From: an uncultured Eubacteriales bacterium
Lineage (GTDB): Bacteria; Bacillota; Clostridia; Christensenellales; Aristaeellaceae
DNA: 64,000 nt
Direction: 5' to 3'
Assembly (NCBI GenBank): GCA_902799045.1
Contig: CADBZH010000010.1
Span: forward strand, 1 to 64,000
This document shows positions 1 to 64,000 of this stretch, piece by piece. A program made the position numbers and the translations under genes. Numbering within the stretch: the stretch's first letter is position 1; each line of letters starts with the position of its first letter. A model generated the notes under the pieces. That model had not been told where the DNA came from. It searched no databases and saw only the letters and a list, made by a program, of their open reading frames with translations.

Positions 1-72
1 AAAGAGATCGTCATCCTCAACCCGAACACACTCAAGCGGGAGGTCATTCCCGCAAGAACAAGTGAACAATAA
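1..72 (+). CDS. C-terminal end of an unidentified protein (cut by window start)
   Basis: An open frame enters from the left edge and stops at TAA 70-72. Only 23 residues remain, ending in IPARTSEQ, which is too little to name a family. It is on the same strand as the phosphatase cluster but is separated from it by about 290 bases with their own promoter, so it is probably a separate transcription unit. Confidence 0.45.
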   Translation, partial: KEIVILNPNTLKREVIPARTSEQ

Positions 73-363
73 CCGGATGCGCACGCAGAATCCTGCGTGT
101 CCTCTCGATCCGCCAGACTTTTTGTGATGGGCTTCTGAGTTTACAGAACATTTTGTGCAAGGCCGTGATTCAAGTAGACTTTGAGCGCTAATTATGATAT
201 AATGATATTCAGGTTAGTGTAACATTGAAATAAGCGTTTTTGGGACATATTCAGATCAAACTGATTCCGAAAATGCGGCACCCAAAGTCTACCCCATGTA
301 ACAAGATGCATATATATTTTCGTTGTCTCGTTGATTATGAATAAGAGGTGACACTGGGAAGAA
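73..363. other. AT-rich intergenic region ahead of the phosphatase/kinase cluster
   Basis: No convincing gene. It holds a short inverted repeat (ACGCAG 83-88 with CTGCGT 93-98, no T-run after it), a good extended -10 promoter, and a long AT-rich leader of about 150 bases before the phosphatase gene. It is clearly more AT-rich than the genes further right in the window. Confidence 0.6.
175..203 (+). promoter_or_regulatory. Candidate promoter of the phosphatase/kinase/vWA cluster
   Basis: A perfect TATAAT at 198-203 preceded by TGA gives an extended -10 box. The hexamer 17 bases upstream (TAGACT, 175-180) matches TTGACA at four positions. The first gene starts about 160 bases downstream, leaving room for a long 5' leader. 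Confidence 0.55.
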
Positions 364-1428
364 ATGCGTATAAAGGATTTAGGAACACAATTGAACAAAT
401 GGCTGCGTCCAATACCAACAACGCAAAAAGCAATAATTCAAGAGCCCATGGAGACGCAGACACTGTCAAAGGATCAAAACAGGCTCTGTGAGATTCTCAA
501 TGAAATGCCGATTATTGATGATGCGCGGACGCTGGTTATCTGCCAAGCAAGAAGCGAGGGTTATGGTGAGGATTCCTGCCTTTCACTGCGGCACGAGGGA
601 AGAATCTTTCTTGGAGCATTTGACGGCTGTGGGGGCAGTGGCGCCAAAGTATATCCTTCCTTCGGAGGGCATACCGGGGCGTGGGCCGCCTCGCGCGCTG
701 CATCGCTGGCCGCGCGGGATTGGTTCCTGGAAAGTGATGAAAATGAGGCCTTTGCCGCGCAGGTTAATCGCGCTCTCCAGTTGTGCAGGGATCAGGAGCC
801 CGATGGGCAAATTCTGATGGGCAGCCTGAGCCGGGAATTTCCCACGACTATTGCCGCCTTTGTCAAGTCTGTGGATTCAGATGTAGTGACCTTCTTCTGG
901 TGCGGGGATTCACGCTGCTATATGCTGGATGCCGACGGTTTGCATCAAATAACCCCGGATGATACGGATATCAAAGACGCTATGCGCAGTTTGCGTGAAG
1001 ATGCGCCGATGACCAATGTGGCCTGTGCATCTAGGGGGTTTGAAGTACATCACGCCAGCCTGCGGATTGAGAAGCCGTCGTTGGTTTTTGCCGCGACGGA
1101 CGGATGCTTTGGCTATCTGACCTCCCCAATGTCCTTTGAACGGCTGCTGTTGGAAACGATGAGCCGTGCAAATGACATGAGAGTTTGGAAGAAAAAGTTG
1201 AACGAGCAGTTCAACGCTATCTCCGGGGACGATTATACGCTGGCTGCCTGGATGCACGGTTTCGACTCCTTTAGGGAAATGAAGAAAGCGCTCACCATTC
1301 GGCTTGATTACCTGAACGCGCATTATCCCGCTGATACTACCGACGAAGAAGCGCTGTTCGTCCAATGGGACCGATATAGAGCCAGTTATGAGAGCATGAT
1401 GATCGACTTAAGCATTGAAAGAGGCTGA
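364..1428 (+). CDS. PP2C-like serine/threonine protein phosphatase
   Basis: 354 residues. It carries the ordered PP2C acidic motifs: GED near residues 68-70, FDGCGG at 86-91 (canonical DGHGG, with His replaced by Cys), GDSR at 181-184, TDGC at 245-248 and GDDYT at 288-292. These Asp residues normally hold the two catalytic metals that hydrolyse phospho-Ser/Thr, so activity is likely. No signal peptide or membrane segment is seen, so it should be cytoplasmic. The first 60 residues have no recognisable domain. ATG 364 follows AGAGGTG at a slightly long distance; ATG 448 is an alternative start. It is first gene of the cluster, 2 bases before the kinase, and probably reverses its phosphorylation. 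Its GC content is lower than that of most genes in the window. Confidence 0.88.
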   Translation: MRIKDLGTQLNKWLRPIPTTQKAIIQEPMETQTLSKDQNRLCEILNEMPIIDDARTLVICQARSEGYGEDSCLSLRHEGRIFLGAFDGCGGSGAKVYPSFGGHTGAWAASRAASLAARDWFLESDENEAFAAQVNRALQLCRDQEPDGQILMGSLSREFPTTIAAFVKSVDSDVVTFFWCGDSRCYMLDADGLHQITPDDTDIKDAMRSLREDAPMTNVACASRGFEVHHASLRIEKPSLVFAATDGCFGYLTSPMSFERLLLETMSRANDMRVWKKKLNEQFNAISGDDYTLAAWMHGFDSFREMKKALTIRLDYLNAHYPADTTDEEALFVQWDRYRASYESMMIDLSIERG

Positions 1429-1430
1429 AC

Positions 1431-2345
1431 ATGAGAGAAATCAACGGATACATACTCGCCGGCGAACTAAAGACAACCAACAGCGGCTTTTCCAAATGGG
1501 GTTTCGCAGAAAAGGGTGGCAAAAAGGTTTTCATCAAGGAATTGATCGACCCGGTCTATCCCGTGGATGCAGGGCTGCTGAGCCCAGAGGTTTTGGCTCA
1601 CAAACGGGAACTATGCCGGCAATTTGAGGATAAAAGCAAGCTGCTTTACCGCTCCATCAACGATTGCTCTGACGGCAACCTGGTGTATATCGAGGACTTC
1701 TTCCGATGCGGCAGTCACTATTATCTGGTGATGGAAAAAGTGGATGCCATTGGCATAAACGAGGTGAAGCGCATCACCGAGGAGGACAAGCTGCGCGTGT
1801 GCAAGGCGCTTGTGCATTGCCTGGGCGGCATGCACAAGGCGGGCATCGTTCACGCCGATATCAAGCTGGACAACATATTGTTCCGCCGCCTGCCGTCGGG
1901 TAAAGTGACAGGCAAGTTGATCGATTTTGATAACTGCTTCTGGGAAAAGCTGCCGCCGCGCCCGGACGAGGAGGTACACGGCGACTTGGTGTATATGGCT
2001 CCGGAGACTTTTATAATGATGCAGACGGAGGAGGGCACGATCGGCCGATCCATCGACGTGTTCGCACTGGGCATCGTGTTCCACCAGATTTTCACCGGCC
2101 GGACGCCCGCATTCGACACGGAAAAGTACGGCTATCCCTTTGAGGCGGTGCTGGATGGCGCGGAGCTGGGTGTGGCAGCGGAGATCCCCGACGAGTGGCG
2201 GGAGCTGATAGCCCGGATGCTGAAGGCGAACCCGGCGGAGCGCATCGGCCTGGATGCTGCGGAGAGCGTGCTGAAGGGCACGGCGAACGCCGCCGAAAGC
2301 GAGACGGTTGAAACGTATCTCATGCCCGCGGGCGATTTGATATAA
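1431..2345 (+). CDS. Eukaryotic-type serine/threonine protein kinase
   Basis: 304 residues spanning a compact kinase domain with no transmembrane or extracellular sensor part. Visible landmarks are the ATP-binding Lys in FIKEL near residue 36, the catalytic loop HADIKLDN at 141-148 (HxDxKxxN, a variant of HRDLKPEN), the metal-binding Asp as DFD at 165-167 rather than DFG, and MAPET at 189-193. The glycine loop is poorly defined. It sits between the PP2C phosphatase (2-base gap) and the vWA protein (27 bases), so the three probably form one phospho-switch. Unlike PrkC/StkP it has no PASTA repeats, so it must receive its signal from a partner protein. Confidence 0.9.
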   Translation: MREINGYILAGELKTTNSGFSKWGFAEKGGKKVFIKELIDPVYPVDAGLLSPEVLAHKRELCRQFEDKSKLLYRSINDCSDGNLVYIEDFFRCGSHYYLVMEKVDAIGINEVKRITEEDKLRVCKALVHCLGGMHKAGIVHADIKLDNILFRRLPSGKVTGKLIDFDNCFWEKLPPRPDEEVHGDLVYMAPETFIMMQTEEGTIGRSIDVFALGIVFHQIFTGRTPAFDTEKYGYPFEAVLDGAELGVAAEIPDEWRELIARMLKANPAERIGLDAAESVLKGTANAAESETVETYLMPAGDLI

Positions 2346-2372
2346 CGACCAAGCATACAGGAGGAAAGAAAC

Positions 2373-3050
2373 ATGGCACTGAAGATGACTTACAACGTGG
2401 ATATGTGCTTCTGCATCGACGCGACAGGCAGCATGGGCCCCGTCATCTCCAAGGTGAAGGAAAACGCCCTGTCTTTTTACAAGGACGTGACCGAGGAGAT
2501 GGCGCGCAAGCAGAAGAGCCTGGACAACATGCGGGTGCGCGTGATCGTGTTCCGCGACTACGTGGCCGATGAGCAACCGATGATGGTCAGCAAGTTTTTC
2601 GATCTGCCCGCTCAGGCCGCGCAGTTTGAGGCCGCGATCAACAGCATCGAGGCCAAGGGTGGCGGCGACGAGCCAGAGGACGGCCTGGAGGCGCTGGCCT
2701 ACGCCATTCGCTCCGACTGGACCAAGGAGGGCACCAAGCGGCGAAACGTCATCGTGGTCTGGACGGACGCCTCCACCCATGAGATCGGCTACGCCAAGGA
2801 TCAGCTCAAGTATCCCAAGGGCATGCCCAGGGATTTCAACGAGTTAACCCAGTGGTGGGGCGACAGCCAGATGGAGCCCTACATCAAGAATGCCGCCAAG
2901 CGCTTGGTGCTGTTCGCACCGAACGCTCCGTACTGGCAGCAGATCACTTCTACCTGGAACAACGTCATACACTATCCGTCCACGGCGGGAAAAGGCCTGG
3001 CGGAGTACACCTACAAGGAGATCGTCGACGCGATCTGCAACAGCATTTGA
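2373..3050 (+). CDS. von Willebrand factor A domain protein (TerY-like partner)
   Basis: 225 residues, almost entirely one vWA fold. The metal-ion-dependent adhesion site begins as DATGS at residues 16-20 (DxSxS with Thr at the middle position), followed by GGGDEPEDG at 97-104 and TDAS at 131-134. Such domains bind a metal and hold protein partners together. There is no signal peptide or membrane helix. ATG 2373 has a perfect AGGAGG. Phosphatase, kinase and vWA protein in consecutive order resembles the TerY-P triad described for Ter stress systems; here I infer a scaffold or substrate-presenting role for the downstream zinc-ribbon proteins. Confidence 0.85.
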   Translation: MALKMTYNVDMCFCIDATGSMGPVISKVKENALSFYKDVTEEMARKQKSLDNMRVRVIVFRDYVADEQPMMVSKFFDLPAQAAQFEAAINSIEAKGGGDEPEDGLEALAYAIRSDWTKEGTKRRNVIVVWTDASTHEIGYAKDQLKYPKGMPRDFNELTQWWGDSQMEPYIKNAAKRLVLFAPNAPYWQQITSTWNNVIHYPSTAGKGLAEYTYKEIVDAICNSI

Positions 3051-3063
3051 GGAGGGGATAGCT

Positions 3064-3375
3064 ATGTTCTGTAAAAAGTGTGGAACGCAACTGAGGACGG
3101 GAGCAAAGTTCTGTGCCAAATGCGGCGCGCCCGCGCCGACAGCGGTTGCCGCGGCGACGCCTCCCGCCAAGTCCGTCGAATCGACGAAGCCTTCGACGCC
3201 CGTCGAGGAGGTCAAGACGCTACTGACGCGGGATGATTCTGGAAAGTCCGTCATCTACGTGCCGCCGACGGAGGCGGTGGAGGCTCCGAAGCTGGTCGTC
3301 ACGATGGGAGAGACGAAATCCAGCAGCTCCAACGGACAATTTGACGAGTGGTTCTCTGACCCTGGCGACTTGTAA
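3064..3375 (+). CDS. Small soluble zinc-ribbon protein
   Basis: 103 residues. The N-terminus is a zinc ribbon with cysteines at 3, 6, 17 and 20 (CxxCG then FCAKCGA). The rest is low-complexity and rich in Ala, Pro, Thr, Glu and Ser, with an acidic tail ending near DEWFSDPGDL. No membrane segment. ATG 3064 was chosen because AGGAGGGG ends a few bases before it; the same frame is open further upstream but inside the vWA gene. The Ser/Thr-rich tail would be a natural kinase target, which is an inference. It is the first of four zinc-ribbon genes in a row. Confidence 0.8.
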   Translation: MFCKKCGTQLRTGAKFCAKCGAPAPTAVAAATPPAKSVESTKPSTPVEEVKTLLTRDDSGKSVIYVPPTEAVEAPKLVVTMGETKSSSSNGQFDEWFSDPGDL

Positions 3376-3386
3376 AGGAGATACTT

Positions 3387-3980
3387 ATGAATACCAACAG
3401 CTATGATATGCCGATGAAATGGCACAAGTTTCTCATCTATTTCAGCCTGTGGGCCGGCGCGATCTTATGCGTTGCCAGTGCCATACAGCTGTTGACCGGC
3501 AGCATCTATGGCGCCGATGGCACCGCCGAACAGGTGTATCGGGTCTACGGAGGCTTAAAATCTGTGGACAGCATCTTCGGCGTGCTCTACCTTATCACCG
3601 CTGCGCTGCTCATCTATGTGCGTTTCCAGCTGGCCGGTTTCAAAGAAGGCGCGCCCAATAAGCTGACCATCGCCTATGTGGTTCAGCTTGCCGCTTTCCT
3701 GGGGTACATGATCGCAGTATCCAGCACGATCAAAAGACCCATCGGCGATCTGGCGAATTCGCAGACGCTCACCTCCATCGTATCAAGCGTCGTGATGATC
3801 ATCGTAAACAGGATTTATTACAACAAGCGGGCGCATCTCTTTGGGAATGCCGCTGCGGTATCCGGTGCGCCTCACGCGGCATCTTCGGGCGTTTCCAATG
3901 GCTTTTGCCCAATGTGTGGAGCGAAAGTGGAACCGGATGATGCCTTCTGTGTCAACTGTGGCGCAAAGATCAAGGAATGA
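3387..3980 (+). CDS. Multi-pass membrane protein with C-terminal zinc ribbon
   Basis: 197 residues with about four predicted membrane helices (roughly residues 12-34, 58-79, 91-110 and 125-142) and a cytoplasmic zinc ribbon at the C-terminus (CPMCG ... FCVNCGAK). The ribbon is nearly identical to those of the next two genes, pointing to a module copied within the cluster. A good AAGGAGA site precedes ATG 3387. No enzyme motif is visible. A membrane receiver or anchor for the kinase/phosphatase trio is plausible but not shown. Confidence 0.8.
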   Translation: MNTNSYDMPMKWHKFLIYFSLWAGAILCVASAIQLLTGSIYGADGTAEQVYRVYGGLKSVDSIFGVLYLITAALLIYVRFQLAGFKEGAPNKLTIAYVVQLAAFLGYMIAVSSTIKRPIGDLANSQTLTSIVSSVVMIIVNRIYYNKRAHLFGNAAAVSGAPHAASSGVSNGFCPMCGAKVEPDDAFCVNCGAKIKE

Positions 3981-4001
3981 TGTTTGAGGGAGGATCTTTA
4001 C

Positions 4002-4418
4002 ATGATCCCTGTATTTTTCCGGCGCTATAAAAAGGCCCCGCTTGCCACTTGTGTCAGTTTCATGGCAACGTTTTGCTTCATTATCGCGCTCTTCTTTTCA
4101 GTGGGCTATGTATTCAACTGGGAGGGCATGCGCAGCGAAAACGACTCGCTGGGCGAAAGCCTGCTCGTCGCGGCGGTCTTTGCGGTCGTGGGCATCGCCC
4201 TTTGGAAACTGGCGGCTTGGCTGGCTCAGCGCAAGTATGATAAGATGCGAGCTACTGCCACACCTGCGGCGACCGCGTCAGCGACTTACGTCGCCTCTTC
4301 GGCGGCGACCTCGACGGACGCACGTCCAGCGGCGACAAGGGGTGGCTTTTGCCCCAAGTGCGGCACGAAGGTTGAGCCTGGAGATGCATTCTGCGTGAAC
4401 TGCGGCGCGAAGCTATAA
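4002..4418 (+). CDS. Two-pass membrane protein with C-terminal zinc ribbon
   Basis: 138 residues, two hydrophobic helices (about 14-38 and 50-72), an Ala/Thr-rich linker and a C-terminal zinc ribbon (CPKCG ... FCVNCGAK). Start ATG 4002 follows GAGGGAGGA with good spacing; an in-frame TTG at 3984 lies within that binding site and is less likely. It begins 21 bases after the preceding membrane/zinc-ribbon gene and resembles it in architecture, but the membrane part has a different sequence. No known family is recognised. Confidence 0.78.
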   Translation: MIPVFFRRYKKAPLATCVSFMATFCFIIALFFSVGYVFNWEGMRSENDSLGESLLVAAVFAVVGIALWKLAAWLAQRKYDKMRATATPAATASATYVASSAATSTDARPAATRGGFCPKCGTKVEPGDAFCVNCGAKL

Positions 4419-4432
4419 CGGAGGCGACATCC

Positions 4433-5554
4433 ATGAGCGATTTTCGCATGAGCGGCGGCTATTGCCCCAACTGTGGCAAAAAGACGGAGCTTGGCGATGC
4501 CTTTTGTGTGAACTGCGGCGCAAAGCTGACCTTTTCGGACAGCAGCGCACCCGGAGGAGACTCTACACCGACCGCTTTCGACGGTAGGGCAGCCTCTGCC
4601 CCCTCGGCGGAAAGCCCGAAAAAGAAGCCGGGGCCGATCAACAGGCTGCTCTCCGTTGCGCTGATTGCCGTCTTCATCTGGGCGGTCGTCTCTTGGATCG
4701 GCGACAATTTTGTCGGCGAAGGTTATACGGACTACGCTTCCGCCGGAAAAGCCGCCGCGACCCAAATGGTCGACCACAAATCCCCGGTCATCGTTGCCTT
4801 CAACGTAGACGGCTTTAAGGGAGAACTGTCCCCCTACAAGGCCGGAGAGACCAAGCTCGCGTTGAACCTCCTGTCGGACGACGTCATGATGAAGATGCAG
4901 AAGGCGTCCTTCACCTATGACGGCGACCCACGCCACGGCGATCATCTCGCGCTGGTGTGCAGCCCCGTCGAACGCCGTAACTATCTGACCAAGCAGGGAA
5001 TCAGAGAGCTGCAGACCCTGAACCTGAGCATCAAGACCGAGTATTATACCACTGCCGAGCAGGATAAAGAGTTTGATACGGCTGTCAAAAAGGTGTTGGC
5101 GCAGCTGCGCGTCGACGGCATGTCCGACTACGAAAAAGTGCGCGCGATTTACAAGTACATCTGCTCGAATGTGACCTATGATGAAGCGCACTTGAACGAC
5201 GACGGCTATACGCTGAAATACACCGGCTATGCGGCGCTGAAGAATCACACGGCAGTTTGCGCCGGCGTCGCAGACCTGTTCTATTACATGGCGAACACCG
5301 CCGGGCTGGAGGCGCGCGTGGTGACCAGTTCGACCCACGCCTGGAACTTTGTCAAGCTGGGCGGCAAGTGTTACTACCTTGACGCGACCTGGGATCTGGG
5401 CAAAGGCGAAACCGAATACCAGTTTTTCCTAAAGGGCAAGTATGATTTCAATCACTTTGTCAAATACAACCTGAGCTTGTTTGGCTTTGGCAATCAACTG
5501 ACCGATACCGACAAGGGTTATACATTCAGCGACTATGCTTATGGAAGGCTCTGA
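4433..5554 (+). CDS. Zinc-ribbon, membrane-anchored transglutaminase-like protein
   Basis: 373 residues. An N-terminal cytoplasmic zinc ribbon (CPNCG ... FCVNCGAK, residues 11-31) is followed by a linker, one membrane helix (about 72-95) and a probably extracytoplasmic domain. Its C-terminal half is a transglutaminase-like fold with the ordered catalytic triad: Cys in AVCAGVADL (about 276), His in STHAWNF (about 301) and Asp in YLDATWD (about 316). In bacteria such domains act as cysteine proteases or peptide cross-linkers, often at the cell wall. It is the most obvious enzymatic effector of the cluster, 14 bases after the previous gene. Confidence 0.85.
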   Translation: MSDFRMSGGYCPNCGKKTELGDAFCVNCGAKLTFSDSSAPGGDSTPTAFDGRAASAPSAESPKKKPGPINRLLSVALIAVFIWAVVSWIGDNFVGEGYTDYASAGKAAATQMVDHKSPVIVAFNVDGFKGELSPYKAGETKLALNLLSDDVMMKMQKASFTYDGDPRHGDHLALVCSPVERRNYLTKQGIRELQTLNLSIKTEYYTTAEQDKEFDTAVKKVLAQLRVDGMSDYEKVRAIYKYICSNVTYDEAHLNDDGYTLKYTGYAALKNHTAVCAGVADLFYYMANTAGLEARVVTSSTHAWNFVKLGGKCYYLDATWDLGKGETEYQFFLKGKYDFNHFVKYNLSLFGFGNQLTDTDKGYTFSDYAYGRL

Positions 5555-5636
5555 TGTCTCTGAGAGCTCTTTCTCAATACAAGAGCAGCGTGTGCTGAAC
5601 GACTGATCCAATATAGATCATACAGGAGTGGGAACT

Positions 5637-6974
5637 ATGAGCGAAGAGAACAAGCGCTGGCGCTGCCCGTACTGCGATGGGCTGAACGACTGGCAGAGCA
5701 CGGTCTGCGAAATCTGCGGCGACGGCAGGCGAGACGAGGCGGATGCCGCCGTAAAAACCCCATCGACGGCGGAAATGCCCAAAACCTATACGCCGCCGAA
5801 GCGCAGAGTCGAACCCGAAGCGCTCCGCCCCGAGCCAGTGAAGGAGAGTAGAACAGCCTACGCGCCGCCGCCCCCGCCTGCCTCGGAGCCGCCGAAGAAA
5901 AAGAAGAAGGGTGGGGTTTGGGTAGCGATCGTGATCGTTATTCTGGCCGCCCTGGGCGGCAGGCTCCTGGCCAACAGTTTCGTGGCCAGTGTGGAGAAGG
6001 ACAAGACTGACGAATTCGCTGTGCCAATCAGCGCGCCGGAGGCAACGCTGTCTGCTGGAGAAGCACCGAAGGCGACAGATGCGCCACAATCGGCAGAGGT
6101 TGAGGGGCAGGGTCAGACTGTGGCAGCGAGTAACGTGATTGCGCGGTTTGAAGTACCGGCGGAGCCGGTCGCGTCCATTGAATCCATCACCGACAACGGC
6201 GATGGAACCGCGCTGGTCAGGCTGCGGAGCAACGGATGTAGCCAGACCGATTTTGCGGTCTACAGTTATCTCCTCAATAGCCCGGAGGATAGTATTGCCG
6301 GATTCTGGTCTCTGGACGACGGCGCTATCCATCATAGGGAGGAATATCCGTACTCCTTGGCGAAGGCTGAAAACGGGGACTTGGGTTTCAGTGGGTCAAT
6401 TGATGATCCCGCATCCATACAGATTATTCCCGGGCACTGGATGCAGCTTGTCCTCACAGGATTGGGCGGTTTCAGAAACAGCGCCTATTGGATTTCAGAT
6501 CCGTTCTATATCCCGGCCAAAGAAAGCGCACCTGCGCTTCCCCTGCGGTTGATTGATGTTAAAATGGGAGCCTACGAAGGCATGCGATTGGAAGAAGGTG
6601 ACTTTGTCGAGCTTACCACGTCGCGGGCGTTGAACGACTTGTTGGACTCGAAGAAAGATGTGGAACTTGGCATGCGGTACAGGTTCCAGTCAGATTTCAG
6701 TAAGGAAACTCTTGATACGTGGCGGAGCGAGAATAACCATATGAAATGTTGCATGGTGCTCTACGCACCGGGCTTCTGCCAGATTGGAACGCGCTATTAC
6801 CTCACTCTGTCCTATGAGGACAACGGGGTTGTTTACATGGACACGCCTTCCATTCTCTCTAATTTCATAAAGAGTAAGCGGGAGGATGTCGGTGGCTATC
6901 CTGTGGGGCAATATACGCTGGAGGTTTATCTAGAAGGCGTCTCACTCGGCAGTTATAGCTTCACGCTGAGCTGA
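5637..6974 (+). CDS. RanBP2-type zinc-finger membrane protein, copy 1
   Basis: 445 residues from ATG 5637, which has CAGGAG 8 bases upstream; an in-frame GTG at 5628 overlaps that site and is disfavoured. The N-terminus is a RanBP2-like finger (WRCPYC, N, then CEICGDG), followed by a Pro/Glu-rich linker ending in a Lys cluster, one membrane helix at about 93-112 and a long extracytoplasmic part with no recognised family. The first 50 residues and the overall layout match the next gene closely, so the two are tandem paralogues. The extracytoplasmic parts have diverged far more than the finger. Confidence 0.8.
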   Translation: MSEENKRWRCPYCDGLNDWQSTVCEICGDGRRDEADAAVKTPSTAEMPKTYTPPKRRVEPEALRPEPVKESRTAYAPPPPPASEPPKKKKKGGVWVAIVIVILAALGGRLLANSFVASVEKDKTDEFAVPISAPEATLSAGEAPKATDAPQSAEVEGQGQTVAASNVIARFEVPAEPVASIESITDNGDGTALVRLRSNGCSQTDFAVYSYLLNSPEDSIAGFWSLDDGAIHHREEYPYSLAKAENGDLGFSGSIDDPASIQIIPGHWMQLVLTGLGGFRNSAYWISDPFYIPAKESAPALPLRLIDVKMGAYEGMRLEEGDFVELTTSRALNDLLDSKKDVELGMRYRFQSDFSKETLDTWRSENNHMKCCMVLYAPGFCQIGTRYYLTLSYEDNGVVYMDTPSILSNFIKSKREDVGGYPVGQYTLEVYLEGVSLGSYSFTLS

Positions 6975-7010
6975 CGGCGATTCGATTATAATGAGGGGTG
7001 AACCGCAATT

Positions 7011-8240
7011 ATGAGCGAAACGAATAAGCGCTGGCGTTGTCCATATTGCGACGGGCTGAACGACTGGCAGAATACGGTCTGCGAAATCTGCGGCGACGGC
7101 AGGCGAGACGAGGCGGTAGCCGCCGAAAAAACCGCAACAACGGCGGAAATGCCCAAAGTCTATATGCCCCGGGAGCACGAGGCGGAGCCTGCCGCGCCAA
7201 AGGGAGAGCCGGATCGCGAAGCGGCGAGGCCTACCTATACGCCGCCGCCTGTCCCGGAGCTCCCGAAGAAAAAGAAGAAGGGCGGCGTTTGGATAGCGAT
7301 GCTGGCCGCCGCGGTGGTGATGCTCGCGGGCGGTTATTTCCTGTTTGGCGAGCAGCTGGGACTGCGCGACAGTGGCAGCGGCTGGCACAGCGAGGTTCAG
7401 CTCGACGATTCCGATTTCGCCGCGGCGGACAGGATCTCCATCTCCGTGCGGGACGACGGCATGGGCAACGCGATCTTCCGCCTGCAGGATCGCGAGCCCA
7501 AGGATTACTACGACGTCTACGCCTGCTATGTCGGTGAAACGCCGGATCAGTTTAATCGCCCCTATAACCAGGGGGCGGCGAATCGGATAACGCTTCCCTG
7601 GGTCCACAGGATCTATGATTCCCTGGACGGCGAGATGTCGCGGCGCGTCGTGCCCGGCGGCTACAGCCGGTTTATCGTCCACGCCTATAACGATTCTGAA
7701 CGAGGTGTGTGGTGGCAGTCTGAGCCTTATTGGTTCTCTGAAAACGCCATGACGCTGCCCTTTTCCATCAACGACGCTCGACTATGCATGTGGAATACCG
7801 ATGAAGAGCGCATGAATTGGGAAGCTGTACAGATGAATCTGGCCGACCCGGGAAGCGCGAAAAGCCCGGCTCTTTACGCCTTGAACAGGGCTGAGATGCT
7901 GAACTCGACGCTGAAACTGGATCGGGTTCTCGGGTATTCGCTGTCCATCACGATGAATACCGATGCCAACGGCCTTTCCGCCTGGCAGAGCGAGCATTCC
8001 TGCTATGATCCAGCGCCTGTGGTGGCGCTTCTCAGAGGGCCGGACGATCTATGCGCGATGACAAACGGCTATCTCTATGCGGTTGATGGTTTGTATCAAG
8101 ATCAGTTTGTTAGCTTCGAACCTCTTACGGACAACTATCAGACGGTGAAAAAGTCCGGAGGCTACCCCGCGGGAGACTACAGCGTGGATTTCTACGTCTG
8201 GGGCGTCAAGGCGCTTACCCTGGGTTTCACCCTGACTTGA
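7011..8240 (+). CDS. RanBP2-type zinc-finger membrane protein, copy 2
   Basis: 409 residues, paralogue of the gene 36 bases upstream. It has the same finger (WRCPYC ... CEICGDG), a Pro/Glu/Ala linker, a LPKKKKKGGVW stretch leading into one membrane helix (about 94-113), and an extracytoplasmic region containing WQSEPYWFS and, near the end, SGGYPAGDYS, a motif also seen in copy 1 as VGGYPVGQYT. The shared end motif suggests a common beta-rich extracellular fold. Function unknown; membership of the phosphatase/kinase cluster rests on direction and spacing. GC is higher than in copy 1. Confidence 0.8.
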   Translation: MSETNKRWRCPYCDGLNDWQNTVCEICGDGRRDEAVAAEKTATTAEMPKVYMPREHEAEPAAPKGEPDREAARPTYTPPPVPELPKKKKKGGVWIAMLAAAVVMLAGGYFLFGEQLGLRDSGSGWHSEVQLDDSDFAAADRISISVRDDGMGNAIFRLQDREPKDYYDVYACYVGETPDQFNRPYNQGAANRITLPWVHRIYDSLDGEMSRRVVPGGYSRFIVHAYNDSERGVWWQSEPYWFSENAMTLPFSINDARLCMWNTDEERMNWEAVQMNLADPGSAKSPALYALNRAEMLNSTLKLDRVLGYSLSITMNTDANGLSAWQSEHSCYDPAPVVALLRGPDDLCAMTNGYLYAVDGLYQDQFVSFEPLTDNYQTVKKSGGYPAGDYSVDFYVWGVKALTLGFTLT

Positions 8241-8280
8241 CGGGGAGCCTACAGGAAAGCGCTTGTGAGAGGATGAGACA

Positions 8281-8345
8281 ATGCGTGAAATGAACAAAAG
8301 TGTCGTTGCCGTTCTGCGACAGCCTGAACGATCGGCATAATGATG
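8281..8345 (+). pseudogene. Decayed third copy of the RanBP2 zinc-finger gene
   Basis: The DNA from ATG 8281 aligns with the first 65 bases of the two preceding genes, including a binding site (AGAGGATG) just upstream. Two single-base losses break the frame, one in about codon 7 and one after the first CxxC half. Allowing for them gives C-R-C-R-F-C-D-S-L-N-D, clearly the finger of the intact copies (WRCPYCDGLND). Read literally it is a 19-residue frame ending at TAA 8340. Everything after the finger is gone; an IS200-type remnant follows. Confidence 0.7.
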
Positions 8346-8392
8346 AAAAAGCTCAATTATGCTTTTCGAAGCCGTGAAAACCACGGGTTTCT

Positions 8393-8420
8393 GACCCTTT
8401 TCGCATCGGGCTAAAGGGTC
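8393..8420. repeat. Hairpin at the presumed left end of an IS200-type remnant
   Basis: GACCCTTT (8393-8400) and AAAGGGTC (8413-8420) form a perfect 8-base stem with a 12-base loop. IS200/IS605 elements have hairpins near their ends that TnpA recognises, and the transposase remnant begins about 25 bases later, so this is probably the old left end. A second small stem (CCGTG/CACGG) lies just upstream. A terminator function is an alternative, but there is no T-run. Confidence 0.45.
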
Positions 8421-8438
8421 GAATAAAAGGATAACCAA

Positions 8439-8640
8439 ATAACGGACAAATTTACATAAGAGCAACCCCGCGATACGAGATGGAAATGCCAGTACCATAT
8501 TGTGTTTATTCCGAAATATCGGAGGAAAGTGCTGTATGGGAAAGTAAAGGCAGATATACGCGAGATACTGCCGTAGATCACGTACACTTGTGCCTGAGCA
8601 TACCACCGAAGATAATGGTATGGCAAGGGTAAAGATACGA
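8439..8640 (+). mobile_element. Remnant of an IS200/IS605-family tnpA (Y1 transposase)
   Basis: In the frame from 8445 the translation contains KCQYHIVFIPKYRRKVLYG, the signature N-terminal strand of IS200-type transposases, ending in REIL. A frame change and an apparent deletion follow, then DHVHLCLSIPPK from 8576, which includes the HxH of the metal-binding HUH site. The intact family has roughly 20 residues between these blocks. An in-frame stop lies near 8457 and the region with the catalytic Tyr is absent, so the element is dead. It sits directly behind the decayed zinc-finger copy. Confidence 0.8.
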
Positions 8641-8746
8641 ACTTTGCGAACGCGCACAAATCAGACGTTCGCCTGTAAAGCGGTACGTTCCGTCAGCGAA
8701 CAGCATCGAAAGAGAAAGAATGCAAGTCTCCTCTGTCTCATTCCCC

Positions 8747-9057
8747 GGGTTTCCGTGAAGAGCGCATTCGTCTTCAGGGGGAAGCGGGAATTGAACTCCC
8801 TCTGTCAGCCCTGCGGGCTGCCACCTCCCTCGGCGAGGGAGGCCAAATACCTACCATCGCAGCCCAAAGCTCCCGACGAGGCTCCCGTATAGGCTCCCGT
8901 CCCGGCTCCCTCTTTGAGGGAGCTGGCGCCGAAGGCGACTGAGGGAGTTGAGGGAGCTGGCGCCGAAGGCGACTGAGGGAGTTCGAGGGAGCTGGCGCCG
9001 AAGGCGACTGAGGGAGTTGAGGGAACTGTCCGGCCATCCGGATGGACCGAGGGAGGG
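8747..9057. repeat. Palindromic CTCCCTC repeat block with tandem 34-35 bp units
   Basis: A run of stem-loops built on CTCCCTC/GAGGGAG. From 8916 a 34-35 base unit (GAGGGAGCTGGCGCCGAAGG and on to GAGGGAGTT) occurs three times in a row (starts 8916, 8950, 8985), with a diverged fourth at 9019. Its first part, from GGGTTTCCGTGAAG through a palindrome ending near 8850, matches the repeat at 16004-16155. It lies just after the stop codon of the minus-strand esterase. Between 8640 and 8747 I see nothing recognisable. Confidence 0.8.
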
Positions 9058-9062
9058 AGCGC

Positions 9063-10058
9063 TCAGTGCGCCCCGGCCTGAACGGACTCGTACCACCGGA
9101 TGGCTCTCTCCGTCCATCCCGCCATGCAGGTGCCGGAGCCGTCCGCGAAGCCATGGTCGCCGGTCGGGCCGATTTCAAGCCGACAGGGAATGCTGCGCCG
9201 CTCCAGTGCCGCGGCCAGCCGCTTCGAGTTTTCCGGGTGGACGAGCGTGTCCCCGGCCGCGAGGAAGATCGCCGTGGGCGGAAAGCCCTCCACGTGGTCG
9301 GGAATCTCGAAATCCAGCTTCACGGCTTCCTCGATGGGACGGCCATAGAGGCGCAGGCATTCGGCCGGGTCGGGCGAGACATAGCGGATTTCGCTGCGCA
9401 GGCTGGTGACGGGGTAGATGGGGAACACGGCCTGCGGCCTGGGCAGGCCGTGGCGGGCATAGCCCATGGCCGTGTTCCACAGGCAGACCAGGTAGCCGCC
9501 CGCGGAGAAGCCGCAGGTGATGCAGCGCTCCGGGTGGACGTGGAAGGCGTCCGCGTTTTCGCGAATCAGCCGAAGCGCGCGGGCGAAATCCTCCATGTTC
9601 CTCTCCAGCAGCGCCTCTTTGCCGTCCACCTGGTAGGTCAGTATGAAGGCGTGATAGCCCAGGCGGTTGAACTGCTCGGCGACGGGCCAGCCCTCCGTCA
9701 GGTTCCAGACGTTCACAAACCCGCCGCCGGGCACCACGAGGAGATAGGGCCGATCGTCCGCGCCGGGAGCGTCCGACGGGAACCAGACGACGTTGACGCC
9801 CTCGCGGGCCGGGTCTTGCGCGCGCTCCTCTTCGGTGTAGAGGGGATAGTACCAGGCCCCGGAATCCGCGGCGCGGTACAGCCGCTCGATGCCAAGGCCG
9901 ATCTCACCGGTGAAGAACTGCTCCGCCTTCAGCTGGGAAAGCGTCTTGTTCCACAGCGGCTCGCGCCGCAGGTCCCGGTTGCGGATCGCGTCCGCCGCGA
10001 TGGGCGCGACGCGGGGATCGCCCAGCAGCGCCCCCAGGGTTTCGCTCTCGTAAACCAT
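9063..10058 (-). CDS. Alpha/beta hydrolase, probable acetyl esterase
   Basis: 331 residues, cytoplasmic (no signal peptide). It has the esterase oxyanion motif VVPGGGF (canonical HGGG), the nucleophile elbow GFSAGG and a late His in GDHGFADG; a FLAAGDTLVHP segment places the acid. This pattern fits the hormone-sensitive-lipase/BD-FAE type esterases that remove acetyl groups from plant sugars. It starts 21 bases after the iron alcohol dehydrogenase and shares its orientation, so the two are co-transcribed beside the rhamnose genes. A role in deacetylating rhamnose-rich oligosaccharides is inference. Confidence 0.82.
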   Translation of the reverse strand: MVYESETLGALLGDPRVAPIAADAIRNRDLRREPLWNKTLSQLKAEQFFTGEIGLGIERLYRAADSGAWYYPLYTEEERAQDPAREGVNVVWFPSDAPGADDRPYLLVVPGGGFVNVWNLTEGWPVAEQFNRLGYHAFILTYQVDGKEALLERNMEDFARALRLIRENADAFHVHPERCITCGFSAGGYLVCLWNTAMGYARHGLPRPQAVFPIYPVTSLRSEIRYVSPDPAECLRLYGRPIEEAVKLDFEIPDHVEGFPPTAIFLAAGDTLVHPENSKRLAAALERRSIPCRLEIGPTGDHGFADGSGTCMAGWTERAIRWYESVQAGAH

Positions 10059-10079
10059 GCCGATCTCTCCCTTTCCTCA

Positions 10080-11258
10080 TTACAGGCTGGCCCTGAAGAT
10101 TGCCAGCATATCCGCTTCATACAGCATCCGGGCGGAGCCCTTTCCGCCGTTTACCCCCACGGCGCACTTGTGGGCCATGTCGGTCAGCTCCTGCTCGGTG
10201 GGGTTCAGGCCCAGCTCCCTGAGGTTGGTGGGCATGTGGATGCGCCGGAAGAACGCCTCCAGGGCCTCGATGCCCCTCAGCGCGATCGCCTCGTCCGTGC
10301 CGACGGGCTCGACGCCCATGACGTTCACCGCGAACCGCCGGAACCGGGGCAGACAGCTCTGGCAGACGTAGCGCGCCCAGCTGCCCCAGATGGCCGCCAG
10401 GCCCGCACCGTGGGCCACGTCGTAGAGCCCGCCCAGCTCGTGCTCCAGCTTGTGGGTCATCCAGTCGCCGCCGTCGTTGCCGCAGCCCGTGAGCCCGTTG
10501 TGGGACAGGCTTCCCGCCCACATCACCTCGGCGCGGGCGTCGTAGTTCTTCGGGTCCTTCGCGAGGATCTCCGCGTTGACCATCACCGTGCGCAGCAGGC
10601 CCTCGGCGATGGAATCGGTGATCTCCATGTTGCCGCCGTTTGTGAAGTAGCGCTCCATGGTGTGCATTAGGATGTCTGTGCAGCCGCAGGCCGTCTGGTA
10701 GTCCGGCAGGGTCATCGTCAGCTCCGGGTTCATGATGGCGAACCTGGGCCGGCCGAGGTCGCTGCTGTAGCCGCGTTTGATCAGGCCCTCCTCCTTGGTG
10801 ATCACCGAGGAATCGCTCATCTCGCTGCCTGTGGCGGCGATGGTCAGGATCACGCCCAGGGGCAGGCAAGCCGTGGCCTTGCGCTTGTAGTCGTAGAAAT
10901 CCCAGACGTCGCCCTCGTTGGTCACGCCGTAGCCGATGGCCTTGGCGGAGTCAATGGCGCTGCCGCCGCCCACGGCCAGCAGGAAATCGACCTTCTCGCG
11001 CTTGCAGAGCTCGATGCCCTGATAGACCAGGCTGAGGCGGGGGTTGGGCACCGCGCCGCCGAGCGTGACATAGTCGATGCCGGCCGCGTCCAGCACGTCC
11101 GTCACGCGCTTCAGCAGGCCGGAGCGCACGACGCTGCCCCCGCCGTAGTGGATCAGCACCTTTGTGCCGCCGAATTGACGGATCAGTTCGGCGACCTTCA
11201 GCTCCGTGTCGCGGCCAAAGACGACCTGGGTCGGGGTGTAGTAGTTGAATGCAAACAT
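10080..11258 (-). CDS. Iron-containing alcohol dehydrogenase (butanol dehydrogenase-like)
   Basis: 392 residues, starting MFAFNYYTPTQVVFG after an AGGAGG site; the frame is open 19 codons further upstream but without a good start. GGG(S) at the nucleotide site (VGGGSAIDSAK), the GGAVPNP motif and the His-rich metal region THKLEHELGG ... VAHGAGL identify the group III iron ADH family, BdhA/YugJ type, which reduces aldehydes with NAD(P)H. It is transcribed divergently from the AraC-type regulator of the rhamnose genes. I infer it may reduce the L-lactaldehyde made by RhaD to 1,2-propanediol, as FucO does in other bacteria. Confidence 0.88.
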   Translation of the reverse strand: MFAFNYYTPTQVVFGRDTELKVAELIRQFGGTKVLIHYGGGSVVRSGLLKRVTDVLDAAGIDYVTLGGAVPNPRLSLVYQGIELCKREKVDFLLAVGGGSAIDSAKAIGYGVTNEGDVWDFYDYKRKATACLPLGVILTIAATGSEMSDSSVITKEEGLIKRGYSSDLGRPRFAIMNPELTMTLPDYQTACGCTDILMHTMERYFTNGGNMEITDSIAEGLLRTVMVNAEILAKDPKNYDARAEVMWAGSLSHNGLTGCGNDGGDWMTHKLEHELGGLYDVAHGAGLAAIWGSWARYVCQSCLPRFRRFAVNVMGVEPVGTDEAIALRGIEALEAFFRRIHMPTNLRELGLNPTEQELTDMAHKCAVGVNGGKGSARMLYEADMLAIFRASL

Positions 11259-11386
11259 GGGATGACCTCCTTCTGCTCTGTCGGATTGTGATGCCGGAAA
11301 CCGCCTGCCGGCCATGCCATTGATAGCTTAACACATCGGGCGGCGGATGTCACGGGGTTTTTCAGCCGCGCGGGGCAATGTGGCGC

Positions 11387-11415
11387 TTGATTTCTCGGCC
11401 CGCAAGGCGTATGAT
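11387..11415 (+). promoter_or_regulatory. Candidate promoter of the AraC-type regulator
   Basis: TTGATT at 11387-11392 and TATGAT at 11410-11415 are 17 bases apart. The regulator starts about 40 bases downstream with a strong GAGGAGGGG site. The divergent alcohol dehydrogenase starts 130 bases to the left, so regulatory sites may be shared. Confidence 0.5.
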
Positions 11416-11454
11416 GGTATTGCAAAATCGGTTCCTTTGAGGAGGGGTCGGCGG

Positions 11455-12405
11455 ATGAACGGCGAGATACTCAGGCGCCTTTCGGTGATCACGCCGGAGG
11501 AGCGGGACATCCTCAATGGTCGGCGGGAGGTGGACCGCGGGCTGTACATGGACGGCAGCCGCGACGTGATCTCCGGCGACAAGCTGCTGGAGCCGGGCAA
11601 GCTGATCACGATCCGCCCGCACACCCGCTTCATCGCCTTTCCGGAGCACACCCACGACTACGTGGAGATGGTGTACATGTGCCGCGGAGAGACCCGCCAC
11701 ACCGTCAACGGCAATCCCATCGCGCTGCGGGCGGGGGAGCTTTTGATGCTGGGCCAGAACGCCCGCCAGTCCATCGCGGCGGCGGGGGAGGACGACGTGG
11801 CCGTGAACTTCATCGTGCGCCCGTCCTTCTTCACCGGCACGCTGCCCTTCCTGGGCGAGGAGGAGACGCCGCTGCGCCGGTTCATACTGTCCTGTCTGGC
11901 GGGGGAGACGGAGGCGGGCTACCTGCTGTTCCACGTCGCGGAGGTGCTGCCCATCCAGAACCTGGTCGAAAACCTGCTCTATACGCTGATGGAGGACACG
12001 CCCAACAAACGGGGCATCCACCAGCTGACGATGGGGCTTTTGCTGGTGCAGCTTCTGAACCACACCGAGACGCTGGAGTTTCAGACGGCGGAGCAGAACC
12101 TGATCGTCACGGTGCTTCGGTACATCGAGGCAAACTACCGGGACGGCAGCCTCACGGACATTGCCCGCTCGGCCCACTATGACCTGGCGGCGCTGTCGCG
12201 GCTCATCAAGCGCAGAACGGGCCGGGGCTACACCCAGCTTCTGCAGCAGAAGCGGCTCTCCCAGGCGGCGTGGCTGCTCAGGAATACGGCGTTGAACGTG
12301 GACGACGTGGCCCGGCAGGTGGGCTATGAGAACGTCAGCTACTTCCACCGGCTGTTTGCCGCGGCCTACGGCAAGTCCCCGAAGAAGTATCGGGACGACA
12401 AATAA
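11455..12405 (+). CDS. AraC-family transcriptional regulator (likely rhamnose regulator)
   Basis: 316 residues from ATG 11455, placed by GAGGAGGGG upstream. The N-terminal part is a cupin-like sensor with FPEHTHDYVEMVYM followed by GELLMLG; the C-terminal 100 residues form the double helix-turn-helix of the family (IARSAHYDLAALSRLIKRR and VARQVGYENVSYFHRLFAA, ending in the typical SPKKYR). It lies 80 bases ahead of rhaB and divergent to the alcohol dehydrogenase. It is most likely the rhamnose-responsive activator of both, in the manner of RhaS/RhaR, although the inducer is inferred only from the neighbourhood. Confidence 0.88.
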   Translation: MNGEILRRLSVITPEERDILNGRREVDRGLYMDGSRDVISGDKLLEPGKLITIRPHTRFIAFPEHTHDYVEMVYMCRGETRHTVNGNPIALRAGELLMLGQNARQSIAAAGEDDVAVNFIVRPSFFTGTLPFLGEEETPLRRFILSCLAGETEAGYLLFHVAEVLPIQNLVENLLYTLMEDTPNKRGIHQLTMGLLLVQLLNHTETLEFQTAEQNLIVTVLRYIEANYRDGSLTDIARSAHYDLAALSRLIKRRTGRGYTQLLQQKRLSQAAWLLRNTALNVDDVARQVGYENVSYFHRLFAAAYGKSPKKYRDDK

Positions 12406-12431
12406 GGACACTTTTTGGCAAACTCCCGACC

Positions 12432-12460
12432 TTGGAAAACGCCCCCTGACCTGCTATTAT
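12432..12460 (+). promoter_or_regulatory. Candidate promoter of the rhamnose operon
   Basis: TTGGAA (12432-12437), 17 bases, then TATTAT (12455-12460) preceded by TGC, an extended -10. It lies directly ahead of rhaB and just after the regulator gene. The weak -35 box fits a promoter that needs an activator. Confidence 0.55.
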
Positions 12461-12485
12461 GATGGCAGAGACAGGGGGGATTGTT

Positions 12486-13760
12486 TTGAAGCGATACCTG
12501 GCCATCGACATAGGCGCGTCCAGCGGGCGGCACATCGTGGGCTGGCGCGAAAACGGTGAAATCCAGACCCGGGAGGTTTACCGCTTTCCAAACGGCGTGA
12601 CGGAATCGGACGGGCACCTGACCTGGGATGTCGGGGCGCTGGTCGGGCACGTGAAGGCGGGCATCGACGCGGCGCTTGCGAGGTTCCCGGAGATCGAGAG
12701 CCTGTCGATCGACACCTGGGGCGTGGACTACGTGCTGATGCGGGGCGACGAGGCCGTCATGCCCTGCCATGCCTATCGCGACAGCCGCACGGAGCCGGCC
12801 GTCGAGGCGGTTCACGGGATCGTGCCCTTTTCGGAGCTCTACCGCCGCACGGGCATCCAGTTCCAGCCCTTCAATACGATCTACCAGCTGTATGCCGATC
12901 AGCTGGCCGGGCGGCTTGCGGGCGTGACGGACTTTTTGATGATCCCGGAATACCTGCTGTACGCGCTGTGCGGCATAAAGTCCCATGAATACACCAACGG
13001 CACCACCGGCGGCATGGTCGGCGCCCGCACGGGGGAATACGACCCGGCGATCATCGGCGCGCTGGGCCTGCCAAAGCATCTGTTCCATCCCCTGCAGAGG
13101 CCGGGAACGGCGATCGGGGCATATCGGGGCGTCAAGGTCGTGCTGTGCGCCACCCACGACACCGGCAGCGCCGTGGAGGGCATCCCGATGGACGCGGACG
13201 CGCCCTACATCTCCTCCGGCACCTGGAGCCTGCTGGGCGTCAAGACGGCCAGGCCCCTCACGGACGCCGCCAGCGAACGGGCCAACTGGTCCAACGAGGG
13301 CGGCGTGGGCTACAACCGCTACCAGAAGAACATCATGGGCATGTGGCTGGTGAACCGGCTGCGGGAGGAGCTTTGCCCCGGAAGGCCCTGGGACGCAATC
13401 ACCGCCGGGGCGCAGGCCAGCGGCTACGATGAGACCGTGGACGCCAACGCGCAGGCGTTCCTCGCGCCGAAGAGCATGAAAGAAGCCTTCGACGCGGCCC
13501 TGAACAACCGGCCTCAAACCCCATCCGATTACTTCCGGTGCGCCTATCGCTCGCTGGCCGCAAGCTACCGGCAGGCCCTCGACGAGCTGGAGCGCAATAC
13601 CGGCAAAAGGTATGACGAGCTGTACATCGTGGGCGGCGGCGCAAAGAACCAATTCTTGAATCAACTCACCGAGGTCGCCACGGGCAAGCGGGTGATCGCC
13701 CTGCCCATCGAGGCCACGGCCCTCGGCAACCTGAAAATCCAAATGAAGCGGGAGGCATGA
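12486..13760 (+). CDS. rhaB: Rhamnulokinase, C-terminally shortened
   Basis: FGGY sugar kinase phosphorylating L-rhamnulose. I choose TTG 12486 (MKRYLAIDIGASSGR) because GGGGGGA ends six bases upstream; the frame extends to ATG 12459 but that lies in the promoter. Landmarks: LAIDIGASSGR phosphate loop, IDTWGVDYVL, ATHDTGSAVEG, SSGTWSLLG, and VGGGAKNQFLNQLT of the ATP site. At 424 residues it is clearly shorter than the usual 470-490; it ends soon after the conserved EATALGN with KIQMKREA, so the final helical tail of the family is missing. The stop overlaps the rhaA start region. Active-site parts are present, so function may survive. Confidence 0.9.
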   Translation: MKRYLAIDIGASSGRHIVGWRENGEIQTREVYRFPNGVTESDGHLTWDVGALVGHVKAGIDAALARFPEIESLSIDTWGVDYVLMRGDEAVMPCHAYRDSRTEPAVEAVHGIVPFSELYRRTGIQFQPFNTIYQLYADQLAGRLAGVTDFLMIPEYLLYALCGIKSHEYTNGTTGGMVGARTGEYDPAIIGALGLPKHLFHPLQRPGTAIGAYRGVKVVLCATHDTGSAVEGIPMDADAPYISSGTWSLLGVKTARPLTDAASERANWSNEGGVGYNRYQKNIMGMWLVNRLREELCPGRPWDAITAGAQASGYDETVDANAQAFLAPKSMKEAFDAALNNRPQTPSDYFRCAYRSLAASYRQALDELERNTGKRYDELYIVGGGAKNQFLNQLTEVATGKRVIALPIEATALGNLKIQMKREA

Positions 13761-13762
13761 AC

Positions 13763-15019
13763 ATGAGCTATCAGGAAGCAAAAATGAAGTACGCGGCGCA
13801 CGGCGTGGACGCGGAGGCCGCCATCGCGAAGCTGAAGAGCGTGCCGGTGTCGTTGCACTGCTGGCAGGGTGACGACGTGCGCGGCTTTGACACCGATCCG
13901 TCGAAGCCCCTCACCGGCGGCATCCAGACCACCGGCAACTATCCCGGCCGGGCGCGCAGCCCGGAGGAATTGATGGCGGACATCGACGAGGTGCTTGGCC
14001 TGATCCCCGGCACGCCCAAGCTGAACCTGCACGCCAGCTATGCCATCTTTGAGGACGGCGACTGGGCCGACCGCGACCGGCTGGAGCCGAAGCACTTTCG
14101 CCGCTGGGTGGAATTCTGCAAGCAGCGCGGCCTGGGCTGCGACTTCAACCCCACCTTCTTCTCTCACCCGAAGTGTGACCCGCTGACGCTGGCCTCGCCC
14201 GACCCGGAGACCCGGCGCTTCTGGATCGACCACGGCAGGGCCTGCATCCGCATTTCCAACTATCTTGCGGAGGAACTGGGCCAGCCCTGCGTGATGAACA
14301 TCTGGACCGGCGACGGCTTCAAGGACATCCCGGCGGACCGCATCGGCCCGAGGCAGCGCTATCGCGAGGCCATCGACGCGATCCTCGCCGAGCCCTATGA
14401 TTTTGCGAAGGTGAAGCCCTGCATCGAGAGCAAGGTGTTCGGCATCGGCGTCGAGGCCTACACCGTGGGCTCGGCCGAATTCGCGCTCAGCTACGCCGCC
14501 TTCAACCGGGACAAGTGCATCCCGCTGATGGACAACGGCCACTACCATCCCACCGAGGTCGTCTCCGACAAGATTCCGGCGCTGCTGGCCTTCTTCCCGG
14601 AAATCGCGCTGCACGTGACCCGGCCCATCCGCTGGGACAGCGACCACGTGGTGCTGTTCGACGACGAGACGAAGGAGATCGCCAGGGAGATCGTGCGCTG
14701 CGGCGGCCTGGACGGGCGCGTGAACATCGCCCTGGATTACTTCGACGCCAGCATCAACCGCGTGTCTGCCTGGGTGACGGGTTATCGCAACCTGCAAAAG
14801 GCGCTGCTGTTCGCGCTGCTGCAGCCGAATGACGACCTGAAGGCCCTGCAGGATTCCGGCGATTTCACCAAGCTGATGGTGGCTCAGGAGGAGCTGAAGA
14901 CCCTGCCCTTCGGGGAGATCTGGGACGAATACTGCCGCCGCTGCGGCAAGCCCGCGGACGGCGAGTGGTTCGACGAGATCAGGGCTTACGAGAAAAAGGT
15001 ATTGGAGGCGAGGACATGA
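13763..15019 (+). CDS. rhaA: L-rhamnose isomerase
   Basis: 418 residues, the normal length for RhaA, which converts L-rhamnose to L-rhamnulose using Mn2+. Recognisable stretches include VSLHCWQGDDVRGF, GGIQTTGNYPGRA, NLHASYAIF, DFNPTFFSHP, MNIWTGDGFKD, MDNGHYHPTE and RPIRWDSDHVV, which supply the metal-binding Glu, Asp and His residues. ATG 13763 has GGGAGG 8 bases upstream; ATG 13757 in the same frame overlaps the rhaB stop but is too close to that site. It lies between rhaB and rhaD in one operon. Confidence 0.96.
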   Translation: MSYQEAKMKYAAHGVDAEAAIAKLKSVPVSLHCWQGDDVRGFDTDPSKPLTGGIQTTGNYPGRARSPEELMADIDEVLGLIPGTPKLNLHASYAIFEDGDWADRDRLEPKHFRRWVEFCKQRGLGCDFNPTFFSHPKCDPLTLASPDPETRRFWIDHGRACIRISNYLAEELGQPCVMNIWTGDGFKDIPADRIGPRQRYREAIDAILAEPYDFAKVKPCIESKVFGIGVEAYTVGSAEFALSYAAFNRDKCIPLMDNGHYHPTEVVSDKIPALLAFFPEIALHVTRPIRWDSDHVVLFDDETKEIAREIVRCGGLDGRVNIALDYFDASINRVSAWVTGYRNLQKALLFALLQPNDDLKALQDSGDFTKLMVAQEELKTLPFGEIWDEYCRRCGKPADGEWFDEIRAYEKKVLEART

Positions 15020-15828
15020 AGGATATCCTGACCGCGCCGTTCATGGTGGAGATGGTGCGCACGACCACGAACATGTACGCCCACGGCTGGGACGAGCGCA
15101 ACGGCGGCAACGTCAGCCTGCTGCTGGATGAAAGGGAAGTGGGGGAAAGCCTCGATGCCGGCAGGGTCATCCGGACCCTCCCCACCGGCTTCGCCGCGCC
15201 GGCGCTGGACGGGAAGTACTTCCTCGTCACCGGCACGGGCAAGTACTTCAAGAACGTGCAATACGCGCCGGAGGTCAACCTCGGCATCGTGCGCCTGACG
15301 AAGGGCGGCGAGGAGGCCGAGCTGCTCTGGGGCTTCGAGGATGGCGGCCGGTTTACCAGCGAATTCCCGGCCCACATGATGAGCCACGTGGCGAGGCTGG
15401 CGGTCGATGCCGAAAACAAGGTCGTCATGCACTGTCACCCGGCGAACCTGCTGGCCATGACCTATGTGCATTCCCTCGATGAGCGCGCGTTCACCCGCAC
15501 CCTCTGGCAGATGTGCACCGAATGCATCGTGGTGTTCCCGGACGGCGTGAACGTGCTGCCCTGGATGCTCTGCGGCACGAACGAGATCGGCGAGGCCACG
15601 GCCGAAAAGATGAAGACGGCGCGGCTCGTCGTTTGGAGCCAGCACGGCATCTATGGCGCGGGCAGGGACCTGGACGAGACCTTCGGCCTCATCGAGACCG
15701 CCGAGAAGGCCGCGGAGATCTACATGAAGATCGCCCAGCTGCCGCGCCTCAACACCATCACCGACGAGCAGCTGCACCTGCTGGAAGCGCGCTTCGGCGT
15801 CACGGGCCGGGAGGGGTATCTGGATTAG
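15016..15828 (+). CDS. rhaD: Rhamnulose-1-phosphate aldolase
   Basis: 270 residues (the E. coli enzyme has 274). A class II zinc aldolase that splits L-rhamnulose 1-phosphate into dihydroxyacetone phosphate and L-lactaldehyde. It shows DERNGGNVSLLL near the N-terminus, VTGTGKYFKN, and the zinc ligands in MHCHPANLLAMTY and SQHGIYGAG. ATG 15016 overlaps the rhaA stop codon by one base each way (ATGA) and has GGAGGCGAGG upstream, so the genes are translationally coupled. It is the last gene before a strong terminator. No rhamnose transporter or mutarotase is found in the window. Confidence 0.95.
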   Translation: MKDILTAPFMVEMVRTTTNMYAHGWDERNGGNVSLLLDEREVGESLDAGRVIRTLPTGFAAPALDGKYFLVTGTGKYFKNVQYAPEVNLGIVRLTKGGEEAELLWGFEDGGRFTSEFPAHMMSHVARLAVDAENKVVMHCHPANLLAMTYVHSLDERAFTRTLWQMCTECIVVFPDGVNVLPWMLCGTNEIGEATAEKMKTARLVVWSQHGIYGAGRDLDETFGLIETAEKAAEIYMKIAQLPRLNTITDEQLHLLEARFGVTGREGYLD

Positions 15829-15871
15829 CGAATGCCCCGCCGGCTGGCCATAGGAATACTATGATAGCGTC

Positions 15872-15913
15872 AAAAAAGCTCCACGCCCCTGACCGGGGTC
15901 GTGGAGCTTTTTT
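15872..15913. terminator. Strong intrinsic terminator after rhaD
   Basis: AAAAAAGCTCCACG (15872-15885) and CGTGGAGCTTTTTT (15900-15913) make a 14-base perfect arm pair around a GC-rich loop that itself contains CCCC/GGGG. With A-run on the left and T-run on the right it can stop transcription from both directions. Confidence 0.92.
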
Positions 15914-16003
15914 GGTTCTTCACGGTAAGCTGAGGGATCTGTACGTTGCCCTGACCTGCGGCATTGAGGGCTATGCTCTTCCGTATGCATCCATGCAATC
16001 TTC

Positions 16004-16156
16004 GGGTTTCCGTGAAGGACATTTTCTTTGCGGAAAACCGGAATGAGAACTCCCTCCGTCAGCCCTGCGGGCTGCCACCTCCCTCGGCGAGGGAGCCGGC
16101 TGGCCGAAGGCCGGACTGAGGGAGTTCGGGGGAGCCGGCTGGCCGAAGACCGGCAC
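16004..16156. repeat. Palindromic CTCCCTC repeat downstream of luxS
   Basis: Starts with GGGTTTCCGTGAAG like the block at 8747 and continues with GAACTCCCTC, GTCAGCCCTGCGGGCTG and CTCCCTCGGCGAGGGAG, followed by two GAGCCGGCTGGCCGAAG units. It ends a few bases from the luxS stop codon. Apart from this and the rhaD terminator, nothing else is seen in 15829-16159. Confidence 0.8.
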
Positions 16157-16159
16157 ACT

Positions 16160-16684
16160 CTACGAATCGTAGAAATGCTGTCCGTCCTCGGTGACGAGGC
16201 GCTCGGTCCTGGGGTACTCGAAGATATCGGGATTCCCGGCGTTTTCGGCGAGGTAGTCCGCGAACCTGGCCGCGTACCACTTGGCCATGCCGAGATTGTG
16301 CATCAGGTAGTGGCCGCAGTTTTTCGGCGACGCGCCGGGAACGCTCTCGGCGCTCGCCACGGACCGGAAGGCCCGCAGGAGCAGGTCGAAGATCTCCCGG
16401 GGCGGGCGATTGCCCTTGAGGATCAGGTAGAAGCCCGTCAGGCAGCCCATGGGGCCCCAGTAGACGATCTCCTCCTTCCAGTCCGGGTCGTTGCGCAGAC
16501 AGGTGGCGACGATGTGCTCCAGCGAGTGCATGGCCGCGACGTCGATGGCGGGCTCCTTGTTGGGCCGCGTCAGCCGCACGTCATAGGTGGTGACCGTGCC
16601 GCCTCCGACGGTATCCACCCGGCTGGTGAATATGCCAGGGATGATGAGCGTATGGTCGACGGAAAAGCTGGGAATCAGGTCCAT
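16160..16684 (-). CDS. luxS: S-ribosylhomocysteine lyase
   Basis: 174 residues, slightly longer than the usual 150-160. LuxS cleaves S-ribosylhomocysteine to homocysteine and the precursor of autoinducer-2. The iron-binding HSLEH motif and the second-site GPMGCLTGFY with the catalytic Cys are present, as is VTTYDVRLTRPN. Start ATG 16684 has GAAAGGAGATG upstream. It is monocistronic, between the palindromic repeat downstream and an inverted-repeat element upstream. No pfs (MTA/SAH nucleosidase) gene is found here, so that step must be encoded elsewhere. Confidence 0.96.
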   Translation of the reverse strand: MDLIPSFSVDHTLIIPGIFTSRVDTVGGGTVTTYDVRLTRPNKEPAIDVAAMHSLEHIVATCLRNDPDWKEEIVYWGPMGCLTGFYLILKGNRPPREIFDLLLRAFRSVASAESVPGASPKNCGHYLMHNLGMAKWYAARFADYLAENAGNPDIFEYPRTERLVTEDGQHFYDS

Positions 16685-16759
16685 GGGGGGACATCTCCTT
16701 TCGCGTCACTGGACGCTGTGATTTGCGGAATACCCGACGGGTCCGTGCGGTCGGCGGTT

Positions 16760-16860
16760 AGAGTATGCTTCTAAAATCCCTGAAGCACATTTGGAAAAGC
16801 GCCTTGAAATGCAGCCCGATACGCTCGAAACTGCATCTCCCGGGATTTAAAACACACTCT
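16760..16860. mobile_element. 101 bp inverted-repeat element (MITE-like) overlapping the end of the giant gene
   Basis: It begins AGAGTATGCTTCTAAAATCCC and ends GGGATTTAAAACACACTCT, giving imperfect terminal inverted repeats of about 20 bases. The flanks GGTT / GGTT could be a 4-base target duplication. One-ended relatives beginning AGAGTGTGTTTCTAAAATCCC occur at 27849 and 34405. No coding capacity, so it would depend on a transposase elsewhere. The right end supplies the last codons and stop of the giant secreted protein. Confidence 0.7.
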
Positions 16861-19800
16861 GGTTCGCCAGCGTCAGCACGAAGAACGCGCCGGTGGCGTC
16901 GACGGCCTCGTAAAGCGAGTGCAGGTCCTCCTCCGCGAAGACGTTGAAGGTGTGGTCCATGCCCTCGATGTAATACGCGCGGGACTGCGGATGGAGGCTC
17001 GCCTCCACGATCCTCGCGCTCCAGCGCGGGTCGACGGTGTCGTCCTCGGTGCCGGCGATGGCCAGCACGGGGCCGCTGTAGCCCTCCGAGAATTCCTTCA
17101 GAACGTCGGTGTTCGCCACGTCGTCGCACCACTGGAGGCTGACGTTCAGGCTTTCGCGCCAGTCAAACTCCATCACGAAGCTGCCGTTTGCCTTCGCCTC
17201 GGCGTAATCCTGCTCGGTGAAGAAATCGTCCAGCCGCATGTCGGGCGCTCCGGCCCAGGTCACCAGCGACTTGAAGGTGTCCGGCTCCCAGGCGCAGGCC
17301 AGCAGGGCGTCGGTGCCGCCCTGGCTCCAGCCCATGACGCCGATGGCGCTGTCGTCGATGCAATCCAGCGCGGCCATGTAGTCCGCCGCCGCCTTGGCGT
17401 CCGCCACGGCGGAGTGGAAGTTGTACTGCGTGTAATCTGCGTCGCTGTCGCCGTTGCCGGGGAAGTCGATCCGGATGGTGGCGATGCCGAATTTCTCCGC
17501 CAGCACGGGCGCGGCGAGCAGGTAGGCGTTGCCCGCCTCGTCGCGGGTGGAGCCGGTGCCGTGCAGCATCACCACCGCCGGGAACGGGCCTTCGCCCTTC
17601 GGCAGGCAGACGGTGGCGGGGATCTCATACTCCGCGCCGGGGATGCTGACATAGTTCTCCTCGAAGGCGGGCACAGCGTCCTCAGCTTCTTCGGCTGCCT
17701 CGGCGGGTTCGGCGGTTTCAGCCTCGACGGGCACTTCGCCGGTTTCGGCCTCGACGGGCACCTCGCCGGTCTCGGTGGTTTCGGCCTCGACGGGCACTTC
17801 GCCGGTCTCGGCGGTCTCGGCCTCGACGGGCGCTTCGGCGGGTTCGGTGGTCTCGGCCTCGACGGGCACTTCGCCGGTCTCGGCGGTTTCGGCCTCGACG
17901 GGCACTTCGGCGGGTTCGGTGGCCTCGGCTTCGACGGGCGCTTCGGCGGGTTCGGTGGTCTCGACCTCGACGGGCACTTCGCCGGTCTCGGCGGTTTCGG
18001 CCTCGACGGGCGCTTCGGTCTCCGTGCCCTGCTCGCCGGTTGCCGCTTCGACGCCCTCCGCGGGCATGTCCTCGATGCCGCCCGCGGCGGCCTCGGGGGT
18101 CTCCGGCGCTTCCTCCACGCCCATAGCGCTGGCGTCCGGTCCCATGCCGCTCGCGTCCGGCCCGGTGCCGGACTGGGACATCTCAAACACCACCGTCGTG
18201 GAGTCCTCGCAGGTATAGATGTCGGAATCGCCCTCGCAGGCATAGGCCGTGAAGGTGTAGGTGAGCACGCCGTCGCCCTTCACGTCGTTCGCGTCCAGCT
18301 GCACTGTGAATTCGTCAGCGATCGATGTGGAATACCATATGGTATCGTGCTTGAAGGGCGACTCGGTGTTGCCGGGCCGGTACGCGCTGTACTCCAGCCG
18401 GTTCGGGATCACCGGGCCCTTGTAGTTGGCCTCCACGCGGATGAGCGCCTTGTCGCCGTGGCACCACTTGCCGTCGGGGTTCAGGCTCTCGCTGAGGATG
18501 GAGGCCTTCACCTTCAGGGTGCCCTTGTCCTGGGGCGTCAGGTCAAAGAGCAGGGTGCGCGCCGGTGTGATGTAGTCGGTATGGGCCGCGTCCTTCACGT
18601 TGGCCTTGGCCCGGAAGGTGAAGCTGAAGCTGCCCTGCTGGAACAGCGCCTTGCCCAGGGTCAGGTGCACGGTGTCCGAAACGGCGTTCATGTCTTCGCC
18701 CAGGACGAAGACGGGCTGCGCGCCCTCCAGGTCGGCACCCTCGATCAGCAGGCGCTTGGCCGTGCCGGGGCCCTTGTATTCGGCGGTGAGCTTCACGTCC
18801 ACCTTGTCGCCCTGGCGCCAGACGCCGTCTTCGTGGGGGCATACGGTGCGCAGCTCGGCCTGCAGGTTCAGCTCGCTGGACGCATCCGCCAGCGGGAAAA
18901 CCGGCAGCCCAACCGCAGCCCGGTTGGATCGGAAGGTCCTGCTGCCATAGTTGTCCGCCTCGACCATCCAGGCGGGGCGGTAGATGTCGCCCTCGAAGTC
19001 TTCCGGGATGGTGACGTTGACCACCATCGACATCCTGGTATCCACGGGTCCCATTTCGCCGATGCCATAGCCCTTCTCGCCGTGGCCGAAGTCGCGCCAG
19101 GCCTTCTCGCTGAGGATGCCGTTGTTCCAGTTGTCGCCCACGGCGTAAACGCGGGTCCGCTTCAGCTTGGTCTTGTTGGAGATCACGATGGTCAGCCGCA
19201 CCGGCACCGTGGAACCGGCGGGGTAGAAGGACGCCTTCTGGAGCACCTCAGCATTCAGGTTGAAGGACTGCTGCAAGAATTCCAGGCAGGAGAGCACCAC
19301 ATGGGCGCAGGGCGATGTGACCTTGGCGTCGCTGCCCGCCCAGTCGGCATTGGCATAGAGATCCGCCACGAATCTTTCGTTGTCGAAGTCCTGCTGCACG
19401 AAGGTATAGCTCCAGCGGGCCTCCGCCGTCTCGCCGGGCTGGAGCACCGTGCCCTTGGGGATGTTGTCGATGGGCTCCCACTTGGCGCTCAGCGCCTTGC
19501 TGGGGCCGATGAAATCCACGGTCACGTTCTCCAGCGGCTCCGAGCCGGTGTTGGTGGCGGTCATGCAGATGGTCACCCTGTCGCCGGGGCCGTACTGGTT
19601 CTTCACGGGCTTGACGGAGTAGTCCAGGGCCAGCTTCGGGCTTTCGGAGCCCACCTTCTCCGGGAAGTAGGACAGCGTGATCATGTTGGATTCCACGGTC
19701 TGGCCGTTGCCGTACTTGTCATCATAGACGCCGGTCACCTTCAGGTGGACCGAATAGGTTTCGGCGAAGTTTGGCACGGGGCTGGCCTTCACCCGGGCCA

Positions 19801-21946
19801 GCCAGTCGAAGCGGTCGCCGGCCATGATCTTCTTCTCCAGGTCAATGACGTCCGTCTGGAGCACCTGGCTGTGGTTCACGTTCACCTGCTCCACCGTCAG
19901 CTTCAGGTTGCGGATCTCGGTGTTGCCGTCGCTGTCCACGTTGATGGGAATATCCAGGTTTTCAAGCACCGGCCTGTGGCCCGAGTAGGCGCTCTTGTCG
20001 GCCGTCAGGTAGAGGAAGGCCATGCTGTCCCCGGCGATGTGGCTGGCCGACTCCTTGTCGATGATGGTCACCTTGGCGGGCGTAAAGGGCGGGCCGAAGG
20101 TCACCGATTCCCTCTCGACGATGCCGGTGGTCTTGCTCTTGAGCCACAACGTCACCGTGCGCTTGCGCCAGGTCTCGATGTCGGACCCCAGGTGCATGCT
20201 GTAGGTCATGTAATAGCTCTGCATGGGCTGCAGCGTCTCGCCGCCGTGCATCCAGTCTTTGCTATAAATCGTGTCGCCCTGGCCGTAGGTGTATTTCACC
20301 ACCTTGTAGCTGTCGGCCTCGTCGATGTCCAGCCGCAGCTTCACCAGCACATTCGCGCCCTCATAATAGGCGCTGTTCGCCGACGGCATGTCCTCCACGA
20401 CAAACTGGCGCATATGGAAGAAGTTGCCGTCACTGGTGAACACCGGCGGCAGGTTCGGGGCGCCGCCGCTGTAGGTGCTGTTGATGCCGTCCGGCAGGGG
20501 AGGGGCGCTCCCGTCGTCGTCCGGGCCCTTGCCCGCGCCGGTGGCCAGCCACTTCTGAACGCCGGGCCAGGCGACGCCGTCCGCCTCAAAGCTGTGGGCC
20601 TCCTCGACGGCCTTCACCGCCGCCTCGGTCTTCTTGCCGAAGATGCCGTCCGCCGTGCCGCAATCGTAGCCCGCGGCGTTCAGCATCTCCTGAAGCGCCT
20701 TCACGCCGTCGCCCTTGTCGCCGCGGCGGTAGGTGGGCTGGGGCTCCTCCTCCTCGCGCTCCGTCAGGCCGCAGCGCTGGCAGGCATGCTCGCGCACGCC
20801 GATGGAGAAGTCCGTCATCTCGGCGATCACGGTCCACTCGCCGAACAGGTGGCCCTTCGGGGGCACATCCTCCCGCTCCTCCAGGCCGCAGGTCTGGCAG
20901 ACGTGGGCCTGCTTGCCGCCCTGGGTGCAGGTCGCATCCACGGCCACGTCCCAATCGCCGAAGGCGTGGGGCAGCGTGTCGACGGCCTCGGTCTCCTCAT
21001 GGCCGCAGACCTGGCAGGCGTGGGTGCGCTCGCCCTTTACGGTGCAGGTGGGCTCGAGCGTCACGGCCCAGTCGCCGAAGGTGTGAGGCAGGGTGTCGAT
21101 GGCCTGCGTGTCCACATGGCCGCACTCCTCGCAGGTGTGCGTCCGCTCGCCCTTTTCGGAGCAGGTGGGCTCGCGGGTGACCGTCCAGTCGCCGTAGGTG
21201 TGCGGGATCTTCTTGACATCGCGCGTCTCGGTCTGGCCGCAGACGGCGCATTTGCGCTCCTCCTCGCCCTTCCGGTCGCAGGTGGCTTCGCGCTTGGTCT
21301 TCCACTTGCCCCACTGATGGTCAGCCAGGGGGATCGCGCGGGTCTCCTTCGCGCCGCAGCGGGAGCAGGTGCGCGCCTCCTCGCCGCCCGCGGTGCAGGT
21401 GGCGGCCTTCGCGGTGTTCCAGCTGCCGTAGCTGTGGCCCAGCGCGGAGGTGGCGCGATTCTCGGTCTTGCCGCAGACGCCGCACTTGCGCGCCTCCTCG
21501 CCGCCCGCGGTGCAGGTGGCGGCGGTGCTGGTCGACCAGTCGCCGAAGCTGTGGTTTCCGGTGGCCGGGGTCGACCGGCTCTCCGTTTCGCCGCAGCGGG
21601 AGCAGGTGCGCGCCTCCGCGCCTTCTGAGACACAGGTGGCGGCCTTCGTGGCGCTCCAGCCGCCCCAGCTGTGGCCGGGGGCTTCCGTCGGCCGCTGGTA
21701 TGTGGCGCCGCAGTAAGAGCAGCTGTAGACGGCCACGCCGCCGCTGGTGCAGGACTGGCCGGCAATCTCCGACTGCTTCACCCAGTTGTGCTTGCCGTAG
21801 ACGGGATTCTGATCCTCGCCGCCCGCGATCGGATTGCCGCGACAGTCGTCGTTCCAGCCGGTGCCCACCGACGCCAGCGCCGTGGGCATGAAGCCCGCCA
21901 GCAGCATCATGGTCAGCAGGATTGCCATCGCTCGTTTCAATTTCAT
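16847..21946 (-). CDS. Giant secreted protein: CxxCG repeats, peptidoglycan-binding domain, C-terminal alpha/beta hydrolase
   Basis: 1699 residues. A Sec signal peptide (MKLKRAMAILLTMMLLAGF, cleaved after ALA about residue 25) follows an AGGAGG site. Residues about 65-400 hold nine roughly 40-residue units, each with a lone Cys and a CxxCG pair. A PG_binding_1-like domain follows (RGDKGDGVKALQEMLNAAG ... DGIFGKKTEAAV, about 406-468). A long beta-rich region (about 490-1300) looks like several adhesin-type or NEW3-like beta sandwiches. Next is a Glu/Pro/Val/Ala/Thr repeat tract (about 1305-1425). The C-terminus is an alpha/beta hydrolase: VVMLHGTGSTRDE, nucleophile GWSQGG (about 1538), Asp in GTEDDTVD, His in MDHTF (about 1664). 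The hydrolase is complete, but the last residues SVF come from an inserted inverted-repeat element. Likely a wall-associated esterase or peptidase; substrate unknown. Confidence 0.85.
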   Translation of the reverse strand: MKLKRAMAILLTMMLLAGFMPTALASVGTGWNDDCRGNPIAGGEDQNPVYGKHNWVKQSEIAGQSCTSGGVAVYSCSYCGATYQRPTEAPGHSWGGWSATKAATCVSEGAEARTCSRCGETESRSTPATGNHSFGDWSTSTAATCTAGGEEARKCGVCGKTENRATSALGHSYGSWNTAKAATCTAGGEEARTCSRCGAKETRAIPLADHQWGKWKTKREATCDRKGEEERKCAVCGQTETRDVKKIPHTYGDWTVTREPTCSEKGERTHTCEECGHVDTQAIDTLPHTFGDWAVTLEPTCTVKGERTHACQVCGHEETEAVDTLPHAFGDWDVAVDATCTQGGKQAHVCQTCGLEEREDVPPKGHLFGEWTVIAEMTDFSIGVREHACQRCGLTEREEEEPQPTYRRGDKGDGVKALQEMLNAAGYDCGTADGIFGKKTEAAVKAVEEAHSFEADGVAWPGVQKWLATGAGKGPDDDGSAPPLPDGINSTYSGGAPNLPPVFTSDGNFFHMRQFVVEDMPSANSAYYEGANVLVKLRLDIDEADSYKVVKYTYGQGDTIYSKDWMHGGETLQPMQSYYMTYSMHLGSDIETWRKRTVTLWLKSKTTGIVERESVTFGPPFTPAKVTIIDKESASHIAGDSMAFLYLTADKSAYSGHRPVLENLDIPINVDSDGNTEIRNLKLTVEQVNVNHSQVLQTDVIDLEKKIMAGDRFDWLARVKASPVPNFAETYSVHLKVTGVYDDKYGNGQTVESNMITLSYFPEKVGSESPKLALDYSVKPVKNQYGPGDRVTICMTATNTGSEPLENVTVDFIGPSKALSAKWEPIDNIPKGTVLQPGETAEARWSYTFVQQDFDNERFVADLYANADWAGSDAKVTSPCAHVVLSCLEFLQQSFNLNAEVLQKASFYPAGSTVPVRLTIVISNKTKLKRTRVYAVGDNWNNGILSEKAWRDFGHGEKGYGIGEMGPVDTRMSMVVNVTIPEDFEGDIYRPAWMVEADNYGSRTFRSNRAAVGLPVFPLADASSELNLQAELRTVCPHEDGVWRQGDKVDVKLTAEYKGPGTAKRLLIEGADLEGAQPVFVLGEDMNAVSDTVHLTLGKALFQQGSFSFTFRAKANVKDAAHTDYITPARTLLFDLTPQDKGTLKVKASILSESLNPDGKWCHGDKALIRVEANYKGPVIPNRLEYSAYRPGNTESPFKHDTIWYSTSIADEFTVQLDANDVKGDGVLTYTFTAYACEGDSDIYTCEDSTTVVFEMSQSGTGPDASGMGPDASAMGVEEAPETPEAAAGGIEDMPAEGVEAATGEQGTETEAPVEAETAETGEVPVEVETTEPAEAPVEAEATEPAEVPVEAETAETGEVPVEAETTEPAEAPVEAETAETGEVPVEAETTETGEVPVEAETGEVPVEAETAEPAEAAEEAEDAVPAFEENYVSIPGAEYEIPATVCLPKGEGPFPAVVMLHGTGSTRDEAGNAYLLAAPVLAEKFGIATIRIDFPGNGDSDADYTQYNFHSAVADAKAAADYMAALDCIDDSAIGVMGWSQGGTDALLACAWEPDTFKSLVTWAGAPDMRLDDFFTEQDYAEAKANGSFVMEFDWRESLNVSLQWCDDVANTDVLKEFSEGYSGPVLAIAGTEDDTVDPRWSARIVEASLHPQSRAYYIEGMDHTFNVFAEEDLHSLYEAVDATGAFFVLTLANQSVF
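17690..18020. repeat. In-gene repeat tract coding Glu/Ala/Pro/Val/Thr-rich units
   Basis: Within the giant gene, units coding EAPVEAETAETGEVPVEAE-like sequences repeat many times with a DNA period near 39 or 78 bases (two 13-residue half units, one with PAEAPVEAE, one with GEVPVEAE). High identity between units implies recent expansion, so copy number may vary between strains. The tract is probably a stalk holding the hydrolase away from the wall. Confidence 0.8.
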
Positions 21947-22051
21947 CAGGCATCCTCCTCGTCGTGTTTCTGTCGGATGTGATAGCTTGAATGCGTCGGA
22001 ACCGGTCAAATAGCGCGCCTGAATGGGATCAGGTTATATAAACTCATCGTC

Positions 22052-22080
22052 ATTATAACATATTATGGAAGAACGCGCAA
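22052..22080 (-). promoter_or_regulatory. Candidate promoter of the giant secreted protein
   Basis: On the minus strand TTGCGC (22080-22075) and TATAAT (22057-22052) are 17 bases apart, with TGT before the -10 box (extended -10). The gene starts about 105 bases downstream. It is back to back with the NSS transporter promoter about 50 bases to the right. Confidence 0.6.
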
Positions 22081-22127
22081 TGGCGAATGAGCGTTTGCCC
22101 GGATCGCTTCAGTCCGCGAATTTGCGC

Positions 22128-22156
22128 TTGCAGAATATCACCTTTTGATGTACAAT
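22128..22156 (+). promoter_or_regulatory. Candidate promoter of the NSS transporter
   Basis: TTGCAG (22128-22133), 17 bases, TACAAT (22151-22156). The gene starts 43 bases downstream with GGGGAGAGG. Confidence 0.5.
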
Positions 22157-22198
22157 ACCAGCGTTCCTGATACTCTGAGGAAACAGGGGAGAGGAAAA

Positions 22199-23536
22199 AT
22201 GGAGAAGAGAGAACGTCTTGGCAGCCGGCTCGGTTTCATCATGCTTTCGGCCGGCTGCGCGATCGGATGCGGCAATGTTTGGAAGTTCCCGTGGATGTGC
22301 GGTCAGTTCGGCGGCGGCGGCTTCGTCGCGGTGTACATCCTGTGCCTTTTGCTGCTGGGCATGCCGGTGATGGTGATGGAGTTTGCCGCCGGTCGCGCGG
22401 CACAGACCAGCCCGGTGCGCCTGTTCCAGAAGCTGGAGAAGCCCAAGGGCAAGTGGGGCTTCATGGGCTATGCGTCGCTGCTGGGCAACATCGCGCTGAT
22501 GGCCTTCTATTGCGTGGTGACCGGCTGGATCCTCTATTACTTCTATCGCTTTGCCACCGGCCAGATCCGGGACCTGGGCTTCGTGCTGATGATCACGAAC
22601 CCCGGGGTGAACATGACCTTCCTGGGCGTCACCGTGGTGCTGGCCTTCATCATCCTCAGCTTCAACCTGCAGGGCGGCCTGGAGCGCGTGACCAAGTTCA
22701 TGATGGTGGCGCTGCTGCTTTTGCTGCTGGTGCTGGCGGGCCACAGCCTGACCCTGCCCGGCGCGAAGGAGGGCCTGAGCTTCTACCTGGTGCCGGACCT
22801 GAAGAAGATCGACGGCAACGTCATCGTCGGCGCGATGAACCAGGCCTTCTTCACGCTGTCCATCGGCATGGGCAGCATGGCCATCTTCGGCAGCTATATC
22901 GGCAAGGAGCGTTCGCTGCTGGGCGAGGCGGTGAACGTCATCACGCTGGATACGTTCGTGGCGCTGATCGCGGGCCTGATCATGTTCCCGGCCTGCTTCT
23001 CCTACGGCCTGGAGGTCAACGCCGGCCCGAGCCTGCTGTTTGACACGATGGCCACCGTGTTTGCCAACATGGCCGGCGGCCGCTGGTGGGGCACGCTGTT
23101 CTTCCTGTTCATGGTGTTCGCGGCGATGTCCACGGTGCTGGCGGTGTGCGAGAACATCCTGGCGATGGTGCGCGAGCTGACCGGCTGGAGCCGCCCGAAG
23201 GGCAGCGTGATCTGCGGCATCGGCATTTTCCTGCTGGGGCTGACCACGGCCCTGGGCTACAGCGTGTTCAAGTTCCAGCCCTTCGCCGAGGGCAGCGCCT
23301 GGCTGGACTTCTGGGATTTCATCGTTTCCACCAACGTGCTGCCGCTGGGCAGCCTGGTGTTCGCGCTGTTCTGCTGCAACCGGTTCGGCTGGGGCTGGGA
23401 CAACTTCATCGCCGAGGCCAACGCCGGCAAGGGCATGAAGGTGAAGCAGTGGATGAAGCCGCTGTTCCAGTGGGTCGTGCCCGCGGCCATACTGTTCATC
23501 TACGTCTATGGCATGATCACGTTCAAGTGGCGCTAA
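22199..23536 (+). CDS. Sodium-dependent transporter, neurotransmitter:sodium symporter (NSS) family
   Basis: 445 residues with about 11 membrane helices. The N-terminus has the NSS signature of helix 1 (GCAIGCGNVWKFPWMCGQFGG), which forms part of the sodium and substrate sites, and helix 6 features around NQAFFTLSIGMGSMAIFGSY. Bacterial members (LeuT, MhsT, TnaT) import amino acids with Na+; the substrate here cannot be read from sequence. ATG 22199 was chosen for its GGGGAGAGG site. It is a single gene with its own promoter; a palindromic repeat follows its stop. Confidence 0.93.
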   Translation: MEKRERLGSRLGFIMLSAGCAIGCGNVWKFPWMCGQFGGGGFVAVYILCLLLLGMPVMVMEFAAGRAAQTSPVRLFQKLEKPKGKWGFMGYASLLGNIALMAFYCVVTGWILYYFYRFATGQIRDLGFVLMITNPGVNMTFLGVTVVLAFIILSFNLQGGLERVTKFMMVALLLLLLVLAGHSLTLPGAKEGLSFYLVPDLKKIDGNVIVGAMNQAFFTLSIGMGSMAIFGSYIGKERSLLGEAVNVITLDTFVALIAGLIMFPACFSYGLEVNAGPSLLFDTMATVFANMAGGRWWGTLFFLFMVFAAMSTVLAVCENILAMVRELTGWSRPKGSVICGIGIFLLGLTTALGYSVFKFQPFAEGSAWLDFWDFIVSTNVLPLGSLVFALFCCNRFGWGWDNFIAEANAGKGMKVKQWMKPLFQWVVPAAILFIYVYGMITFKWR

Positions 23537-23552
23537 GCACCCCGGACGCTTC

Positions 23553-23609
23553 GTACAGATCCCTCGCTTTGCCCAGGATGACCTCCTGAGCGGAGCGGAG
23601 GATCTGTTC
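23553..23609. repeat. Dispersed palindrome of the TCATCCTGAGCGAAGCGAAGGATCTGT type
   Basis: ACAGATCC ... CAGGATGACC and CCTGAGCGGAGCGGAGGATCTGT form opposed arms just after the NSS gene. Related copies lie at 27975-28044 and 29211-29331. Such intergenic palindromes are common in GC-rich Clostridia; they may act on transcript ends. Confidence 0.7.
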
Positions 23610-23686
23610 GCATGATTGGCCGACTGCATATCGCTTGTTCCCAGGGCTCCAGGCCGCTTTTTTTTCTGCGGGGCGCCTGTTTGGGC

Positions 23687-23716
23687 TTGCAACTGTCCCC
23701 GTGTTTTGTTAGAATA
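23687..23716 (+). promoter_or_regulatory. Candidate promoter of the RsbU-type phosphatase
   Basis: TTGCAA (23687-23692), 18 bases, TAGAAT (23711-23716) preceded by TGT, an extended -10. The gene begins 67 bases downstream. Confidence 0.55.
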
Positions 23717-23782
23717 GTGAAAAGAAGCGCTCCGGGACGGCCCGGAGGCGAACGGCTTTTCTGAACAGGGGTTGATGATACG

Positions 23783-26215
23783 ATGATAACGATGATTCTG
23801 AAGATGTCCGGGGTCACGCTTTTATATGTGCTGCTGACGATGCTGATCTGGAAGCAGGGCCAGGGACGGAAGATGACGCCGCTGCGGAAGCTGGTCATCG
23901 GATTGATCTATGGCCTGTGCGCGGTGCTGTCCACCCACTTCGGCGTGGATTACAGCCACATGATGCTGAACGTGCGCGACATGGGGCCTCTGTCGGCGGG
24001 CCTGTTCTTCGACCCGATCTCCGGCATCATCGCCGGCCTGGTGGGCGGCATCGAGCGCTACATCGCCGGCACCTACTGGGGCGTGGGCAGCTACACGCGA
24101 ATCGCCTGCAGCGTGTCCACTTGCCTGGCGGGCTTCCTGGCCGCGGCCATGCACATCTACATATTCAAGCGCAAAAAGCCCTCCGCGATCTACGCGTTCT
24201 TCATGGGCGCGGTGGTGGAGGTCTTCCACATGTACGTGGTGTTCATCACCCACCGGAACGACATGAGCATGGCGTTTTACGTGGTTCGCACCTGCGCCCC
24301 GGCGATGATCGTGTTCACGGGCGTGGGCATGGCGGGCTCCTCGGTGGCGCTGCGCGTCTACGCGGGCGAATGGAAGAATCCCTTCCGCAAGATGCGCGAG
24401 GACGAGATCCCGGTCTCCCAGCGCTTTCAGGCCTGGCTGTTCGCGATGACGTCCGCCATATTGGTGCTGAACCTGCTGATGTCCTTCGGCGTGCAGACCC
24501 AGAGCGCCGTGCAGAACGCCAGCGGCACGCTGGCGGCGGTGTCTGAGGATATTCGGCGGACCTATGACCAGCTGCGCGAGACCGAGCAGAACACCCATGC
24601 CCTGGCGGAGACGACGGCGCTGATGGAGGCGAAGGCCATCGCCGAGGAAGTGAATCACTCCGGCGGCATCCGGTCGGTCGACGAGGCGTTCCTGGAGCGC
24701 ATGCGCGAAATCTACTCCCTGCTGGGCGTGACAGCCGTGGACGAGACTGGCGCGGCCCTCGTCAACACCGGGGATTCGCCCGTATACGCCGGGCTGCTCT
24801 CGGAGGTGCTGGAAGGGACTGCCGAGGCGAAGGCCGCGGCCCCGTCCGACTCCCGGGTGGTGGCCGGCGCGAGCTGCGAAGGCGGCATGATCCAGGTGGT
24901 GGTCAACAAGAACGCCATCGACGCGGCGCTGAACCTGTCCGGCCTGAACGAGACGCTGTCCTTCTTCCACGTGGGCAACGAGGGCACGTTTGATCTCTTC
25001 CGCGACAGCGGCATCATCTTCGCGGGCGCCCACAAGGGCACCTCCCTCTCCAAGAACGACATGGCCACCGTGAAGGCCCAGCCGGAGGAGACCAGCTTCC
25101 GGGCCAAGGTGCTGGGGGTGGATTCCTTGTGCCGCACGGAGCGGCTGGAGGGCGGCGTGACGCTGCTGACCCAGCTGCCCATGAAGGAAGTCTACGCCGA
25201 CCGGGACATCCAGACCTACGAATCGGCCTTCGCGGCGATCATACTGTTCGCGGTGATCTACGTGCTGATTTCGATGCTGGTGCAGGCCATCGTCGTCAAC
25301 AACCTGCTGCTCGTCAACCAGTCGCTGGACCGCATCACCGCCGGCAACCTGAACGAGGTGGTGGACGTGCGCAAATCCTCGGAATTCGCCTCGCTGTCCG
25401 ACGACATCAACCATACCGTCACCGCGCTGAAGGGCTACATCGCGGCGGCAGAAAAGCGCATCGAGCAGGAGCTGGAGTTTGCCTTCAGGATCCAGGATTC
25501 CGCGCTGCCGAAGAACTTCACCTTCCCGAGGGACGACTTTGAGCTCTATGCCACGATGGACCCGGCGAAGGAGGTCGGCGGCGATTTCTACGACTTCTTC
25601 TTCGTGGGGCAGAACCGGCTGGCCTTGGTGATCGCGGACGTGTCTGGCAAGGGCATTCCGGCGGCGCTGTTCATGATGCGGGCCAAGACGGCGATCCGCG
25701 GCCTGGCCGAATCCGGGCAGACGCCCTCGCAGATTCTCTACCGCGCGAACAACACGCTGTGCGACGGCAACGAGGCGGAGATGTTCGTCACCGTCTGGCT
25801 GGGCATCATCGACCTGGCCACCGGGAAGATGACGTGCGCCAACGCGGGCCACGAGTATCCGACGCTGATGCGCGCCGGCGGCGAGTACGAGGCGCTGAAG
25901 GACCGGCACGGCCCGGCCCTGGCGGCCATGGAGGACATGCCCTTCCGGGAGTACGAGCTGCAGCTGAACCCGGGCGACAAGCTGTTTGTGTACACGGACG
26001 GCATCCCGGAGGCGATCGACGAGAACGTGGAGCAGTATGGCATGGACCGGCTGCTCGAGGCCCTGAATACCGTGAAGGACGAGACCATGCAAGACACCCT
26101 GCCCGCCGTGCGCAGGCACATCCAGAACTTCGTGGGCGAGGCCGACCAGTTCGACGACATCACCATGCTGGGCCTGCACTACAAGGGCGGAAACGGCGCG
26201 CAGGAGCACGAATGA
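23783..26215 (+). CDS. RsbU/SpoIIE-type PP2C phosphatase with LytS-like membrane sensor
   Basis: 810 residues. The N-terminus (about 5-200) is a multi-helix membrane domain of the 5TM-5TMR_LYT kind, with GLFFDPISGIIAGLVGGIERY typical of LytS/sensor proteins. Another helix near 215-232 leads to an extracytoplasmic segment (about 235-480), a helix near 487-508, a HAMP-like linker (LDRITAGNLNEVVDV) and a C-terminal SpoIIE/RsbU phosphatase (about 570-805) with KEVGGDFYDFF, ADVSGKGIPAALFM, CANAGHEYP and YTDGIPEA. RsbU-type enzymes dephosphorylate anti-anti-sigma proteins, releasing a stress sigma factor; the partner is not in the window. It is 28-34 bases ahead of the PPK2 gene and likely co-transcribed. 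Confidence 0.9.
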   Translation: MITMILKMSGVTLLYVLLTMLIWKQGQGRKMTPLRKLVIGLIYGLCAVLSTHFGVDYSHMMLNVRDMGPLSAGLFFDPISGIIAGLVGGIERYIAGTYWGVGSYTRIACSVSTCLAGFLAAAMHIYIFKRKKPSAIYAFFMGAVVEVFHMYVVFITHRNDMSMAFYVVRTCAPAMIVFTGVGMAGSSVALRVYAGEWKNPFRKMREDEIPVSQRFQAWLFAMTSAILVLNLLMSFGVQTQSAVQNASGTLAAVSEDIRRTYDQLRETEQNTHALAETTALMEAKAIAEEVNHSGGIRSVDEAFLERMREIYSLLGVTAVDETGAALVNTGDSPVYAGLLSEVLEGTAEAKAAAPSDSRVVAGASCEGGMIQVVVNKNAIDAALNLSGLNETLSFFHVGNEGTFDLFRDSGIIFAGAHKGTSLSKNDMATVKAQPEETSFRAKVLGVDSLCRTERLEGGVTLLTQLPMKEVYADRDIQTYESAFAAIILFAVIYVLISMLVQAIVVNNLLLVNQSLDRITAGNLNEVVDVRKSSEFASLSDDINHTVTALKGYIAAAEKRIEQELEFAFRIQDSALPKNFTFPRDDFELYATMDPAKEVGGDFYDFFFVGQNRLALVIADVSGKGIPAALFMMRAKTAIRGLAESGQTPSQILYRANNTLCDGNEAEMFVTVWLGIIDLATGKMTCANAGHEYPTLMRAGGEYEALKDRHGPALAAMEDMPFREYELQLNPGDKLFVYTDGIPEAIDENVEQYGMDRLLEALNTVKDETMQDTLPAVRRHIQNFVGEADQFDDITMLGLHYKGGNGAQEHE

Positions 26216-26243
26216 CGCCGGGGAATATCGCAAGGGAGGCGAA

Positions 26244-27740
26244 GTGAGTATGCTGAAGGGCTATGAGTGGAAGGACAAGGACGACAAGGACGCCGTCCGC
26301 GCGCAGATCAAGGAATTCCGGAACACGCTTCTGGGTCAGCAGCAGCAGCTCCGGGACGCGAAGCTGCCGGTGATCGTGCTGATCGAGGGCTGGGCCGCGG
26401 CGGGCAAGGGCAGCCTGATCAAGGAGCTGATCAGCGAGATCGACCCGCGCTTTTACAGCGTCGTCTCCCCGATGATCACGCCGGAGGCCGGGGAGCGCTA
26501 TCCCTTCCTGTACCAGTACGTGAAGGCGATCCCCCAGAACGGCAAGATCACCTTCCTGGACTCGGGCTGGATGGAGGGCCTGGTGCAGAAGTTCCTGCGG
26601 CACGAGATCACCAAGGACGAATACCGCCGCCGCATCCGCCAGGTGAACGAATTCGAACGCCAGCTGCGCGACGGCGGCTACCTGGTGCTGAAGCTGTTTT
26701 TGCACATCGACCGGGACGAGCAGTTCGAGCGGCTGAGGAAGCTGTCCGAATCCCATGACACGGAGTGGCGCGTCACGGGCGACGACCTGTGGCAGCACCG
26801 GGAGTACAAGCGCTTCCTGGAGGCCTACGACGGCTTCATGGACAAGACCGACGCCGTGCTGCCCTGGCACATCCTGGACGGCAGCCGCCGCAAGAGCGCC
26901 GTGCGCGACGCCATGAAGCTGCTGGTGGAGACCATCGACCGCGGCCTCAGCGAGGGCCGGTATGTGGGCGAGCCCTTCGAGGAGGAATTCCCACTGGTTC
27001 CGATGCCGCGGCTTTCGGAGGTGGACCTGTCGCCCACGATCGACGACAAGGCATACAAGAAGGAGTTGAAAAAGCTCCAGGAGCGCCTGAGCGCGCTGCA
27101 CAACGTGATCTACCGGAAGAAGATCCCCGTGATCCTCTGCTACGAGGGCTGGGACGCCGCCGGCAAGGGCGGCAACATCCGCCGGGTGGCCTATCCGCTG
27201 GATCCCCGGGGCTTCGACGTGCATCCCATCGCCTCGCCGCTGCCGCACGAGCTGAACCGGCAATACCTGTGGCGCTTCTGGACGCGCCTGCCCCGCACCG
27301 GCCACATCTGCATCTTCGACCGCACCTGGTACGGCCGCGTGATGGTGGAGCGCCTGGAGGGCTTCTGCGGCGAAAAGGACTGGAAGCGCGCCTACAACGA
27401 GATCAACGAGTTTGAGCGCACGCTGACCGATTGGGGCGCGGTGGTGCTGAAGTTCTGGATCCACATTGACCAGGAGACCCAGCTGGCCCGCTTCACCGAC
27501 CGCCAGAACACCCCGGAGAAGCAGTGGAAGATCACCGACGAGGACTGGCGCAACCGCGAGAAGTGGCCCCAGTATGAGGAGGCCATCGACGAGATGCTGC
27601 AAAAGACCAGCACGGAGAACGCCCCCTGGCACATCATCGAATCCAACGACAAGAAATACGCCCGCATCAAGACGCTGAAGATCATCGTGAAGGCCCTGGA
27701 AAAGGCCTGCGACGACCACTTCCGCCGGATGATGGACTAG
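26244..27740 (+). CDS. Two-domain PPK2 protein, polyphosphate:AMP phosphotransferase type
   Basis: 498 residues made of two PPK2 domains in tandem. Walker A motifs are EGWAAAGKGSL (about 50) and EGWDAAGKGGN (about 305); the second domain keeps the FDRTWYGRVMVERLEGF lid/catalytic stretch, whereas the first has FLDSGWMEGLVQKF. Two-domain members are class II enzymes that make ADP from AMP using polyphosphate, and usually only the second domain is active, which fits the motifs here. GTG 26244 lies 4 bases after GGGAGG; ATG 26250, 10 bases after it, is equally possible. It follows the RsbU-type gene closely, suggesting a stress-related unit. Confidence 0.9.
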   Translation: MSMLKGYEWKDKDDKDAVRAQIKEFRNTLLGQQQQLRDAKLPVIVLIEGWAAAGKGSLIKELISEIDPRFYSVVSPMITPEAGERYPFLYQYVKAIPQNGKITFLDSGWMEGLVQKFLRHEITKDEYRRRIRQVNEFERQLRDGGYLVLKLFLHIDRDEQFERLRKLSESHDTEWRVTGDDLWQHREYKRFLEAYDGFMDKTDAVLPWHILDGSRRKSAVRDAMKLLVETIDRGLSEGRYVGEPFEEEFPLVPMPRLSEVDLSPTIDDKAYKKELKKLQERLSALHNVIYRKKIPVILCYEGWDAAGKGGNIRRVAYPLDPRGFDVHPIASPLPHELNRQYLWRFWTRLPRTGHICIFDRTWYGRVMVERLEGFCGEKDWKRAYNEINEFERTLTDWGAVVLKFWIHIDQETQLARFTDRQNTPEKQWKITDEDWRNREKWPQYEEAIDEMLQKTSTENAPWHIIESNDKKYARIKTLKIIVKALEKACDDHFRRMMD

Positions 27741-27848
27741 GTAGCCGCTGATTTATTCCCGCACCGATTCTGCGGCGCCTTTTCCGGCATCTGTCTCTTG
27801 CAAATTTCTCGATTTACCTCCAGTAAACCTTCGAATCATCGTCTACCT

Positions 27849-27930
27849 AGAGTGTGTTTCTAAAATCCCCGAAGCGCAATTTCGGCGTCTCAGGCTGCAT
27901 TTCTGTGTTGCTTTTTCTTGACTTGGCCAC
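27849..27930. repeat. One-ended copy of the AGAGTGTGTTTCTAAAATCCC element
   Basis: Begins AGAGTGTGTTTCTAAAATCCC, then CGAAGCGCAATTTCGGCGT and CTGCATTTCTGTGTTGC, matching the copy at 34405 over about 80 bases. No right-hand inverted repeat is found. Confidence 0.7.
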
Positions 27931-27974
27931 TGATGATTCGGCGGCCTGGAACGCAGCCTTCTGACACTGCGAAC

Positions 27975-28044
27975 AGATCCTTCGCTCTGCTCAGGATGAC
28001 AGCGGCTCGAAACCCTGTCATCCTGAGCGAAGCGAAGGATCTGT
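27975..28044. repeat. Dispersed TCATCCTGAGCG palindrome, best-preserved copy
   Basis: ACAGATCCTTCGCTCTGCTC (27975-27994) runs into AGGATGACAG; the opposite arm CTGTCATCCTGAGCGAAGCG followed by AAGGATCTGT ends at 28044. Arms of about 29 bases pair almost perfectly around a loop of about 12 bases. Confidence 0.8.
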
Positions 28045-28049
28045 GCATA

Positions 28050-28183
28050 ATACTAAACTCAATCTAAATTGCAACCATCTGCGGGCGTCTTTTCCGCCCT
28101 GCCGTCGCCTCGCTGCGGTCAACGATGCGCTGCATCGCCTCCCTCAGCTCCGCATATGTTCACTTTTAGATTGAGTTTAGTAT
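28050..28183. mobile_element. 134 bp element with 19-base terminal inverted repeats (MITE-like)
   Basis: ATACTAAACTCAATCTAAA (28050-28068) and TTTAGATTGAGTTTAGTAT (28165-28183) are perfect reverse complements. The 96-base interior has no frame of note. AT-rich ends in a GC-rich genome and exact symmetry mark it as a non-autonomous transposable element or a long hairpin; no related transposase is in the window. Confidence 0.75.
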
Positions 28184-28241
28184 AACGGCGCTCGTTCGCG
28201 CTCTGTTTCTCTGTGAAGAGTCAAAACCCGCCCTTTCGCCC

Positions 28242-28898
28242 TCACGCGCCCTTTCCGTACAGGAACGGACGCGCCACTTTTTGGTTGAAGAAATCGATCA
28301 GTGGCCCCATGAAGAAGGCGGTGATGATCGTGCCGACGCCCACCTCGCCGGTGATTTGCAGGAAGCTGAAGCCGGCCAGGCGGCACAGGAGCGCGCCGAG
28401 CAGCACGCAGGCGAGGTCGCAGATCACGCGGCAGACCGGGAAGCGGAGCCGGCGCTGCCTCTCCGACCAGATCAGTGCCACCGCGTCATAGGTGGAGACG
28501 CCCAGGTCCGCCGTGAAATAGAAGGCGGAGGCCAGGCACATGATCACGATGGCGACGGCCAGCAGCCCGAGGCGAACGGCCAGCGCGGGGGAGGGCAGCA
28601 GATTTGCCGCCACGCGCTGGGAGAATTCGGCGATGTAGCCCAGCAGGAACAGGTTGATCAGCGTGGCCAGGCCGATCTTGCGCCGGTCGAGGGCCAGCGC
28701 GAAGGTCAGCAGCGCCAGGTTCACGATCACATAGAGCGTGCCGAAGCGGATCGGGATCACGGCGTCCAGACCGCTCATCAGCGATTGAAACGGGTCCACG
28801 CCCAGCGCGGCGTGCTTGAACATGCCCACGCTGATGCCGCAGATGATGACGCCCAGCGCGCTCATCAGCACACGCTTGCCCAGTTGATCCTTCCTCAT
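28242..28898 (-). CDS. YczE/YyaS-like integral membrane protein
   Basis: 218 residues with about five or six membrane helices. The pattern GVIICGISVGMFKHAALGVDPFQSL and later FTADLGVSTYDAVALI, GEVGVGTIITAFFMGPLIDFF is typical of the YczE/YyaS/YitT-related family of Firmicutes, whose transport function is not established. ATG 28898 has GGAGG upstream. It is transcribed alone toward the repeat-filled region. Confidence 0.8.
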   Translation of the reverse strand: MRKDQLGKRVLMSALGVIICGISVGMFKHAALGVDPFQSLMSGLDAVIPIRFGTLYVIVNLALLTFALALDRRKIGLATLINLFLLGYIAEFSQRVAANLLPSPALAVRLGLLAVAIVIMCLASAFYFTADLGVSTYDAVALIWSERQRRLRFPVCRVICDLACVLLGALLCRLAGFSFLQITGEVGVGTIITAFFMGPLIDFFNQKVARPFLYGKGA

Positions 28899-28954
28899 GG
28901 CTGTGCCTCCGTATTGCTTGGTCCACCTATTTTAGCACAGCCCAGTGTCAGGAA

Positions 28955-29125
28955 TCAATAGAGATTGTGAAAAACCCAGGCGGCTTCCGGACGGTCGCAG
29001 TCGGGACACAGGCCGGAATACTCGTTGGCACAGTCGTCGCACAGCGGCGCGCCGCAGTCGCTGCAGGCGCGGAAGCTGCGCAGGTCCCCGACGCGGTGGC
29101 AGTTTCGGCATTCGGTGGTGGGCAT
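28955..29125 (-). CDS. Small Cys-rich zinc-binding protein
   Basis: 56 residues from ATG 29125, placed by AAGGAGGTC. Eight cysteines occur as four pairs (CRNC, CSDC, CDDC, CPDC) with a His, consistent with two interleaved zinc sites. No membrane segment or known domain name. Upstream in its direction are the multi-hairpin repeat and the EF2568-type aminotransferase. It could be a protein-interaction or RNA-binding zinc finger. Confidence 0.7.
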   Translation of the reverse strand: MPTTECRNCHRVGDLRSFRACSDCGAPLCDDCANEYSGLCPDCDRPEAAWVFHNLY

Positions 29126-29210
29126 GGAATCGACCTCCTTTGTCATGAGTGTGCGCCGGGGGAGGCTGGATTATGCAAATCATCACGGGATGACTGGGAT
29201 TTCGATGCGC

Positions 29211-29331
29211 TGTCATCCTGAGCGGAAGGTTGGAAACCCGGAGGGTTTCCAAGTCCGGCCCATGGGCTGGACCGCGGATTTTCAATCCAGGGGATTGAAA
29301 ACCGCGCCGTGCGAAGAATCTGTACGAAACG
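29211..29331. repeat. TCATCCTGAGCG palindrome split by three consecutive hairpins
   Basis: TGTCATCCTGAGCG at the left and GAAGAATCTGTAC at the right are the two ends of the dispersed palindrome seen elsewhere. Between them are three back-to-back inverted repeats: TTGGAAACCC/GGGTTTCCAA (29230-29252), GTCCGGCCCA/TGGGCTGGAC (29253-29272) and GCGGATTTTCAATCC/GGATTGAAAACCGC (29274-29305). Confidence 0.75.
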
Positions 29332-29383
29332 TCAGGAGGACGCCTTCCGCAAATCCATCCGCTTTCCGCGATGCGCCGATGAT

Positions 29384-30517
29384 TCACTTCAGGCTTCGCA
29401 CGGCGGCGAGGAAGCGCTCCACCTCCTCGAAGGTGTTGGCGTGGCCGAGGCTGGCGCGCACCACGCCCCGGCGCAGCGTGCCCAGGAAGCGATGAGCCTC
29501 CGGCGCGCAGTGCAGCCCGCCGCGCACGGCAAAGCCCCGCTGGGCCAGGGCGTCGGCGGCCTGGGCGGAGGAGAGGTCGAAGGCGTTGAAGCTGACGAGG
29601 CTGGCGCGACCGGCCTCCCTCGCGGGGCTGTAGACCTCGACGCCCTCGATGGCGGAAAGCCCCTCGAACAGCGCCTGGCACAGCTCGCGCTCCCGCATCA
29701 TGATCTGGCTCAGGTTTTTTTGGGCGTGGTCGCAGCCCGCGCCGAGGCCCGCGATGCCCGGCAGGTTCACCGTGCCGGACTCGTAGCGCTCCGGCAGCTC
29801 CGCCGGCTGCAGCAGGCTGTCGGAGGAGGAGCCGGTGCCGCCCTCGCGCTGGGTGAACAGCCCGATGCCTTCGCCGATGTACAGCCCGCCGGTGCCCTGC
29901 GGCCCCAGCAGCGATTTGTGGCCGGGGAAGGCATAGAGGTCGCAGCCCAGGGCCCGCACGTCCACCGGCAAGCCGCCGAGGGCCTGTGCCCCGTCGATCA
30001 AATAGCGGATGCCCAGCTCCCGCGCCAGCTGGCCGATTGCGGCAACGGGCTGGATCGCGCCGGTGACGTTCGAGGCGTGGGTGCAGACGATCAGCGCGGT
30101 CTTCACGGTGAGGGCGGCGCGGATGTCCTCCGGGTCGACAAAGCCGTCCGTCCGGGGCCTCACCAGCGTGAAGGCGATGCGCCCCCGGGCCGCCAGCGTT
30201 CCCAGCACCCGCAGCACCGAGTTGTGCTCCAGCGCCGTGGCGACGACGTGGTCGCCCGCGTGCAGGCTGCCCTTGACGGCCAGGTTCAGCGCGTCGGTGC
30301 AGTTGAAGCAGTGGATCACGCGCATGGGGTCCGGCGCGTTCAACAGCCGCGCCAGCTTCTCCCGCGTCTCGAGCACCGTCCGCGCCGCGGCCAGGGCGGC
30401 GGGGTGGCCGGAGCGCCCGGGATTGGCGTTGAATTCCGTCATGGCCCGCGCCACCGCGTCCAGCACGGCCTTCGGCTTCGGATGGCTGGTGGCGGCGTTG
30501 TCAAAATAGATCGACAT
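29384..30517 (-). CDS. Cysteine desulfurase/selenocysteine lyase-like aminotransferase class V (EF2568 type)
   Basis: 377 residues starting MSIYFDNAATSHPKP after AGGAGG. PLP enzyme of fold type I: the cofactor Lys is in FPGHKSLLGPQGTGG, and the C-terminal RGGLHCAPEAHRFLGT motif with its Cys is typical of the EF2568 family (TIGR01977). These proteins are often encoded with selenium-handling genes. Here the next gene, divergently placed 107 bases away, codes for a DUF3343 protein, another family of that neighbourhood. It is distinct from the NifS-like desulfurase paired with thiI at 47577. Confidence 0.88.
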   Translation of the reverse strand: MSIYFDNAATSHPKPKAVLDAVARAMTEFNANPGRSGHPAALAAARTVLETREKLARLLNAPDPMRVIHCFNCTDALNLAVKGSLHAGDHVVATALEHNSVLRVLGTLAARGRIAFTLVRPRTDGFVDPEDIRAALTVKTALIVCTHASNVTGAIQPVAAIGQLARELGIRYLIDGAQALGGLPVDVRALGCDLYAFPGHKSLLGPQGTGGLYIGEGIGLFTQREGGTGSSSDSLLQPAELPERYESGTVNLPGIAGLGAGCDHAQKNLSQIMMRERELCQALFEGLSAIEGVEVYSPAREAGRASLVSFNAFDLSSAQAADALAQRGFAVRGGLHCAPEAHRFLGTLRRGVVRASLGHANTFEEVERFLAAVRSLK

Positions 30518-30624
30518 ATCGTAGCCTCCTTCACGCGGCGGCCCGACCCCGCGTAGTATAGAATACATGCGCCGCGGCGCTTTTATGAGCCGCGGCACGT
30601 GAATCGACGAGAGGAGGGGATGGC

Positions 30625-30888
30625 ATGCGGGACGTCTATGGCGTGGCGGCGTTTCGCTCGCGCCAGCAGGTGCTTCGCTTTGAGGCCGTGCTGAAGGCGC
30701 AGGGCGTGCCGGCGCGGGTGGTCACCACCCCGCGGGACATTTCCATGGGCTGCGGCCTGTCCGTGCGCTTTCCTATGGAATATTTGCAGGACGTGCGGCG
30801 GGCGCTGCACAGGCTGAACAGCGGCAACCTGATCGGCCTCTATCGGGCCGAGTACGACGGGATGCGATTGCGGGTGACGCCGGCGTAA
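30625..30888 (+). CDS. DUF3343 protein, putative selenium/sulfur carrier
   Basis: 87 residues. The pattern FRSRQQVLRFEAVLKAQG ... VVTTPRDISMGCGLSVRF identifies DUF3343, small proteins proposed to carry Se or S; the Cys in MGCGLS is the conserved reactive one. ATG 30625 has GAGGAGGGG upstream. It is divergent from the EF2568-type aminotransferase and overlaps the 3' end of the minus-strand gene at 30773, so that pair is convergent with shared DNA. Confidence 0.82.
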   Translation: MRDVYGVAAFRSRQQVLRFEAVLKAQGVPARVVTTPRDISMGCGLSVRFPMEYLQDVRRALHRLNSGNLIGLYRAEYDGMRLRVTPA

Positions 30889-31156
30889 GGTCGGCGTCGC
30901 CTTCGCCGGCGCGATCCGGCCGGGTCGCGCCGACGATCAGCCCTTCCCCCGCGAGGATTTCAACCGCCCTGCCATAATCCCGCCGCCGCACGAAGATCTG
31001 CCAGCGCCTGTCGGGGTGGGGCAGGCGGAAGGCGTTGACGAAATACATTTCGTCCGAGGGCATTTGGCAGCGGATGTTGTGATGCCTGAGGAGTTCAAGG
31101 ACCAGATAGGCCTGTTCCGTGCGGAACTCGCACGGGAGATTTTTCATTCCGAACAT
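30773..31156 (-). CDS. Small protein with DUF2007-like N-terminal part
   Basis: 127 residues. The first 80 (EFRTEQAYLVLELLRHHNIRC ... RRWQIFVRRRDYGRAVEIL) have the beta-alpha-beta layout of DUF2007/signal-transducing-like domains, which compare to PII-type folds. Residues after about 80 are Arg/Ala/Pro-rich low complexity and read antisense through the end of the DUF3343 gene, so the original stop may have been lost. ATG 31156 overlaps the end of the XRE regulator gene by 13 bases; ATG 31147 is an alternative. Coupled to the regulator. Confidence 0.6.
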   Translation of the reverse strand: MFGMKNLPCEFRTEQAYLVLELLRHHNIRCQMPSDEMYFVNAFRLPHPDRRWQIFVRRRDYGRAVEILAGEGLIVGATRPDRAGEGDADLTPASPAIASRRTRPDRGRSGCRCSACAAPAARPANIP

Positions 31157-32241
31157 GATTCCACCTCACCTTTCCATTCGTTCGTCAGTTCTCGGTAGAT
31201 CGCGGACAGCGCTTCGCTGCCGATTTCGTTCAGGGCGTTCTCCACGGCCTCCATGGCGGTGGCGCCGAGGCCATCATACATCACATCGTTGCGGTTCCAT
31301 TCGGTGCTGAACCGTATGTTCCGGCAGCTGTAGTCCGGCGCGGCGTCGAAGGCGCGAGCCAGGGCGAGGGCCTTGGCCAGGGAACCTCGGGCGGCGGCGT
31401 CGTCGCCCGCGGCCAGCTGGAAGTCGGCAAGCCAGGTGTGGAAGAAGGCGCAGAGCTTGTCGATGAAATCCGGCCGGTCGGATGCCTTGAGGGCGCGCAG
31501 GGACAGGATGCCCCATTGCAGCACCGCCACGCCGTTTCCCGCGTCCCGGCGCGCGCGGTAGACAGCCGCATATCCGATCACGGTGTAGAGGATGTTGTTG
31601 AAGGCATTTGCGATTCCGTGGGACAGGTATGGAACCGCCTCGTCCGTCCGGCCCATCTCCACGGCCAGCACCTCCCCGATCATCGCGCTGTAGAGGTGAC
31701 CGGCGTTATGCGCCTTGGCGAGCCCGATGGCCTTCTCCTTGTCGCCCAGCGCGAAATACACCTGGGAGATCGACCCGCAGAGGGTCTGCTCGCTGATGCC
31801 GGTGTCCTGGTTCTGGGGCAGCAGCTGGCGCGCCTTTTCGTAGAGCTCCAGCGCTCGCCGGAGCAGCGCCTTGTCGTGTGCCTCGAAGCCGATGCCGTGA
31901 TAGAGCATGGCCCCGGCGTAGGCGATTTGGAAGGCGTTGGGATACCGCTTGAGCGCCTTCTCCACCTCTATAAGGCCCTCGCGGCTCTTCTCGCTGTGGT
32001 ACTTCCAGATGCGCGCCTCGGTGGCCTGCAGCCGGTTGTCCTTCATCTCATAGCCCAGCAGCGCGTCCACCGAGCAATCGAAGAAATCCGCCATCTCCAC
32101 GATCAGCGGAAGCTCCGGCACGGACAGCCTCGCTTCCCACTTGTGCACCGCGCCGACGGTCACGCCCAGCACCTCCGCCAGCTGCTCCTGGGTCAGTTTG
32201 CGCGCCTTGCGATGCGCGCGGATGTTCTCCGCCAGTTTCAT
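31144..32241 (-). CDS. XRE-family regulator with tetratricopeptide-like C-terminal domain
   Basis: 365 residues. The N-terminal helix-turn-helix (LAENIRAHRKARKLTQEQLAEVLG, then VGAVHKWE) is classic Cro/cI type. After VDALLGYEMK the rest is a series of paired helices resembling tetratricopeptide repeats (for example ALELYEKARQLLP and LGDKEKAIGLAKAH), the architecture of peptide-responsive RRNPP regulators, though no peptide gene is evident. The small DUF2007-like gene overlaps its end. Its target is unknown. Confidence 0.85.
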   Translation of the reverse strand: MKLAENIRAHRKARKLTQEQLAEVLGVTVGAVHKWEARLSVPELPLIVEMADFFDCSVDALLGYEMKDNRLQATEARIWKYHSEKSREGLIEVEKALKRYPNAFQIAYAGAMLYHGIGFEAHDKALLRRALELYEKARQLLPQNQDTGISEQTLCGSISQVYFALGDKEKAIGLAKAHNAGHLYSAMIGEVLAVEMGRTDEAVPYLSHGIANAFNNILYTVIGYAAVYRARRDAGNGVAVLQWGILSLRALKASDRPDFIDKLCAFFHTWLADFQLAAGDDAAARGSLAKALALARAFDAAPDYSCRNIRFSTEWNRNDVMYDGLGATAMEAVENALNEIGSEALSAIYRELTNEWKGEVESCSE

Positions 32242-32371
32242 GTTCGCGCCTCCCTTGCCTTGGTTGAGACCATTGTAGCACGAAGACCGGCGGATTTGAA
32301 GACACCGGCAATACGGATAGAATATTGTTTTTTATACCCATGGTATAGATGCGCGATTTACCGTTTCATGC

Positions 32372-32401
32372 TTGACCGGCTTATGAGGATCAGGGTATAA
32401 T
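32372..32401 (+). promoter_or_regulatory. Candidate promoter of nth
   Basis: TTGACC (32372-32377), 18 bases, TATAAT (32396-32401). nth starts 31 bases downstream; the divergent XRE regulator is about 130 bases to the left. Confidence 0.65.
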
Positions 32402-32432
32402 TGTGGAAGATACAAAAGCGGGAGGGATGCCC

Positions 32433-33068
32433 ATGGACGCGAAGCGCGCGGCGCTGGTGATGGAGGCGCTTGAGAAGCTGTATCCGGAGGCAAAGCCGGA
32501 GCTGAACTTCCGCAATCCCTTTGAGACGCTGATCGCCACGATCCTGTCCGCCCAGTGCACGGACCGACGGGTGAACCTCGTCACGTCGCGGCTGTTCCCG
32601 ATGTACCCGGACGCTTACGCCATGGCGAAGCTCACGCCCGAGGAGCTGGAGCCGAGGATCAAGGAGTGCGGCCTGTACCACAACAAGGCCAGGAACATCG
32701 TCGCCGCCTGCCGGGCGCTGGTGGAGCGCTACAACGGCGAGGTGCCCCATACCCGCGAGGAGCTGATGGCCCTGCCGGGGGTGGGGCAGAAGACGGCGGG
32801 CGTGGTGCTGCTGGCGGCCTTCGGGGGCAACGAGATCCCGGTGGACACCCACGTGTTCCGCGTTTCCCGGCGCATCGGCCTCGCGGACGGCAACACCCCG
32901 GAGAAGGTGGAGGCGCAGCTGCGGGAGCTGCTCGATCCGGCGATCTGGTCCCATGGGCATCATTTGATCATCTGGCATGGGCGGCGCTGCTGCTACGCCC
33001 GGAAGCCGGAGTGCGAAAGGTGCCCGTTGAACGATGGACTGTGCGAGAAGCACATGGAAGAAAAATGA
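32433..33068 (+). CDS. nth: Endonuclease III
   Basis: 211 residues. A base-excision repair glycosylase/AP lyase removing oxidised pyrimidines. The helix-hairpin-helix LPGVGQKTAGV contains the catalytic Lys, VDTHVFRVS the catalytic Asp, and the C-terminal CYARKPECERCPLNDGLC supplies the four Cys of the [4Fe-4S] cluster. ATG 32433 has GGAGGG 7 bases upstream; ATG 32427 overlaps the site and is out of frame. It is 59 bases ahead of obg. Confidence 0.95.
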   Translation: MDAKRAALVMEALEKLYPEAKPELNFRNPFETLIATILSAQCTDRRVNLVTSRLFPMYPDAYAMAKLTPEELEPRIKECGLYHNKARNIVAACRALVERYNGEVPHTREELMALPGVGQKTAGVVLLAAFGGNEIPVDTHVFRVSRRIGLADGNTPEKVEAQLRELLDPAIWSHGHHLIIWHGRRCCYARKPECERCPLNDGLCEKHMEEK

Positions 33069-33124
33069 GGAATGAATAACGGCGCGACAGCCACGGTTAT
33101 TCCTCATTCTCAATTATGGGGTAG

Positions 33125-34399
<1,275 letters not shown>

Positions 34400-34404
34400 G
34401 GACT

Positions 34405-34486
34405 AGAGTGTGTTTCTAAAATCCCTGAAGCGCATTTTCGGCGTTTTTGACTGCATTTCTGTGTTGCTTTTCCTCGACTTGCAACC
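34405..34486. repeat. One-ended copy of the AGAGTGTGTTTCTAAAATCCC element between obg and yhbY
   Basis: Starts five bases after the obg stop with AGAGTGTGTTTCTAAAATCCC and matches the copy at 27849 through CTGCATTTCTGTGTTGCTTTT. It places foreign DNA in a pair of genes that are probably co-transcribed. Confidence 0.7.
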
Positions 34487-34564
34487 AGCTTTACAGGGGC
34501 GGCGATGCGGTGAAAAGACCGCCGCTGTGCCTGCCCAATCAGCGATACAATGGAGGAGAATACT

Positions 34565-34861
34565 ATGACCACCAAGCAGCGCGCGAAGCTGCGCGCCATG
34601 TGCAACACGATGGAGCCGATCCTGCACATCGGCAAGGACGGCATCACCGACAACCTGGTCAAGCAGTGCTGGGATGCGCTGGAAGCCCGGGAGCTGATCA
34701 AGGTGCAGGTGCTGAACACCGCGCCCTTTGAGTCCACCCGCGAGGCCTGCGACGCCCTGTGCGAGCGCGTGCACGCCGAGGGCGTGCAGACCATCGGCAA
34801 CCGCTTCAGCATCTACCGCCAGGCGCGGGAGCATTCGAAGATCCGGCTAGAGGACCTGTAA
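34565..34861 (+). CDS. yhbY: YhbY-type RNA-binding protein (CRM domain)
   Basis: 98 residues, the normal size for YhbY, a single CRM domain that binds the pre-50S ribosomal subunit. It has the family pattern RAKLRAMCNTMEPILHIGKDGIT, LIKVQVLN and QTIGNRFSIYR. ATG 34565 has GGAGGAG upstream. It follows obg on the same strand, with a repeat element inserted in the 165-base gap. Converges with the minus-strand membrane protein. Confidence 0.92.
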   Translation: MTTKQRAKLRAMCNTMEPILHIGKDGITDNLVKQCWDALEARELIKVQVLNTAPFESTREACDALCERVHAEGVQTIGNRFSIYRQAREHSKIRLEDL

Positions 34862-34890
34862 TCGCCGCATCGGCAGCCTCTCGCGCTGCG

Positions 34891-35664
34891 TCATCGCGAG
34901 GGATGCTCCAAGGCTTCGACGGGACGATCCGGTTCTCCCTGGCCGTCGAACAGCCTGCTTCCCACCCGGCGCTGGCCGATGGCGACGCCGAAGTGCGCCA
35001 GGATCGCCAGCGCCCCGGCGAGGCAGAGCGGGCTCGCGCCGCGCAGATACAGCGCCAGCAGCGCCGCCGCCATGAGCAGGTTGCGGGGCGTGACCCGGCT
35101 GGCCGCGATCCGCGCGGCGACCCTGCGCAGGCGCGTTTTCAGCGGCACCGCGGGGTCGGGCGCCTGCCTGGGCAGGGTCCGCCGCATCAGCCGGGAGAGC
35201 CCGCGGCTGTCCACCACCGCCACGGGGGGCGACGACAGCTCCCGGGCGTAGGCCAGGGCGCGGGGCTCCGCTGGACAGGTGGCGCACACTACCAGTCGCG
35301 CGGCCTCCCGATTCGCCTTCCAGGCGTTCAGGATGTCGCCGGAGGACAGCGTGGCTTCCGGGTGCTTCAACACCGGCGCGAGCGCGAAGGCCTCGCCCGG
35401 CCAGCGGGTGCGCACCCACGCGGCCAGCTCCGCCTGCGCCTCGGCGTCGCTCAGGCCCGCCAGCCGAAGCAGCTCTCCCCGCAGTTGCGCGGCGGAGGCT
35501 TTCTTTTTGATCGGCCGCGCCAGGATCAGCCCCCTGGCCAGCGCCGTGCACAAAAAGGCCAGCCCCGCCGCCAGCGGGATGCTGCCCCAGGCGTTCAGAA
35601 AGAACAGGTACAGCCCCGTCGCCGCGAGCGCGCCGAACGCGACGGTATCGATCATCTTTCCCAT
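34891..35664 (-). CDS. Membrane protein of unknown function
   Basis: 257 residues. Two hydrophobic helices near the N-terminus (about 8-46) and two near 205-240 flank a soluble, Ala/Arg-rich middle (about 50-195) that contains RLVVCATCPAEPRALAYARE and a VAVVDSRGLSRLM segment. I recognise no family. The start codon lies directly below a 16-base hairpin whose arm includes the likely ribosome binding site. Alternative start ATG 35655. Confidence 0.65.
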   Translation of the reverse strand: MGKMIDTVAFGALAATGLYLFFLNAWGSIPLAAGLAFLCTALARGLILARPIKKKASAAQLRGELLRLAGLSDAEAQAELAAWVRTRWPGEAFALAPVLKHPEATLSSGDILNAWKANREAARLVVCATCPAEPRALAYARELSSPPVAVVDSRGLSRLMRRTLPRQAPDPAVPLKTRLRRVAARIAASRVTPRNLLMAAALLALYLRGASPLCLAGALAILAHFGVAIGQRRVGSRLFDGQGEPDRPVEALEHPSR

Positions 35665-35669
35665 AAAAC

Positions 35670-35716
35670 ACGCCCTCTTTCCGTCTCTGCATTGAGCATT
35701 GACGGGAAGAGGGCGT
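35670..35716 (-). promoter_or_regulatory. 16-base hairpin covering the ribosome binding site of the downstream membrane protein
   Basis: ACGCCCTCTTTCCGTC (35670-35685) pairs over its whole length with GACGGGAAGAGGGCGT (35701-35716), with one G-T pair. Read on the minus strand it follows the PBP1A gene and is followed by GTTTT and the start codon at 35664; GAGGG, the only plausible binding site, lies in the stem. It could be a terminator of the PBP operon or a translational switch. Confidence 0.6.
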
Positions 35717-35770
35717 CTATTCAGCGTGAAAACCGATCGTTGACCCGGTGCCGGCCGGCGGTTGTTCCTG

Positions 35771-38167
35771 CTATCTCCCCAGCGTGCACCTTCCCAGGCT
35801 GGTGGAGTTTTCGTTGGTGGACGCGCCGATGAAGTAGGCGGTCACGTCGTCGAGGTTTTCGGCGTTGCGCAGCGGATGGCCCTCGGGGATGTAGATCATG
35901 CCGTACACCGTGGTATTGTGGCAGCCCTCCGAGGCGACCTGGTGGCTGTAGTTGCACACGGTCACGGCGCGGTGCATGTTGCAGTAGGCCGTGGGCTGGG
36001 TGCCGTTCAGGTAGTAGTCGGTGTTGGTGCCGTAGTGGTTCACGTCGTTGCGGCAGGCGGAGGTGGGCAGCATGCCCGAAACCGCGCAGACCGTGCAGGC
36101 GGTGAGCCCGAAGTCGGCGGGGGAGCCGGCGATGATGGCACGGTCGGCGGTGCAGCCGGTCAGGGTGTGCACCTGGGTCATGATCGAGGCCCACAGCGGC
36201 GCGGCATAGCTGCCGCCGGTGGCGTCGCTGGTCAGCGGCTTGTAGTTGTCCGAGCCGACCCAGACGGCGGCGGAATAGTAGCCCGTCATGCCGGCGAAGG
36301 TGACGCCGATGTTGTTGGTGTTGGTACCGGTCTTGCCGGCCACAGTCAGCCCGCCGAAGTTCGCGCGGGAGCCGGTGCCGATCCCCGGCTGGACGCAGCC
36401 CTTCAGCACGTCCACCAGCATGTAGGCGGTGGAGGGCTTGAAGGCCTGCCAGGTCTCCTGCACCTCCTTCACGTCGATGTAGACGGTGCCGTCGGCGTTC
36501 AGGATCTGCGTGAAGGCGTAGGATTCCTGATAGACGCCCCGGTTCGCGATGGCCCCGAAGGCGGTGGCCAGCTCCACCACCGACAGGCCGGAGGAGCCCA
36601 GCGCCAGGCCGGAGCCGTTGGCCAGGATGTGGTTCGGGTTCACGCCCAGCTTGAGCAGGTACGTGACGGAATTCTCGATGCCCACATAGTCCATCAGCAC
36701 GTGGGCCGTGGAGGTGTTGTGCGACTGGTTGATGGCGTGGCGCATGCTCTCCACGCCGGAGAAGCCGCCGCCCTCGAAGTTGTTGGGATAGCCCGTCTCG
36801 CTGACCCAGCCCTTGATGGGAATCGGCATGTTCAGCACCGGCGTGCCGGGGGAATAGCCCATGTCAAACGCCGGGCCGTACACCGCCAGCGGCTTGATGG
36901 CCGAGCCCACGGGCATGTCGTTCTGGTAGGCGCGGTTCAGCTGCTTGCGCTGCACGGGCTCGTTGCGCCCGCCGACGATGGCGATCAGCTCGCCGGTGTG
37001 CCAGTCCATCACCGCCGCGGCGCACTGGGGCTGCACGACGGTCAGGTATTCGCCGCCGCCCAGCGACGCCTGGGTGGAGCTGTCGTTGGAATAGCGCATG
37101 GCGGGATACTGGTTCCAGTTGGTGATGGTCTCCTGCACAGCCTGCTGCACCTCGGGGTTCAGGCTGGTGAACACCTTGTAGCCGCCGTTGCGCAGCTTGG
37201 TCTCCATCTGGCTGCGGTTGTAGCTGGTGTCCTCCAGGCCCTCGACGCGCAGCATCTTCGTCACGACATCGTAGATGGAATACTCCACGTAGTAGGCGTT
37301 GTCGTACATGTTGTCGCTGGCGGCGGTGCTGCTCTCGACGATCGAGAGCGTGTCCGCCACGGCCGCGTCATACTCCTCCTCGGTGATGAGGCGGTGGTCC
37401 AGCATTTCACGCAGCACGTAGTCCGTGCGGTCGTTGGTCGTCTCCGGCCGGTTGCGGCGATAGTAATTTGAGCGCGGGTTGTAGCGATAGGGGTTTCGGA
37501 TCAGGCCCGCCAGGCACGCGCATTCGCGCAGCGTCAGCTGGGTCAGGTCCTTGCCGAAATAATCCTGGGCGGCGATCTTCACGCCATAGCTGGAGCCGCC
37601 CATGTAGATGACGTTCAGGTAGGCCTCCAGGATCTCCTCCTTGCTGAGGTTCTTCTCCAGCTCCAGCGCCAGGTAGGCCTCCTGCATCTTGCGCTTGTAA
37701 TTCTGGTCGCTGTTCAGAAGCGTCAGCTTCACCAGCTGGCAGGTGATGGTGGACGCGCCCTGGGTGGCGCCGCCCATCAGGTTGTTCACCAGCGCGCCGA
37801 CGATGCGCTTCAGGTCCACGCCGTGGTGCTCATAGAAGCGGGAATCCTCGATGGCGATGACGGCGTTGATCAGCTGCTGGGGGATGTCCTCGATCTCCAC
37901 GTAGATGCGGTTTTCCGAGCCCTTGAACTCCATGATCAGGTTGCCCTGGCTGTCATAGATGAAGCTGGTCTGGCTCTGCGCGCCGATGGCGGCCAGGTCC
38001 AGGTCCGGCGCGGTGTCCACCCAGCCCTTGGCGATGCCGGCCACCAGGCCGGTGCCCGTCAGGGCGATCAGCAGCACCGCGAAGAACAGCATCTTCACCG
38101 TGGTCATCAAAACCGCGAACAGGAAGTTCCTGTCCGTTTCCCTCGGCTTGAATATCGCGTACTTCAA
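35771..38167 (-). CDS. Class A penicillin-binding protein (PBP1A type)
   Basis: 798 residues. A cytoplasmic start and one membrane helix (about 20-46) precede a GT51 transglycosylase domain (IAIEDSRFYEHHGVD with the catalytic Glu, QGASTITCQLVKLTLL, EAYLNVIYMGG) and a transpeptidase domain with SxxK as GSAIKPL (about 425), SHN and KTGT (AGKTGTNTN, about 610). It polymerises and cross-links peptidoglycan outside the cell. The C-terminal 110 residues are unusual, with seven or so Cys (CTVCAVSG ... CRNDVNHYG ... YCNMHRAVTVC), suggesting disulfides or a metal site. It follows mltG by 53 bases. Confidence 0.93.
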   Translation of the reverse strand: MKYAIFKPRETDRNFLFAVLMTTVKMLFFAVLLIALTGTGLVAGIAKGWVDTAPDLDLAAIGAQSQTSFIYDSQGNLIMEFKGSENRIYVEIEDIPQQLINAVIAIEDSRFYEHHGVDLKRIVGALVNNLMGGATQGASTITCQLVKLTLLNSDQNYKRKMQEAYLALELEKNLSKEEILEAYLNVIYMGGSSYGVKIAAQDYFGKDLTQLTLRECACLAGLIRNPYRYNPRSNYYRRNRPETTNDRTDYVLREMLDHRLITEEEYDAAVADTLSIVESSTAASDNMYDNAYYVEYSIYDVVTKMLRVEGLEDTSYNRSQMETKLRNGGYKVFTSLNPEVQQAVQETITNWNQYPAMRYSNDSSTQASLGGGEYLTVVQPQCAAAVMDWHTGELIAIVGGRNEPVQRKQLNRAYQNDMPVGSAIKPLAVYGPAFDMGYSPGTPVLNMPIPIKGWVSETGYPNNFEGGGFSGVESMRHAINQSHNTSTAHVLMDYVGIENSVTYLLKLGVNPNHILANGSGLALGSSGLSVVELATAFGAIANRGVYQESYAFTQILNADGTVYIDVKEVQETWQAFKPSTAYMLVDVLKGCVQPGIGTGSRANFGGLTVAGKTGTNTNNIGVTFAGMTGYYSAAVWVGSDNYKPLTSDATGGSYAAPLWASIMTQVHTLTGCTADRAIIAGSPADFGLTACTVCAVSGMLPTSACRNDVNHYGTNTDYYLNGTQPTAYCNMHRAVTVCNYSHQVASEGCHNTTVYGMIYIPEGHPLRNAENLDDVTAYFIGASTNENSTSLGRCTLGR

Positions 38168-38220
38168 ATCGATTGCCTCCGCAAAGGATATTTATCCGTG
38201 CCTGCACGCCGGGCGGGCGC

Positions 38221-39522
38221 TTACCCTTCCGGCTGTTGGGCGGCCGCCGCGGCCTCCAGGGCCTGCCGGCGGTCGTACTCCTCCCACAGCGGGCGATACT
38301 TCGCGACGTTGGCGTCGTGCTCCTCCCGGCTGATGGAGAAGACCAGCTGGCCGGAGCCGGGCTCCGTGGCGCAGAAGTAGAGGTAGCCCTGGTTGATGAA
38401 GTCCATGTCAGGCGACTGCGCCGCCTCCAGCGCCGCCACCGACGGGTTGCAGATCGGGCCGATCGGCAGCGCCGGGACGTAGTAGGTGTTGTAGGGGTTC
38501 TCCGCGGCGATGTCGGCCTCGGTGAGGGCCAGCCTGTGCTCGCCGGACGGGTAGGTGACGGTCGGGTCGCTCTCCAGCTTCATGCCCAGCCGGAGCCGGT
38601 TGTGGAACACGGCGGATACCCGGGCGTAGTCCTCGCGGCTGGCGGCCTCCTTCTCGATCATCGAGGCGAGCACCACGGTCTGATCCATCGTCAGTCCCGT
38701 GTCAAAGGCCTCCACGGCGTGATAGCCCTCCTCGTCGGTGTAATAGCCGGCGTCCTGGGCGTAGTACACGGCGTCGATCACCTTGTTGTGCTGGTTCAGC
38801 AGCGTGCGGATGATGCTCTCGGCGGTGGCGGAGGTGAACACCCGGTAGGTGTCCGGCGCGAGATAGCCCTCCAGGGCGTATTTGCGGCCCGCCAGCGTGC
38901 CGGCGTTCTGGGCGTCGCGCAGCGCGTAGCTCGAGCCGACGAACAGGTCCACGTTGTTGCAGAGCTTCAGGAACTCCGCGCGGCTTTCCAGCGCGCCGAT
39001 TTCCACCAGGTAATCGGCCACGTCCTCGCAGGTCCAGCCGGGCACGATGGTGATCACGCGCTCGTTGGTCTGGCTGCCGGAGGTCAGCTCCTCGATGATC
39101 TGGTCCACGTTCATGGCGGGCGACAGCTTGAACACGCCGTAGCTCAGCGAATTCGTCAGCCCCTTGAACTGCACCAGATACTTGAACACGCTCTTGTTGC
39201 GCAGCAGCTTGGCTTCCTCCAGGCGTTCGCCGATCTGGGCGACGGTCTCGCCGCTGTCGATCTGGAAGTCCACCACCTCGGCGTTGTCCTTCGCGACGGG
39301 CGCGAAGAACGCGCCGTAGACGCGGTCATAGCCGATGGAGACCATGCCGATCACCATCAGCACGCTGCAAATGAAGATCAGCAGCGGGCGCAGCAGCTTC
39401 CACAGCCAGGCATACCAGTACAGGCCGTACTCGCGATCCTCGTGCAGGGCCCGTATGCTGTATTTCTCTGATTGTATGACCGGCCTGCGCCGTGCGGCGC
39501 GCCGCTTGCGTTTGTTTGCCAT
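38221..39522 (-). CDS. mltG: Endolytic murein transglycosylase MltG
   Basis: 433 residues. A basic cytoplasmic tail (NKRKRRAARRR) and one membrane helix (about 50-72) precede a LysM-like segment and the YceG/MltG domain: LEGYLAPDTYRV, MIEKEAASREDYARVSAVFHNRL with the catalytic Glu, SDPTVTYPSG, and YNTYYVPALPIGPICNPS. MltG cuts nascent glycan strands and sets their length. Immediate neighbour of the PBP1A gene, its functional partner, in the same orientation. Confidence 0.95.
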   Translation of the reverse strand: MANKRKRRAARRRPVIQSEKYSIRALHEDREYGLYWYAWLWKLLRPLLIFICSVLMVIGMVSIGYDRVYGAFFAPVAKDNAEVVDFQIDSGETVAQIGERLEEAKLLRNKSVFKYLVQFKGLTNSLSYGVFKLSPAMNVDQIIEELTSGSQTNERVITIVPGWTCEDVADYLVEIGALESRAEFLKLCNNVDLFVGSSYALRDAQNAGTLAGRKYALEGYLAPDTYRVFTSATAESIIRTLLNQHNKVIDAVYYAQDAGYYTDEEGYHAVEAFDTGLTMDQTVVLASMIEKEAASREDYARVSAVFHNRLRLGMKLESDPTVTYPSGEHRLALTEADIAAENPYNTYYVPALPIGPICNPSVAALEAAQSPDMDFINQGYLYFCATEPGSGQLVFSISREEHDANVAKYRPLWEEYDRRQALEAAAAAQQPEG

Positions 39523-39592
39523 GTGTGTCCTCCGATGTCCGCGAGGTATCCGAAGCCCACGGCCCCCTCAAGGGGAAGGCCTTTGGGGAAGA

Positions 39593-39943
39593 TCAATTCT
39601 GCGTCAGCATGTCCAGATCCACGCCGGCCACGTCGGCCAGGATCTTGAAGATGTCGGAAAGCATGCGCTGGAAGCGGAATTCCGCCATCAGGAACGCGCT
39701 GACATCCGGGTTGAATTGCAGCAGCGCGCCGATTTGCTGAAGGCGCTGCAAATCCTCCTCCGGCATGTTTTCGCCGGCGGCCAGCCTGGCCTGCATGCGG
39801 AATTGCAGCCGCTTGTATTCGTCCAGCAGCGCCTTGTTGGTGCCGTCGTCATAGGCGGCCTCCTTCAGGCGCAGGTACTCGCGGTATTCCTCGCTCTCCT
39901 TCAGCGCCCGCGCCAGCGCGTGGGCCTGGTCGTATGGATTCAT
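39593..39943 (-). CDS. YlbF/YmcA-family regulator
   Basis: 116 residues, mostly alpha-helical, matching the YlbF/YmcA (Com_YlbF) family: YDQAHALARALKESEEYREYLRLKEAAY, then a second helical stretch ending FRFQRMLSDIFKILADVAGVDLDML. In Bacillus these proteins form a complex with RNase Y and influence biofilm, competence and sporulation. ATG 39943 fits the conserved N-terminus, preceded by GAGGG. It lies between RNase J and mltG, so an RNA-processing link is reasonable. Confidence 0.85.
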   Translation of the reverse strand: MNPYDQAHALARALKESEEYREYLRLKEAAYDDGTNKALLDEYKRLQFRMQARLAAGENMPEEDLQRLQQIGALLQFNPDVSAFLMAEFRFQRMLSDIFKILADVAGVDLDMLTQN

Positions 39944-40020
39944 AAGAACCCTCGCTTTCGTTTGACGTTGAAATGGATCATTCAGTTCAGGGAGAAGGCG
40001 CTGTTCCTGATCCCTGATCC

Positions 40021-41694
40021 CTAAATATCCACGATGATCGGCAGGATCATCGGGTTGCGCTTCAGGGTGTCGAAGATATAGCGCTGCACGGACTCGCGCA
40101 CGTCGTTCTTGAGCCGGTTCCAGTCGGTGGAATCGATGGGCCCGAAGGCCTCGATGGCCCGCACGGCGGCCTGCCGCGCGCCCTCCACCAGCTCGTCGGA
40201 CTCCCGCACGTACACGAAGCCGCGGCTGATGATGTCCGGGCCGGAGACCACGGAGCCGAGGTCGTGATCCACGCCCATCACCACGATGAGCAGGCCGTCC
40301 TCGGACAGGTGCTTCCGGTCGCGCAGCACCACCGAGCCCACGTCGCCGATGCCCAGGCCGTCGATCAGCACCGAGCCGCTGGGCACCACGCCGGTCACGT
40401 CGATGGAATCCGGGCCCAGCTCGATCACGTCGCCGATCTCCACCAGCTGCACGTTGTCGTCGGCCATGCCCAGCGAGCGCGCCAGGTTCGCGTGGTGATA
40501 GAGGTGGCGATACTCGCCATGCACGGGGATGAAGAACTTCGGCCGGATCAGCGTGTGCATCAGCTTCAGCTCTTCCTGGCGGGCGTGGCCCGAGACGTGC
40601 ACCTCCGCCAGGGAATCGTAGATCACGTTCGCGCCGATGCGGATCAGCTGGTTGATGACCCGGGAGACGCTCTTTTCGTTGCCGGGGATGGGCGTGGCGG
40701 AGATGATGACCATGTCGCCCTCGCGGATCTCCAGCTTGCGATGCTCGGCAAAGGCCATGCGGGAAAGGCCGCTCATCGGCTCGCCCTGGCTGCCGGTGGT
40801 GACGACGGCGATCTGCGCGTCGGGATAGCGGTCGATCTCCTCGGCGGTGATCAGCGTGCCCTCCGGGATCTTCAGATAGCCCAGCTGCATGGCCACCTTG
40901 GAAACGTTCACCATGCTGCGGCCCATCAGGCACACCTTGCGGTGGAACCGCACCGCGGAATCCACCACCGCCTGGATGCGGTGCACGTTGCTGGCGAACA
41001 TGGCGATGATGACGCGGCCCGTCGCCTTCTGGAACTGGTCGTTGAACGTGGCGGCCACCTTCACCTCCGACATCGTATAGCCCGGGCGCTCGGCGTTCGT
41101 GGAATCGGCCAGCAGCGCCAGCACGCCCTCGCTGCCCAGCTCGGCCAGCCGGCCCAGGTCGATCGGCGCGCCGTCCAGCGGGGTGTAGTCCACCTTGAAG
41201 TCGCCCGTGTGCACGATCAGGCCCACCGGCGTGCGGATCGCCAGGGCGCAGGCGCCGGCGATGGAGTGATTCACGTGAATGAATTCAACGCTGAAGCAGC
41301 CTGCCTTGATGACGTCGCCCTCGGTGACGACGTTCAGCGGGGCCACGTTTTGCAGCCGGTGCTCCTTCAGTTTATGCTCGCACAGAGCCAGCGTCAGCTT
41401 CGTGCCGTAGACGGGCGCGGGCAGGTTGCGCAGCACATAGGGCACCGCGCCGATGTGGTCCTCGTGGCCATGGGTGATGAAATAGCCCCGGATCTTTTCA
41501 CGGTTGTGCTCCAGGTAGCTGGTATCGGGGATCACCAGGTCCACGCCGGGCATGTCCTCGCGGGGGAAGATGCTGCCCAGGTCGATCACGATGATATCGT
41601 TCTGGTATTCCAACACCGTCAGGTTCTTGCCGATTTCGCCAAGGCCGCCCAGCGGTATGATCTTCAGTCGCGCCTCCTTGTTTTTTCTGGACAA
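40021..41694 (-). CDS. rnj: Ribonuclease J
   Basis: 557 residues from TTG 41694 (MSRKNKEARLKIIPLGG), chosen because AAAGGAGG lies 8 bases upstream and because RNase J proteins begin here; the frame stays open 48 codons further. It has the metallo-beta-lactamase motif THGHEDHIGAVPY, HTGDFKVD, and the beta-CASP parts including TGSQGEPMSGLSRM and PVHGEYRHL. RNase J is a 5'-3' exonuclease and endonuclease for mRNA decay and rRNA maturation. It heads a minus-strand series ending with the PBP1A gene. Confidence 0.95.
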   Translation of the reverse strand: MSRKNKEARLKIIPLGGLGEIGKNLTVLEYQNDIIVIDLGSIFPREDMPGVDLVIPDTSYLEHNREKIRGYFITHGHEDHIGAVPYVLRNLPAPVYGTKLTLALCEHKLKEHRLQNVAPLNVVTEGDVIKAGCFSVEFIHVNHSIAGACALAIRTPVGLIVHTGDFKVDYTPLDGAPIDLGRLAELGSEGVLALLADSTNAERPGYTMSEVKVAATFNDQFQKATGRVIIAMFASNVHRIQAVVDSAVRFHRKVCLMGRSMVNVSKVAMQLGYLKIPEGTLITAEEIDRYPDAQIAVVTTGSQGEPMSGLSRMAFAEHRKLEIREGDMVIISATPIPGNEKSVSRVINQLIRIGANVIYDSLAEVHVSGHARQEELKLMHTLIRPKFFIPVHGEYRHLYHHANLARSLGMADDNVQLVEIGDVIELGPDSIDVTGVVPSGSVLIDGLGIGDVGSVVLRDRKHLSEDGLLIVVMGVDHDLGSVVSGPDIISRGFVYVRESDELVEGARQAAVRAIEAFGPIDSTDWNRLKNDVRESVQRYIFDTLKRNPMILPIIVDI

Positions 41695-41810
41695 ACCATT
41701 GCCTCCTTTATCGTTTGATATTGCTCTATTATGTTTCACGCCGCGGCTGCCCCGCGAACGCGACAATTCAACTTTCAGTATGCGATACCACGCCACAGCA
41801 TACCAAAATA

Positions 41811-41839
41811 AGTATAGCACAATTTCCGTTAAATTCACA
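41811..41839 (-). promoter_or_regulatory. Candidate promoter of RNase J
   Basis: On the minus strand TATACT (41816-41811) is preceded by TGC, an extended -10. The -35 region (TGTGAA) is weak. The gene starts about 117 bases downstream. Confidence 0.4.
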
Positions 41840-41921
41840 GCCCCTGCCGTGTCTTTATCGGAAATTGTGCGTAAAAACAGCGTGCGCTTGCGGAGGGATG
41901 GTCATGAGAGGGCTCCCGGGC

Positions 41922-43487
41922 TCAATCCGGCCCGGCCTGTCGCCCCTTCCACAATCCGCGCAGGCCCGTTGAGCAGGCCTCCAGGCCCAGCACCGCCAGG
42001 ATGATGAAGCAGGGCGCGTAGGTGTACAGGTACCGCGCGCGCACCTCGAACAGCGCCTCGTACAGGCCGAAGCCCAGAATCGACAGCCAAAGCGCGGTCA
42101 AGGCCCCGCCGCGCTGCCCCTCCCGCCGTGCCAGTGCCGAGAGCAGGGCCAGCGCGAGGGTTGCCAGCCAGGCAAACTGCCTCAGGGTCTCCGCAATGGG
42201 CGCGCAGCGACCGTCCTCGTAGAGGATCTCCCGGAACAGGCCCGCGCCGGGAAGCTTCGGCGTCTCGTAGACCTCCAGATAGAAATTCCCCTCGCGGCCC
42301 CAAGCGAAGGTGCCGTCGTTGAAGGTGATCAATGTCTTGCTCTTCAGATGCGCCATCCATCCTCCGAGACCCATCCGCCCCAGGCGCTCGAGGGCGTAGC
42401 GCAGGTCGCCACGGTTGCGCTCGGCCCGGGTGTCGAAGGAGGCGGAATAGTCCACGTCCTCCTGGGCGTAGGCGCCCTGGCTGTTCGCGTTCATGCCCAC
42501 CAGCAGGAAATGCTGCCAGCCGAAGGCTGCCTCCCGGTCCGGCTCGAAGCCGAGGGCGTACCGCGCGACATAGGCCATGCCCCGCTCCTCCACGGCGCAG
42601 AAGCCCGCGAAGCACAGCGCCGCCGCCAGCGCCGCCGCCAGGACGGCCGCAACACGCTTCGGATCGCGGCGGATCGCGCCGCAGGCCGACGCCAGTAGCA
42701 GGGACGCCGGGGCGATCAGCGTGTAGGGCTTGAAAAGGTAGCCCGCGAAGCCGCACAGCAGGATCGCCAGCAGCTTCAACGCCGTGCCGTGCCGGGTGTG
42801 CGTCCGGAGGGTATAGAGCCAAAAGGCCAGCGTGGGAAAGATGAGCGCGAAGGCGTCCGCGTAGCAGATCACGGTCCAGGGCGAGGTCCCGACCAGCAGC
42901 GCCGCCAGCGCGAAGGCCGCGAGGCCCCACCCGCTGCCGCTCAGCCACCGCACGATCCGATAGACCAGATAGCAGGTCAGGGCGTTTGCGAGGGCGTTCA
43001 CGATCACGACGCACATCAGGTCATAGGGCTCGGCAAACAGGTGAAGGGCCGCGTTCAGGCGGAACAGCATTGCGTAGAGGGTCAGCAGCGGAAGGTTGTT
43101 CGGATAGCGGGAGAAATAGGCAACGTTCGCCCCGGGGCCGTAGCCCGCGATGGTGCGGGCGGTATCCACGAGGCTCCACGGGTCCCAGCCCGTCTTGAAC
43201 AGGATGCAGTAGCCCACGTAGACCTGGGCCGCGAGCAGCGTCAGCGCCAGGGCCAGGGCGAGCCTGTCCCGACGGGTGTCGCTGCCGGAGCGCCCGCCTC
43301 TGCGCAGGGAGAGGGCGACGGCCATGACGGCGACGGCCCCCAGCGCCATCGGAATCAGCGTGGCGTTGCCCAGAAGGAACGCCTTTTTATTGTGGTAGGC
43401 GTCGCCCGCGAAAAAGGCCAGGATGACCATCACATAGGCCAGCATGGCGGCAAAAAGCACCCGGACCACACTTTCCAGCTTCTTCAT
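41922..43487 (-). CDS. GT-C-like multi-pass membrane protein, possible glycosyltransferase
   Basis: 521 residues from ATG 43487 (MKKLESVVRV; GGTAAGGA upstream). About eleven membrane helices. The early loop KTGWDPWSLVD with an Asp, followed by YFSRYPNNLPLLTLYAM, resembles the PMT/GT39-type polyprenyl-phosphate sugar transferases, and a long extracytoplasmic segment precedes the last helices. I infer transfer of a sugar to a wall or surface molecule; the exact activity is unknown. It lies between RNase J and thioredoxin on the minus strand but with large gaps to both, so probably has its own promoter. Confidence 0.72.
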   Translation of the reverse strand: MKKLESVVRVLFAAMLAYVMVILAFFAGDAYHNKKAFLLGNATLIPMALGAVAVMAVALSLRRGGRSGSDTRRDRLALALALTLLAAQVYVGYCILFKTGWDPWSLVDTARTIAGYGPGANVAYFSRYPNNLPLLTLYAMLFRLNAALHLFAEPYDLMCVVIVNALANALTCYLVYRIVRWLSGSGWGLAAFALAALLVGTSPWTVICYADAFALIFPTLAFWLYTLRTHTRHGTALKLLAILLCGFAGYLFKPYTLIAPASLLLASACGAIRRDPKRVAAVLAAALAAALCFAGFCAVEERGMAYVARYALGFEPDREAAFGWQHFLLVGMNANSQGAYAQEDVDYSASFDTRAERNRGDLRYALERLGRMGLGGWMAHLKSKTLITFNDGTFAWGREGNFYLEVYETPKLPGAGLFREILYEDGRCAPIAETLRQFAWLATLALALLSALARREGQRGGALTALWLSILGFGLYEALFEVRARYLYTYAPCFIILAVLGLEACSTGLRGLWKGRQAGPD

Positions 43488-43593
43488 AGTCCTTACCCTT
43501 TGCAATCTTCAACGATTCTCACCGAAGCCCCACGGCCTCCGGCGATCCGCGTGACAGCCCCTTCGGGGCCTGCCAGTTCATCGCGCCAACACT

Positions 43594-43624
43594 CAATAAA
43601 AGGAGGCAGCGAGAGTTGCCTCCT
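43594..43624 (-). terminator. Intrinsic terminator after trxA
   Basis: AGGAGGCA (43601-43608) and TGCCTCCT (43617-43624) form an 8-base stem; on the minus strand it is followed by TTTTATTG. It starts 10 bases after the thioredoxin stop codon. Confidence 0.75.
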
Positions 43625-43633
43625 GTGGATCGG

Positions 43634-43954
43634 TCAGCGGTTCCTGTCGATCATCGCCTTCAGGGCGTCCTTGCTCTGCAGGCCCACGGCGCGATCCACG
43701 GCCTGGCCGTCCTTGAACAGGAACAGCGTGGGGATGGCCTGGATGCCCAGGCCGATGGCGACGTCGGGGTACTCGTCCACGTTCACCTTGGCGAAGGTGA
43801 CGCCCTCCGTCTCCGCTGCCAGCTCGTCCACAATGGGGGAGAGCATCTTGCACGGGCCGCACCAGGCCGCCCAGAAATCCACCAGCGTCAGGCGGCTTTT
43901 CGACAGGTTCTCAAACTTCATGTCTTCGGAAGTGTATGCCGTTACGTTTGCCAT
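43634..43954 (-). CDS. trxA: Thioredoxin
   Basis: 106 residues, standard thioredoxin length. The redox motif WCGPC is in FWAAWCGPCKMLSPIVDEL, with the buried Asp in TLVDFWA and the cis-Pro loop AIPTLFLFKDG. Reduces cytosolic disulfides. It begins with the familiar MANVTAYTSEDMKFENL and has GAAGGAGA upstream. A terminator directly follows; the helicase gene mrfA is 100 bases upstream. Confidence 0.97.
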   Translation of the reverse strand: MANVTAYTSEDMKFENLSKSRLTLVDFWAAWCGPCKMLSPIVDELAAETEGVTFAKVNVDEYPDVAIGLGIQAIPTLFLFKDGQAVDRAVGLQSKDALKAMIDRNR

Positions 43955-44054
43955 AGATATTCTCCTTCTGGTTTTTTTGCCGCAATGCGGGCAAGCGGCC
44001 TCTCGAGGAATCGGGGGATCCCGCTCCCGCTATTCATTCCACATTCCTCGTTTC

Positions 44055-46328
<2,274 letters not shown>

Positions 46329-46420
46329 GATTCAGGATCAACGAGGGGTGAGGAGTGAGAAGTGAAGAATGAAGAATTACGGTAGACATCCCGACGGATT
46401 TCAATTGTTCAATTCATCAT

Positions 46421-47569
46421 TCACGGTTCCACGATCACCATCTCCGTGCCCTGCACGGCCTCCTCCACCAGCGCGTCGACGTCCAGCCTGCTCTCCACCT
46501 TCGGCATGGTGTCCAGCTTGGGCTTGGTGACGGGGTGGCGCGGGGTGAACACGGTGCAGCAGTCCTCGTAGGGCAGGATGGAGGTCTCGTAGGTGTCGAT
46601 CCGGTTGGCGATCTCCATGATCTCGGTCTTGTCCAGGCCGATCAGCGGCCGGAACACCGGCATGTCCACCACAGCGTCGGTGCAGCACAGGGCCTCCATG
46701 GTCTGGGAGGCCACCTGGCCCAGGCTCTCGCCGGTGATCAGCGCCAGCGCGCCGAAGTCCTTCGCGATGCGCTGCGCGATGCGCATCATGAAGCGGCGTG
46801 TGATCAGCGTGCCCAGCTCGTCCGGGCACTTTTCGTGGATCTCCAGCTGGCACTTCGTGAACGGCACCAGATACACGCGCATGCCGCCGGAATAGAAGGC
46901 CAGCTTCTTCGCCAGCTGCAGCACCTTGTCCTTCGCCAGCTCGCCGGTGTAGGGCGGGCTCTGGAAGTGGATGGCGCACATCCGGACGCCGCGCTTCATC
47001 AGCTGGTAGCCGGCCACGGGGCTGTCGATGCCGCCGGAGAGCAGCAGGGCCGCCTTGCCGCCGGTGCCCATGGGCATGCCGCCCACGGCCATGATCTCCT
47101 CCACGCAGAGGTAGGCGTTGTCGCGGATCTCCACCATCAGCTTGTGCTGGGGCTTGTGCACGTCCACCTTCAGGGCGGGGTTGGCCTCCAGCACCTGGTG
47201 GCCGATCTCCGCGGCGATCTCCATGCTGTTCATCGGGAACTTCTTGTCGCTGCGCTTGCCCTGCACCTTGAAGGTGCCGGAATAGCCCTTCATCAGATTC
47301 ACCGCCTCCGCGGCGATGACGTCGATGTCCTTCTCCGTCTCCACGGCGGGGCTGACGGAGTAGACGCCGAACACCTTCGAAACGCGGTCGACGGTGGCGG
47401 CCAGGTCGGTGAAATCGGACACGTAGACCCGCGAGTCGCTCAGCCAGACGCGCCCGCCCAGGGGCTTCACGGCCCGCTTGATGTTGTCGGTCAGAACCTT
47501 CAGAAAGTGAGGGCGGTTCGCGCCCTTCAGAAATACCTCGCCATAGCGGACGAGCAACACATCCCGCAT
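46421..47569 (-). CDS. thiI: tRNA 4-thiouridine synthase ThiI
   Basis: 382 residues: an N-terminal ferredoxin-like and THUMP part (MRDVLLVRYGEVFLKGANRPHF ...) and a PP-loop domain with SGGIDSPVAGYQL. There is no C-terminal rhodanese domain, as in Bacillus and most Firmicutes, where a dedicated desulfurase delivers sulfur directly. That desulfurase is the gene 7 bases upstream. The protein makes s4U in tRNA as a near-UV sensor. CCTDAVVDMP includes a conserved Cys. Confidence 0.95.
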   Translation of the reverse strand: MRDVLLVRYGEVFLKGANRPHFLKVLTDNIKRAVKPLGGRVWLSDSRVYVSDFTDLAATVDRVSKVFGVYSVSPAVETEKDIDVIAAEAVNLMKGYSGTFKVQGKRSDKKFPMNSMEIAAEIGHQVLEANPALKVDVHKPQHKLMVEIRDNAYLCVEEIMAVGGMPMGTGGKAALLLSGGIDSPVAGYQLMKRGVRMCAIHFQSPPYTGELAKDKVLQLAKKLAFYSGGMRVYLVPFTKCQLEIHEKCPDELGTLITRRFMMRIAQRIAKDFGALALITGESLGQVASQTMEALCCTDAVVDMPVFRPLIGLDKTEIMEIANRIDTYETSILPYEDCCTVFTPRHPVTKPKLDTMPKVESRLDVDALVEEAVQGTEMVIVEP

Positions 47570-47576
47570 GCCTTAC

Positions 47577-48719
47577 CTATCTCCTTTGAAACCGCACCAG
47601 CTGGCGATAGAGCTCGCCCGCCCTGGCCGCGGCATAGTCAATTTCATCGTCGGTGGTGTGGGGGCTGAGGCTGAAGCGCACGGCCCATTCCGCCCGGCCG
47701 GGGGCCAGGCCCGCGGCGGTCAGCACCGCCGAGACCTTCAGCTTCTTCGACGAGCAGGCCGAGCCGGTGGACACATACACGCCCTCGCCCTCCAGCGCGT
47801 GGAGCATCACCTCGCCCCGAACGCCGGGGAAGCCGATGTTCACGATGTGGGGCGCGGAGGCCTCCGGGGCCGCGCCGTTGACCGTCGCCTCCGGCACCGC
47901 TTCGCGGATGCCCCGGATCAGCCGCAGCTTCTTCTGCATCAGCCTTTCGGGCATGTCCGCCCCGAGGGCGAGCATCGCGTCGATCGCCGCGGCGAGGCCC
48001 AGTATGCCGGGGGTGTTCTCCGTGCCGGAGCGCCATCCGCCCTCCTGGCCGCCGCCGATCTGCCGGGGCTCCAGCTTGACGCCCTTCTTGACGACGAGCG
48101 CGCCCACGCCCTTCGGGCCGTGGATCTTGTGGCCGGAGAGGGTGTACAGGTCGGCCCACTTCATGTCGAAGGGCACGCGCAGGAAGCCCTGCACGCCGTC
48201 CACGTGCACCAGCGCCCGGCCGTTCACGAAGTCATGCAGCCTTTCGCCGCCCAGCAGCCAGCCGGTCTCGTTGTTCACCTGCATCACGCTGACGAGGCTC
48301 GCGCCGTCGGAAAGCGCCTGCTCCAGGGCTTCCCAGTCCAGCTCGCCCCCGAGGCTCACGCCGATCCGGCGCACGTCGTGGCCCTGCCGCTCAAGCGCCT
48401 CGCAGGCCGCGAGCACCGACGGATGCTCCACCGCGCTGACGGCCACCACCTGCCTGCCCCGCATGCGGTTCACCGCGCCCAGGACGGCCAGGTTGTTGGC
48501 CTCGGTGCCTCCGGAGGTGAATATGGCGTCACAGCCCTCGCCGCGCACGGCGCGGAGCACCTTCTCCCGCGCCTCGCGAACCCGTCGGAACGCCTCCACC
48601 GAGGGCCTGTAGACCGACGAGGGGTTGTACCAGCCCTCCCGCAGGCACGCCGTCACGGCCTCGATGGCCGCCTCGCAGGGCCGGGTGGTGGCGCTGTTGT
48701 CAAGATATGCCTGCGCCAT
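47577..48719 (-). CDS. Cysteine desulfurase paired with ThiI (NifS/IscS-like)
   Basis: 380 residues. PLP enzyme with YLDNSATTRPCEA, FTSGGTEANNLAVLG, the cofactor Lys in TLSGHKIHGPKGVG and the catalytic Cys in STGSACSSKK. It removes sulfur from cysteine and hands it to ThiI, the role of NifZ in Bacillus. The coding sequence overlaps the upstream DUF6106-like gene by 20 bases and ends 7 bases before thiI, so the three are an operon. Different family from the EF2568-type enzyme at 29384. Confidence 0.93.
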   Translation of the reverse strand: MAQAYLDNSATTRPCEAAIEAVTACLREGWYNPSSVYRPSVEAFRRVREAREKVLRAVRGEGCDAIFTSGGTEANNLAVLGAVNRMRGRQVVAVSAVEHPSVLAACEALERQGHDVRRIGVSLGGELDWEALEQALSDGASLVSVMQVNNETGWLLGGERLHDFVNGRALVHVDGVQGFLRVPFDMKWADLYTLSGHKIHGPKGVGALVVKKGVKLEPRQIGGGQEGGWRSGTENTPGILGLAAAIDAMLALGADMPERLMQKKLRLIRGIREAVPEATVNGAAPEASAPHIVNIGFPGVRGEVMLHALEGEGVYVSTGSACSSKKLKVSAVLTAAGLAPGRAEWAVRFSLSPHTTDDEIDYAAARAGELYRQLVRFQRR

Positions 48720-49296
48720 AGCTGCTGTTGCCGTCCTCGTTGTACCACACCCCGCGGGGCAAGTAATTCTTGCTGCGGATCATGTCCACCATTTCCTGGT
48801 TCAGCTCCACGATGATGACGTGCTTCAGGCCCTTTTTCTGGAAATAGAAATAGTAGAGGTGGGCGTCGCGGTTCACGAACCAGTTGTGGCGCTTGATGCC
48901 CTGCTCGTTCAGCGTCTTGGCGAAGGCCGAGCCGGCGGCGGGGCCGCAGCGGATCACGTTCTTCATCTCCAGCGCCGTCAGATACTTCCTGCGCTTGTTG
49001 TTCAACACGCGGGAGACGTCCAGGTTGCCGTTGGTGAAGGTGTAGTCATATTCCACGCGGCAGTTGTCCGACCCGCGCCACAGCAAAAACGCCGCGCCGC
49101 CGGCCAGCACCGTGATCAGCAGGTTCTGCCAGGAAAACACCATCGCGCCGGTCTCGGGGTTCATGCCCAGGATGCCCCCCAGCGAGATCGCGGCGATCAG
49201 CGCGAACGCCAGCAGCGCCAGCCAGCACAGGTAGTACAGCGCCGTAAACATGCCCTGTTTTCTTCGCACGGCGTAGATTTCCAGAAAATCATCCAA
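48700..49296 (-). CDS. DUF6106-like membrane protein
   Basis: 198 residues from TTG 49296, supported by GGAGG 9 bases upstream; no in-frame ATG fits. Two membrane helices (about 19-43 and 58-76) are followed by a soluble beta-rich domain with CRVEYDYTFTNGNLDVSRVLN, a pH-like fold pattern found in Clostridia proteins of this family. Function unknown. It is the first gene of the desulfurase-thiI operon and divergent to the zinc-ribbon membrane gene. Confidence 0.75.
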   Translation of the reverse strand: MDDFLEIYAVRRKQGMFTALYYLCWLALLAFALIAAISLGGILGMNPETGAMVFSWQNLLITVLAGGAAFLLWRGSDNCRVEYDYTFTNGNLDVSRVLNNKRRKYLTALEMKNVIRCGPAAGSAFAKTLNEQGIKRHNWFVNRDAHLYYFYFQKKGLKHVIIVELNQEMVDMIRSKNYLPRGVWYNEDGNSSYGAGIS

Positions 49297-49396
49297 TGCT
49301 CAGCACCTCCAAGTGCACACGCAGTTTTTCACAAATATATTATAGCATAATTTTCAGGATTGTCGATAGTTAAACACAAAATTGACCGACATTTCT

Positions 49397-49425
49397 TTGC
49401 GCGAAAGGGGATTGTGTGGTATACT
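49397..49425 (+). promoter_or_regulatory. Candidate promoter of the zinc-ribbon/TcaA-like gene
   Basis: TTGCGC (49397-49402), 17 bases, TATACT (49420-49425). The gene begins at 49466 with CGGAGGTC upstream. Confidence 0.5.
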
Positions 49426-49465
49426 GTCATTTGATAAATCAGAGTTCATTCGGAGGTCGTCTTCC

Positions 49466-50839
49466 GTGAAATGTCCCTATTGCGGCAGCGTTTGCGCCAA
49501 CGACGCGCTGTACTGCCCCAGCTGCAAGCAGCCCCTCCCCACGGCGCAGAGCGCGGAGGAGGCGCCCCGTCGCGCCCCGAAGGAGAGGCGCACGCCGCTG
49601 CAAAGGGCGCTGACCGCGCTGCTCGCCGTCGCCTTCGCGGCGGCGGTCGTGATCGGGGGGTTCAAGCTCGTCAGCTGGATCCGAAACTATCAGCTGACGC
49701 GGCTGTACACCCGCGGGGCCTACGCGCCCACGCTGTCCGCCGTGCAGATGGACGACCTCAGAAGCGGCCATGCCATGATCTTCTACGGCAAGGACGGCGA
49801 CCAGATCTACATTCCGGAGCTGGAGCGCTCCCTCTCGATCTCCGGCGGCGTGGCCCGCATGGAGGTGGCCGACTCCGACTGGTTTGACCTGAACGTGGCC
49901 GACGTGGAGTATGCCGACATCACGCTCTCGCCGATGCTGATCACCGAGAAGGGCCAAAAGACGGAGCTGCCGCCCTTCAACTTCCAGATCGACGTGCCGG
50001 AGTCGCCCCTTTCGGTGACGACGCCCGCCCAGCAGCGCACCACCGTGGTCACCGGCGTCTACCCGCTGGTTTTAAACGTGGTGCCGGGCAGCACGGTGTT
50101 CGTCAACGGCGAGGATGTGACCGCCAGCGTGGACCGCAGCGGCCTGCTCTCCACCTACGTCGGTGTGAAGCCCATCGGCGACAACATCGTCACGCTGATC
50201 GTGCGCACCCCCAAGCACCGGGAATGCCGTCGCGAGCTGACCATCTTCCGTCAGCACTACGACATCAACCTGGAGCTGGACACCACCGTCTCGGACGTCT
50301 CCTCCGCCCGCACGATGGCCGTCACCGGCACCGCGGAGCCGGGCGCGACGATCTCCGTGGACACCGACTACATCCCCGAATCGCTGTCCGTGGACGCCAC
50401 GACGGGCCGCTTCTCCTTCATCAGCCGCTTCTCCACCTTCGGCGAAAACATCGTCCGCTTCCGCGCCAGCATGCCCGGCAAGGAGGACGCGGTGGTCAGC
50501 TTCGCGGTGAACTACAAGCCCTCGCTGGCGGAGATGTCCGGCCGCGCCTGGGCGATGGATTACGAGCAGCTGCGCGTGATGTTTGAAAACTGGCGCTACC
50601 AGAGCTTCGCCTGCAAGGGCCAGATCATCGACAGCTTCACCGACGACGACGGCACCCCCTGCCTGGTGATGGACGTGGGCGACACCGACCGGCAGCTTCT
50701 CATCCTGGAGAACCAGTCGAGCGACGCCAACCCGACCCTCGGCCGCCGCTACCTGGCCTATGCCTATGTGGACGGGCAGATGATGTATCAGTCGCAGTAC
50801 TATCCGAAGCTGGTCGCGCTGTATCTGGACGTGAACTGA
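49466..50839 (+). CDS. Membrane protein with N-terminal zinc ribbon and extracytoplasmic repeats (TcaA/YvbJ-like layout)
   Basis: 457 residues from GTG 49466 (MKCPYCGSVCANDALYCPSC), placed by CGGAGG. The zinc ribbon uses CPYC and CPSC pairs. One membrane helix (about 48-70) follows a basic linker, so the ribbon is cytoplasmic and the remaining 385 residues are outside. That part contains repeated beta-rich modules, one with FVNGEDVT and GVKPIGDN typical of TcaA/YvbJ-like domains. TcaA-type proteins affect cell-wall stress and glycopeptide sensitivity. Same layout as the zinc-ribbon proteins of the kinase cluster at 3064-8240, but not adjacent to them. Confidence 0.8.
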   Translation: MKCPYCGSVCANDALYCPSCKQPLPTAQSAEEAPRRAPKERRTPLQRALTALLAVAFAAAVVIGGFKLVSWIRNYQLTRLYTRGAYAPTLSAVQMDDLRSGHAMIFYGKDGDQIYIPELERSLSISGGVARMEVADSDWFDLNVADVEYADITLSPMLITEKGQKTELPPFNFQIDVPESPLSVTTPAQQRTTVVTGVYPLVLNVVPGSTVFVNGEDVTASVDRSGLLSTYVGVKPIGDNIVTLIVRTPKHRECRRELTIFRQHYDINLELDTTVSDVSSARTMAVTGTAEPGATISVDTDYIPESLSVDATTGRFSFISRFSTFGENIVRFRASMPGKEDAVVSFAVNYKPSLAEMSGRAWAMDYEQLRVMFENWRYQSFACKGQIIDSFTDDDGTPCLVMDVGDTDRQLLILENQSSDANPTLGRRYLAYAYVDGQMMYQSQYYPKLVALYLDVN

Positions 50840-50888
50840 CGGGGCGCGTCTCCCCGTCCGCCTGCGCGCGGCAAAGGATTTGCCGCGC
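50838..50888. repeat. Two tandem hairpins after the zinc-ribbon gene
   Basis: GACGGGG/CCCCGTC (50838-50858) and GCGCGGCAAA/TTTGCCGCGC (50866-50888, GGA loop) directly follow and partly overlap the stop codon. No T-run follows either, so they may stabilise the transcript end or work with Rho. Confidence 0.6.
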
Positions 50889-50924
50889 TCCAATATAAAA
50901 CTTGCGTAAAATCGCGGACAGGCG

Positions 50925-50953
50925 TTGCAACTTGTCCGCGATTCTCCTATAAT
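50925..50953 (+). promoter_or_regulatory. Promoter of the folT-folC operon
   Basis: TTGCAA (50925-50930), 17 bases, perfect TATAAT (50948-50953). Transcription would begin just ahead of the riboswitch. Confidence 0.75.
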
Positions 50954-50963
50954 AGCGGCGAAG

Positions 50964-51075
50964 GAATCGCATGAGTAGAAATGGCGCGTCAAGTACCGGC
51001 GGATGGGAGGTTGCCGTCGGGCGAAGAGGCCGGCGCCCGGCTTCGCGGTGGCATTTCGCATCCGCTTGGCGATTC
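50964..51075 (+). ncRNA. Tetrahydrofolate (THF) riboswitch
   Basis: The conserved blocks of the THF aptamer are present in order: GAGTAGAAATGGCGCG, CAAGT, GATGGGAGGTTG, GCGGTGGCATTTCGCATCCGCTT. P1 is GAATCGC (50964-50970) with GCGATTC (51069-51075), 7 perfect pairs; P2 pairs AAATG with CATTT. These aptamers bind reduced folates and control folate uptake genes, which is what follows here (folT, folC). Expected effect: high THF lowers expression. Confidence 0.9.
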
Positions 51076-51099
51076 GGAAAATACGCTGTGGACTCAACC

Positions 51100-51125
51100 T
51101 CCTCCATGCCAACGGAGGATTTTTT
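51100..51125 (+). terminator. Riboswitch expression platform: terminator overlapping the folT ribosome binding site
   Basis: TCCTCC (51100-51105) pairs with GGAGGA (51114-51119), followed by six T and immediately the folT start. The right arm is also the ribosome binding site, so the hairpin can block both transcription and translation. Confidence 0.8.
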
Positions 51126-51659
51126 ATGCCTGTCAAGAGAATGTCCACCCGGACGCTGGTGACGCTGGCGCTGCTCTCGGCCGTCGAGGTGGTGCTGGCC
51201 CGCTTCATCGTCCCCATGCCCAATCCCACCATGCGCTTTTCCATCGAAGGCGTGCCGATCATACTGGCGGGGCTGCTGTTCGGGCCGCTGGCCGGGGGCG
51301 TCGTCGGCCTCGTGGGCGACGCCGTGGGCACGCTGTTTTCCGGCTACGGCTACAATCCCTTCTTTGCCGTGCCGCCGTTTATGACCGGCCTGTGCGCGGG
51401 GCTGCTGCGGCCGCTTGTCCTGAAGAAAAACAGCTATCTCCGGGTGCTGGCCTCGTTTCTGCCCGCCACCGTGCTCGGCAGGGTGCTCTGGCAGAGCTAC
51501 TGGCTGTCCTTCTTCTACGGCAGCCACAGCTTCGCCTGGTTTCTCGCCTCCAGATCCGTGCAGTTTGCCGTCACGTCGGCCGTGAACGCCGCGATTGTGT
51601 ACGGCCTGCTCCGGACGAGGGTGTTCGAGCATCTGGGACTGTGGAAGGGAGCTGAATGA
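51126..51659 (+). CDS. folT: Folate-specific ECF transporter substrate-binding subunit FolT
   Basis: 177 residues with about six membrane helices. The pattern RFSIEGVPIILAGLLFGPLAGGVVGLVGDAVG is typical of ECF S-components of the folate family, in which this region contacts the shared EcfT subunit. The energising EcfA/EcfT proteins are not in the window. The start at 51126 has GGAGG 7 bases upstream, within the terminator stem. The THF riboswitch before it and folC after it agree with folate as substrate. Confidence 0.92.
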   Translation: MPVKRMSTRTLVTLALLSAVEVVLARFIVPMPNPTMRFSIEGVPIILAGLLFGPLAGGVVGLVGDAVGTLFSGYGYNPFFAVPPFMTGLCAGLLRPLVLKKNSYLRVLASFLPATVLGRVLWQSYWLSFFYGSHSFAWFLASRSVQFAVTSAVNAAIVYGLLRTRVFEHLGLWKGAE

Positions 51660-52936
51660 ACGTGGACCTCTCCGAAACCCTGCGATACATCCACTCCGTC
51701 TCCTGGCTGGGCACGATCCCGGGCCTGGAACGCGTGCGCGAGCTGTGCGCGCGGCTGGGGAACCCCCAGGACGCGCTGCGCTTCGTGCACATCGCCGGCA
51801 CCAACGGCAAGGGCTCCACGGCGGCGATGCTGGCCTCGATCCTGCGCCGGGCGGGCTATCGCACCGGGCTGTACACCTCGCCCTACATCCTCCGCTTCAA
51901 CGAGCGGATGCAGGTGAACGGTGCGCCCATCTCCGACGACGACCTGTGCGCGCTGACCGAATGCGTCCGGCCCCACGCCGAGGCCATGGCGCAGCACCCG
52001 ACGGAGTTTGAGCTGATCACGGCCCTGGCCTTTGAATACTTCCGGCGCGAGCAATGCGACATCGTGGTGCTGGAGGTGGGCATGGGCGGCGAGTGGGACG
52101 CGACGAACGTCATCCGGAGCGCCGAGTGCTCCGTCATCACCAACATCGGCCTGGACCACACCCAGTTCCTGGGCGACACCGTGGAGGCCATCGCCCGCAC
52201 GAAGTCCGGCATCGTCAAGCCCGGTTGTCCCTGCGCCCTGTATCGCCAGAAGGACACCGTGGAGGCGGTGATCGAGAGCGCCTGCCGGGAGCGAAACGCA
52301 CCGCTGTACAAGGCGGATTTTGACGCCATCGCGCCCGTTTCCGCCGATCTGGAGGGCCAGCGCTTTGACCACGGCGACAGGAAGGGCCTGTTCCTGCCGC
52401 TGCTGGGCGCGCACCAGCTGAAAAACGCCGCCACCGTGCTGGCGGCGGTGGACGCGCTGCGGGATCGCGGCTGGGCCGTCGGAGAGGCCGCCGTTCGCGA
52501 AGGGCTGGCGGAGGTCGACTGGCCGGGACGCTTCCAGGTGCTCCGCAGGGAAAAGCCCCTCTTCCTGGTCGACGGTGGCCACAACCCCCAGTGTCTGGAG
52601 GCGCTGGAGCGCGCCCTCCAGGACTACCTGCCGGGGCGGAAGCTGGTGTTTCTGTGCGGCTGCATGGCCGACAAGGATTACTCGGACATGTTCCGTCGGC
52701 TCGCGCCCTTCGCCCGGGAATTCGTGACCGTCACGCCAGACAATCCCCGCGCCCTGCCCGCCGGGGAATTGGCCGCGTACATCGAGCGCACGCTGAAGCT
52801 GAAGGCCCTGCCCTGCGACGGCGTGGGGGAGGGCGTGCGCGCCGCCGCGGCTCTCGCCGGAGAAGACGGCGCGGTGTGCGCCTGCGGCTCGCTGTACATG
52901 GTCGGGGATGTCATCGGGGCGGTTGCCGGCCTCTGA
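51656..52936 (+). CDS. folC: Folylpolyglutamate synthase / dihydrofolate synthase
   Basis: 426 residues. A Mur-ligase-like enzyme adding glutamates to folates, which traps them in the cell. P-loop HIAGTNGKGSTAAML, SPYILRFNERMQVNG, EVGMGGEWDATNVI, and later VDGGHNPQCLEAL and FLCGCMADKD match the family. The start overlaps the folT stop (ATGA), so uptake and retention of folate are translated together under one riboswitch. Confidence 0.95.
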   Translation: MNVDLSETLRYIHSVSWLGTIPGLERVRELCARLGNPQDALRFVHIAGTNGKGSTAAMLASILRRAGYRTGLYTSPYILRFNERMQVNGAPISDDDLCALTECVRPHAEAMAQHPTEFELITALAFEYFRREQCDIVVLEVGMGGEWDATNVIRSAECSVITNIGLDHTQFLGDTVEAIARTKSGIVKPGCPCALYRQKDTVEAVIESACRERNAPLYKADFDAIAPVSADLEGQRFDHGDRKGLFLPLLGAHQLKNAATVLAAVDALRDRGWAVGEAAVREGLAEVDWPGRFQVLRREKPLFLVDGGHNPQCLEALERALQDYLPGRKLVFLCGCMADKDYSDMFRRLAPFAREFVTVTPDNPRALPAGELAAYIERTLKLKALPCDGVGEGVRAAAALAGEDGAVCACGSLYMVGDVIGAVAGL

Positions 52937-52949
52937 ACGCAAAGATAAT

Positions 52950-52978
52950 TTGCATTTCAAATGGCAACGTGCTATGAT
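52950..52978 (+). promoter_or_regulatory. Candidate promoter of nfnAB
   Basis: TTGCAT (52950-52955), 17 bases, TATGAT (52973-52978) preceded by TGC, an extended -10. Followed by an 80-base leader. Confidence 0.6.
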
Positions 52979-53060
52979 AAAGCGGTGATAAGTCAGTGTC
53001 AGGCAAGCGGGAACGACGGGCGGGGCCAACCCGCCAAATGAGAATCGGAGGCAACAAGGC

Positions 53061-53903
53061 ATGTTCAAAATCGTGAAAAAGCAGCCACTGAACCCGACCG
53101 TCACGCGGATGTCGGTGGAGGCGCCGCTGGTGGCCCGCAAGGCGCAGGCCGGCCAGTTCATCATCCTGCGCGCCAGCGAGGACGGCGAGCGCATCCCGCT
53201 GACCATCGCGGGCTATGACCGCGAGGCGGGTACCGTGGACATCATCTTCCAGATCGTCGGCGGCACCACCATGGAGCTGAACGCCCTGAACGAGGGCGAC
53301 TACCTTCCGGATTTCGTCGGCCCCCTCGGCAGGGCCAGCGAGGTAGAGGGCTTCAAGAAGGTGGCCGTGGTGGGCGGCGGCGTCGGCTGCGCCATCGCGC
53401 TGCCGGTGGCTCAGGCCCTGAAGGCCAACGGCTGCGAGGTCCATTCCATCGTCGGCTTCCGCACGAAGGACCTGGTGATCCTGGAGGACGAGTTCAACGC
53501 CTGCTCCTCCCTCGTGAAGATGATGACCGACGACGGCAGCTACGGCGAAAAGGGCCTCGTGACCAACGCCCTGGAGGCGCTGATCAACCAGGGCAACGAA
53601 TACGACGAGGTGATCGCCATCGGGCCGGTCATCATGATGAAGTTCGTGTGCCTGCTGACGAAGAAGTACAATATCAAAACCGTCATCTCCATGAATCCGA
53701 TCATGATCGACGGCACCGGCATGTGCGGCGGCTGCCGACTGACCGTGGGAGGCGAGACCAAATTCGCCTGCGTGGACGGCCCGGATTTTGACGGCCACCT
53801 GGTGGATTTCGACGAGGCCATGCGCCGCGGTGCGATCTACCGCGATTTCGAACAGCGCAAGCGCGAGGAAATGTGCAACCTTTTGCAGAAGGAGGCGGAA
53901 TAA
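53061..53903 (+). CDS. nfnA: NADH-dependent ferredoxin:NADP oxidoreductase small subunit NfnA-like
   Basis: 280 residues. FAD/NAD-binding reductase fold (PyrK/NfnA family): RIPLTIAGYDREAGTV for FAD, VAVVGGGVGCAIALP for NAD, and a C-terminal [2Fe-2S] site DGTGMCGGCRLTVGGETKFACVDG. With NfnB it forms the flavin-bifurcating transhydrogenase of anaerobes, exchanging electrons between NADH, NADPH and ferredoxin. It ends 1 base before the nfnB start. An alternative reading is a sulfide dehydrogenase or GltA-associated subunit of the same family. Confidence 0.88.
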   Translation: MFKIVKKQPLNPTVTRMSVEAPLVARKAQAGQFIILRASEDGERIPLTIAGYDREAGTVDIIFQIVGGTTMELNALNEGDYLPDFVGPLGRASEVEGFKKVAVVGGGVGCAIALPVAQALKANGCEVHSIVGFRTKDLVILEDEFNACSSLVKMMTDDGSYGEKGLVTNALEALINQGNEYDEVIAIGPVIMMKFVCLLTKKYNIKTVISMNPIMIDGTGMCGGCRLTVGGETKFACVDGPDFDGHLVDFDEAMRRGAIYRDFEQRKREEMCNLLQKEAE

Positions 53904-53904
53904 C

Positions 53905-55329
53905 ATGGCACAGCGCAACATGAGCCCCAACAAGTGTCCGATGCCCTCCCTGGAGCCGAACTACCGCAACAGGGTGTTCGAGGAGGTCGCCACCGGCTAT
54001 ACCTATGAGATGGCGATCGAGGAGGCCCGCCGCTGCCTGAACTGCAAGAACAAGCCCTGCGTGGCCAAGTGCCCCGTGCGCATCGACATTCCCGAATTCA
54101 TCGACCGCCTGGCCAACGAGGACATCGAAGGCGCCTATCAGGTCATCAGCCGCAGCTCCTCGCTGCCGGCGGTGTGCGGCCGCGTCTGTCCCCAGGAGAG
54201 CCAGTGCGAATCCACCTGCACCCGCGGCATCAAGGGCGAGCCGGTGGGCATCGGACGCCTGGAGCGCTTCGTGGCCGACTGGCATCGCGAGCACGCGGCC
54301 GAAGCGCCCGCCGCGCCCGAATCCAACGGCCACAGGGTCGCCGTCGTCGGCGCGGGCCCCGCGGGCCTCACCTGCGCGGGCGACCTGGCCCGCATGGGCT
54401 ACAAGGTCACCGTGTATGAGGCGCTGCACGTGCCCGGCGGCGTGCTCAGCTACGGCATCCCGGAATTCCGCCTGCCCAAGGCCATCGTGGCCAAGGAGGT
54501 GGACAACCTGCGCGCCATGGGCGTGGACATCGAGACCGACATGGTCATCGGCAAGGTGCTGACGGTGGACGAGCTGTTTGAGATGGGCAACGAGGCCGTG
54601 TTCATCGGCTCCGGCGCGGGCCTGCCCCGGTTCATGGGCATCCCCGGCGAGAGCCTGAAGGGCGTGTACTCCGCCAACGAGTTCCTCACCCGCATCAACC
54701 TGATGAAGGCCTACCTGCCCGACAGCAAGACCCCCATCCGCCACGGCAGCAAGGTGGCCGTGGTGGGCGGCGGCAACGTGGCCATGGACGCCGCCCGCAG
54801 CGCCAAGCGCCTGGGCGCGGACGAGGTGACCATCGTCTACCGGCGCAGCATGAACGAGCTGCCCGCCCGCAAGGAGGAGGTTGAGCACGCCCAGGAGGAG
54901 GGCATCATCTTCCGCACCCTCACCAACCCGGTGGAGGTGCTGGGCTATGAGAACCCGGAGAATCCGCGCGACCCGAAGAACGGCGAGGTCATCGGCATGC
55001 GCTGCGTGGAGATGGAGCTGGGCGAGCCGGACGCCAGCGGACGCCGCCGCCCCGTGGTGAAGGAGGGCAGCGAATTCACGCTGGACATCGACACCATGAT
55101 CATGGCCATCGGCACGTCCCCGAACCCGCTGATCCGCTCCACCACCCCGGGCCTTGAAGCCAACAAGCACGGCTGCATCGTCACCCAGGGCGAGGACGGC
55201 CTGACCAGCCGCGAGGGCGTCTATGCCGGCGGCGACGCCGTCACCGGCGCGGCCACCGTCATACTGGCCATGGGCGCGGGCAAGAACGCCGCCGCGGCCA
55301 TCGACGAATACATCCGGGGCAAGGCGTGA
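53905..55329 (+). CDS. nfnB: NfnB / GltA-type FAD-dependent oxidoreductase
   Basis: 474 residues from ATG 53905 (GGAGGCGGAATAAC upstream). The N-terminal Cys-rich part (RRCLNCKNKPCVAKCPVRIDIPEFI, CGRVCPQESQCESTC) holds two [4Fe-4S] clusters, followed by an FAD site (VAVVGAGPAGLTCAGDLA) and an NADPH site (VAVVGGGNVAMDAARSAKRLG) and the GGDAVTGAATVILAMGAG motif. Homologous to the glutamate synthase small subunit, and often annotated gltA. With the gene before it this forms the NfnAB pair; no glutamate synthase large subunit is nearby. Confidence 0.9.
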   Translation: MAQRNMSPNKCPMPSLEPNYRNRVFEEVATGYTYEMAIEEARRCLNCKNKPCVAKCPVRIDIPEFIDRLANEDIEGAYQVISRSSSLPAVCGRVCPQESQCESTCTRGIKGEPVGIGRLERFVADWHREHAAEAPAAPESNGHRVAVVGAGPAGLTCAGDLARMGYKVTVYEALHVPGGVLSYGIPEFRLPKAIVAKEVDNLRAMGVDIETDMVIGKVLTVDELFEMGNEAVFIGSGAGLPRFMGIPGESLKGVYSANEFLTRINLMKAYLPDSKTPIRHGSKVAVVGGGNVAMDAARSAKRLGADEVTIVYRRSMNELPARKEEVEHAQEEGIIFRTLTNPVEVLGYENPENPRDPKNGEVIGMRCVEMELGEPDASGRRRPVVKEGSEFTLDIDTMIMAIGTSPNPLIRSTTPGLEANKHGCIVTQGEDGLTSREGVYAGGDAVTGAATVILAMGAGKNAAAAIDEYIRGKA

Positions 55330-55344
55330 TCCAATGGCTTCATG

Positions 55345-55389
55345 GGCGGCTTCGCGGTGGGCTTTCCACCGGGACGCCGCCTTTTTTTT
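55345..55389 (+). terminator. Intrinsic terminator after nfnB
   Basis: GGCGGC (55345-55350) and GCCGCC (55376-55381) enclose a second stem (GGTGG/CCACC) and are followed by eight T. Confidence 0.85.
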
Positions 55390-55455
55390 CCCGGCGGGAA
55401 GCGCCCGCATGTTTGTTTGCCAAGGGACGATATTTCGACAATGTTGCGACCTGTC

Positions 55456-55485
55456 TTGACAGCGCGCGAAGCCGCTGGGTATAAT
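55456..55485 (+). promoter_or_regulatory. Near-consensus promoter of a small membrane protein
   Basis: TTGACA (55456-55461), 18 bases, TATAAT (55480-55485), the best vegetative promoter in the window. The gene begins 45 bases downstream with AAGGAGA. Confidence 0.8.
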
Positions 55486-55529
55486 GGCCCTGTATCGGTA
55501 TCAAATACACTGAAGTAAGGAGAATCACA

Positions 55530-55799
55530 ATGGGTGTTGTATGTATCCTGCTGGGCATCATTGCCTTTTTGACGTTTACGACGGCCGGCGCGGTGATCGC
55601 GGTGCAGCTCGTCAACTACAAGGCCTCCATGAGCCTCATGCTCACCAGCCTCAGCTCCATCTCTGACGCCAACCTGTACATCATCATCATCGGCCTGTTC
55701 ACCTTTATCGGCCTGCTCATCTGCGTGAGCATGGTCGTGCAGGGCCTGACCTACAACAAGATCGCCAAAATGCAGACCATGCTGCGCAGGCGCGGATGA
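55530..55799 (+). CDS. Small two-pass membrane protein of unknown function
   Basis: 89 residues with two membrane helices (about 2-27 and 48-71) and a short basic tail (KMQTMLRRRG). No family recognised. ATG 55530 has AAGGAGA upstream and a near-consensus promoter, so it is probably highly expressed. It stands between nfnB and sigK, on its own. Confidence 0.7.
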   Translation: MGVVCILLGIIAFLTFTTAGAVIAVQLVNYKASMSLMLTSLSSISDANLYIIIIGLFTFIGLLICVSMVVQGLTYNKIAKMQTMLRRRG

Positions 55800-55883
55800 G
55801 CGACGGCTCGCCAGGGCGTACACTTTTTCGACAAAACCTCATAGTATGATAGGGCAGACTCCGTAGAAAGAGGGGGACGCCCT

Positions 55884-56576
55884 ATGTTTTTGCCCGAAAT
55901 GCTGCTTTGGCTGTCGGAAAACGGCTGGCTGATGCTGCTGCACCTCAGCGCGCGCACCTCGTTCCCGAAGCCGCTGGAGCCGGAGGCCGAGGCGGCGCTG
56001 ATCGAGCGGATGTTCGCCGGGGACAGCGAGGCTGCCGCCGGCCTGATCGAGCACAACCTGCGCCTGGTGGCGCACATCGCCCGCAAGTACGCCCAGGTCG
56101 GGGTGGACCAGGACGACCTGATCTCCATCGGCTCGCTGGGTCTGATCAAGGCGGTGCAGACCTTCCGGCCCGAGGCGGGCCGCCTGACGGCCTATGCCTC
56201 GCGATGCATCGAGAACGAGATCCTGATGCACTTCCGCGCCGAGCGCAAGAACCGCGGCGTGGTGCTACTGGGGGAGAGCCTCGGCGCGGAGAACGAGGAC
56301 GGCGACCAGTCGCTTGGCGACCTGCTGGGCACCGAGCCGGACCTGGTGCCAAACGAGGCCGAGAACGCCATCGAATCCGCGCGGGCGCTGAGCCTGATGG
56401 ACGCGGCGCTCACCGAACGCGAACGGGAGGTGGTGCGCCTGCGCTGCGGCCTGGAGGACGGTGAGCCCTGGCCCCAGCACCGCGTCGCCGCCCGGCTCGG
56501 CATCTCCCGAAGCTACGTCTCCCGCATCGAAAAGCGCGCCCTGGAAAAGCTGCGGCAGGCGATGGGGGAGAGCTGA
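55884..56576 (+). CDS. sigK: Sporulation sigma factor, sigma-K type
   Basis: 230 residues. The N-terminus (SARTSFPKPLEPEAEAALIERM) is the sigma-K/E type lead, followed by region 2 (HNLRLVAHIARKYAQVGVDQDDLISIGSLGLIKAVQTF and AYASRCIENEILM) and a C-terminal region 4 helix-turn-helix (TEREREVVRLRCGL ... RLGISRSYVSRIEKRAL). Sigma-K directs late mother-cell genes in spore formers. The gene is uninterrupted, with no skin element. A short hydrophobic lead (MLLWLSENGWLMLLHL) before the mature part fits a pro-sequence that is removed on activation. Confidence 0.88.
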   Translation: MFLPEMLLWLSENGWLMLLHLSARTSFPKPLEPEAEAALIERMFAGDSEAAAGLIEHNLRLVAHIARKYAQVGVDQDDLISIGSLGLIKAVQTFRPEAGRLTAYASRCIENEILMHFRAERKNRGVVLLGESLGAENEDGDQSLGDLLGTEPDLVPNEAENAIESARALSLMDAALTEREREVVRLRCGLEDGEPWPQHRVAARLGISRSYVSRIEKRALEKLRQAMGES

Positions 56577-56667
56577 GGGCGTCGCGCTTACGGCTCGCGC
56601 GCGAATGACGGATAACGGATGAAACGGTGTCGTTCTATCGCGTAGGGGCGCTGATGCGGCGCCCGCC

Positions 56668-56696
56668 TTGCAAATGGCGCGCAAACATGGTAAAAT
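56668..56696 (+). promoter_or_regulatory. Candidate promoter of the DprA-like gene
   Basis: TTGCAA (56668-56673), 17 bases, TAAAAT (56691-56696) preceded by TGG, an extended -10. Confidence 0.6.
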
Positions 56697-56725
56697 GGAC
56701 CCAACATCAACCAGGGGGTGTCGGC

Positions 56726-57685
56726 ATGGCGCACACGGACGACGGATACGCGGCGATGCTGCTGACGATGGCGCTTTCGCCGAACAAGGAGGAATACGCC
56801 CGTCCGCTGAGCACGGCGGAATTCCGCCGGTTCGAGGCCGCCGCGCGGGAATCGCGGTATCACGGCATCGGCAGCCTGATGGATCTGGACATCAGCGGCC
56901 TGATGATCTACCTGGGCCTGCCGGAGGAGGAGGCCTACCGCGCCTACACGCTGATGCACCGAGGCGTGCAGCTCACCTACGCGCTGGAGGGCTTCGCCGA
57001 ACAGGGCATCGAGGTCGTCACCCAGTATGACGAAGAGTATCCCGAGCGCCTGCGCCGGAAGCTGGGCGCGGCCGCGCCGCCGGCCTTTTACCGCTGCGGC
57101 AACGCGGCGCTGCTGAACCGGCCTAGCCTGGCCATCGTGGGCATCAGCGGCGTGAGGACCACGCCCCAGGTGCGCCAGACCATCGAAACGCTGGTGCGCG
57201 GCGCGGTGGCGCGGGGCTACGGCATCCTCACCGGCGGAGAGCCGGGCGTCTCCCGCATGGCGGCCGGCCTGGTGTCAGAGCTGGGCGGCAGCCTGGTGGA
57301 CGTCCTCGGCGGCGGCATGCGCGAGCATTTGAAGGACGACGGCATCGCCGCGCTCGTCGGCCGGGGCAGCGCCCTGGCGCTTTCGCTGGAGCACCCGGAC
57401 GCCATGTTCACCGTGCCCCACGCCATCGCCCGAAACCGCCTGCTGTTCGCCCTCGCCGACGCCGCGTTCATATTCAACACCGACGGTCGGCGCGGCGAGC
57501 TGGAGGCGCTGCAAAACCGCACCTGCGACTGGATCTACGCCTGGGAGGATTACGCCGGCAACAAGCCGCTGATCGCCCGCAGCGCGGTGCCCTTCGGCAC
57601 GCTCTCCGACGCCGAATTGGCCGATATCTCCCGTCATTGGGATTCCTCGGGCTCGCAGCAGATGAACATGTTTGACCTGCTGTAA
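56726..57685 (+). CDS. DprA-like (LOG/Rossmann) protein, divergent
   Basis: 319 residues from ATG 56726 (CAGGGGGTG upstream). The middle has YPERLRRKLGAAAPPAFYRCG, then LAIVGISGVRTT and YGILTGGEPGVSRMAAGLVSELGGSLVDVLGGG, the layout of DprA/Smf (YPxxL, VGxR, SGxAxGID, GGxTIAVLG), but the DprA signature GxAxGIDxxAH is changed to GEPGVSRMAA. NRLLFALADAAFIFNTDG replaces the usual RNRIIAGLS. It may load DNA onto RecA like DprA, or be a sensor derived from it. Confidence 0.7.
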   Translation: MAHTDDGYAAMLLTMALSPNKEEYARPLSTAEFRRFEAAARESRYHGIGSLMDLDISGLMIYLGLPEEEAYRAYTLMHRGVQLTYALEGFAEQGIEVVTQYDEEYPERLRRKLGAAAPPAFYRCGNAALLNRPSLAIVGISGVRTTPQVRQTIETLVRGAVARGYGILTGGEPGVSRMAAGLVSELGGSLVDVLGGGMREHLKDDGIAALVGRGSALALSLEHPDAMFTVPHAIARNRLLFALADAAFIFNTDGRRGELEALQNRTCDWIYAWEDYAGNKPLIARSAVPFGTLSDAELADISRHWDSSGSQQMNMFDLL

Positions 57686-57771
57686 GCGCATCACGGAAGC
57701 CTGAGGGCTCTGCCCTGAGCTCCTGCCGTGACGGAGCACGCAGTGGTTTTCATTGCACACCGCAGCATCCT

Positions 57772-57823
57772 GTGACGTCATTGCGAGGCACCCTTGCTTC
57801 GCAAGGGTGCCGTGGCAATCCGG
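57772..57823. repeat. GTCATTGCGAGG palindrome downstream of dapA
   Basis: Outer arms ATTGC and GCAAT enclose GGCACCCTTGC (57787-57797) and GCAAGGGTGCC (57801-57811), an 11-base perfect stem with TTC loop. It resembles a family of intergenic repeats in Clostridia (GTCATTGCGAGG ... CGTGGCAATCC). It lies between the converging DprA-like and dapA genes and could serve as their shared terminator. Confidence 0.7.
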
Positions 57824-57837
57824 TTCCTTGGGCGCTT

Positions 57838-58722
57838 CTACACCAGCCCCAACCCCTCCATGACCTCCCTCAGCCGCGCCTGCTTGTCCTCGGCCAGCGG
57901 GCAGAGGGGGAGGCGGAGGGTGTTTTCGATTTTGCCCATCATGGCAAGCGCCGCCTTCACGGGGATGGGGCTGACCTCGGAAAACAGCAGCCGGATCAGC
58001 GGCAGGTATTTCATCTGCGCCTCCAGGGCGCGCCTTGTCTCGCCGCGCAGCCAGTCCGCCGCCAGCGAGTGCATCTGCCCGGGGATGATGTTGGCCGCCA
58101 CGGAGATCACGCCCCGGGCGCCCAGCGCCATGGCGGGCACCACCTGGTCGTCGTTGCCGCAGTAGATGGCCAGCCCGTCGCCGCAGAGCCGGGCCAGCTC
58201 TGTCATCTGGTCGAGGCTTCCCGAGGCTTCCTTCACGGCGCAGAGATTCGGGTGCTTGGCCAGCTCCGCCACTGTCTCCGGCGCGAGACTCATGCCCGTG
58301 CGCCCCGGCACGTTGTAGAGTATGACCGGTGCGTCCACGCTGTCGGCGATGGCGGTGTAATGGGCGATCAGACCCTCGCGGCTGGCCTTGTTGTAATAGG
58401 GCGTCACCGCCAGCAGCGCGTCCGCGCCGAGGTGCCGCGCCTCCATGGACTGGGCCACGGCCTTCCGGCTGTCGTTCGCGCCGGTGCCGACGATCAGCGG
58501 CACGCGCCCGGCGATCCGCGCGGCGGCGCACTCGACGATGGCCTCGCGCTCGCTGCCGGAGACCGTCGGCGGCTCGCCGGTGGTGCCCAGCACCACGAGG
58601 GCGTCCACGCCGCTTTCGATCTGCCAGTCGATCAGGCTTTCCAGCGCGTCATAGTCCACCCGGTTCCCCCTGAACGGCGTCACCAGCGCCGTGCCGCAGC
58701 CGTAGAACAGGCTTCCGTGCAT
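57838..58722 (-). CDS. dapA: 4-hydroxy-tetrahydrodipicolinate synthase
   Basis: 294 residues from ATG 58722 (GGGAGGGG upstream). It condenses pyruvate and aspartate semialdehyde for lysine and meso-diaminopimelate, and for dipicolinate in spores. Markers: GCGTALVTPF, LGTTGEPPTVS (normally GTTGE[SA]), VTPYYNKASREGL, the catalytic Tyr in ILYNVPGRTG and the Schiff-base Lys in LCAVKEASGS. It is isolated from other lysine genes. Confidence 0.94.
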   Translation of the reverse strand: MHGSLFYGCGTALVTPFRGNRVDYDALESLIDWQIESGVDALVVLGTTGEPPTVSGSEREAIVECAAARIAGRVPLIVGTGANDSRKAVAQSMEARHLGADALLAVTPYYNKASREGLIAHYTAIADSVDAPVILYNVPGRTGMSLAPETVAELAKHPNLCAVKEASGSLDQMTELARLCGDGLAIYCGNDDQVVPAMALGARGVISVAANIIPGQMHSLAADWLRGETRRALEAQMKYLPLIRLLFSEVSPIPVKAALAMMGKIENTLRLPLCPLAEDKQARLREVMEGLGLV

Positions 58723-58876
58723 AAAACCCCTCCCTCCCGTCTGGTTCATGGTATGCGGGGAAAGGAGAAAAAGAAGAGGCGCTTCACGGAAGCCATATAT
58801 GGCAGAACACAGCCCTCAATGCTGTTGGACAATCACTGGCGATCCGGCCCTTCAATACAACGGGCTCGCTGGAGGT

Positions 58877-59662
58877 CTATCGGCGCGCCGTCATCTCCTC
58901 GATGAAGGCGTTTGGCTTTGCGGTGATCTCTGCCCATCCGGGCTTGAACCCGGCGCGAAGGGCGTTGCGCACGGAGCGAATGTTGGACCAGGCGGCGCAA
59001 TAGAACGGCACGATGTCTCGCTCCAGGCATTCCCGGGCCAGCCGGTTGGTCAGCTGAGAGGCGATGCCCCGGCGGCGGTATTCCGGCAGCACGTCGATGC
59101 CGATTTGCCACATGGTCTCGCAGTCCGCGGAGCAGCCCGCGAGGCCGACCAGCCGGTCCCCGTCATACGCGCCGACGCCCAGCACGTCCCGCTCCGGGTG
59201 CGCCAGCCCCAGCGCGTTGCTCCATTGGGGCAGGTAGAGCGGGGCAAAGTCCTCCGGCCCCAGCAGCCGCAGCCGACAGGCACAGTCCGGCCGGAAGGCC
59301 CGGACGCGGTCCACGTCCGGCAGGAAGTATTCCGCCATGAAGCACACGCGGGCGTCGCAGGGCGCCAGGAGGTCGTTCAGAGCATATAACCCGGGCGTCT
59401 CGAAGCAGCGGGCGGGGCAGGACATGGATGAAATGAACCGCTCCACGCCGGGAATCAGTTCGGGCGCGCAGCAGGCCACCACGTTCGATCCGTAGGACAC
59501 GAGATCGCACAGGTGGGGCAGCGCCAGATAGCGCCGCGCGTTCGGGGACGGCAGGGATTCGTGGACGCTGCTCACCGGGCTTGTGAAATCAGACGCGGCG
59601 CAGGAGCAGTCGATGGCGGACTGCTCCTGCGCGATTTCGAGAACGCGCTTGTTGTTCAGCAT
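58877..59662 (-). CDS. GNAT-family acetyltransferase
   Basis: 261 residues. The C-terminal half is a GNAT fold with QIGIDVLPEYRRRGIASQLTNRL (acetyl-CoA motif RRxGxA/G) and a following AWSNIRSVRNALRAGF. The N-terminal half (about 1-130) is specific, with CDLVSYGSNVVACCAPEL. Substrate unknown. Its start is 12 bases after the stop of another GNAT gene upstream, so they are probably co-transcribed. Confidence 0.82.
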   Translation of the reverse strand: MLNNKRVLEIAQEQSAIDCSCAASDFTSPVSSVHESLPSPNARRYLALPHLCDLVSYGSNVVACCAPELIPGVERFISSMSCPARCFETPGLYALNDLLAPCDARVCFMAEYFLPDVDRVRAFRPDCACRLRLLGPEDFAPLYLPQWSNALGLAHPERDVLGVGAYDGDRLVGLAGCSADCETMWQIGIDVLPEYRRRGIASQLTNRLARECLERDIVPFYCAAWSNIRSVRNALRAGFKPGWAEITAKPNAFIEEMTARR

Positions 59663-59674
59663 TACGGCCCTTCC

Positions 59675-60490
59675 TCACTTCTCCGTCGGGTTGATGTCCA
59701 CGCCGGGATAGCGCATCAGCAGCTCCGTCTGCTTGAAGCCGCACTTTTCCATCAGCTTCAGCACGTGGGGGATGCGGGCGCGGACGTTGGCCTCGGCGCA
59801 GAACAGCCGAGCCTTCTCGAATTCCTCGCAGGCCAGGCCGATCATGCAGGTGCCCACGCCCATCCGCCGCCAGCGCTTGCTGGTCTGGATATAGCCGATG
59901 ATGCCGGCGTAGCTCTCCCGCCAGATCAGGATCTCCCCGGCCATGCCGGTGGGGGACACGGTGAGGATGCGCGTGAAGCCCTCCCGGTCGATGAAGCTGC
60001 GCAGCCAGGAGAAGTCGTGGTCGGTGTTGTACAGCTCGTTGTAGCGCTCCAGGAAGTACTTCTGCTCCGTGGCGTCGCTCAGGTCGTCCTTCACCACCAC
60101 GCACCCGGCGGGCAGCCTGTAATCGCAGGCAAAGGGCAGCTTCAGCTGCATCTGCACCAGGCCGTCGTTGTCCTTGAAGCCCATCGGGGCGAGGCTCTCC
60201 AGCATCTCCTCGTCGTCCGGGTCGCAACGGGTGTACAGCCGGCAGAACTTGCCGGAGGCGTTGCAGATCTCCCGCCCCCGGGCCACCGCCGCGCCCAGCA
60301 GCGCGTCCGGGATGGGGCTGCCCTCCAATTGGAGGCGCACCTGCAGCGGCCGCGCCGGATAGAGGGACGGGTTGTCGTCCTGGAAGATGGTGCAGGCGCC
60401 CAGCTGCGCGCCGCTGTATTCGTCGATGGCCAGGAAGGTGTTTTCCACCGGCTGGCCCTCGACGGGCTCTCTGGCATGTTTCAGCATCAT
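59675..60490 (-). CDS. GNAT-family acetyltransferase with duplicated domain
   Basis: 271 residues from ATG 60490 (AGAGGT upstream). The C-terminal domain has GIIGYIQTSKRWRRMGVGTCMIGLACEEF, a good acetyl-CoA signature, followed by VLKLMEKCGFKQTELL. The first 110 residues (FLAIDEYSGAQLGACTIFQD ... ARGREICNASGKFCRLYTRCD) look like a degenerate first GNAT domain. Substrate unknown. Confidence 0.78.
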   Translation of the reverse strand: MMLKHAREPVEGQPVENTFLAIDEYSGAQLGACTIFQDDNPSLYPARPLQVRLQLEGSPIPDALLGAAVARGREICNASGKFCRLYTRCDPDDEEMLESLAPMGFKDNDGLVQMQLKLPFACDYRLPAGCVVVKDDLSDATEQKYFLERYNELYNTDHDFSWLRSFIDREGFTRILTVSPTGMAGEILIWRESYAGIIGYIQTSKRWRRMGVGTCMIGLACEEFEKARLFCAEANVRARIPHVLKLMEKCGFKQTELLMRYPGVDINPTEK

Positions 60491-60527
60491 AACGGGATAC
60501 CTCTTGGTCTGTCTGAAATGGCTTCGG

Positions 60528-60611
60528 CGCTCCCTCGCCACGGCCCGGGAGCCGGACGAGGAGCCTCCCTCTTTGAGGGAGGCGGCCCGGCGAAGCCGGG
60601 TCGGAGGGAGT
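60528..60611. repeat. Palindromic CTCCCTC repeat next to the MazG-like gene
   Basis: GCCTCCCTC TTTGAGGGAGGC followed by GGCCCGGCGAAGCCGGGTC and GGAGGGAGTT, ending at the MazG-like stop codon. Third copy of the palindromic family also seen at 8747-9057 and 16004-16156, and placed the same way relative to the adjacent minus-strand gene. Confidence 0.75.
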
Positions 60612-60968
60612 TCACCGCTTCGGGTCGTATGGCTTGGGCGGGCGATGGTCCACGATGTCGATCTTGCGCAGCACCTGCCCGGTCACGTCAATGCCCAGGC
60701 AGCGCGTCAGCTGCAATCCGTACATCATCACGTCGGCGAATTCCTCCGCGATCAGCGCGGTGCGCTCCGGGTCGCGCCCCTGGAGCAGCGCGTCCACGTC
60801 CTCCGGGTTCAGCCACTGGAAGTGCTCCAGCAGTTCGCTCATCTCCACGGTCATGGCCATGGCGACGTGCTGGGGATTCTGCACGCCCTCCACGCCCCAG
60901 CCCTTGCGCAGGCACAGCTGGTGCACGGCCTCCTTCAGCGTGGAGATGGTGGTGTCGTTGTCATTCAT
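60612..60968 (-). CDS. MazG-like nucleotide pyrophosphohydrolase
   Basis: 118 residues, a single compact MazG-type helical domain of the RS21-C6/dCTPase size. The metal-binding acidic motifs are EMSELLEHFQW (ExxE) and EEFADVMMY (ExxD). It hydrolyses unwanted NTPs or dNTPs to monophosphates. ATG 60968 overlaps the end of the AlkD-like gene by 8 bases, so the two repair/sanitation genes are coupled. Confidence 0.85.
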   Translation of the reverse strand: MNDNDTTISTLKEAVHQLCLRKGWGVEGVQNPQHVAMAMTVEMSELLEHFQWLNPEDVDALLQGRDPERTALIAEEFADVMMYGLQLTRCLGIDVTGQVLRKIDIVDHRPPKPYDPKR

Positions 60969-61686
60969 GGGCTTTCGCCGCCTTTCTGCGCAGGGCGAGC
61001 AGCATCGGCTTGTCCTCGTCCGGCACGCGGTAGGATTCCCGCAGCTTCTGGATGGCCTTGTTGTGGGTGAAGTCGTCCCAGAGGTTTTCCTCGAGGATCG
61101 CCAGCGCCGCCTCCCTTTGATAGAGGTACAGCGTCGCCAGCCCCCAGGCCGCGCCCATCCGCGCGTAATAGCCGGGGTGGGCAAAGGCGCGGTAGGCCGC
61201 CATCGTCCCCTCCGCAAAGGGCGCGTCGTGGAAATGGCTCATCAGCATCACCAGGCCGAAGCGCTTGCGGAATTCGACGTCGCTGGCGGCGCAGGCGAGC
61301 ACAAACTCAAACAGCGCCTCCTGATCGCCCTTCCGGGGCTTGAACGAGGAGCACAGCCCGTCGCACACAGCCCAGTTGTCCACAAAGGGCAGGAAGGCGT
61401 CCGCCAGCGCGAGCTTTTCCACGATGGCGCACCTCGCGCCGCCCAGCACGTAGGCGTGCAGCAGCCGGACCTCGTAGACGGGATGCGCGCGGCTGGCTTC
61501 GAGGAACGCCCGCCAGTCGCCCGCCAGCAGCTCCTTTGCCAACGCGCGCAGCTTCGGCACGCGAACGCCCAGCGTCCGCTCGCCGGCATCCGGGACCAGG
61601 CTGTCCGTGAAGGCGCGGTAGGGTGCGTCGGCCAGCGCCTCCAGCCGCACGACGAGGGCGTCCGTGTCATAAGCCGCGTTCTGCAT
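60961..61686 (-). CDS. DNA alkylation repair protein, AlkD-like
   Basis: 241 residues from ATG 61686 (GGAG 8 bases upstream); GTG 61695 is possible. All-helical, HEAT-repeat-like, with GVRVPKLRALAKEL near the start, the conserved FLPFVDNWAVCDGLCSSFK stretch (WxxxD) and EENLWDDFTHNKAIQKLRESYR at the end, all typical of AlkD/AlkC-type glycosylases. They remove bulky or cationic alkylated bases. First gene of the pair with the MazG-like protein. Confidence 0.88.
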   Translation of the reverse strand: MQNAAYDTDALVVRLEALADAPYRAFTDSLVPDAGERTLGVRVPKLRALAKELLAGDWRAFLEASRAHPVYEVRLLHAYVLGGARCAIVEKLALADAFLPFVDNWAVCDGLCSSFKPRKGDQEALFEFVLACAASDVEFRKRFGLVMLMSHFHDAPFAEGTMAAYRAFAHPGYYARMGAAWGLATLYLYQREAALAILEENLWDDFTHNKAIQKLRESYRVPDEDKPMLLALRRKAAKAHE

Positions 61687-61704
61687 AAATATCACTCCGT
61701 ATAC

Positions 61705-61733
61705 AGTTTATGACGGATGGCGTCGATTGTCAA
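61705..61733 (-). promoter_or_regulatory. Promoter of the AlkD-like gene
   Basis: On the minus strand TTGACA (61733-61728), 17 bases, TAAACT (61710-61705). The start codon is about 20 bases downstream, so the leader is short. Confidence 0.65.
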
Positions 61734-61768
61734 GTGCCCAACCTGCGCGTACTTTTTACAGCGCGCGC

Positions 61769-61797
61769 TTGAAAGCTTTACCCAGAGAAACGATAAT
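61769..61797 (+). promoter_or_regulatory. Weak candidate promoter of the HAD hydrolase
   Basis: TTGAAA (61769-61774), 17 bases, GATAAT (61792-61797). Confidence 0.35.
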
Positions 61798-61826
61798 ATC
61801 CATGAAAAGCAGGAGGGAGGCGCGGC

Positions 61827-62660
61827 ATGGCGAAGGGAGATTATCTGCTGGCGGCGCTGGACATGGACGGCACGCTTCTGAACACCGACCACGCCTTTAC
61901 GCCCTACACCGTCGCGGCGCTGACCCGCGCGGCGGAGGCGGGGAAGGTGATCGCGCTGTGCACGGGCCGCTGCCTGTCGGAGCTGTGGCGCCACTTTGAA
62001 ACCGTGCCCGCCGTGGGCTACGCCATCAGCGAAAACGGCGGCTGTCTCTACGACGTGAAGGCGGGAAAGGTGCTCAGCCAGCTGACGATCGCGCCGGACC
62101 GGGCCATGGCGATCCTGGAGAAGCTGCGCGGGTACGACGCCTGCGTCCAGTGCTTCATGAACGGCCAGAGCTACATCGAAAGCGCGGGCGGCGAGGCCCT
62201 GAAGCCCTACCATGTCTACGACTTCGCGCCGGTGTTCGAGGAGGGCTCGGTCTTCGTGGCGGGCGTGCTGGCCCTGGCGCGGGAGAAGGGTCATGTAGAA
62301 AAGATCGACGTCTACTTCGCCGACCCCGGCGACAAGGCGGCGTTCTGGCGGGAGATCGCCGACCGGGACCTGTTCATCGCGGATTCCCTGGGCTACGGCT
62401 GCGAGATCTCCCCGCGCGAGGCCACGAAGTCCGGAGGGCTGATCCGCCTGTGCGAACACCTGGGCATCGACCTGTCCCGAAGCCTCGCCATCGGCGACGG
62501 CGGCAACGACCTGGACCTGATGCGCGCGGCGGGAATGTCCATCGCCATGGGCAACGCCGACCCGCGGGTGCTGGCGGCCGCCGACGCCACCACCGAGGAC
62601 TGCGACCACGACGGCGCGGCCAGGGCCGTGCTGAGGTACATGCTGGGGGAGGACACTTGA
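61827..62660 (+). CDS. HAD-superfamily hydrolase, Cof subfamily (IIB)
   Basis: 277 residues. Motif I is ALDMDGTLLNTD (nucleophile Asp and acid Asp), motif II is in LCTGRCLSEL, motif III Lys is in EATKSGGL and motif IV is IGDGGNDLDLM. The large cap between motifs II and III defines the IIB/Cof type, which dephosphorylates sugar phosphates, FMN or similar. Substrate not readable. ATG 61827 has GGAGGGAGG upstream. Confidence 0.92.
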   Translation: MAKGDYLLAALDMDGTLLNTDHAFTPYTVAALTRAAEAGKVIALCTGRCLSELWRHFETVPAVGYAISENGGCLYDVKAGKVLSQLTIAPDRAMAILEKLRGYDACVQCFMNGQSYIESAGGEALKPYHVYDFAPVFEEGSVFVAGVLALAREKGHVEKIDVYFADPGDKAAFWREIADRDLFIADSLGYGCEISPREATKSGGLIRLCEHLGIDLSRSLAIGDGGNDLDLMRAAGMSIAMGNADPRVLAAADATTEDCDHDGAARAVLRYMLGEDT

Positions 62661-62734
62661 AGGCAGGTCAATGAGGTCGATTGGACCGCATTACTGACAA
62701 TACGGAACGACATCAATAACAGGAGGCAAACCCC

Positions 62735-63406
62735 ATGAATGAGCAGCTGGAAATCAAGAGCCTGTTTGACCTGGAGCACACCATCGCCGCCGCGCTGTTT
62801 GACGGAAAGACCTATCCCTGGGAGGTCCTGAAGGACATCAAGGGCTTCATCCTGGCCCTGGGCGCGACCCTGGACCCCGCCGCCTTCGACCATCCGGCGG
62901 AGGACATCTGGATCGCCAGGGACGCCAAGGTGGCCCCGACGGCCTGCCTGAACGGCCCGCTGATCGTGGACAGCGGCGCGGAGATCCGCCACTGCGCCTT
63001 CGTGCGCGGCAGCGCCATCGTCGGCAAGAACGCCGTGGTGGGCAACTCCTGCGAGCTGAAGAACTGCGTGCTGTTCGACAACGTGCAGGTGCCGCACTTC
63101 AACTATGTGGGCGATTCCGTGCTGGGCTACAAGAGCCACATGGGCGCGGGCAGCGTCACCAGCAACGTCAAATCCGACAAGAAGAACATCGTCATCCATG
63201 CCGGCGCCGGCATCGAGACCGGCCTGAGGAAGATCGGCGCCATGCTGGGCGACCGCGTGGAGGTCGGCTGCAACAGCGTGCTGAACCCGGGCACGATCAT
63301 CGGCCGCGACTGCATCGTCTATCCCACCAGCTGTGTGCGCGGCGTGGTGCCGGAGAGGCACATCTACAAGCGCGGCGAGGGCTGCGTGGAGCGGATCATG
63401 GACTGA
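62735..63406 (+). CDS. Left-handed beta-helix protein, GlmU C-domain-like acyltransferase
   Basis: 223 residues. Hexapeptide repeats such as IWIARDAKVAPTACLNGPLIVDSGAEIRHCAFVRGSAIVGKNAVVG form a left-handed beta-helix, with YKSHMGAGSVTSNVKSDKKNI in the place of the active site loop of sugar acyl/nucleotidyl transferases. There is no N-terminal nucleotidyltransferase domain. ATG 62735 has AGGAGG upstream and a terminator follows. Substrate unknown. Confidence 0.8.
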   Translation: MNEQLEIKSLFDLEHTIAAALFDGKTYPWEVLKDIKGFILALGATLDPAAFDHPAEDIWIARDAKVAPTACLNGPLIVDSGAEIRHCAFVRGSAIVGKNAVVGNSCELKNCVLFDNVQVPHFNYVGDSVLGYKSHMGAGSVTSNVKSDKKNIVIHAGAGIETGLRKIGAMLGDRVEVGCNSVLNPGTIIGRDCIVYPTSCVRGVVPERHIYKRGEGCVERIMD

Positions 63407-63425
63407 TCCATCCCGCCGCGAAAGA

Positions 63426-63454
63426 AAGCCTTCCCCAGAGGGGAGGCTTTTTTT
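63426..63454 (+). terminator. Intrinsic terminator after the beta-helix gene
   Basis: AAGCCTTCCCC and GGGGAGGCTT pair around AGA, followed by a run of T ending near 63454. Confidence 0.85.
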
Positions 63455-63527
63455 ATTCCCATTGTAACCTCCGATCCCGCCGAACAGTCCTATAAGTGAA
63501 GCTTCAAGCACAAAGGAGCATGGTACC

Positions 63528-64000
63528 ATGACCAGCGAGGAATTTGCCCGCCGGGTGGAGGCGCTGAGGCCGACACTCTACCGGGTGTGCCGGGCGCAGC
63601 TGTCGGCGGAGGCCGACCGGGAGGACGCGATCCAGGAGGCGGTGTTTCGGGCGTGGCGCAAGCGGAAGAGCCTGCGGGACGAGCGATGCTTCAACGCCTG
63701 GTTCATCCGCATCCTGATCAACGCCTGCCGGGACATCCAGCGCCAGCACCGGCGCGTTCTGCCGGTGGAAGAGACGCCGGAGCCGCCGCCGAAGGACGAC
63801 GCGCGGCTTGCGGCCCTCCGGGACGCCATGGATTGTCTGGAGGAACGCCAACGGCTGTGCCTGGTGCTGCACCACATCGAGGGCTACTCCGTGAAGGAGG
63901 TGGCGACGATGCTGAACCTCGGCGAGAGCGCCGTGAAACAGCGCCTGTTGCGCGGGCGAAGGAAACTGAAGGAAATGCTGTCGGAGGAGGTGTTCGGGGA
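63528..64000 (+). CDS. RNA polymerase sigma factor, sigma-70 family (ECF type), cut by window end
   Basis: 157 codons visible and no stop before the window ends. Region 2 is REDAIQEAVFRAWRKRKSLRDERCFNAWFIRILINACRD; region 4 is CLEERQRLCLVLHHIEGYSVKEVATMLNLGESAVKQRLLRGRRKLKEML, a normal ECF layout with the linker between. ATG 63528 has AAGGAG 9 bases upstream; an ATG at 63520 reads only three codons. An anti-sigma gene would be expected just beyond the window. Confidence 0.9.
   Translation, partial: MTSEEFARRVEALRPTLYRVCRAQLSAEADREDAIQEAVFRAWRKRKSLRDERCFNAWFIRILINACRDIQRQHRRVLPVEETPEPPPKDDARLAALRDAMDCLEERQRLCLVLHHIEGYSVKEVATMLNLGESAVKQRLLRGRRKLKEMLSEEVFG

Follow-up and report, generated by a model that had tools for sequence, protein, structure and literature searches.

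A TerY-P-like PP2C-kinase-vWA triad beside zinc-ribbon membrane proteins and a shared AGDL-type tail suggests an undescribed bacterial signalling hub

PASTA-type PknB/PrkC kinases with PP2C are a kinase/phosphatase pair linked to the envelope. The TerY-P triad, for which Anantharaman 2012 is reportedly the source, adds a vWA protein to these two activities. According to the CoCoNuT paper (PMC11090510), TerY-P comprises a vWA protein, a PP2C phosphatase and a kinase with a fused zinc ribbon, and is associated with restriction and DNA-processing systems. PP2C-kinase-vWA triads are widespread in bacteria, and their vWA protein is not known to have an established ligand. Two metal-dependent contacts are of interest here: integrin alphaIIb-beta3 binds an AGDV tail through its MIDAS metal (PMC4813479), and in the Rubisco activase CbbQ/CbbO a bacterial vWA domain uses its MIDAS to recognize an Asp of a partner (PMC5385338).

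Here we describe a row of nine co-directional genes (plus strand, 364 to 8240), separated by short gaps and preceded by Shine-Dalgarno-like sequences, in a window of 64,000 nucleotides from an uncultured Eubacteriales gut bacterium. Contig C10 and the window share their first base (the genome has 2.9 Mb in 54 contigs), and any genes upstream of PP2C are therefore out of view. An initial annotation of the same DNA was right about the common strand but counted eight genes. Its identification of the first three holds, as all exceed their Pfam cut-offs: a PP2C phosphatase (364..1428, alternative start 448; PF13672, 42 bits, cut-off 24), a Ser/Thr protein kinase (1431..2345; PF00069, 89 bits, cut-off 31.7) and a vWA protein (2373..3050; VWA_4, 46 bits, cut-off 27). 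By motif the two enzymes are intact, PP2C having DGxGG, GDSR, TDG and DDxT and the kinase HADIKLDN and DFD. The kinase, of 304 aa, showed no second domain in a Pfam search at E 0.5 and, in agreement with the initial annotation, no sensor domain. The system also differs from the PASTA-type PknB/PrkC kinases in that receptor and kinase are separate proteins and in that the Pfam search found no PASTA domain in any of the nine.

The other proteins, five or more in the initial annotation and six in the present count, had been taken for zinc-ribbon or RanBP2-type proteins, which Pfam bears out for four. ZR1 (3064..3375; 35 bits), ZR2 (3387..3980), ZR3 (3984..4418, probable start 4002) and TG (4433..5554) exceed the Zn_Ribbon_1 cut-off of 25; Ran1 (5628..6974, probable start 5637) and its paralogue Ran2 (7011..8240) reach the cut-off of no Pfam zinc-finger model and are assigned by sequence pattern. 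We take them to be RanBP2-type from the consensus W-x-C-x2-C...N...C-x2-C; these residues are invariant in all six aligned sequences, Ran1 and Ran2 included. ZR1 is soluble, with an N-terminal ribbon, a linker containing KLVVTMG and the tail WFSDPGDL. ZR2 and ZR3 are predicted membrane proteins with C-terminal ribbons. TG has an N-terminal ribbon, one transmembrane helix and a transglutaminase-like ectodomain (PF01841 Transglut_core, 43.7 bits, cut-off 23) in which the Cys, His and Asp of the triad noted in the initial annotation can be read by eye. Ran1 and Ran2 run from a RanBP2-like finger through a lysine-rich stretch and a helix to an ectodomain, which in Ran2 is beta-rich, with FNIII-like matches that are a hint at most, the structure model being weak (pLDDT 58). 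In TG, Ran1 and Ran2 a charged stretch precedes the one helix, which by the positive-inside rule predicts a cytosolic finger for each; the topology of the other partners is likewise a prediction from sequence. Four of the ten Zn_Ribbon_1 matches of the whole genome fall within 1.5 kb at this gene row, and the cluster is therefore not due to chance. When the operons of 22 loci are taken together, a ribbon, a finger or a tail of the kind described below is present in 51 of their 68 membrane proteins outside the core, against 7 of 57 outside the operons of the same loci; the 17 operon proteins with neither ribbon nor tail count against the explanation that we favor.

How close is this to TerY-P? 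As in TerY-P (PMC11090510), vWA, PP2C and Ser/Thr kinase are encoded together, zinc ribbons are involved and a phosphorylation switch with a vWA protein can be proposed. In contrast to TerY-P as described there, the window kinase carries no zinc ribbon at its C-terminus, nor an OB fold, and ends instead in an AGDL tail (AGDLI), the ribbons lie on separate, mostly membrane proteins, and the few neighbors examined include no restriction or CoCoNuT genes. Nor does the genome encode TerD, in agreement with the initial annotation; the family was found in one of 20 triad genomes. A Ter operon is thus not supported. A defence-island setting, which the initial annotation had wished to see checked, did not emerge, as ten flanking proteins from seven loci have no PADLOC match at 1e-5. 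Because the ribbons are on other proteins, TerD is absent and no defence model matched among the ten neighbors tested, we call the triad TerY-P-like and not a member of TerY-P: the gene content agrees but the kinase lacks a zinc ribbon of its own. The kinase alone matches PADLOC 2023, where it hits many kinase models with mad6 at the top; neither PP2C nor vWA has a match. PP2C and vWA of related triads are also unmatched, and the library may miss this type. Phage origin was considered and rejected: viral contigs scanned by pattern, a method limited to close relatives, gave no confirmed case, and PHROGs gave only generic kinase and unknown-function families. Phage records yielded one full-length match, to a 12-kb scaffold titled 'Bacteriophage sp.' that has no annotation, and two partial ones at 28%.

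The arrangement recurs, contrary to the possibility raised in the initial annotation that ribbon genes are never next to the triad: zinc-ribbon membrane proteins adjoin the triad in independent genomes of several bacterial families and many genera. At E <= 1e-8 the vWA protein was detected in 15 of 150 family genomes and 24 of 297 order genomes, and at E <= 1e-20 in 14 of 391 class genomes. Among 398 phylum genomes, searched with a relative as query at E <= 1e-40, only the bacterium's own had it; these samples overlap, and each counts the own genome. Eleven loci come from genomes of named species, including two Mediterraneibacter and one Blautia. Three forms of neighborhood can be distinguished. 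Form A (the window, L024-L034, L099-L109 and L079, with L034 and L106 being one locus and L032 repeating part of the window) combines the triad with zinc-ribbon proteins in nearly all loci; none were seen at L079. Form B (L035-L044, from the family of the window) has a full triad called in eight of ten loci and a divergently transcribed two-helix protein; no ribbon array was found directly behind the triad, although a ribbon pattern is present in L042. Diversity is greater in form C (L045-L049, L110-L118), where kinases are often larger and the vWA often duplicated. Across loci the gene caller overlooks ZR1 of L025 and L031, PP2C of L043 and the vWA of L114, which the search of the order had detected. 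Searching plasmids by tblastn for the vWA gave 17 records, none enterobacterial; homologues on Herpetosiphon and Calothrix plasmids, at 42-44% identity, are accompanied by a kinase and a PP2C-like protein.

One feature that sets the locus apart is a tail. The kinase (YLMPAGDLI) and ZR1 are not homologous, and their C-termini read alike; they are the only two tailed proteins among the nine. A first pattern made from such endings matched 17 of 478 called proteins, each of which is either a kinase or a zinc-ribbon protein from a triad locus. A wider pattern, written after the examples were known, matched 44 of 764 same-strand open reading frames near 23 form-A loci (two of the 44 look spurious) against none of 900 on the opposite strand. 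Elsewhere membrane proteins, too, end in an AGDL-type tail. At L103 there are seven tailed proteins if the looser ending GNDL of a TetR-like regulator, recognized by eye, is included, the others being the kinase, a leucine-rich-repeat (LRR) membrane protein and four further membrane proteins, two of which have a ribbon-like Cys pattern between helices. At L108 no kinase was called, and a tailed kinase lies on another contig of the same genome. The residue before the final Leu or Ile in 22 form-A kinases is Asp in 19, and Asn, Glu and Ser in one each; ZR1 of L026 and L028 has Asn at this position, and some tails are one residue longer. Covariation between kinase and partner tails is weak (P 0.038, 15 loci, uncorrected for kinship).

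A stricter search looked in the DNA for FxxAGD(L/F)-stop, written as a pattern of 24 bases, with the reversed pattern as control. In 12 triad genomes it found 16 places in seven, against none for the control. Frames at least about 220 codons long account for 14 of these places; the other two are a contig-end fragment repeating a kinase tail and a 72-codon frame off the triad contig (L131). The other five triad genomes gave no match; the bacterium's own is among them because its tails read LMPAGDLI and FSDPGDL. In 291 genomes of the class the same pattern found 27 places in 23 genomes. Eight lie in five genomes known to bear the triad, and only one of the other 19 closes a frame of at least 100 codons, reading AGDF; since the reversed control gave seven places, most off-triad matches are background. 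Among the titles and abstracts listed in literature searches, which covered few subscription papers, none concerned the tail or this array.

What could read such a tail? The metal-site pieces of the vWA protein (DATGSM, GGGDEPEDG and WTDASTH) correspond to the DxSxSM, DxPExG and TDxxxH residues of an integrin-beta I-like domain, although the DxSxSM piece scored low on its own when aligned with integrin beta-8. Each position checked is kept in 24-28 of 28 vWA sequences. A single vWA sequence found nothing in the PDB; a vWA profile gave matches of which 37 of the 41 sequences listed are integrin beta, integrins being over-represented in the PDB. The best 50 structures listed for the vWA model are all integrin-type I domains, and among the matches listed the fold is closest to integrin beta. 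Both halves of the contact between integrin beta and fibrinogen gamma KQAGDV (PMC4813479) have a counterpart: the metal-site signature and fold on one side, the AGDL endings of partner proteins on the other. Unlike the integrin beta of that source, the window vWA is predicted to be intracellular, has no alpha subunit and is only about 16% identical. It differs also from CbbQ/CbbO (PMC5385338), where the vWA works with an AAA+ ATPase in place of the kinase and phosphatase found here. The vWA proteins of loci without AGDL tails (L035-L044) retain the same metal site, which by itself is therefore no predictor of tails.

The ectodomains are evidently exchanged. Among six Ran sequences compared pairwise, the first 32 residues are 71-97% identical and the ectodomains 12-30%. 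The window and L032 have 99% DNA identity over 3635 bases (38 mismatches), a stretch reaching from the kinase tail into the helix of Ran1, and part at about 5930-5975, the ectodomains having diverged; on the other side, PP2C is about 62% identical, measured in 100-base blocks, and the kinase about 82% over most of its length. In the Ran1 finger a single nonsynonymous change and no synonymous one separate the two, and the ectodomain is near saturation. At the TG position, L026 and L027 keep ribbon and helix and have a different ectodomain. The transglutaminase-like domain of the initial annotation is present, but the idea of a row ending in a wall-acting transglutaminase does not generalize, this being one ectodomain among several. 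Conservation inside and variability outside fit receptors under diversifying pressure, which may come from phage, neighbors or envelope ligands.

The locus is, then, a TerY-P-like triad in a new setting, with a tail, an integrin-beta-like vWA and exchanged ectodomains that the initial annotation did not contain, and it suggests an undescribed bacterial signalling hub. The best reading remains a phospho-switch with membrane inputs or outputs. We consider it close to an even chance, if somewhat short of it, that membrane receptors use cytosolic tails and zinc fingers to feed a soluble phospho-switch, with the vWA the likely receptor of the tail. The soluble core of PP2C, kinase and vWA would read and mark partner proteins, most of which would span the membrane and present a ribbon, a finger or an AGDL-type tail to the cytosol, their ectodomains being transglutaminase-like or beta-rich here and made of leucine-rich repeats or TPRs in relatives. 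The tail would be a docking tag, its acidic residue gripped by the MIDAS metal of the vWA as integrin beta3 grips fibrinogen AGDV. Kinase and partners, once docked, would be brought together, and kinase and PP2C would control how far the partners are phosphorylated, perhaps at an (R/K)(L/I)xSTM-type motif in some of their linkers. Against this reading stand the variation at the Asp position, the metal site kept by vWA proteins of loci without tails, the triad genomes that the strict pattern missed, the weak covariation, the tail on only two of the nine proteins, and the tethered model described below. The ectodomains may sense envelope events, the signal passing in or out. The full picture, in which one intracellular integrin-beta-like vWA receives the AGDL tag of kinase, regulator and membrane receptors of a single phospho-signalling complex while recombination swaps ectodomains behind conserved fingers, is possible but doubtful. 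If true, it would mean a peptide-tag code for assembling a bacterial signalling complex, using the chemistry by which fibrinogen binds platelet integrin, and sequence would directly name the clients of these systems. A locus-specific tail on unrelated proteins beside an integrin-beta-like vWA also offers a concrete and cheap test of the vWA ligand.

Other explanations divide the same evidence differently. The tail may be a docking tag with PP2C, the kinase domain or another protein as receptor, the vWA only assembling the complex. A tethered tail-vWA AlphaFold model is in line with this, as the tail did not dock and was disordered (mean pLDDT 35 and 36 for the first two ten-residue blocks), a weak test given an alignment with tail and vWA together in just three of 34 rows; so are the Asn, Glu or Ser that replace Asp in some tails, and PP2C is nearly as constant as vWA at these loci. 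An integrin-beta-like vWA together with an AGDV-like tail would then be a rather specific coincidence, and we think this receptor assignment rather unlikely; on the integrin parallel, the vWA is favored over PP2C or kinase as the probable reader. The tail may instead govern how fast the proteins of the system turn over, acting as a degron or processing signal. It is C-terminal, ends hydrophobically and sits on linkers of unrelated proteins, but a general protease signal should be spread more widely than one confined, apart from the short L131, to triad loci and triad-kinase fragments, and should hardly tolerate an extra residue after the Leu; this we regard as improbable.

Two further explanations were weighed. 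A stress or defence module of TerY-P type, with no special tail chemistry, zinc ribbons as sensors of metal or nucleic acid and the triad as switch of a response, would account for the three activities shared with TerY-P (PMC11090510) and for the HerA-like ATPases at two form-C loci of the same family (L047, L049). It sits poorly with a kinase devoid of a fused ribbon, the rarity of TerD, the flanking proteins unmatched by PADLOC and the placement of ribbons mostly on membrane proteins with ectodomains, and is on balance unlikely. Defence context, for its part, was not seen among the ten neighbors tested. That the zinc-ribbon genes are chance neighbors of an independent triad could appeal to the ten loci L035-L044, eight of them with a full triad called, which have no array directly behind the triad; recurrence in many genera, the tail common to kinase and ZR1, and the clustering of the genome's ribbons speak against it, and we find it barely credible.

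Beside the preferred tail-and-vWA reading stands a candidate phosphorylation site, (R/K)(L/I/V)x(S/T)T(M/F), chosen after examples were known. It occurs in 13 of 362 proteins near form A and B triads (one of which, L043:5688, looks unrelated) and in none of 195 farther off at the same loci. It lies in the linkers of four form-A proteins and at the C-termini of eight form-B proteins. Nine of the ten form-B two-helix proteins end in an (I/V)(R/K/V)STM-type sequence or close to it, followed by a few mostly basic residues; that of L037 runs off its contig.

Judged from their spacing, the nine genes are likely a single transcription unit. A putative promoter-like site precedes PP2C (175..203, plus strand; 10/12 match, TG before the -10), in a region (1-8900) where six such sites were found against 4.6 expected from shuffles; terminator-like sites, at 12 against 9.3, are near shuffle level. 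Downstream of the row, the degraded start of an IS200-like transposase can be read by eye.

The ten form-B loci (L035-L044) hold the phosphatase-kinase-vWA triad only, together with a two-helix protein that is transcribed divergently. In 9 of the 10 (L037 is cut off), the C-terminus of the latter lies near an STM, which a few, mostly basic residues follow. The kinases themselves mostly end in a sequence near NGLSRFMKK, which replaces the AGDL-type tail of form-A kinases. Such a tail was also seen off the triad contig of genome G698: a 72-codon frame on C72 (L131) has the C-terminal sequence FRTAGDL, preceded by a stretch that, by eye, is HTH-like.

In the form-A locus L033, the vWA gene is directly followed by two membrane proteins (10703-14060), each with an FHA-like domain at the N-terminus. 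The first matches Pfam FHA and LRR, and the assignment in the second follows from its sequence likeness to the first. The two are possible readers of phospho-threonine. Another form-A locus, L109, carries a second, degenerate vWA copy (9872-10570), the metal site of which lacks the first Asp and one Ser.

The window's own genome has a further signalling operon outside the window (L050, G000:C26:2000-21900), in which no vWA was seen. It comprises a kinase, a PP2C, a kinase-LRR protein of 1668 aa for which a single membrane helix is predicted, an FHA protein, a membrane protein of the PrsW-protease/FHA kind, whose N-terminus is ribbon-like at a score below Pfam's cut-off, and another PP2C. In genome G058, which has two vWA matches (C167 entry), five TerD-family matches lie on a different contig.

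The triad is also present on L079 (MT836186.1), an unannotated 12-kb scaffold from human faeces labelled 'Bacteriophage sp.', which may be bacterial DNA. Directly 3' of the window's array, a degraded IS200-like transposase frame, read by eye, begins at 8480-8580.
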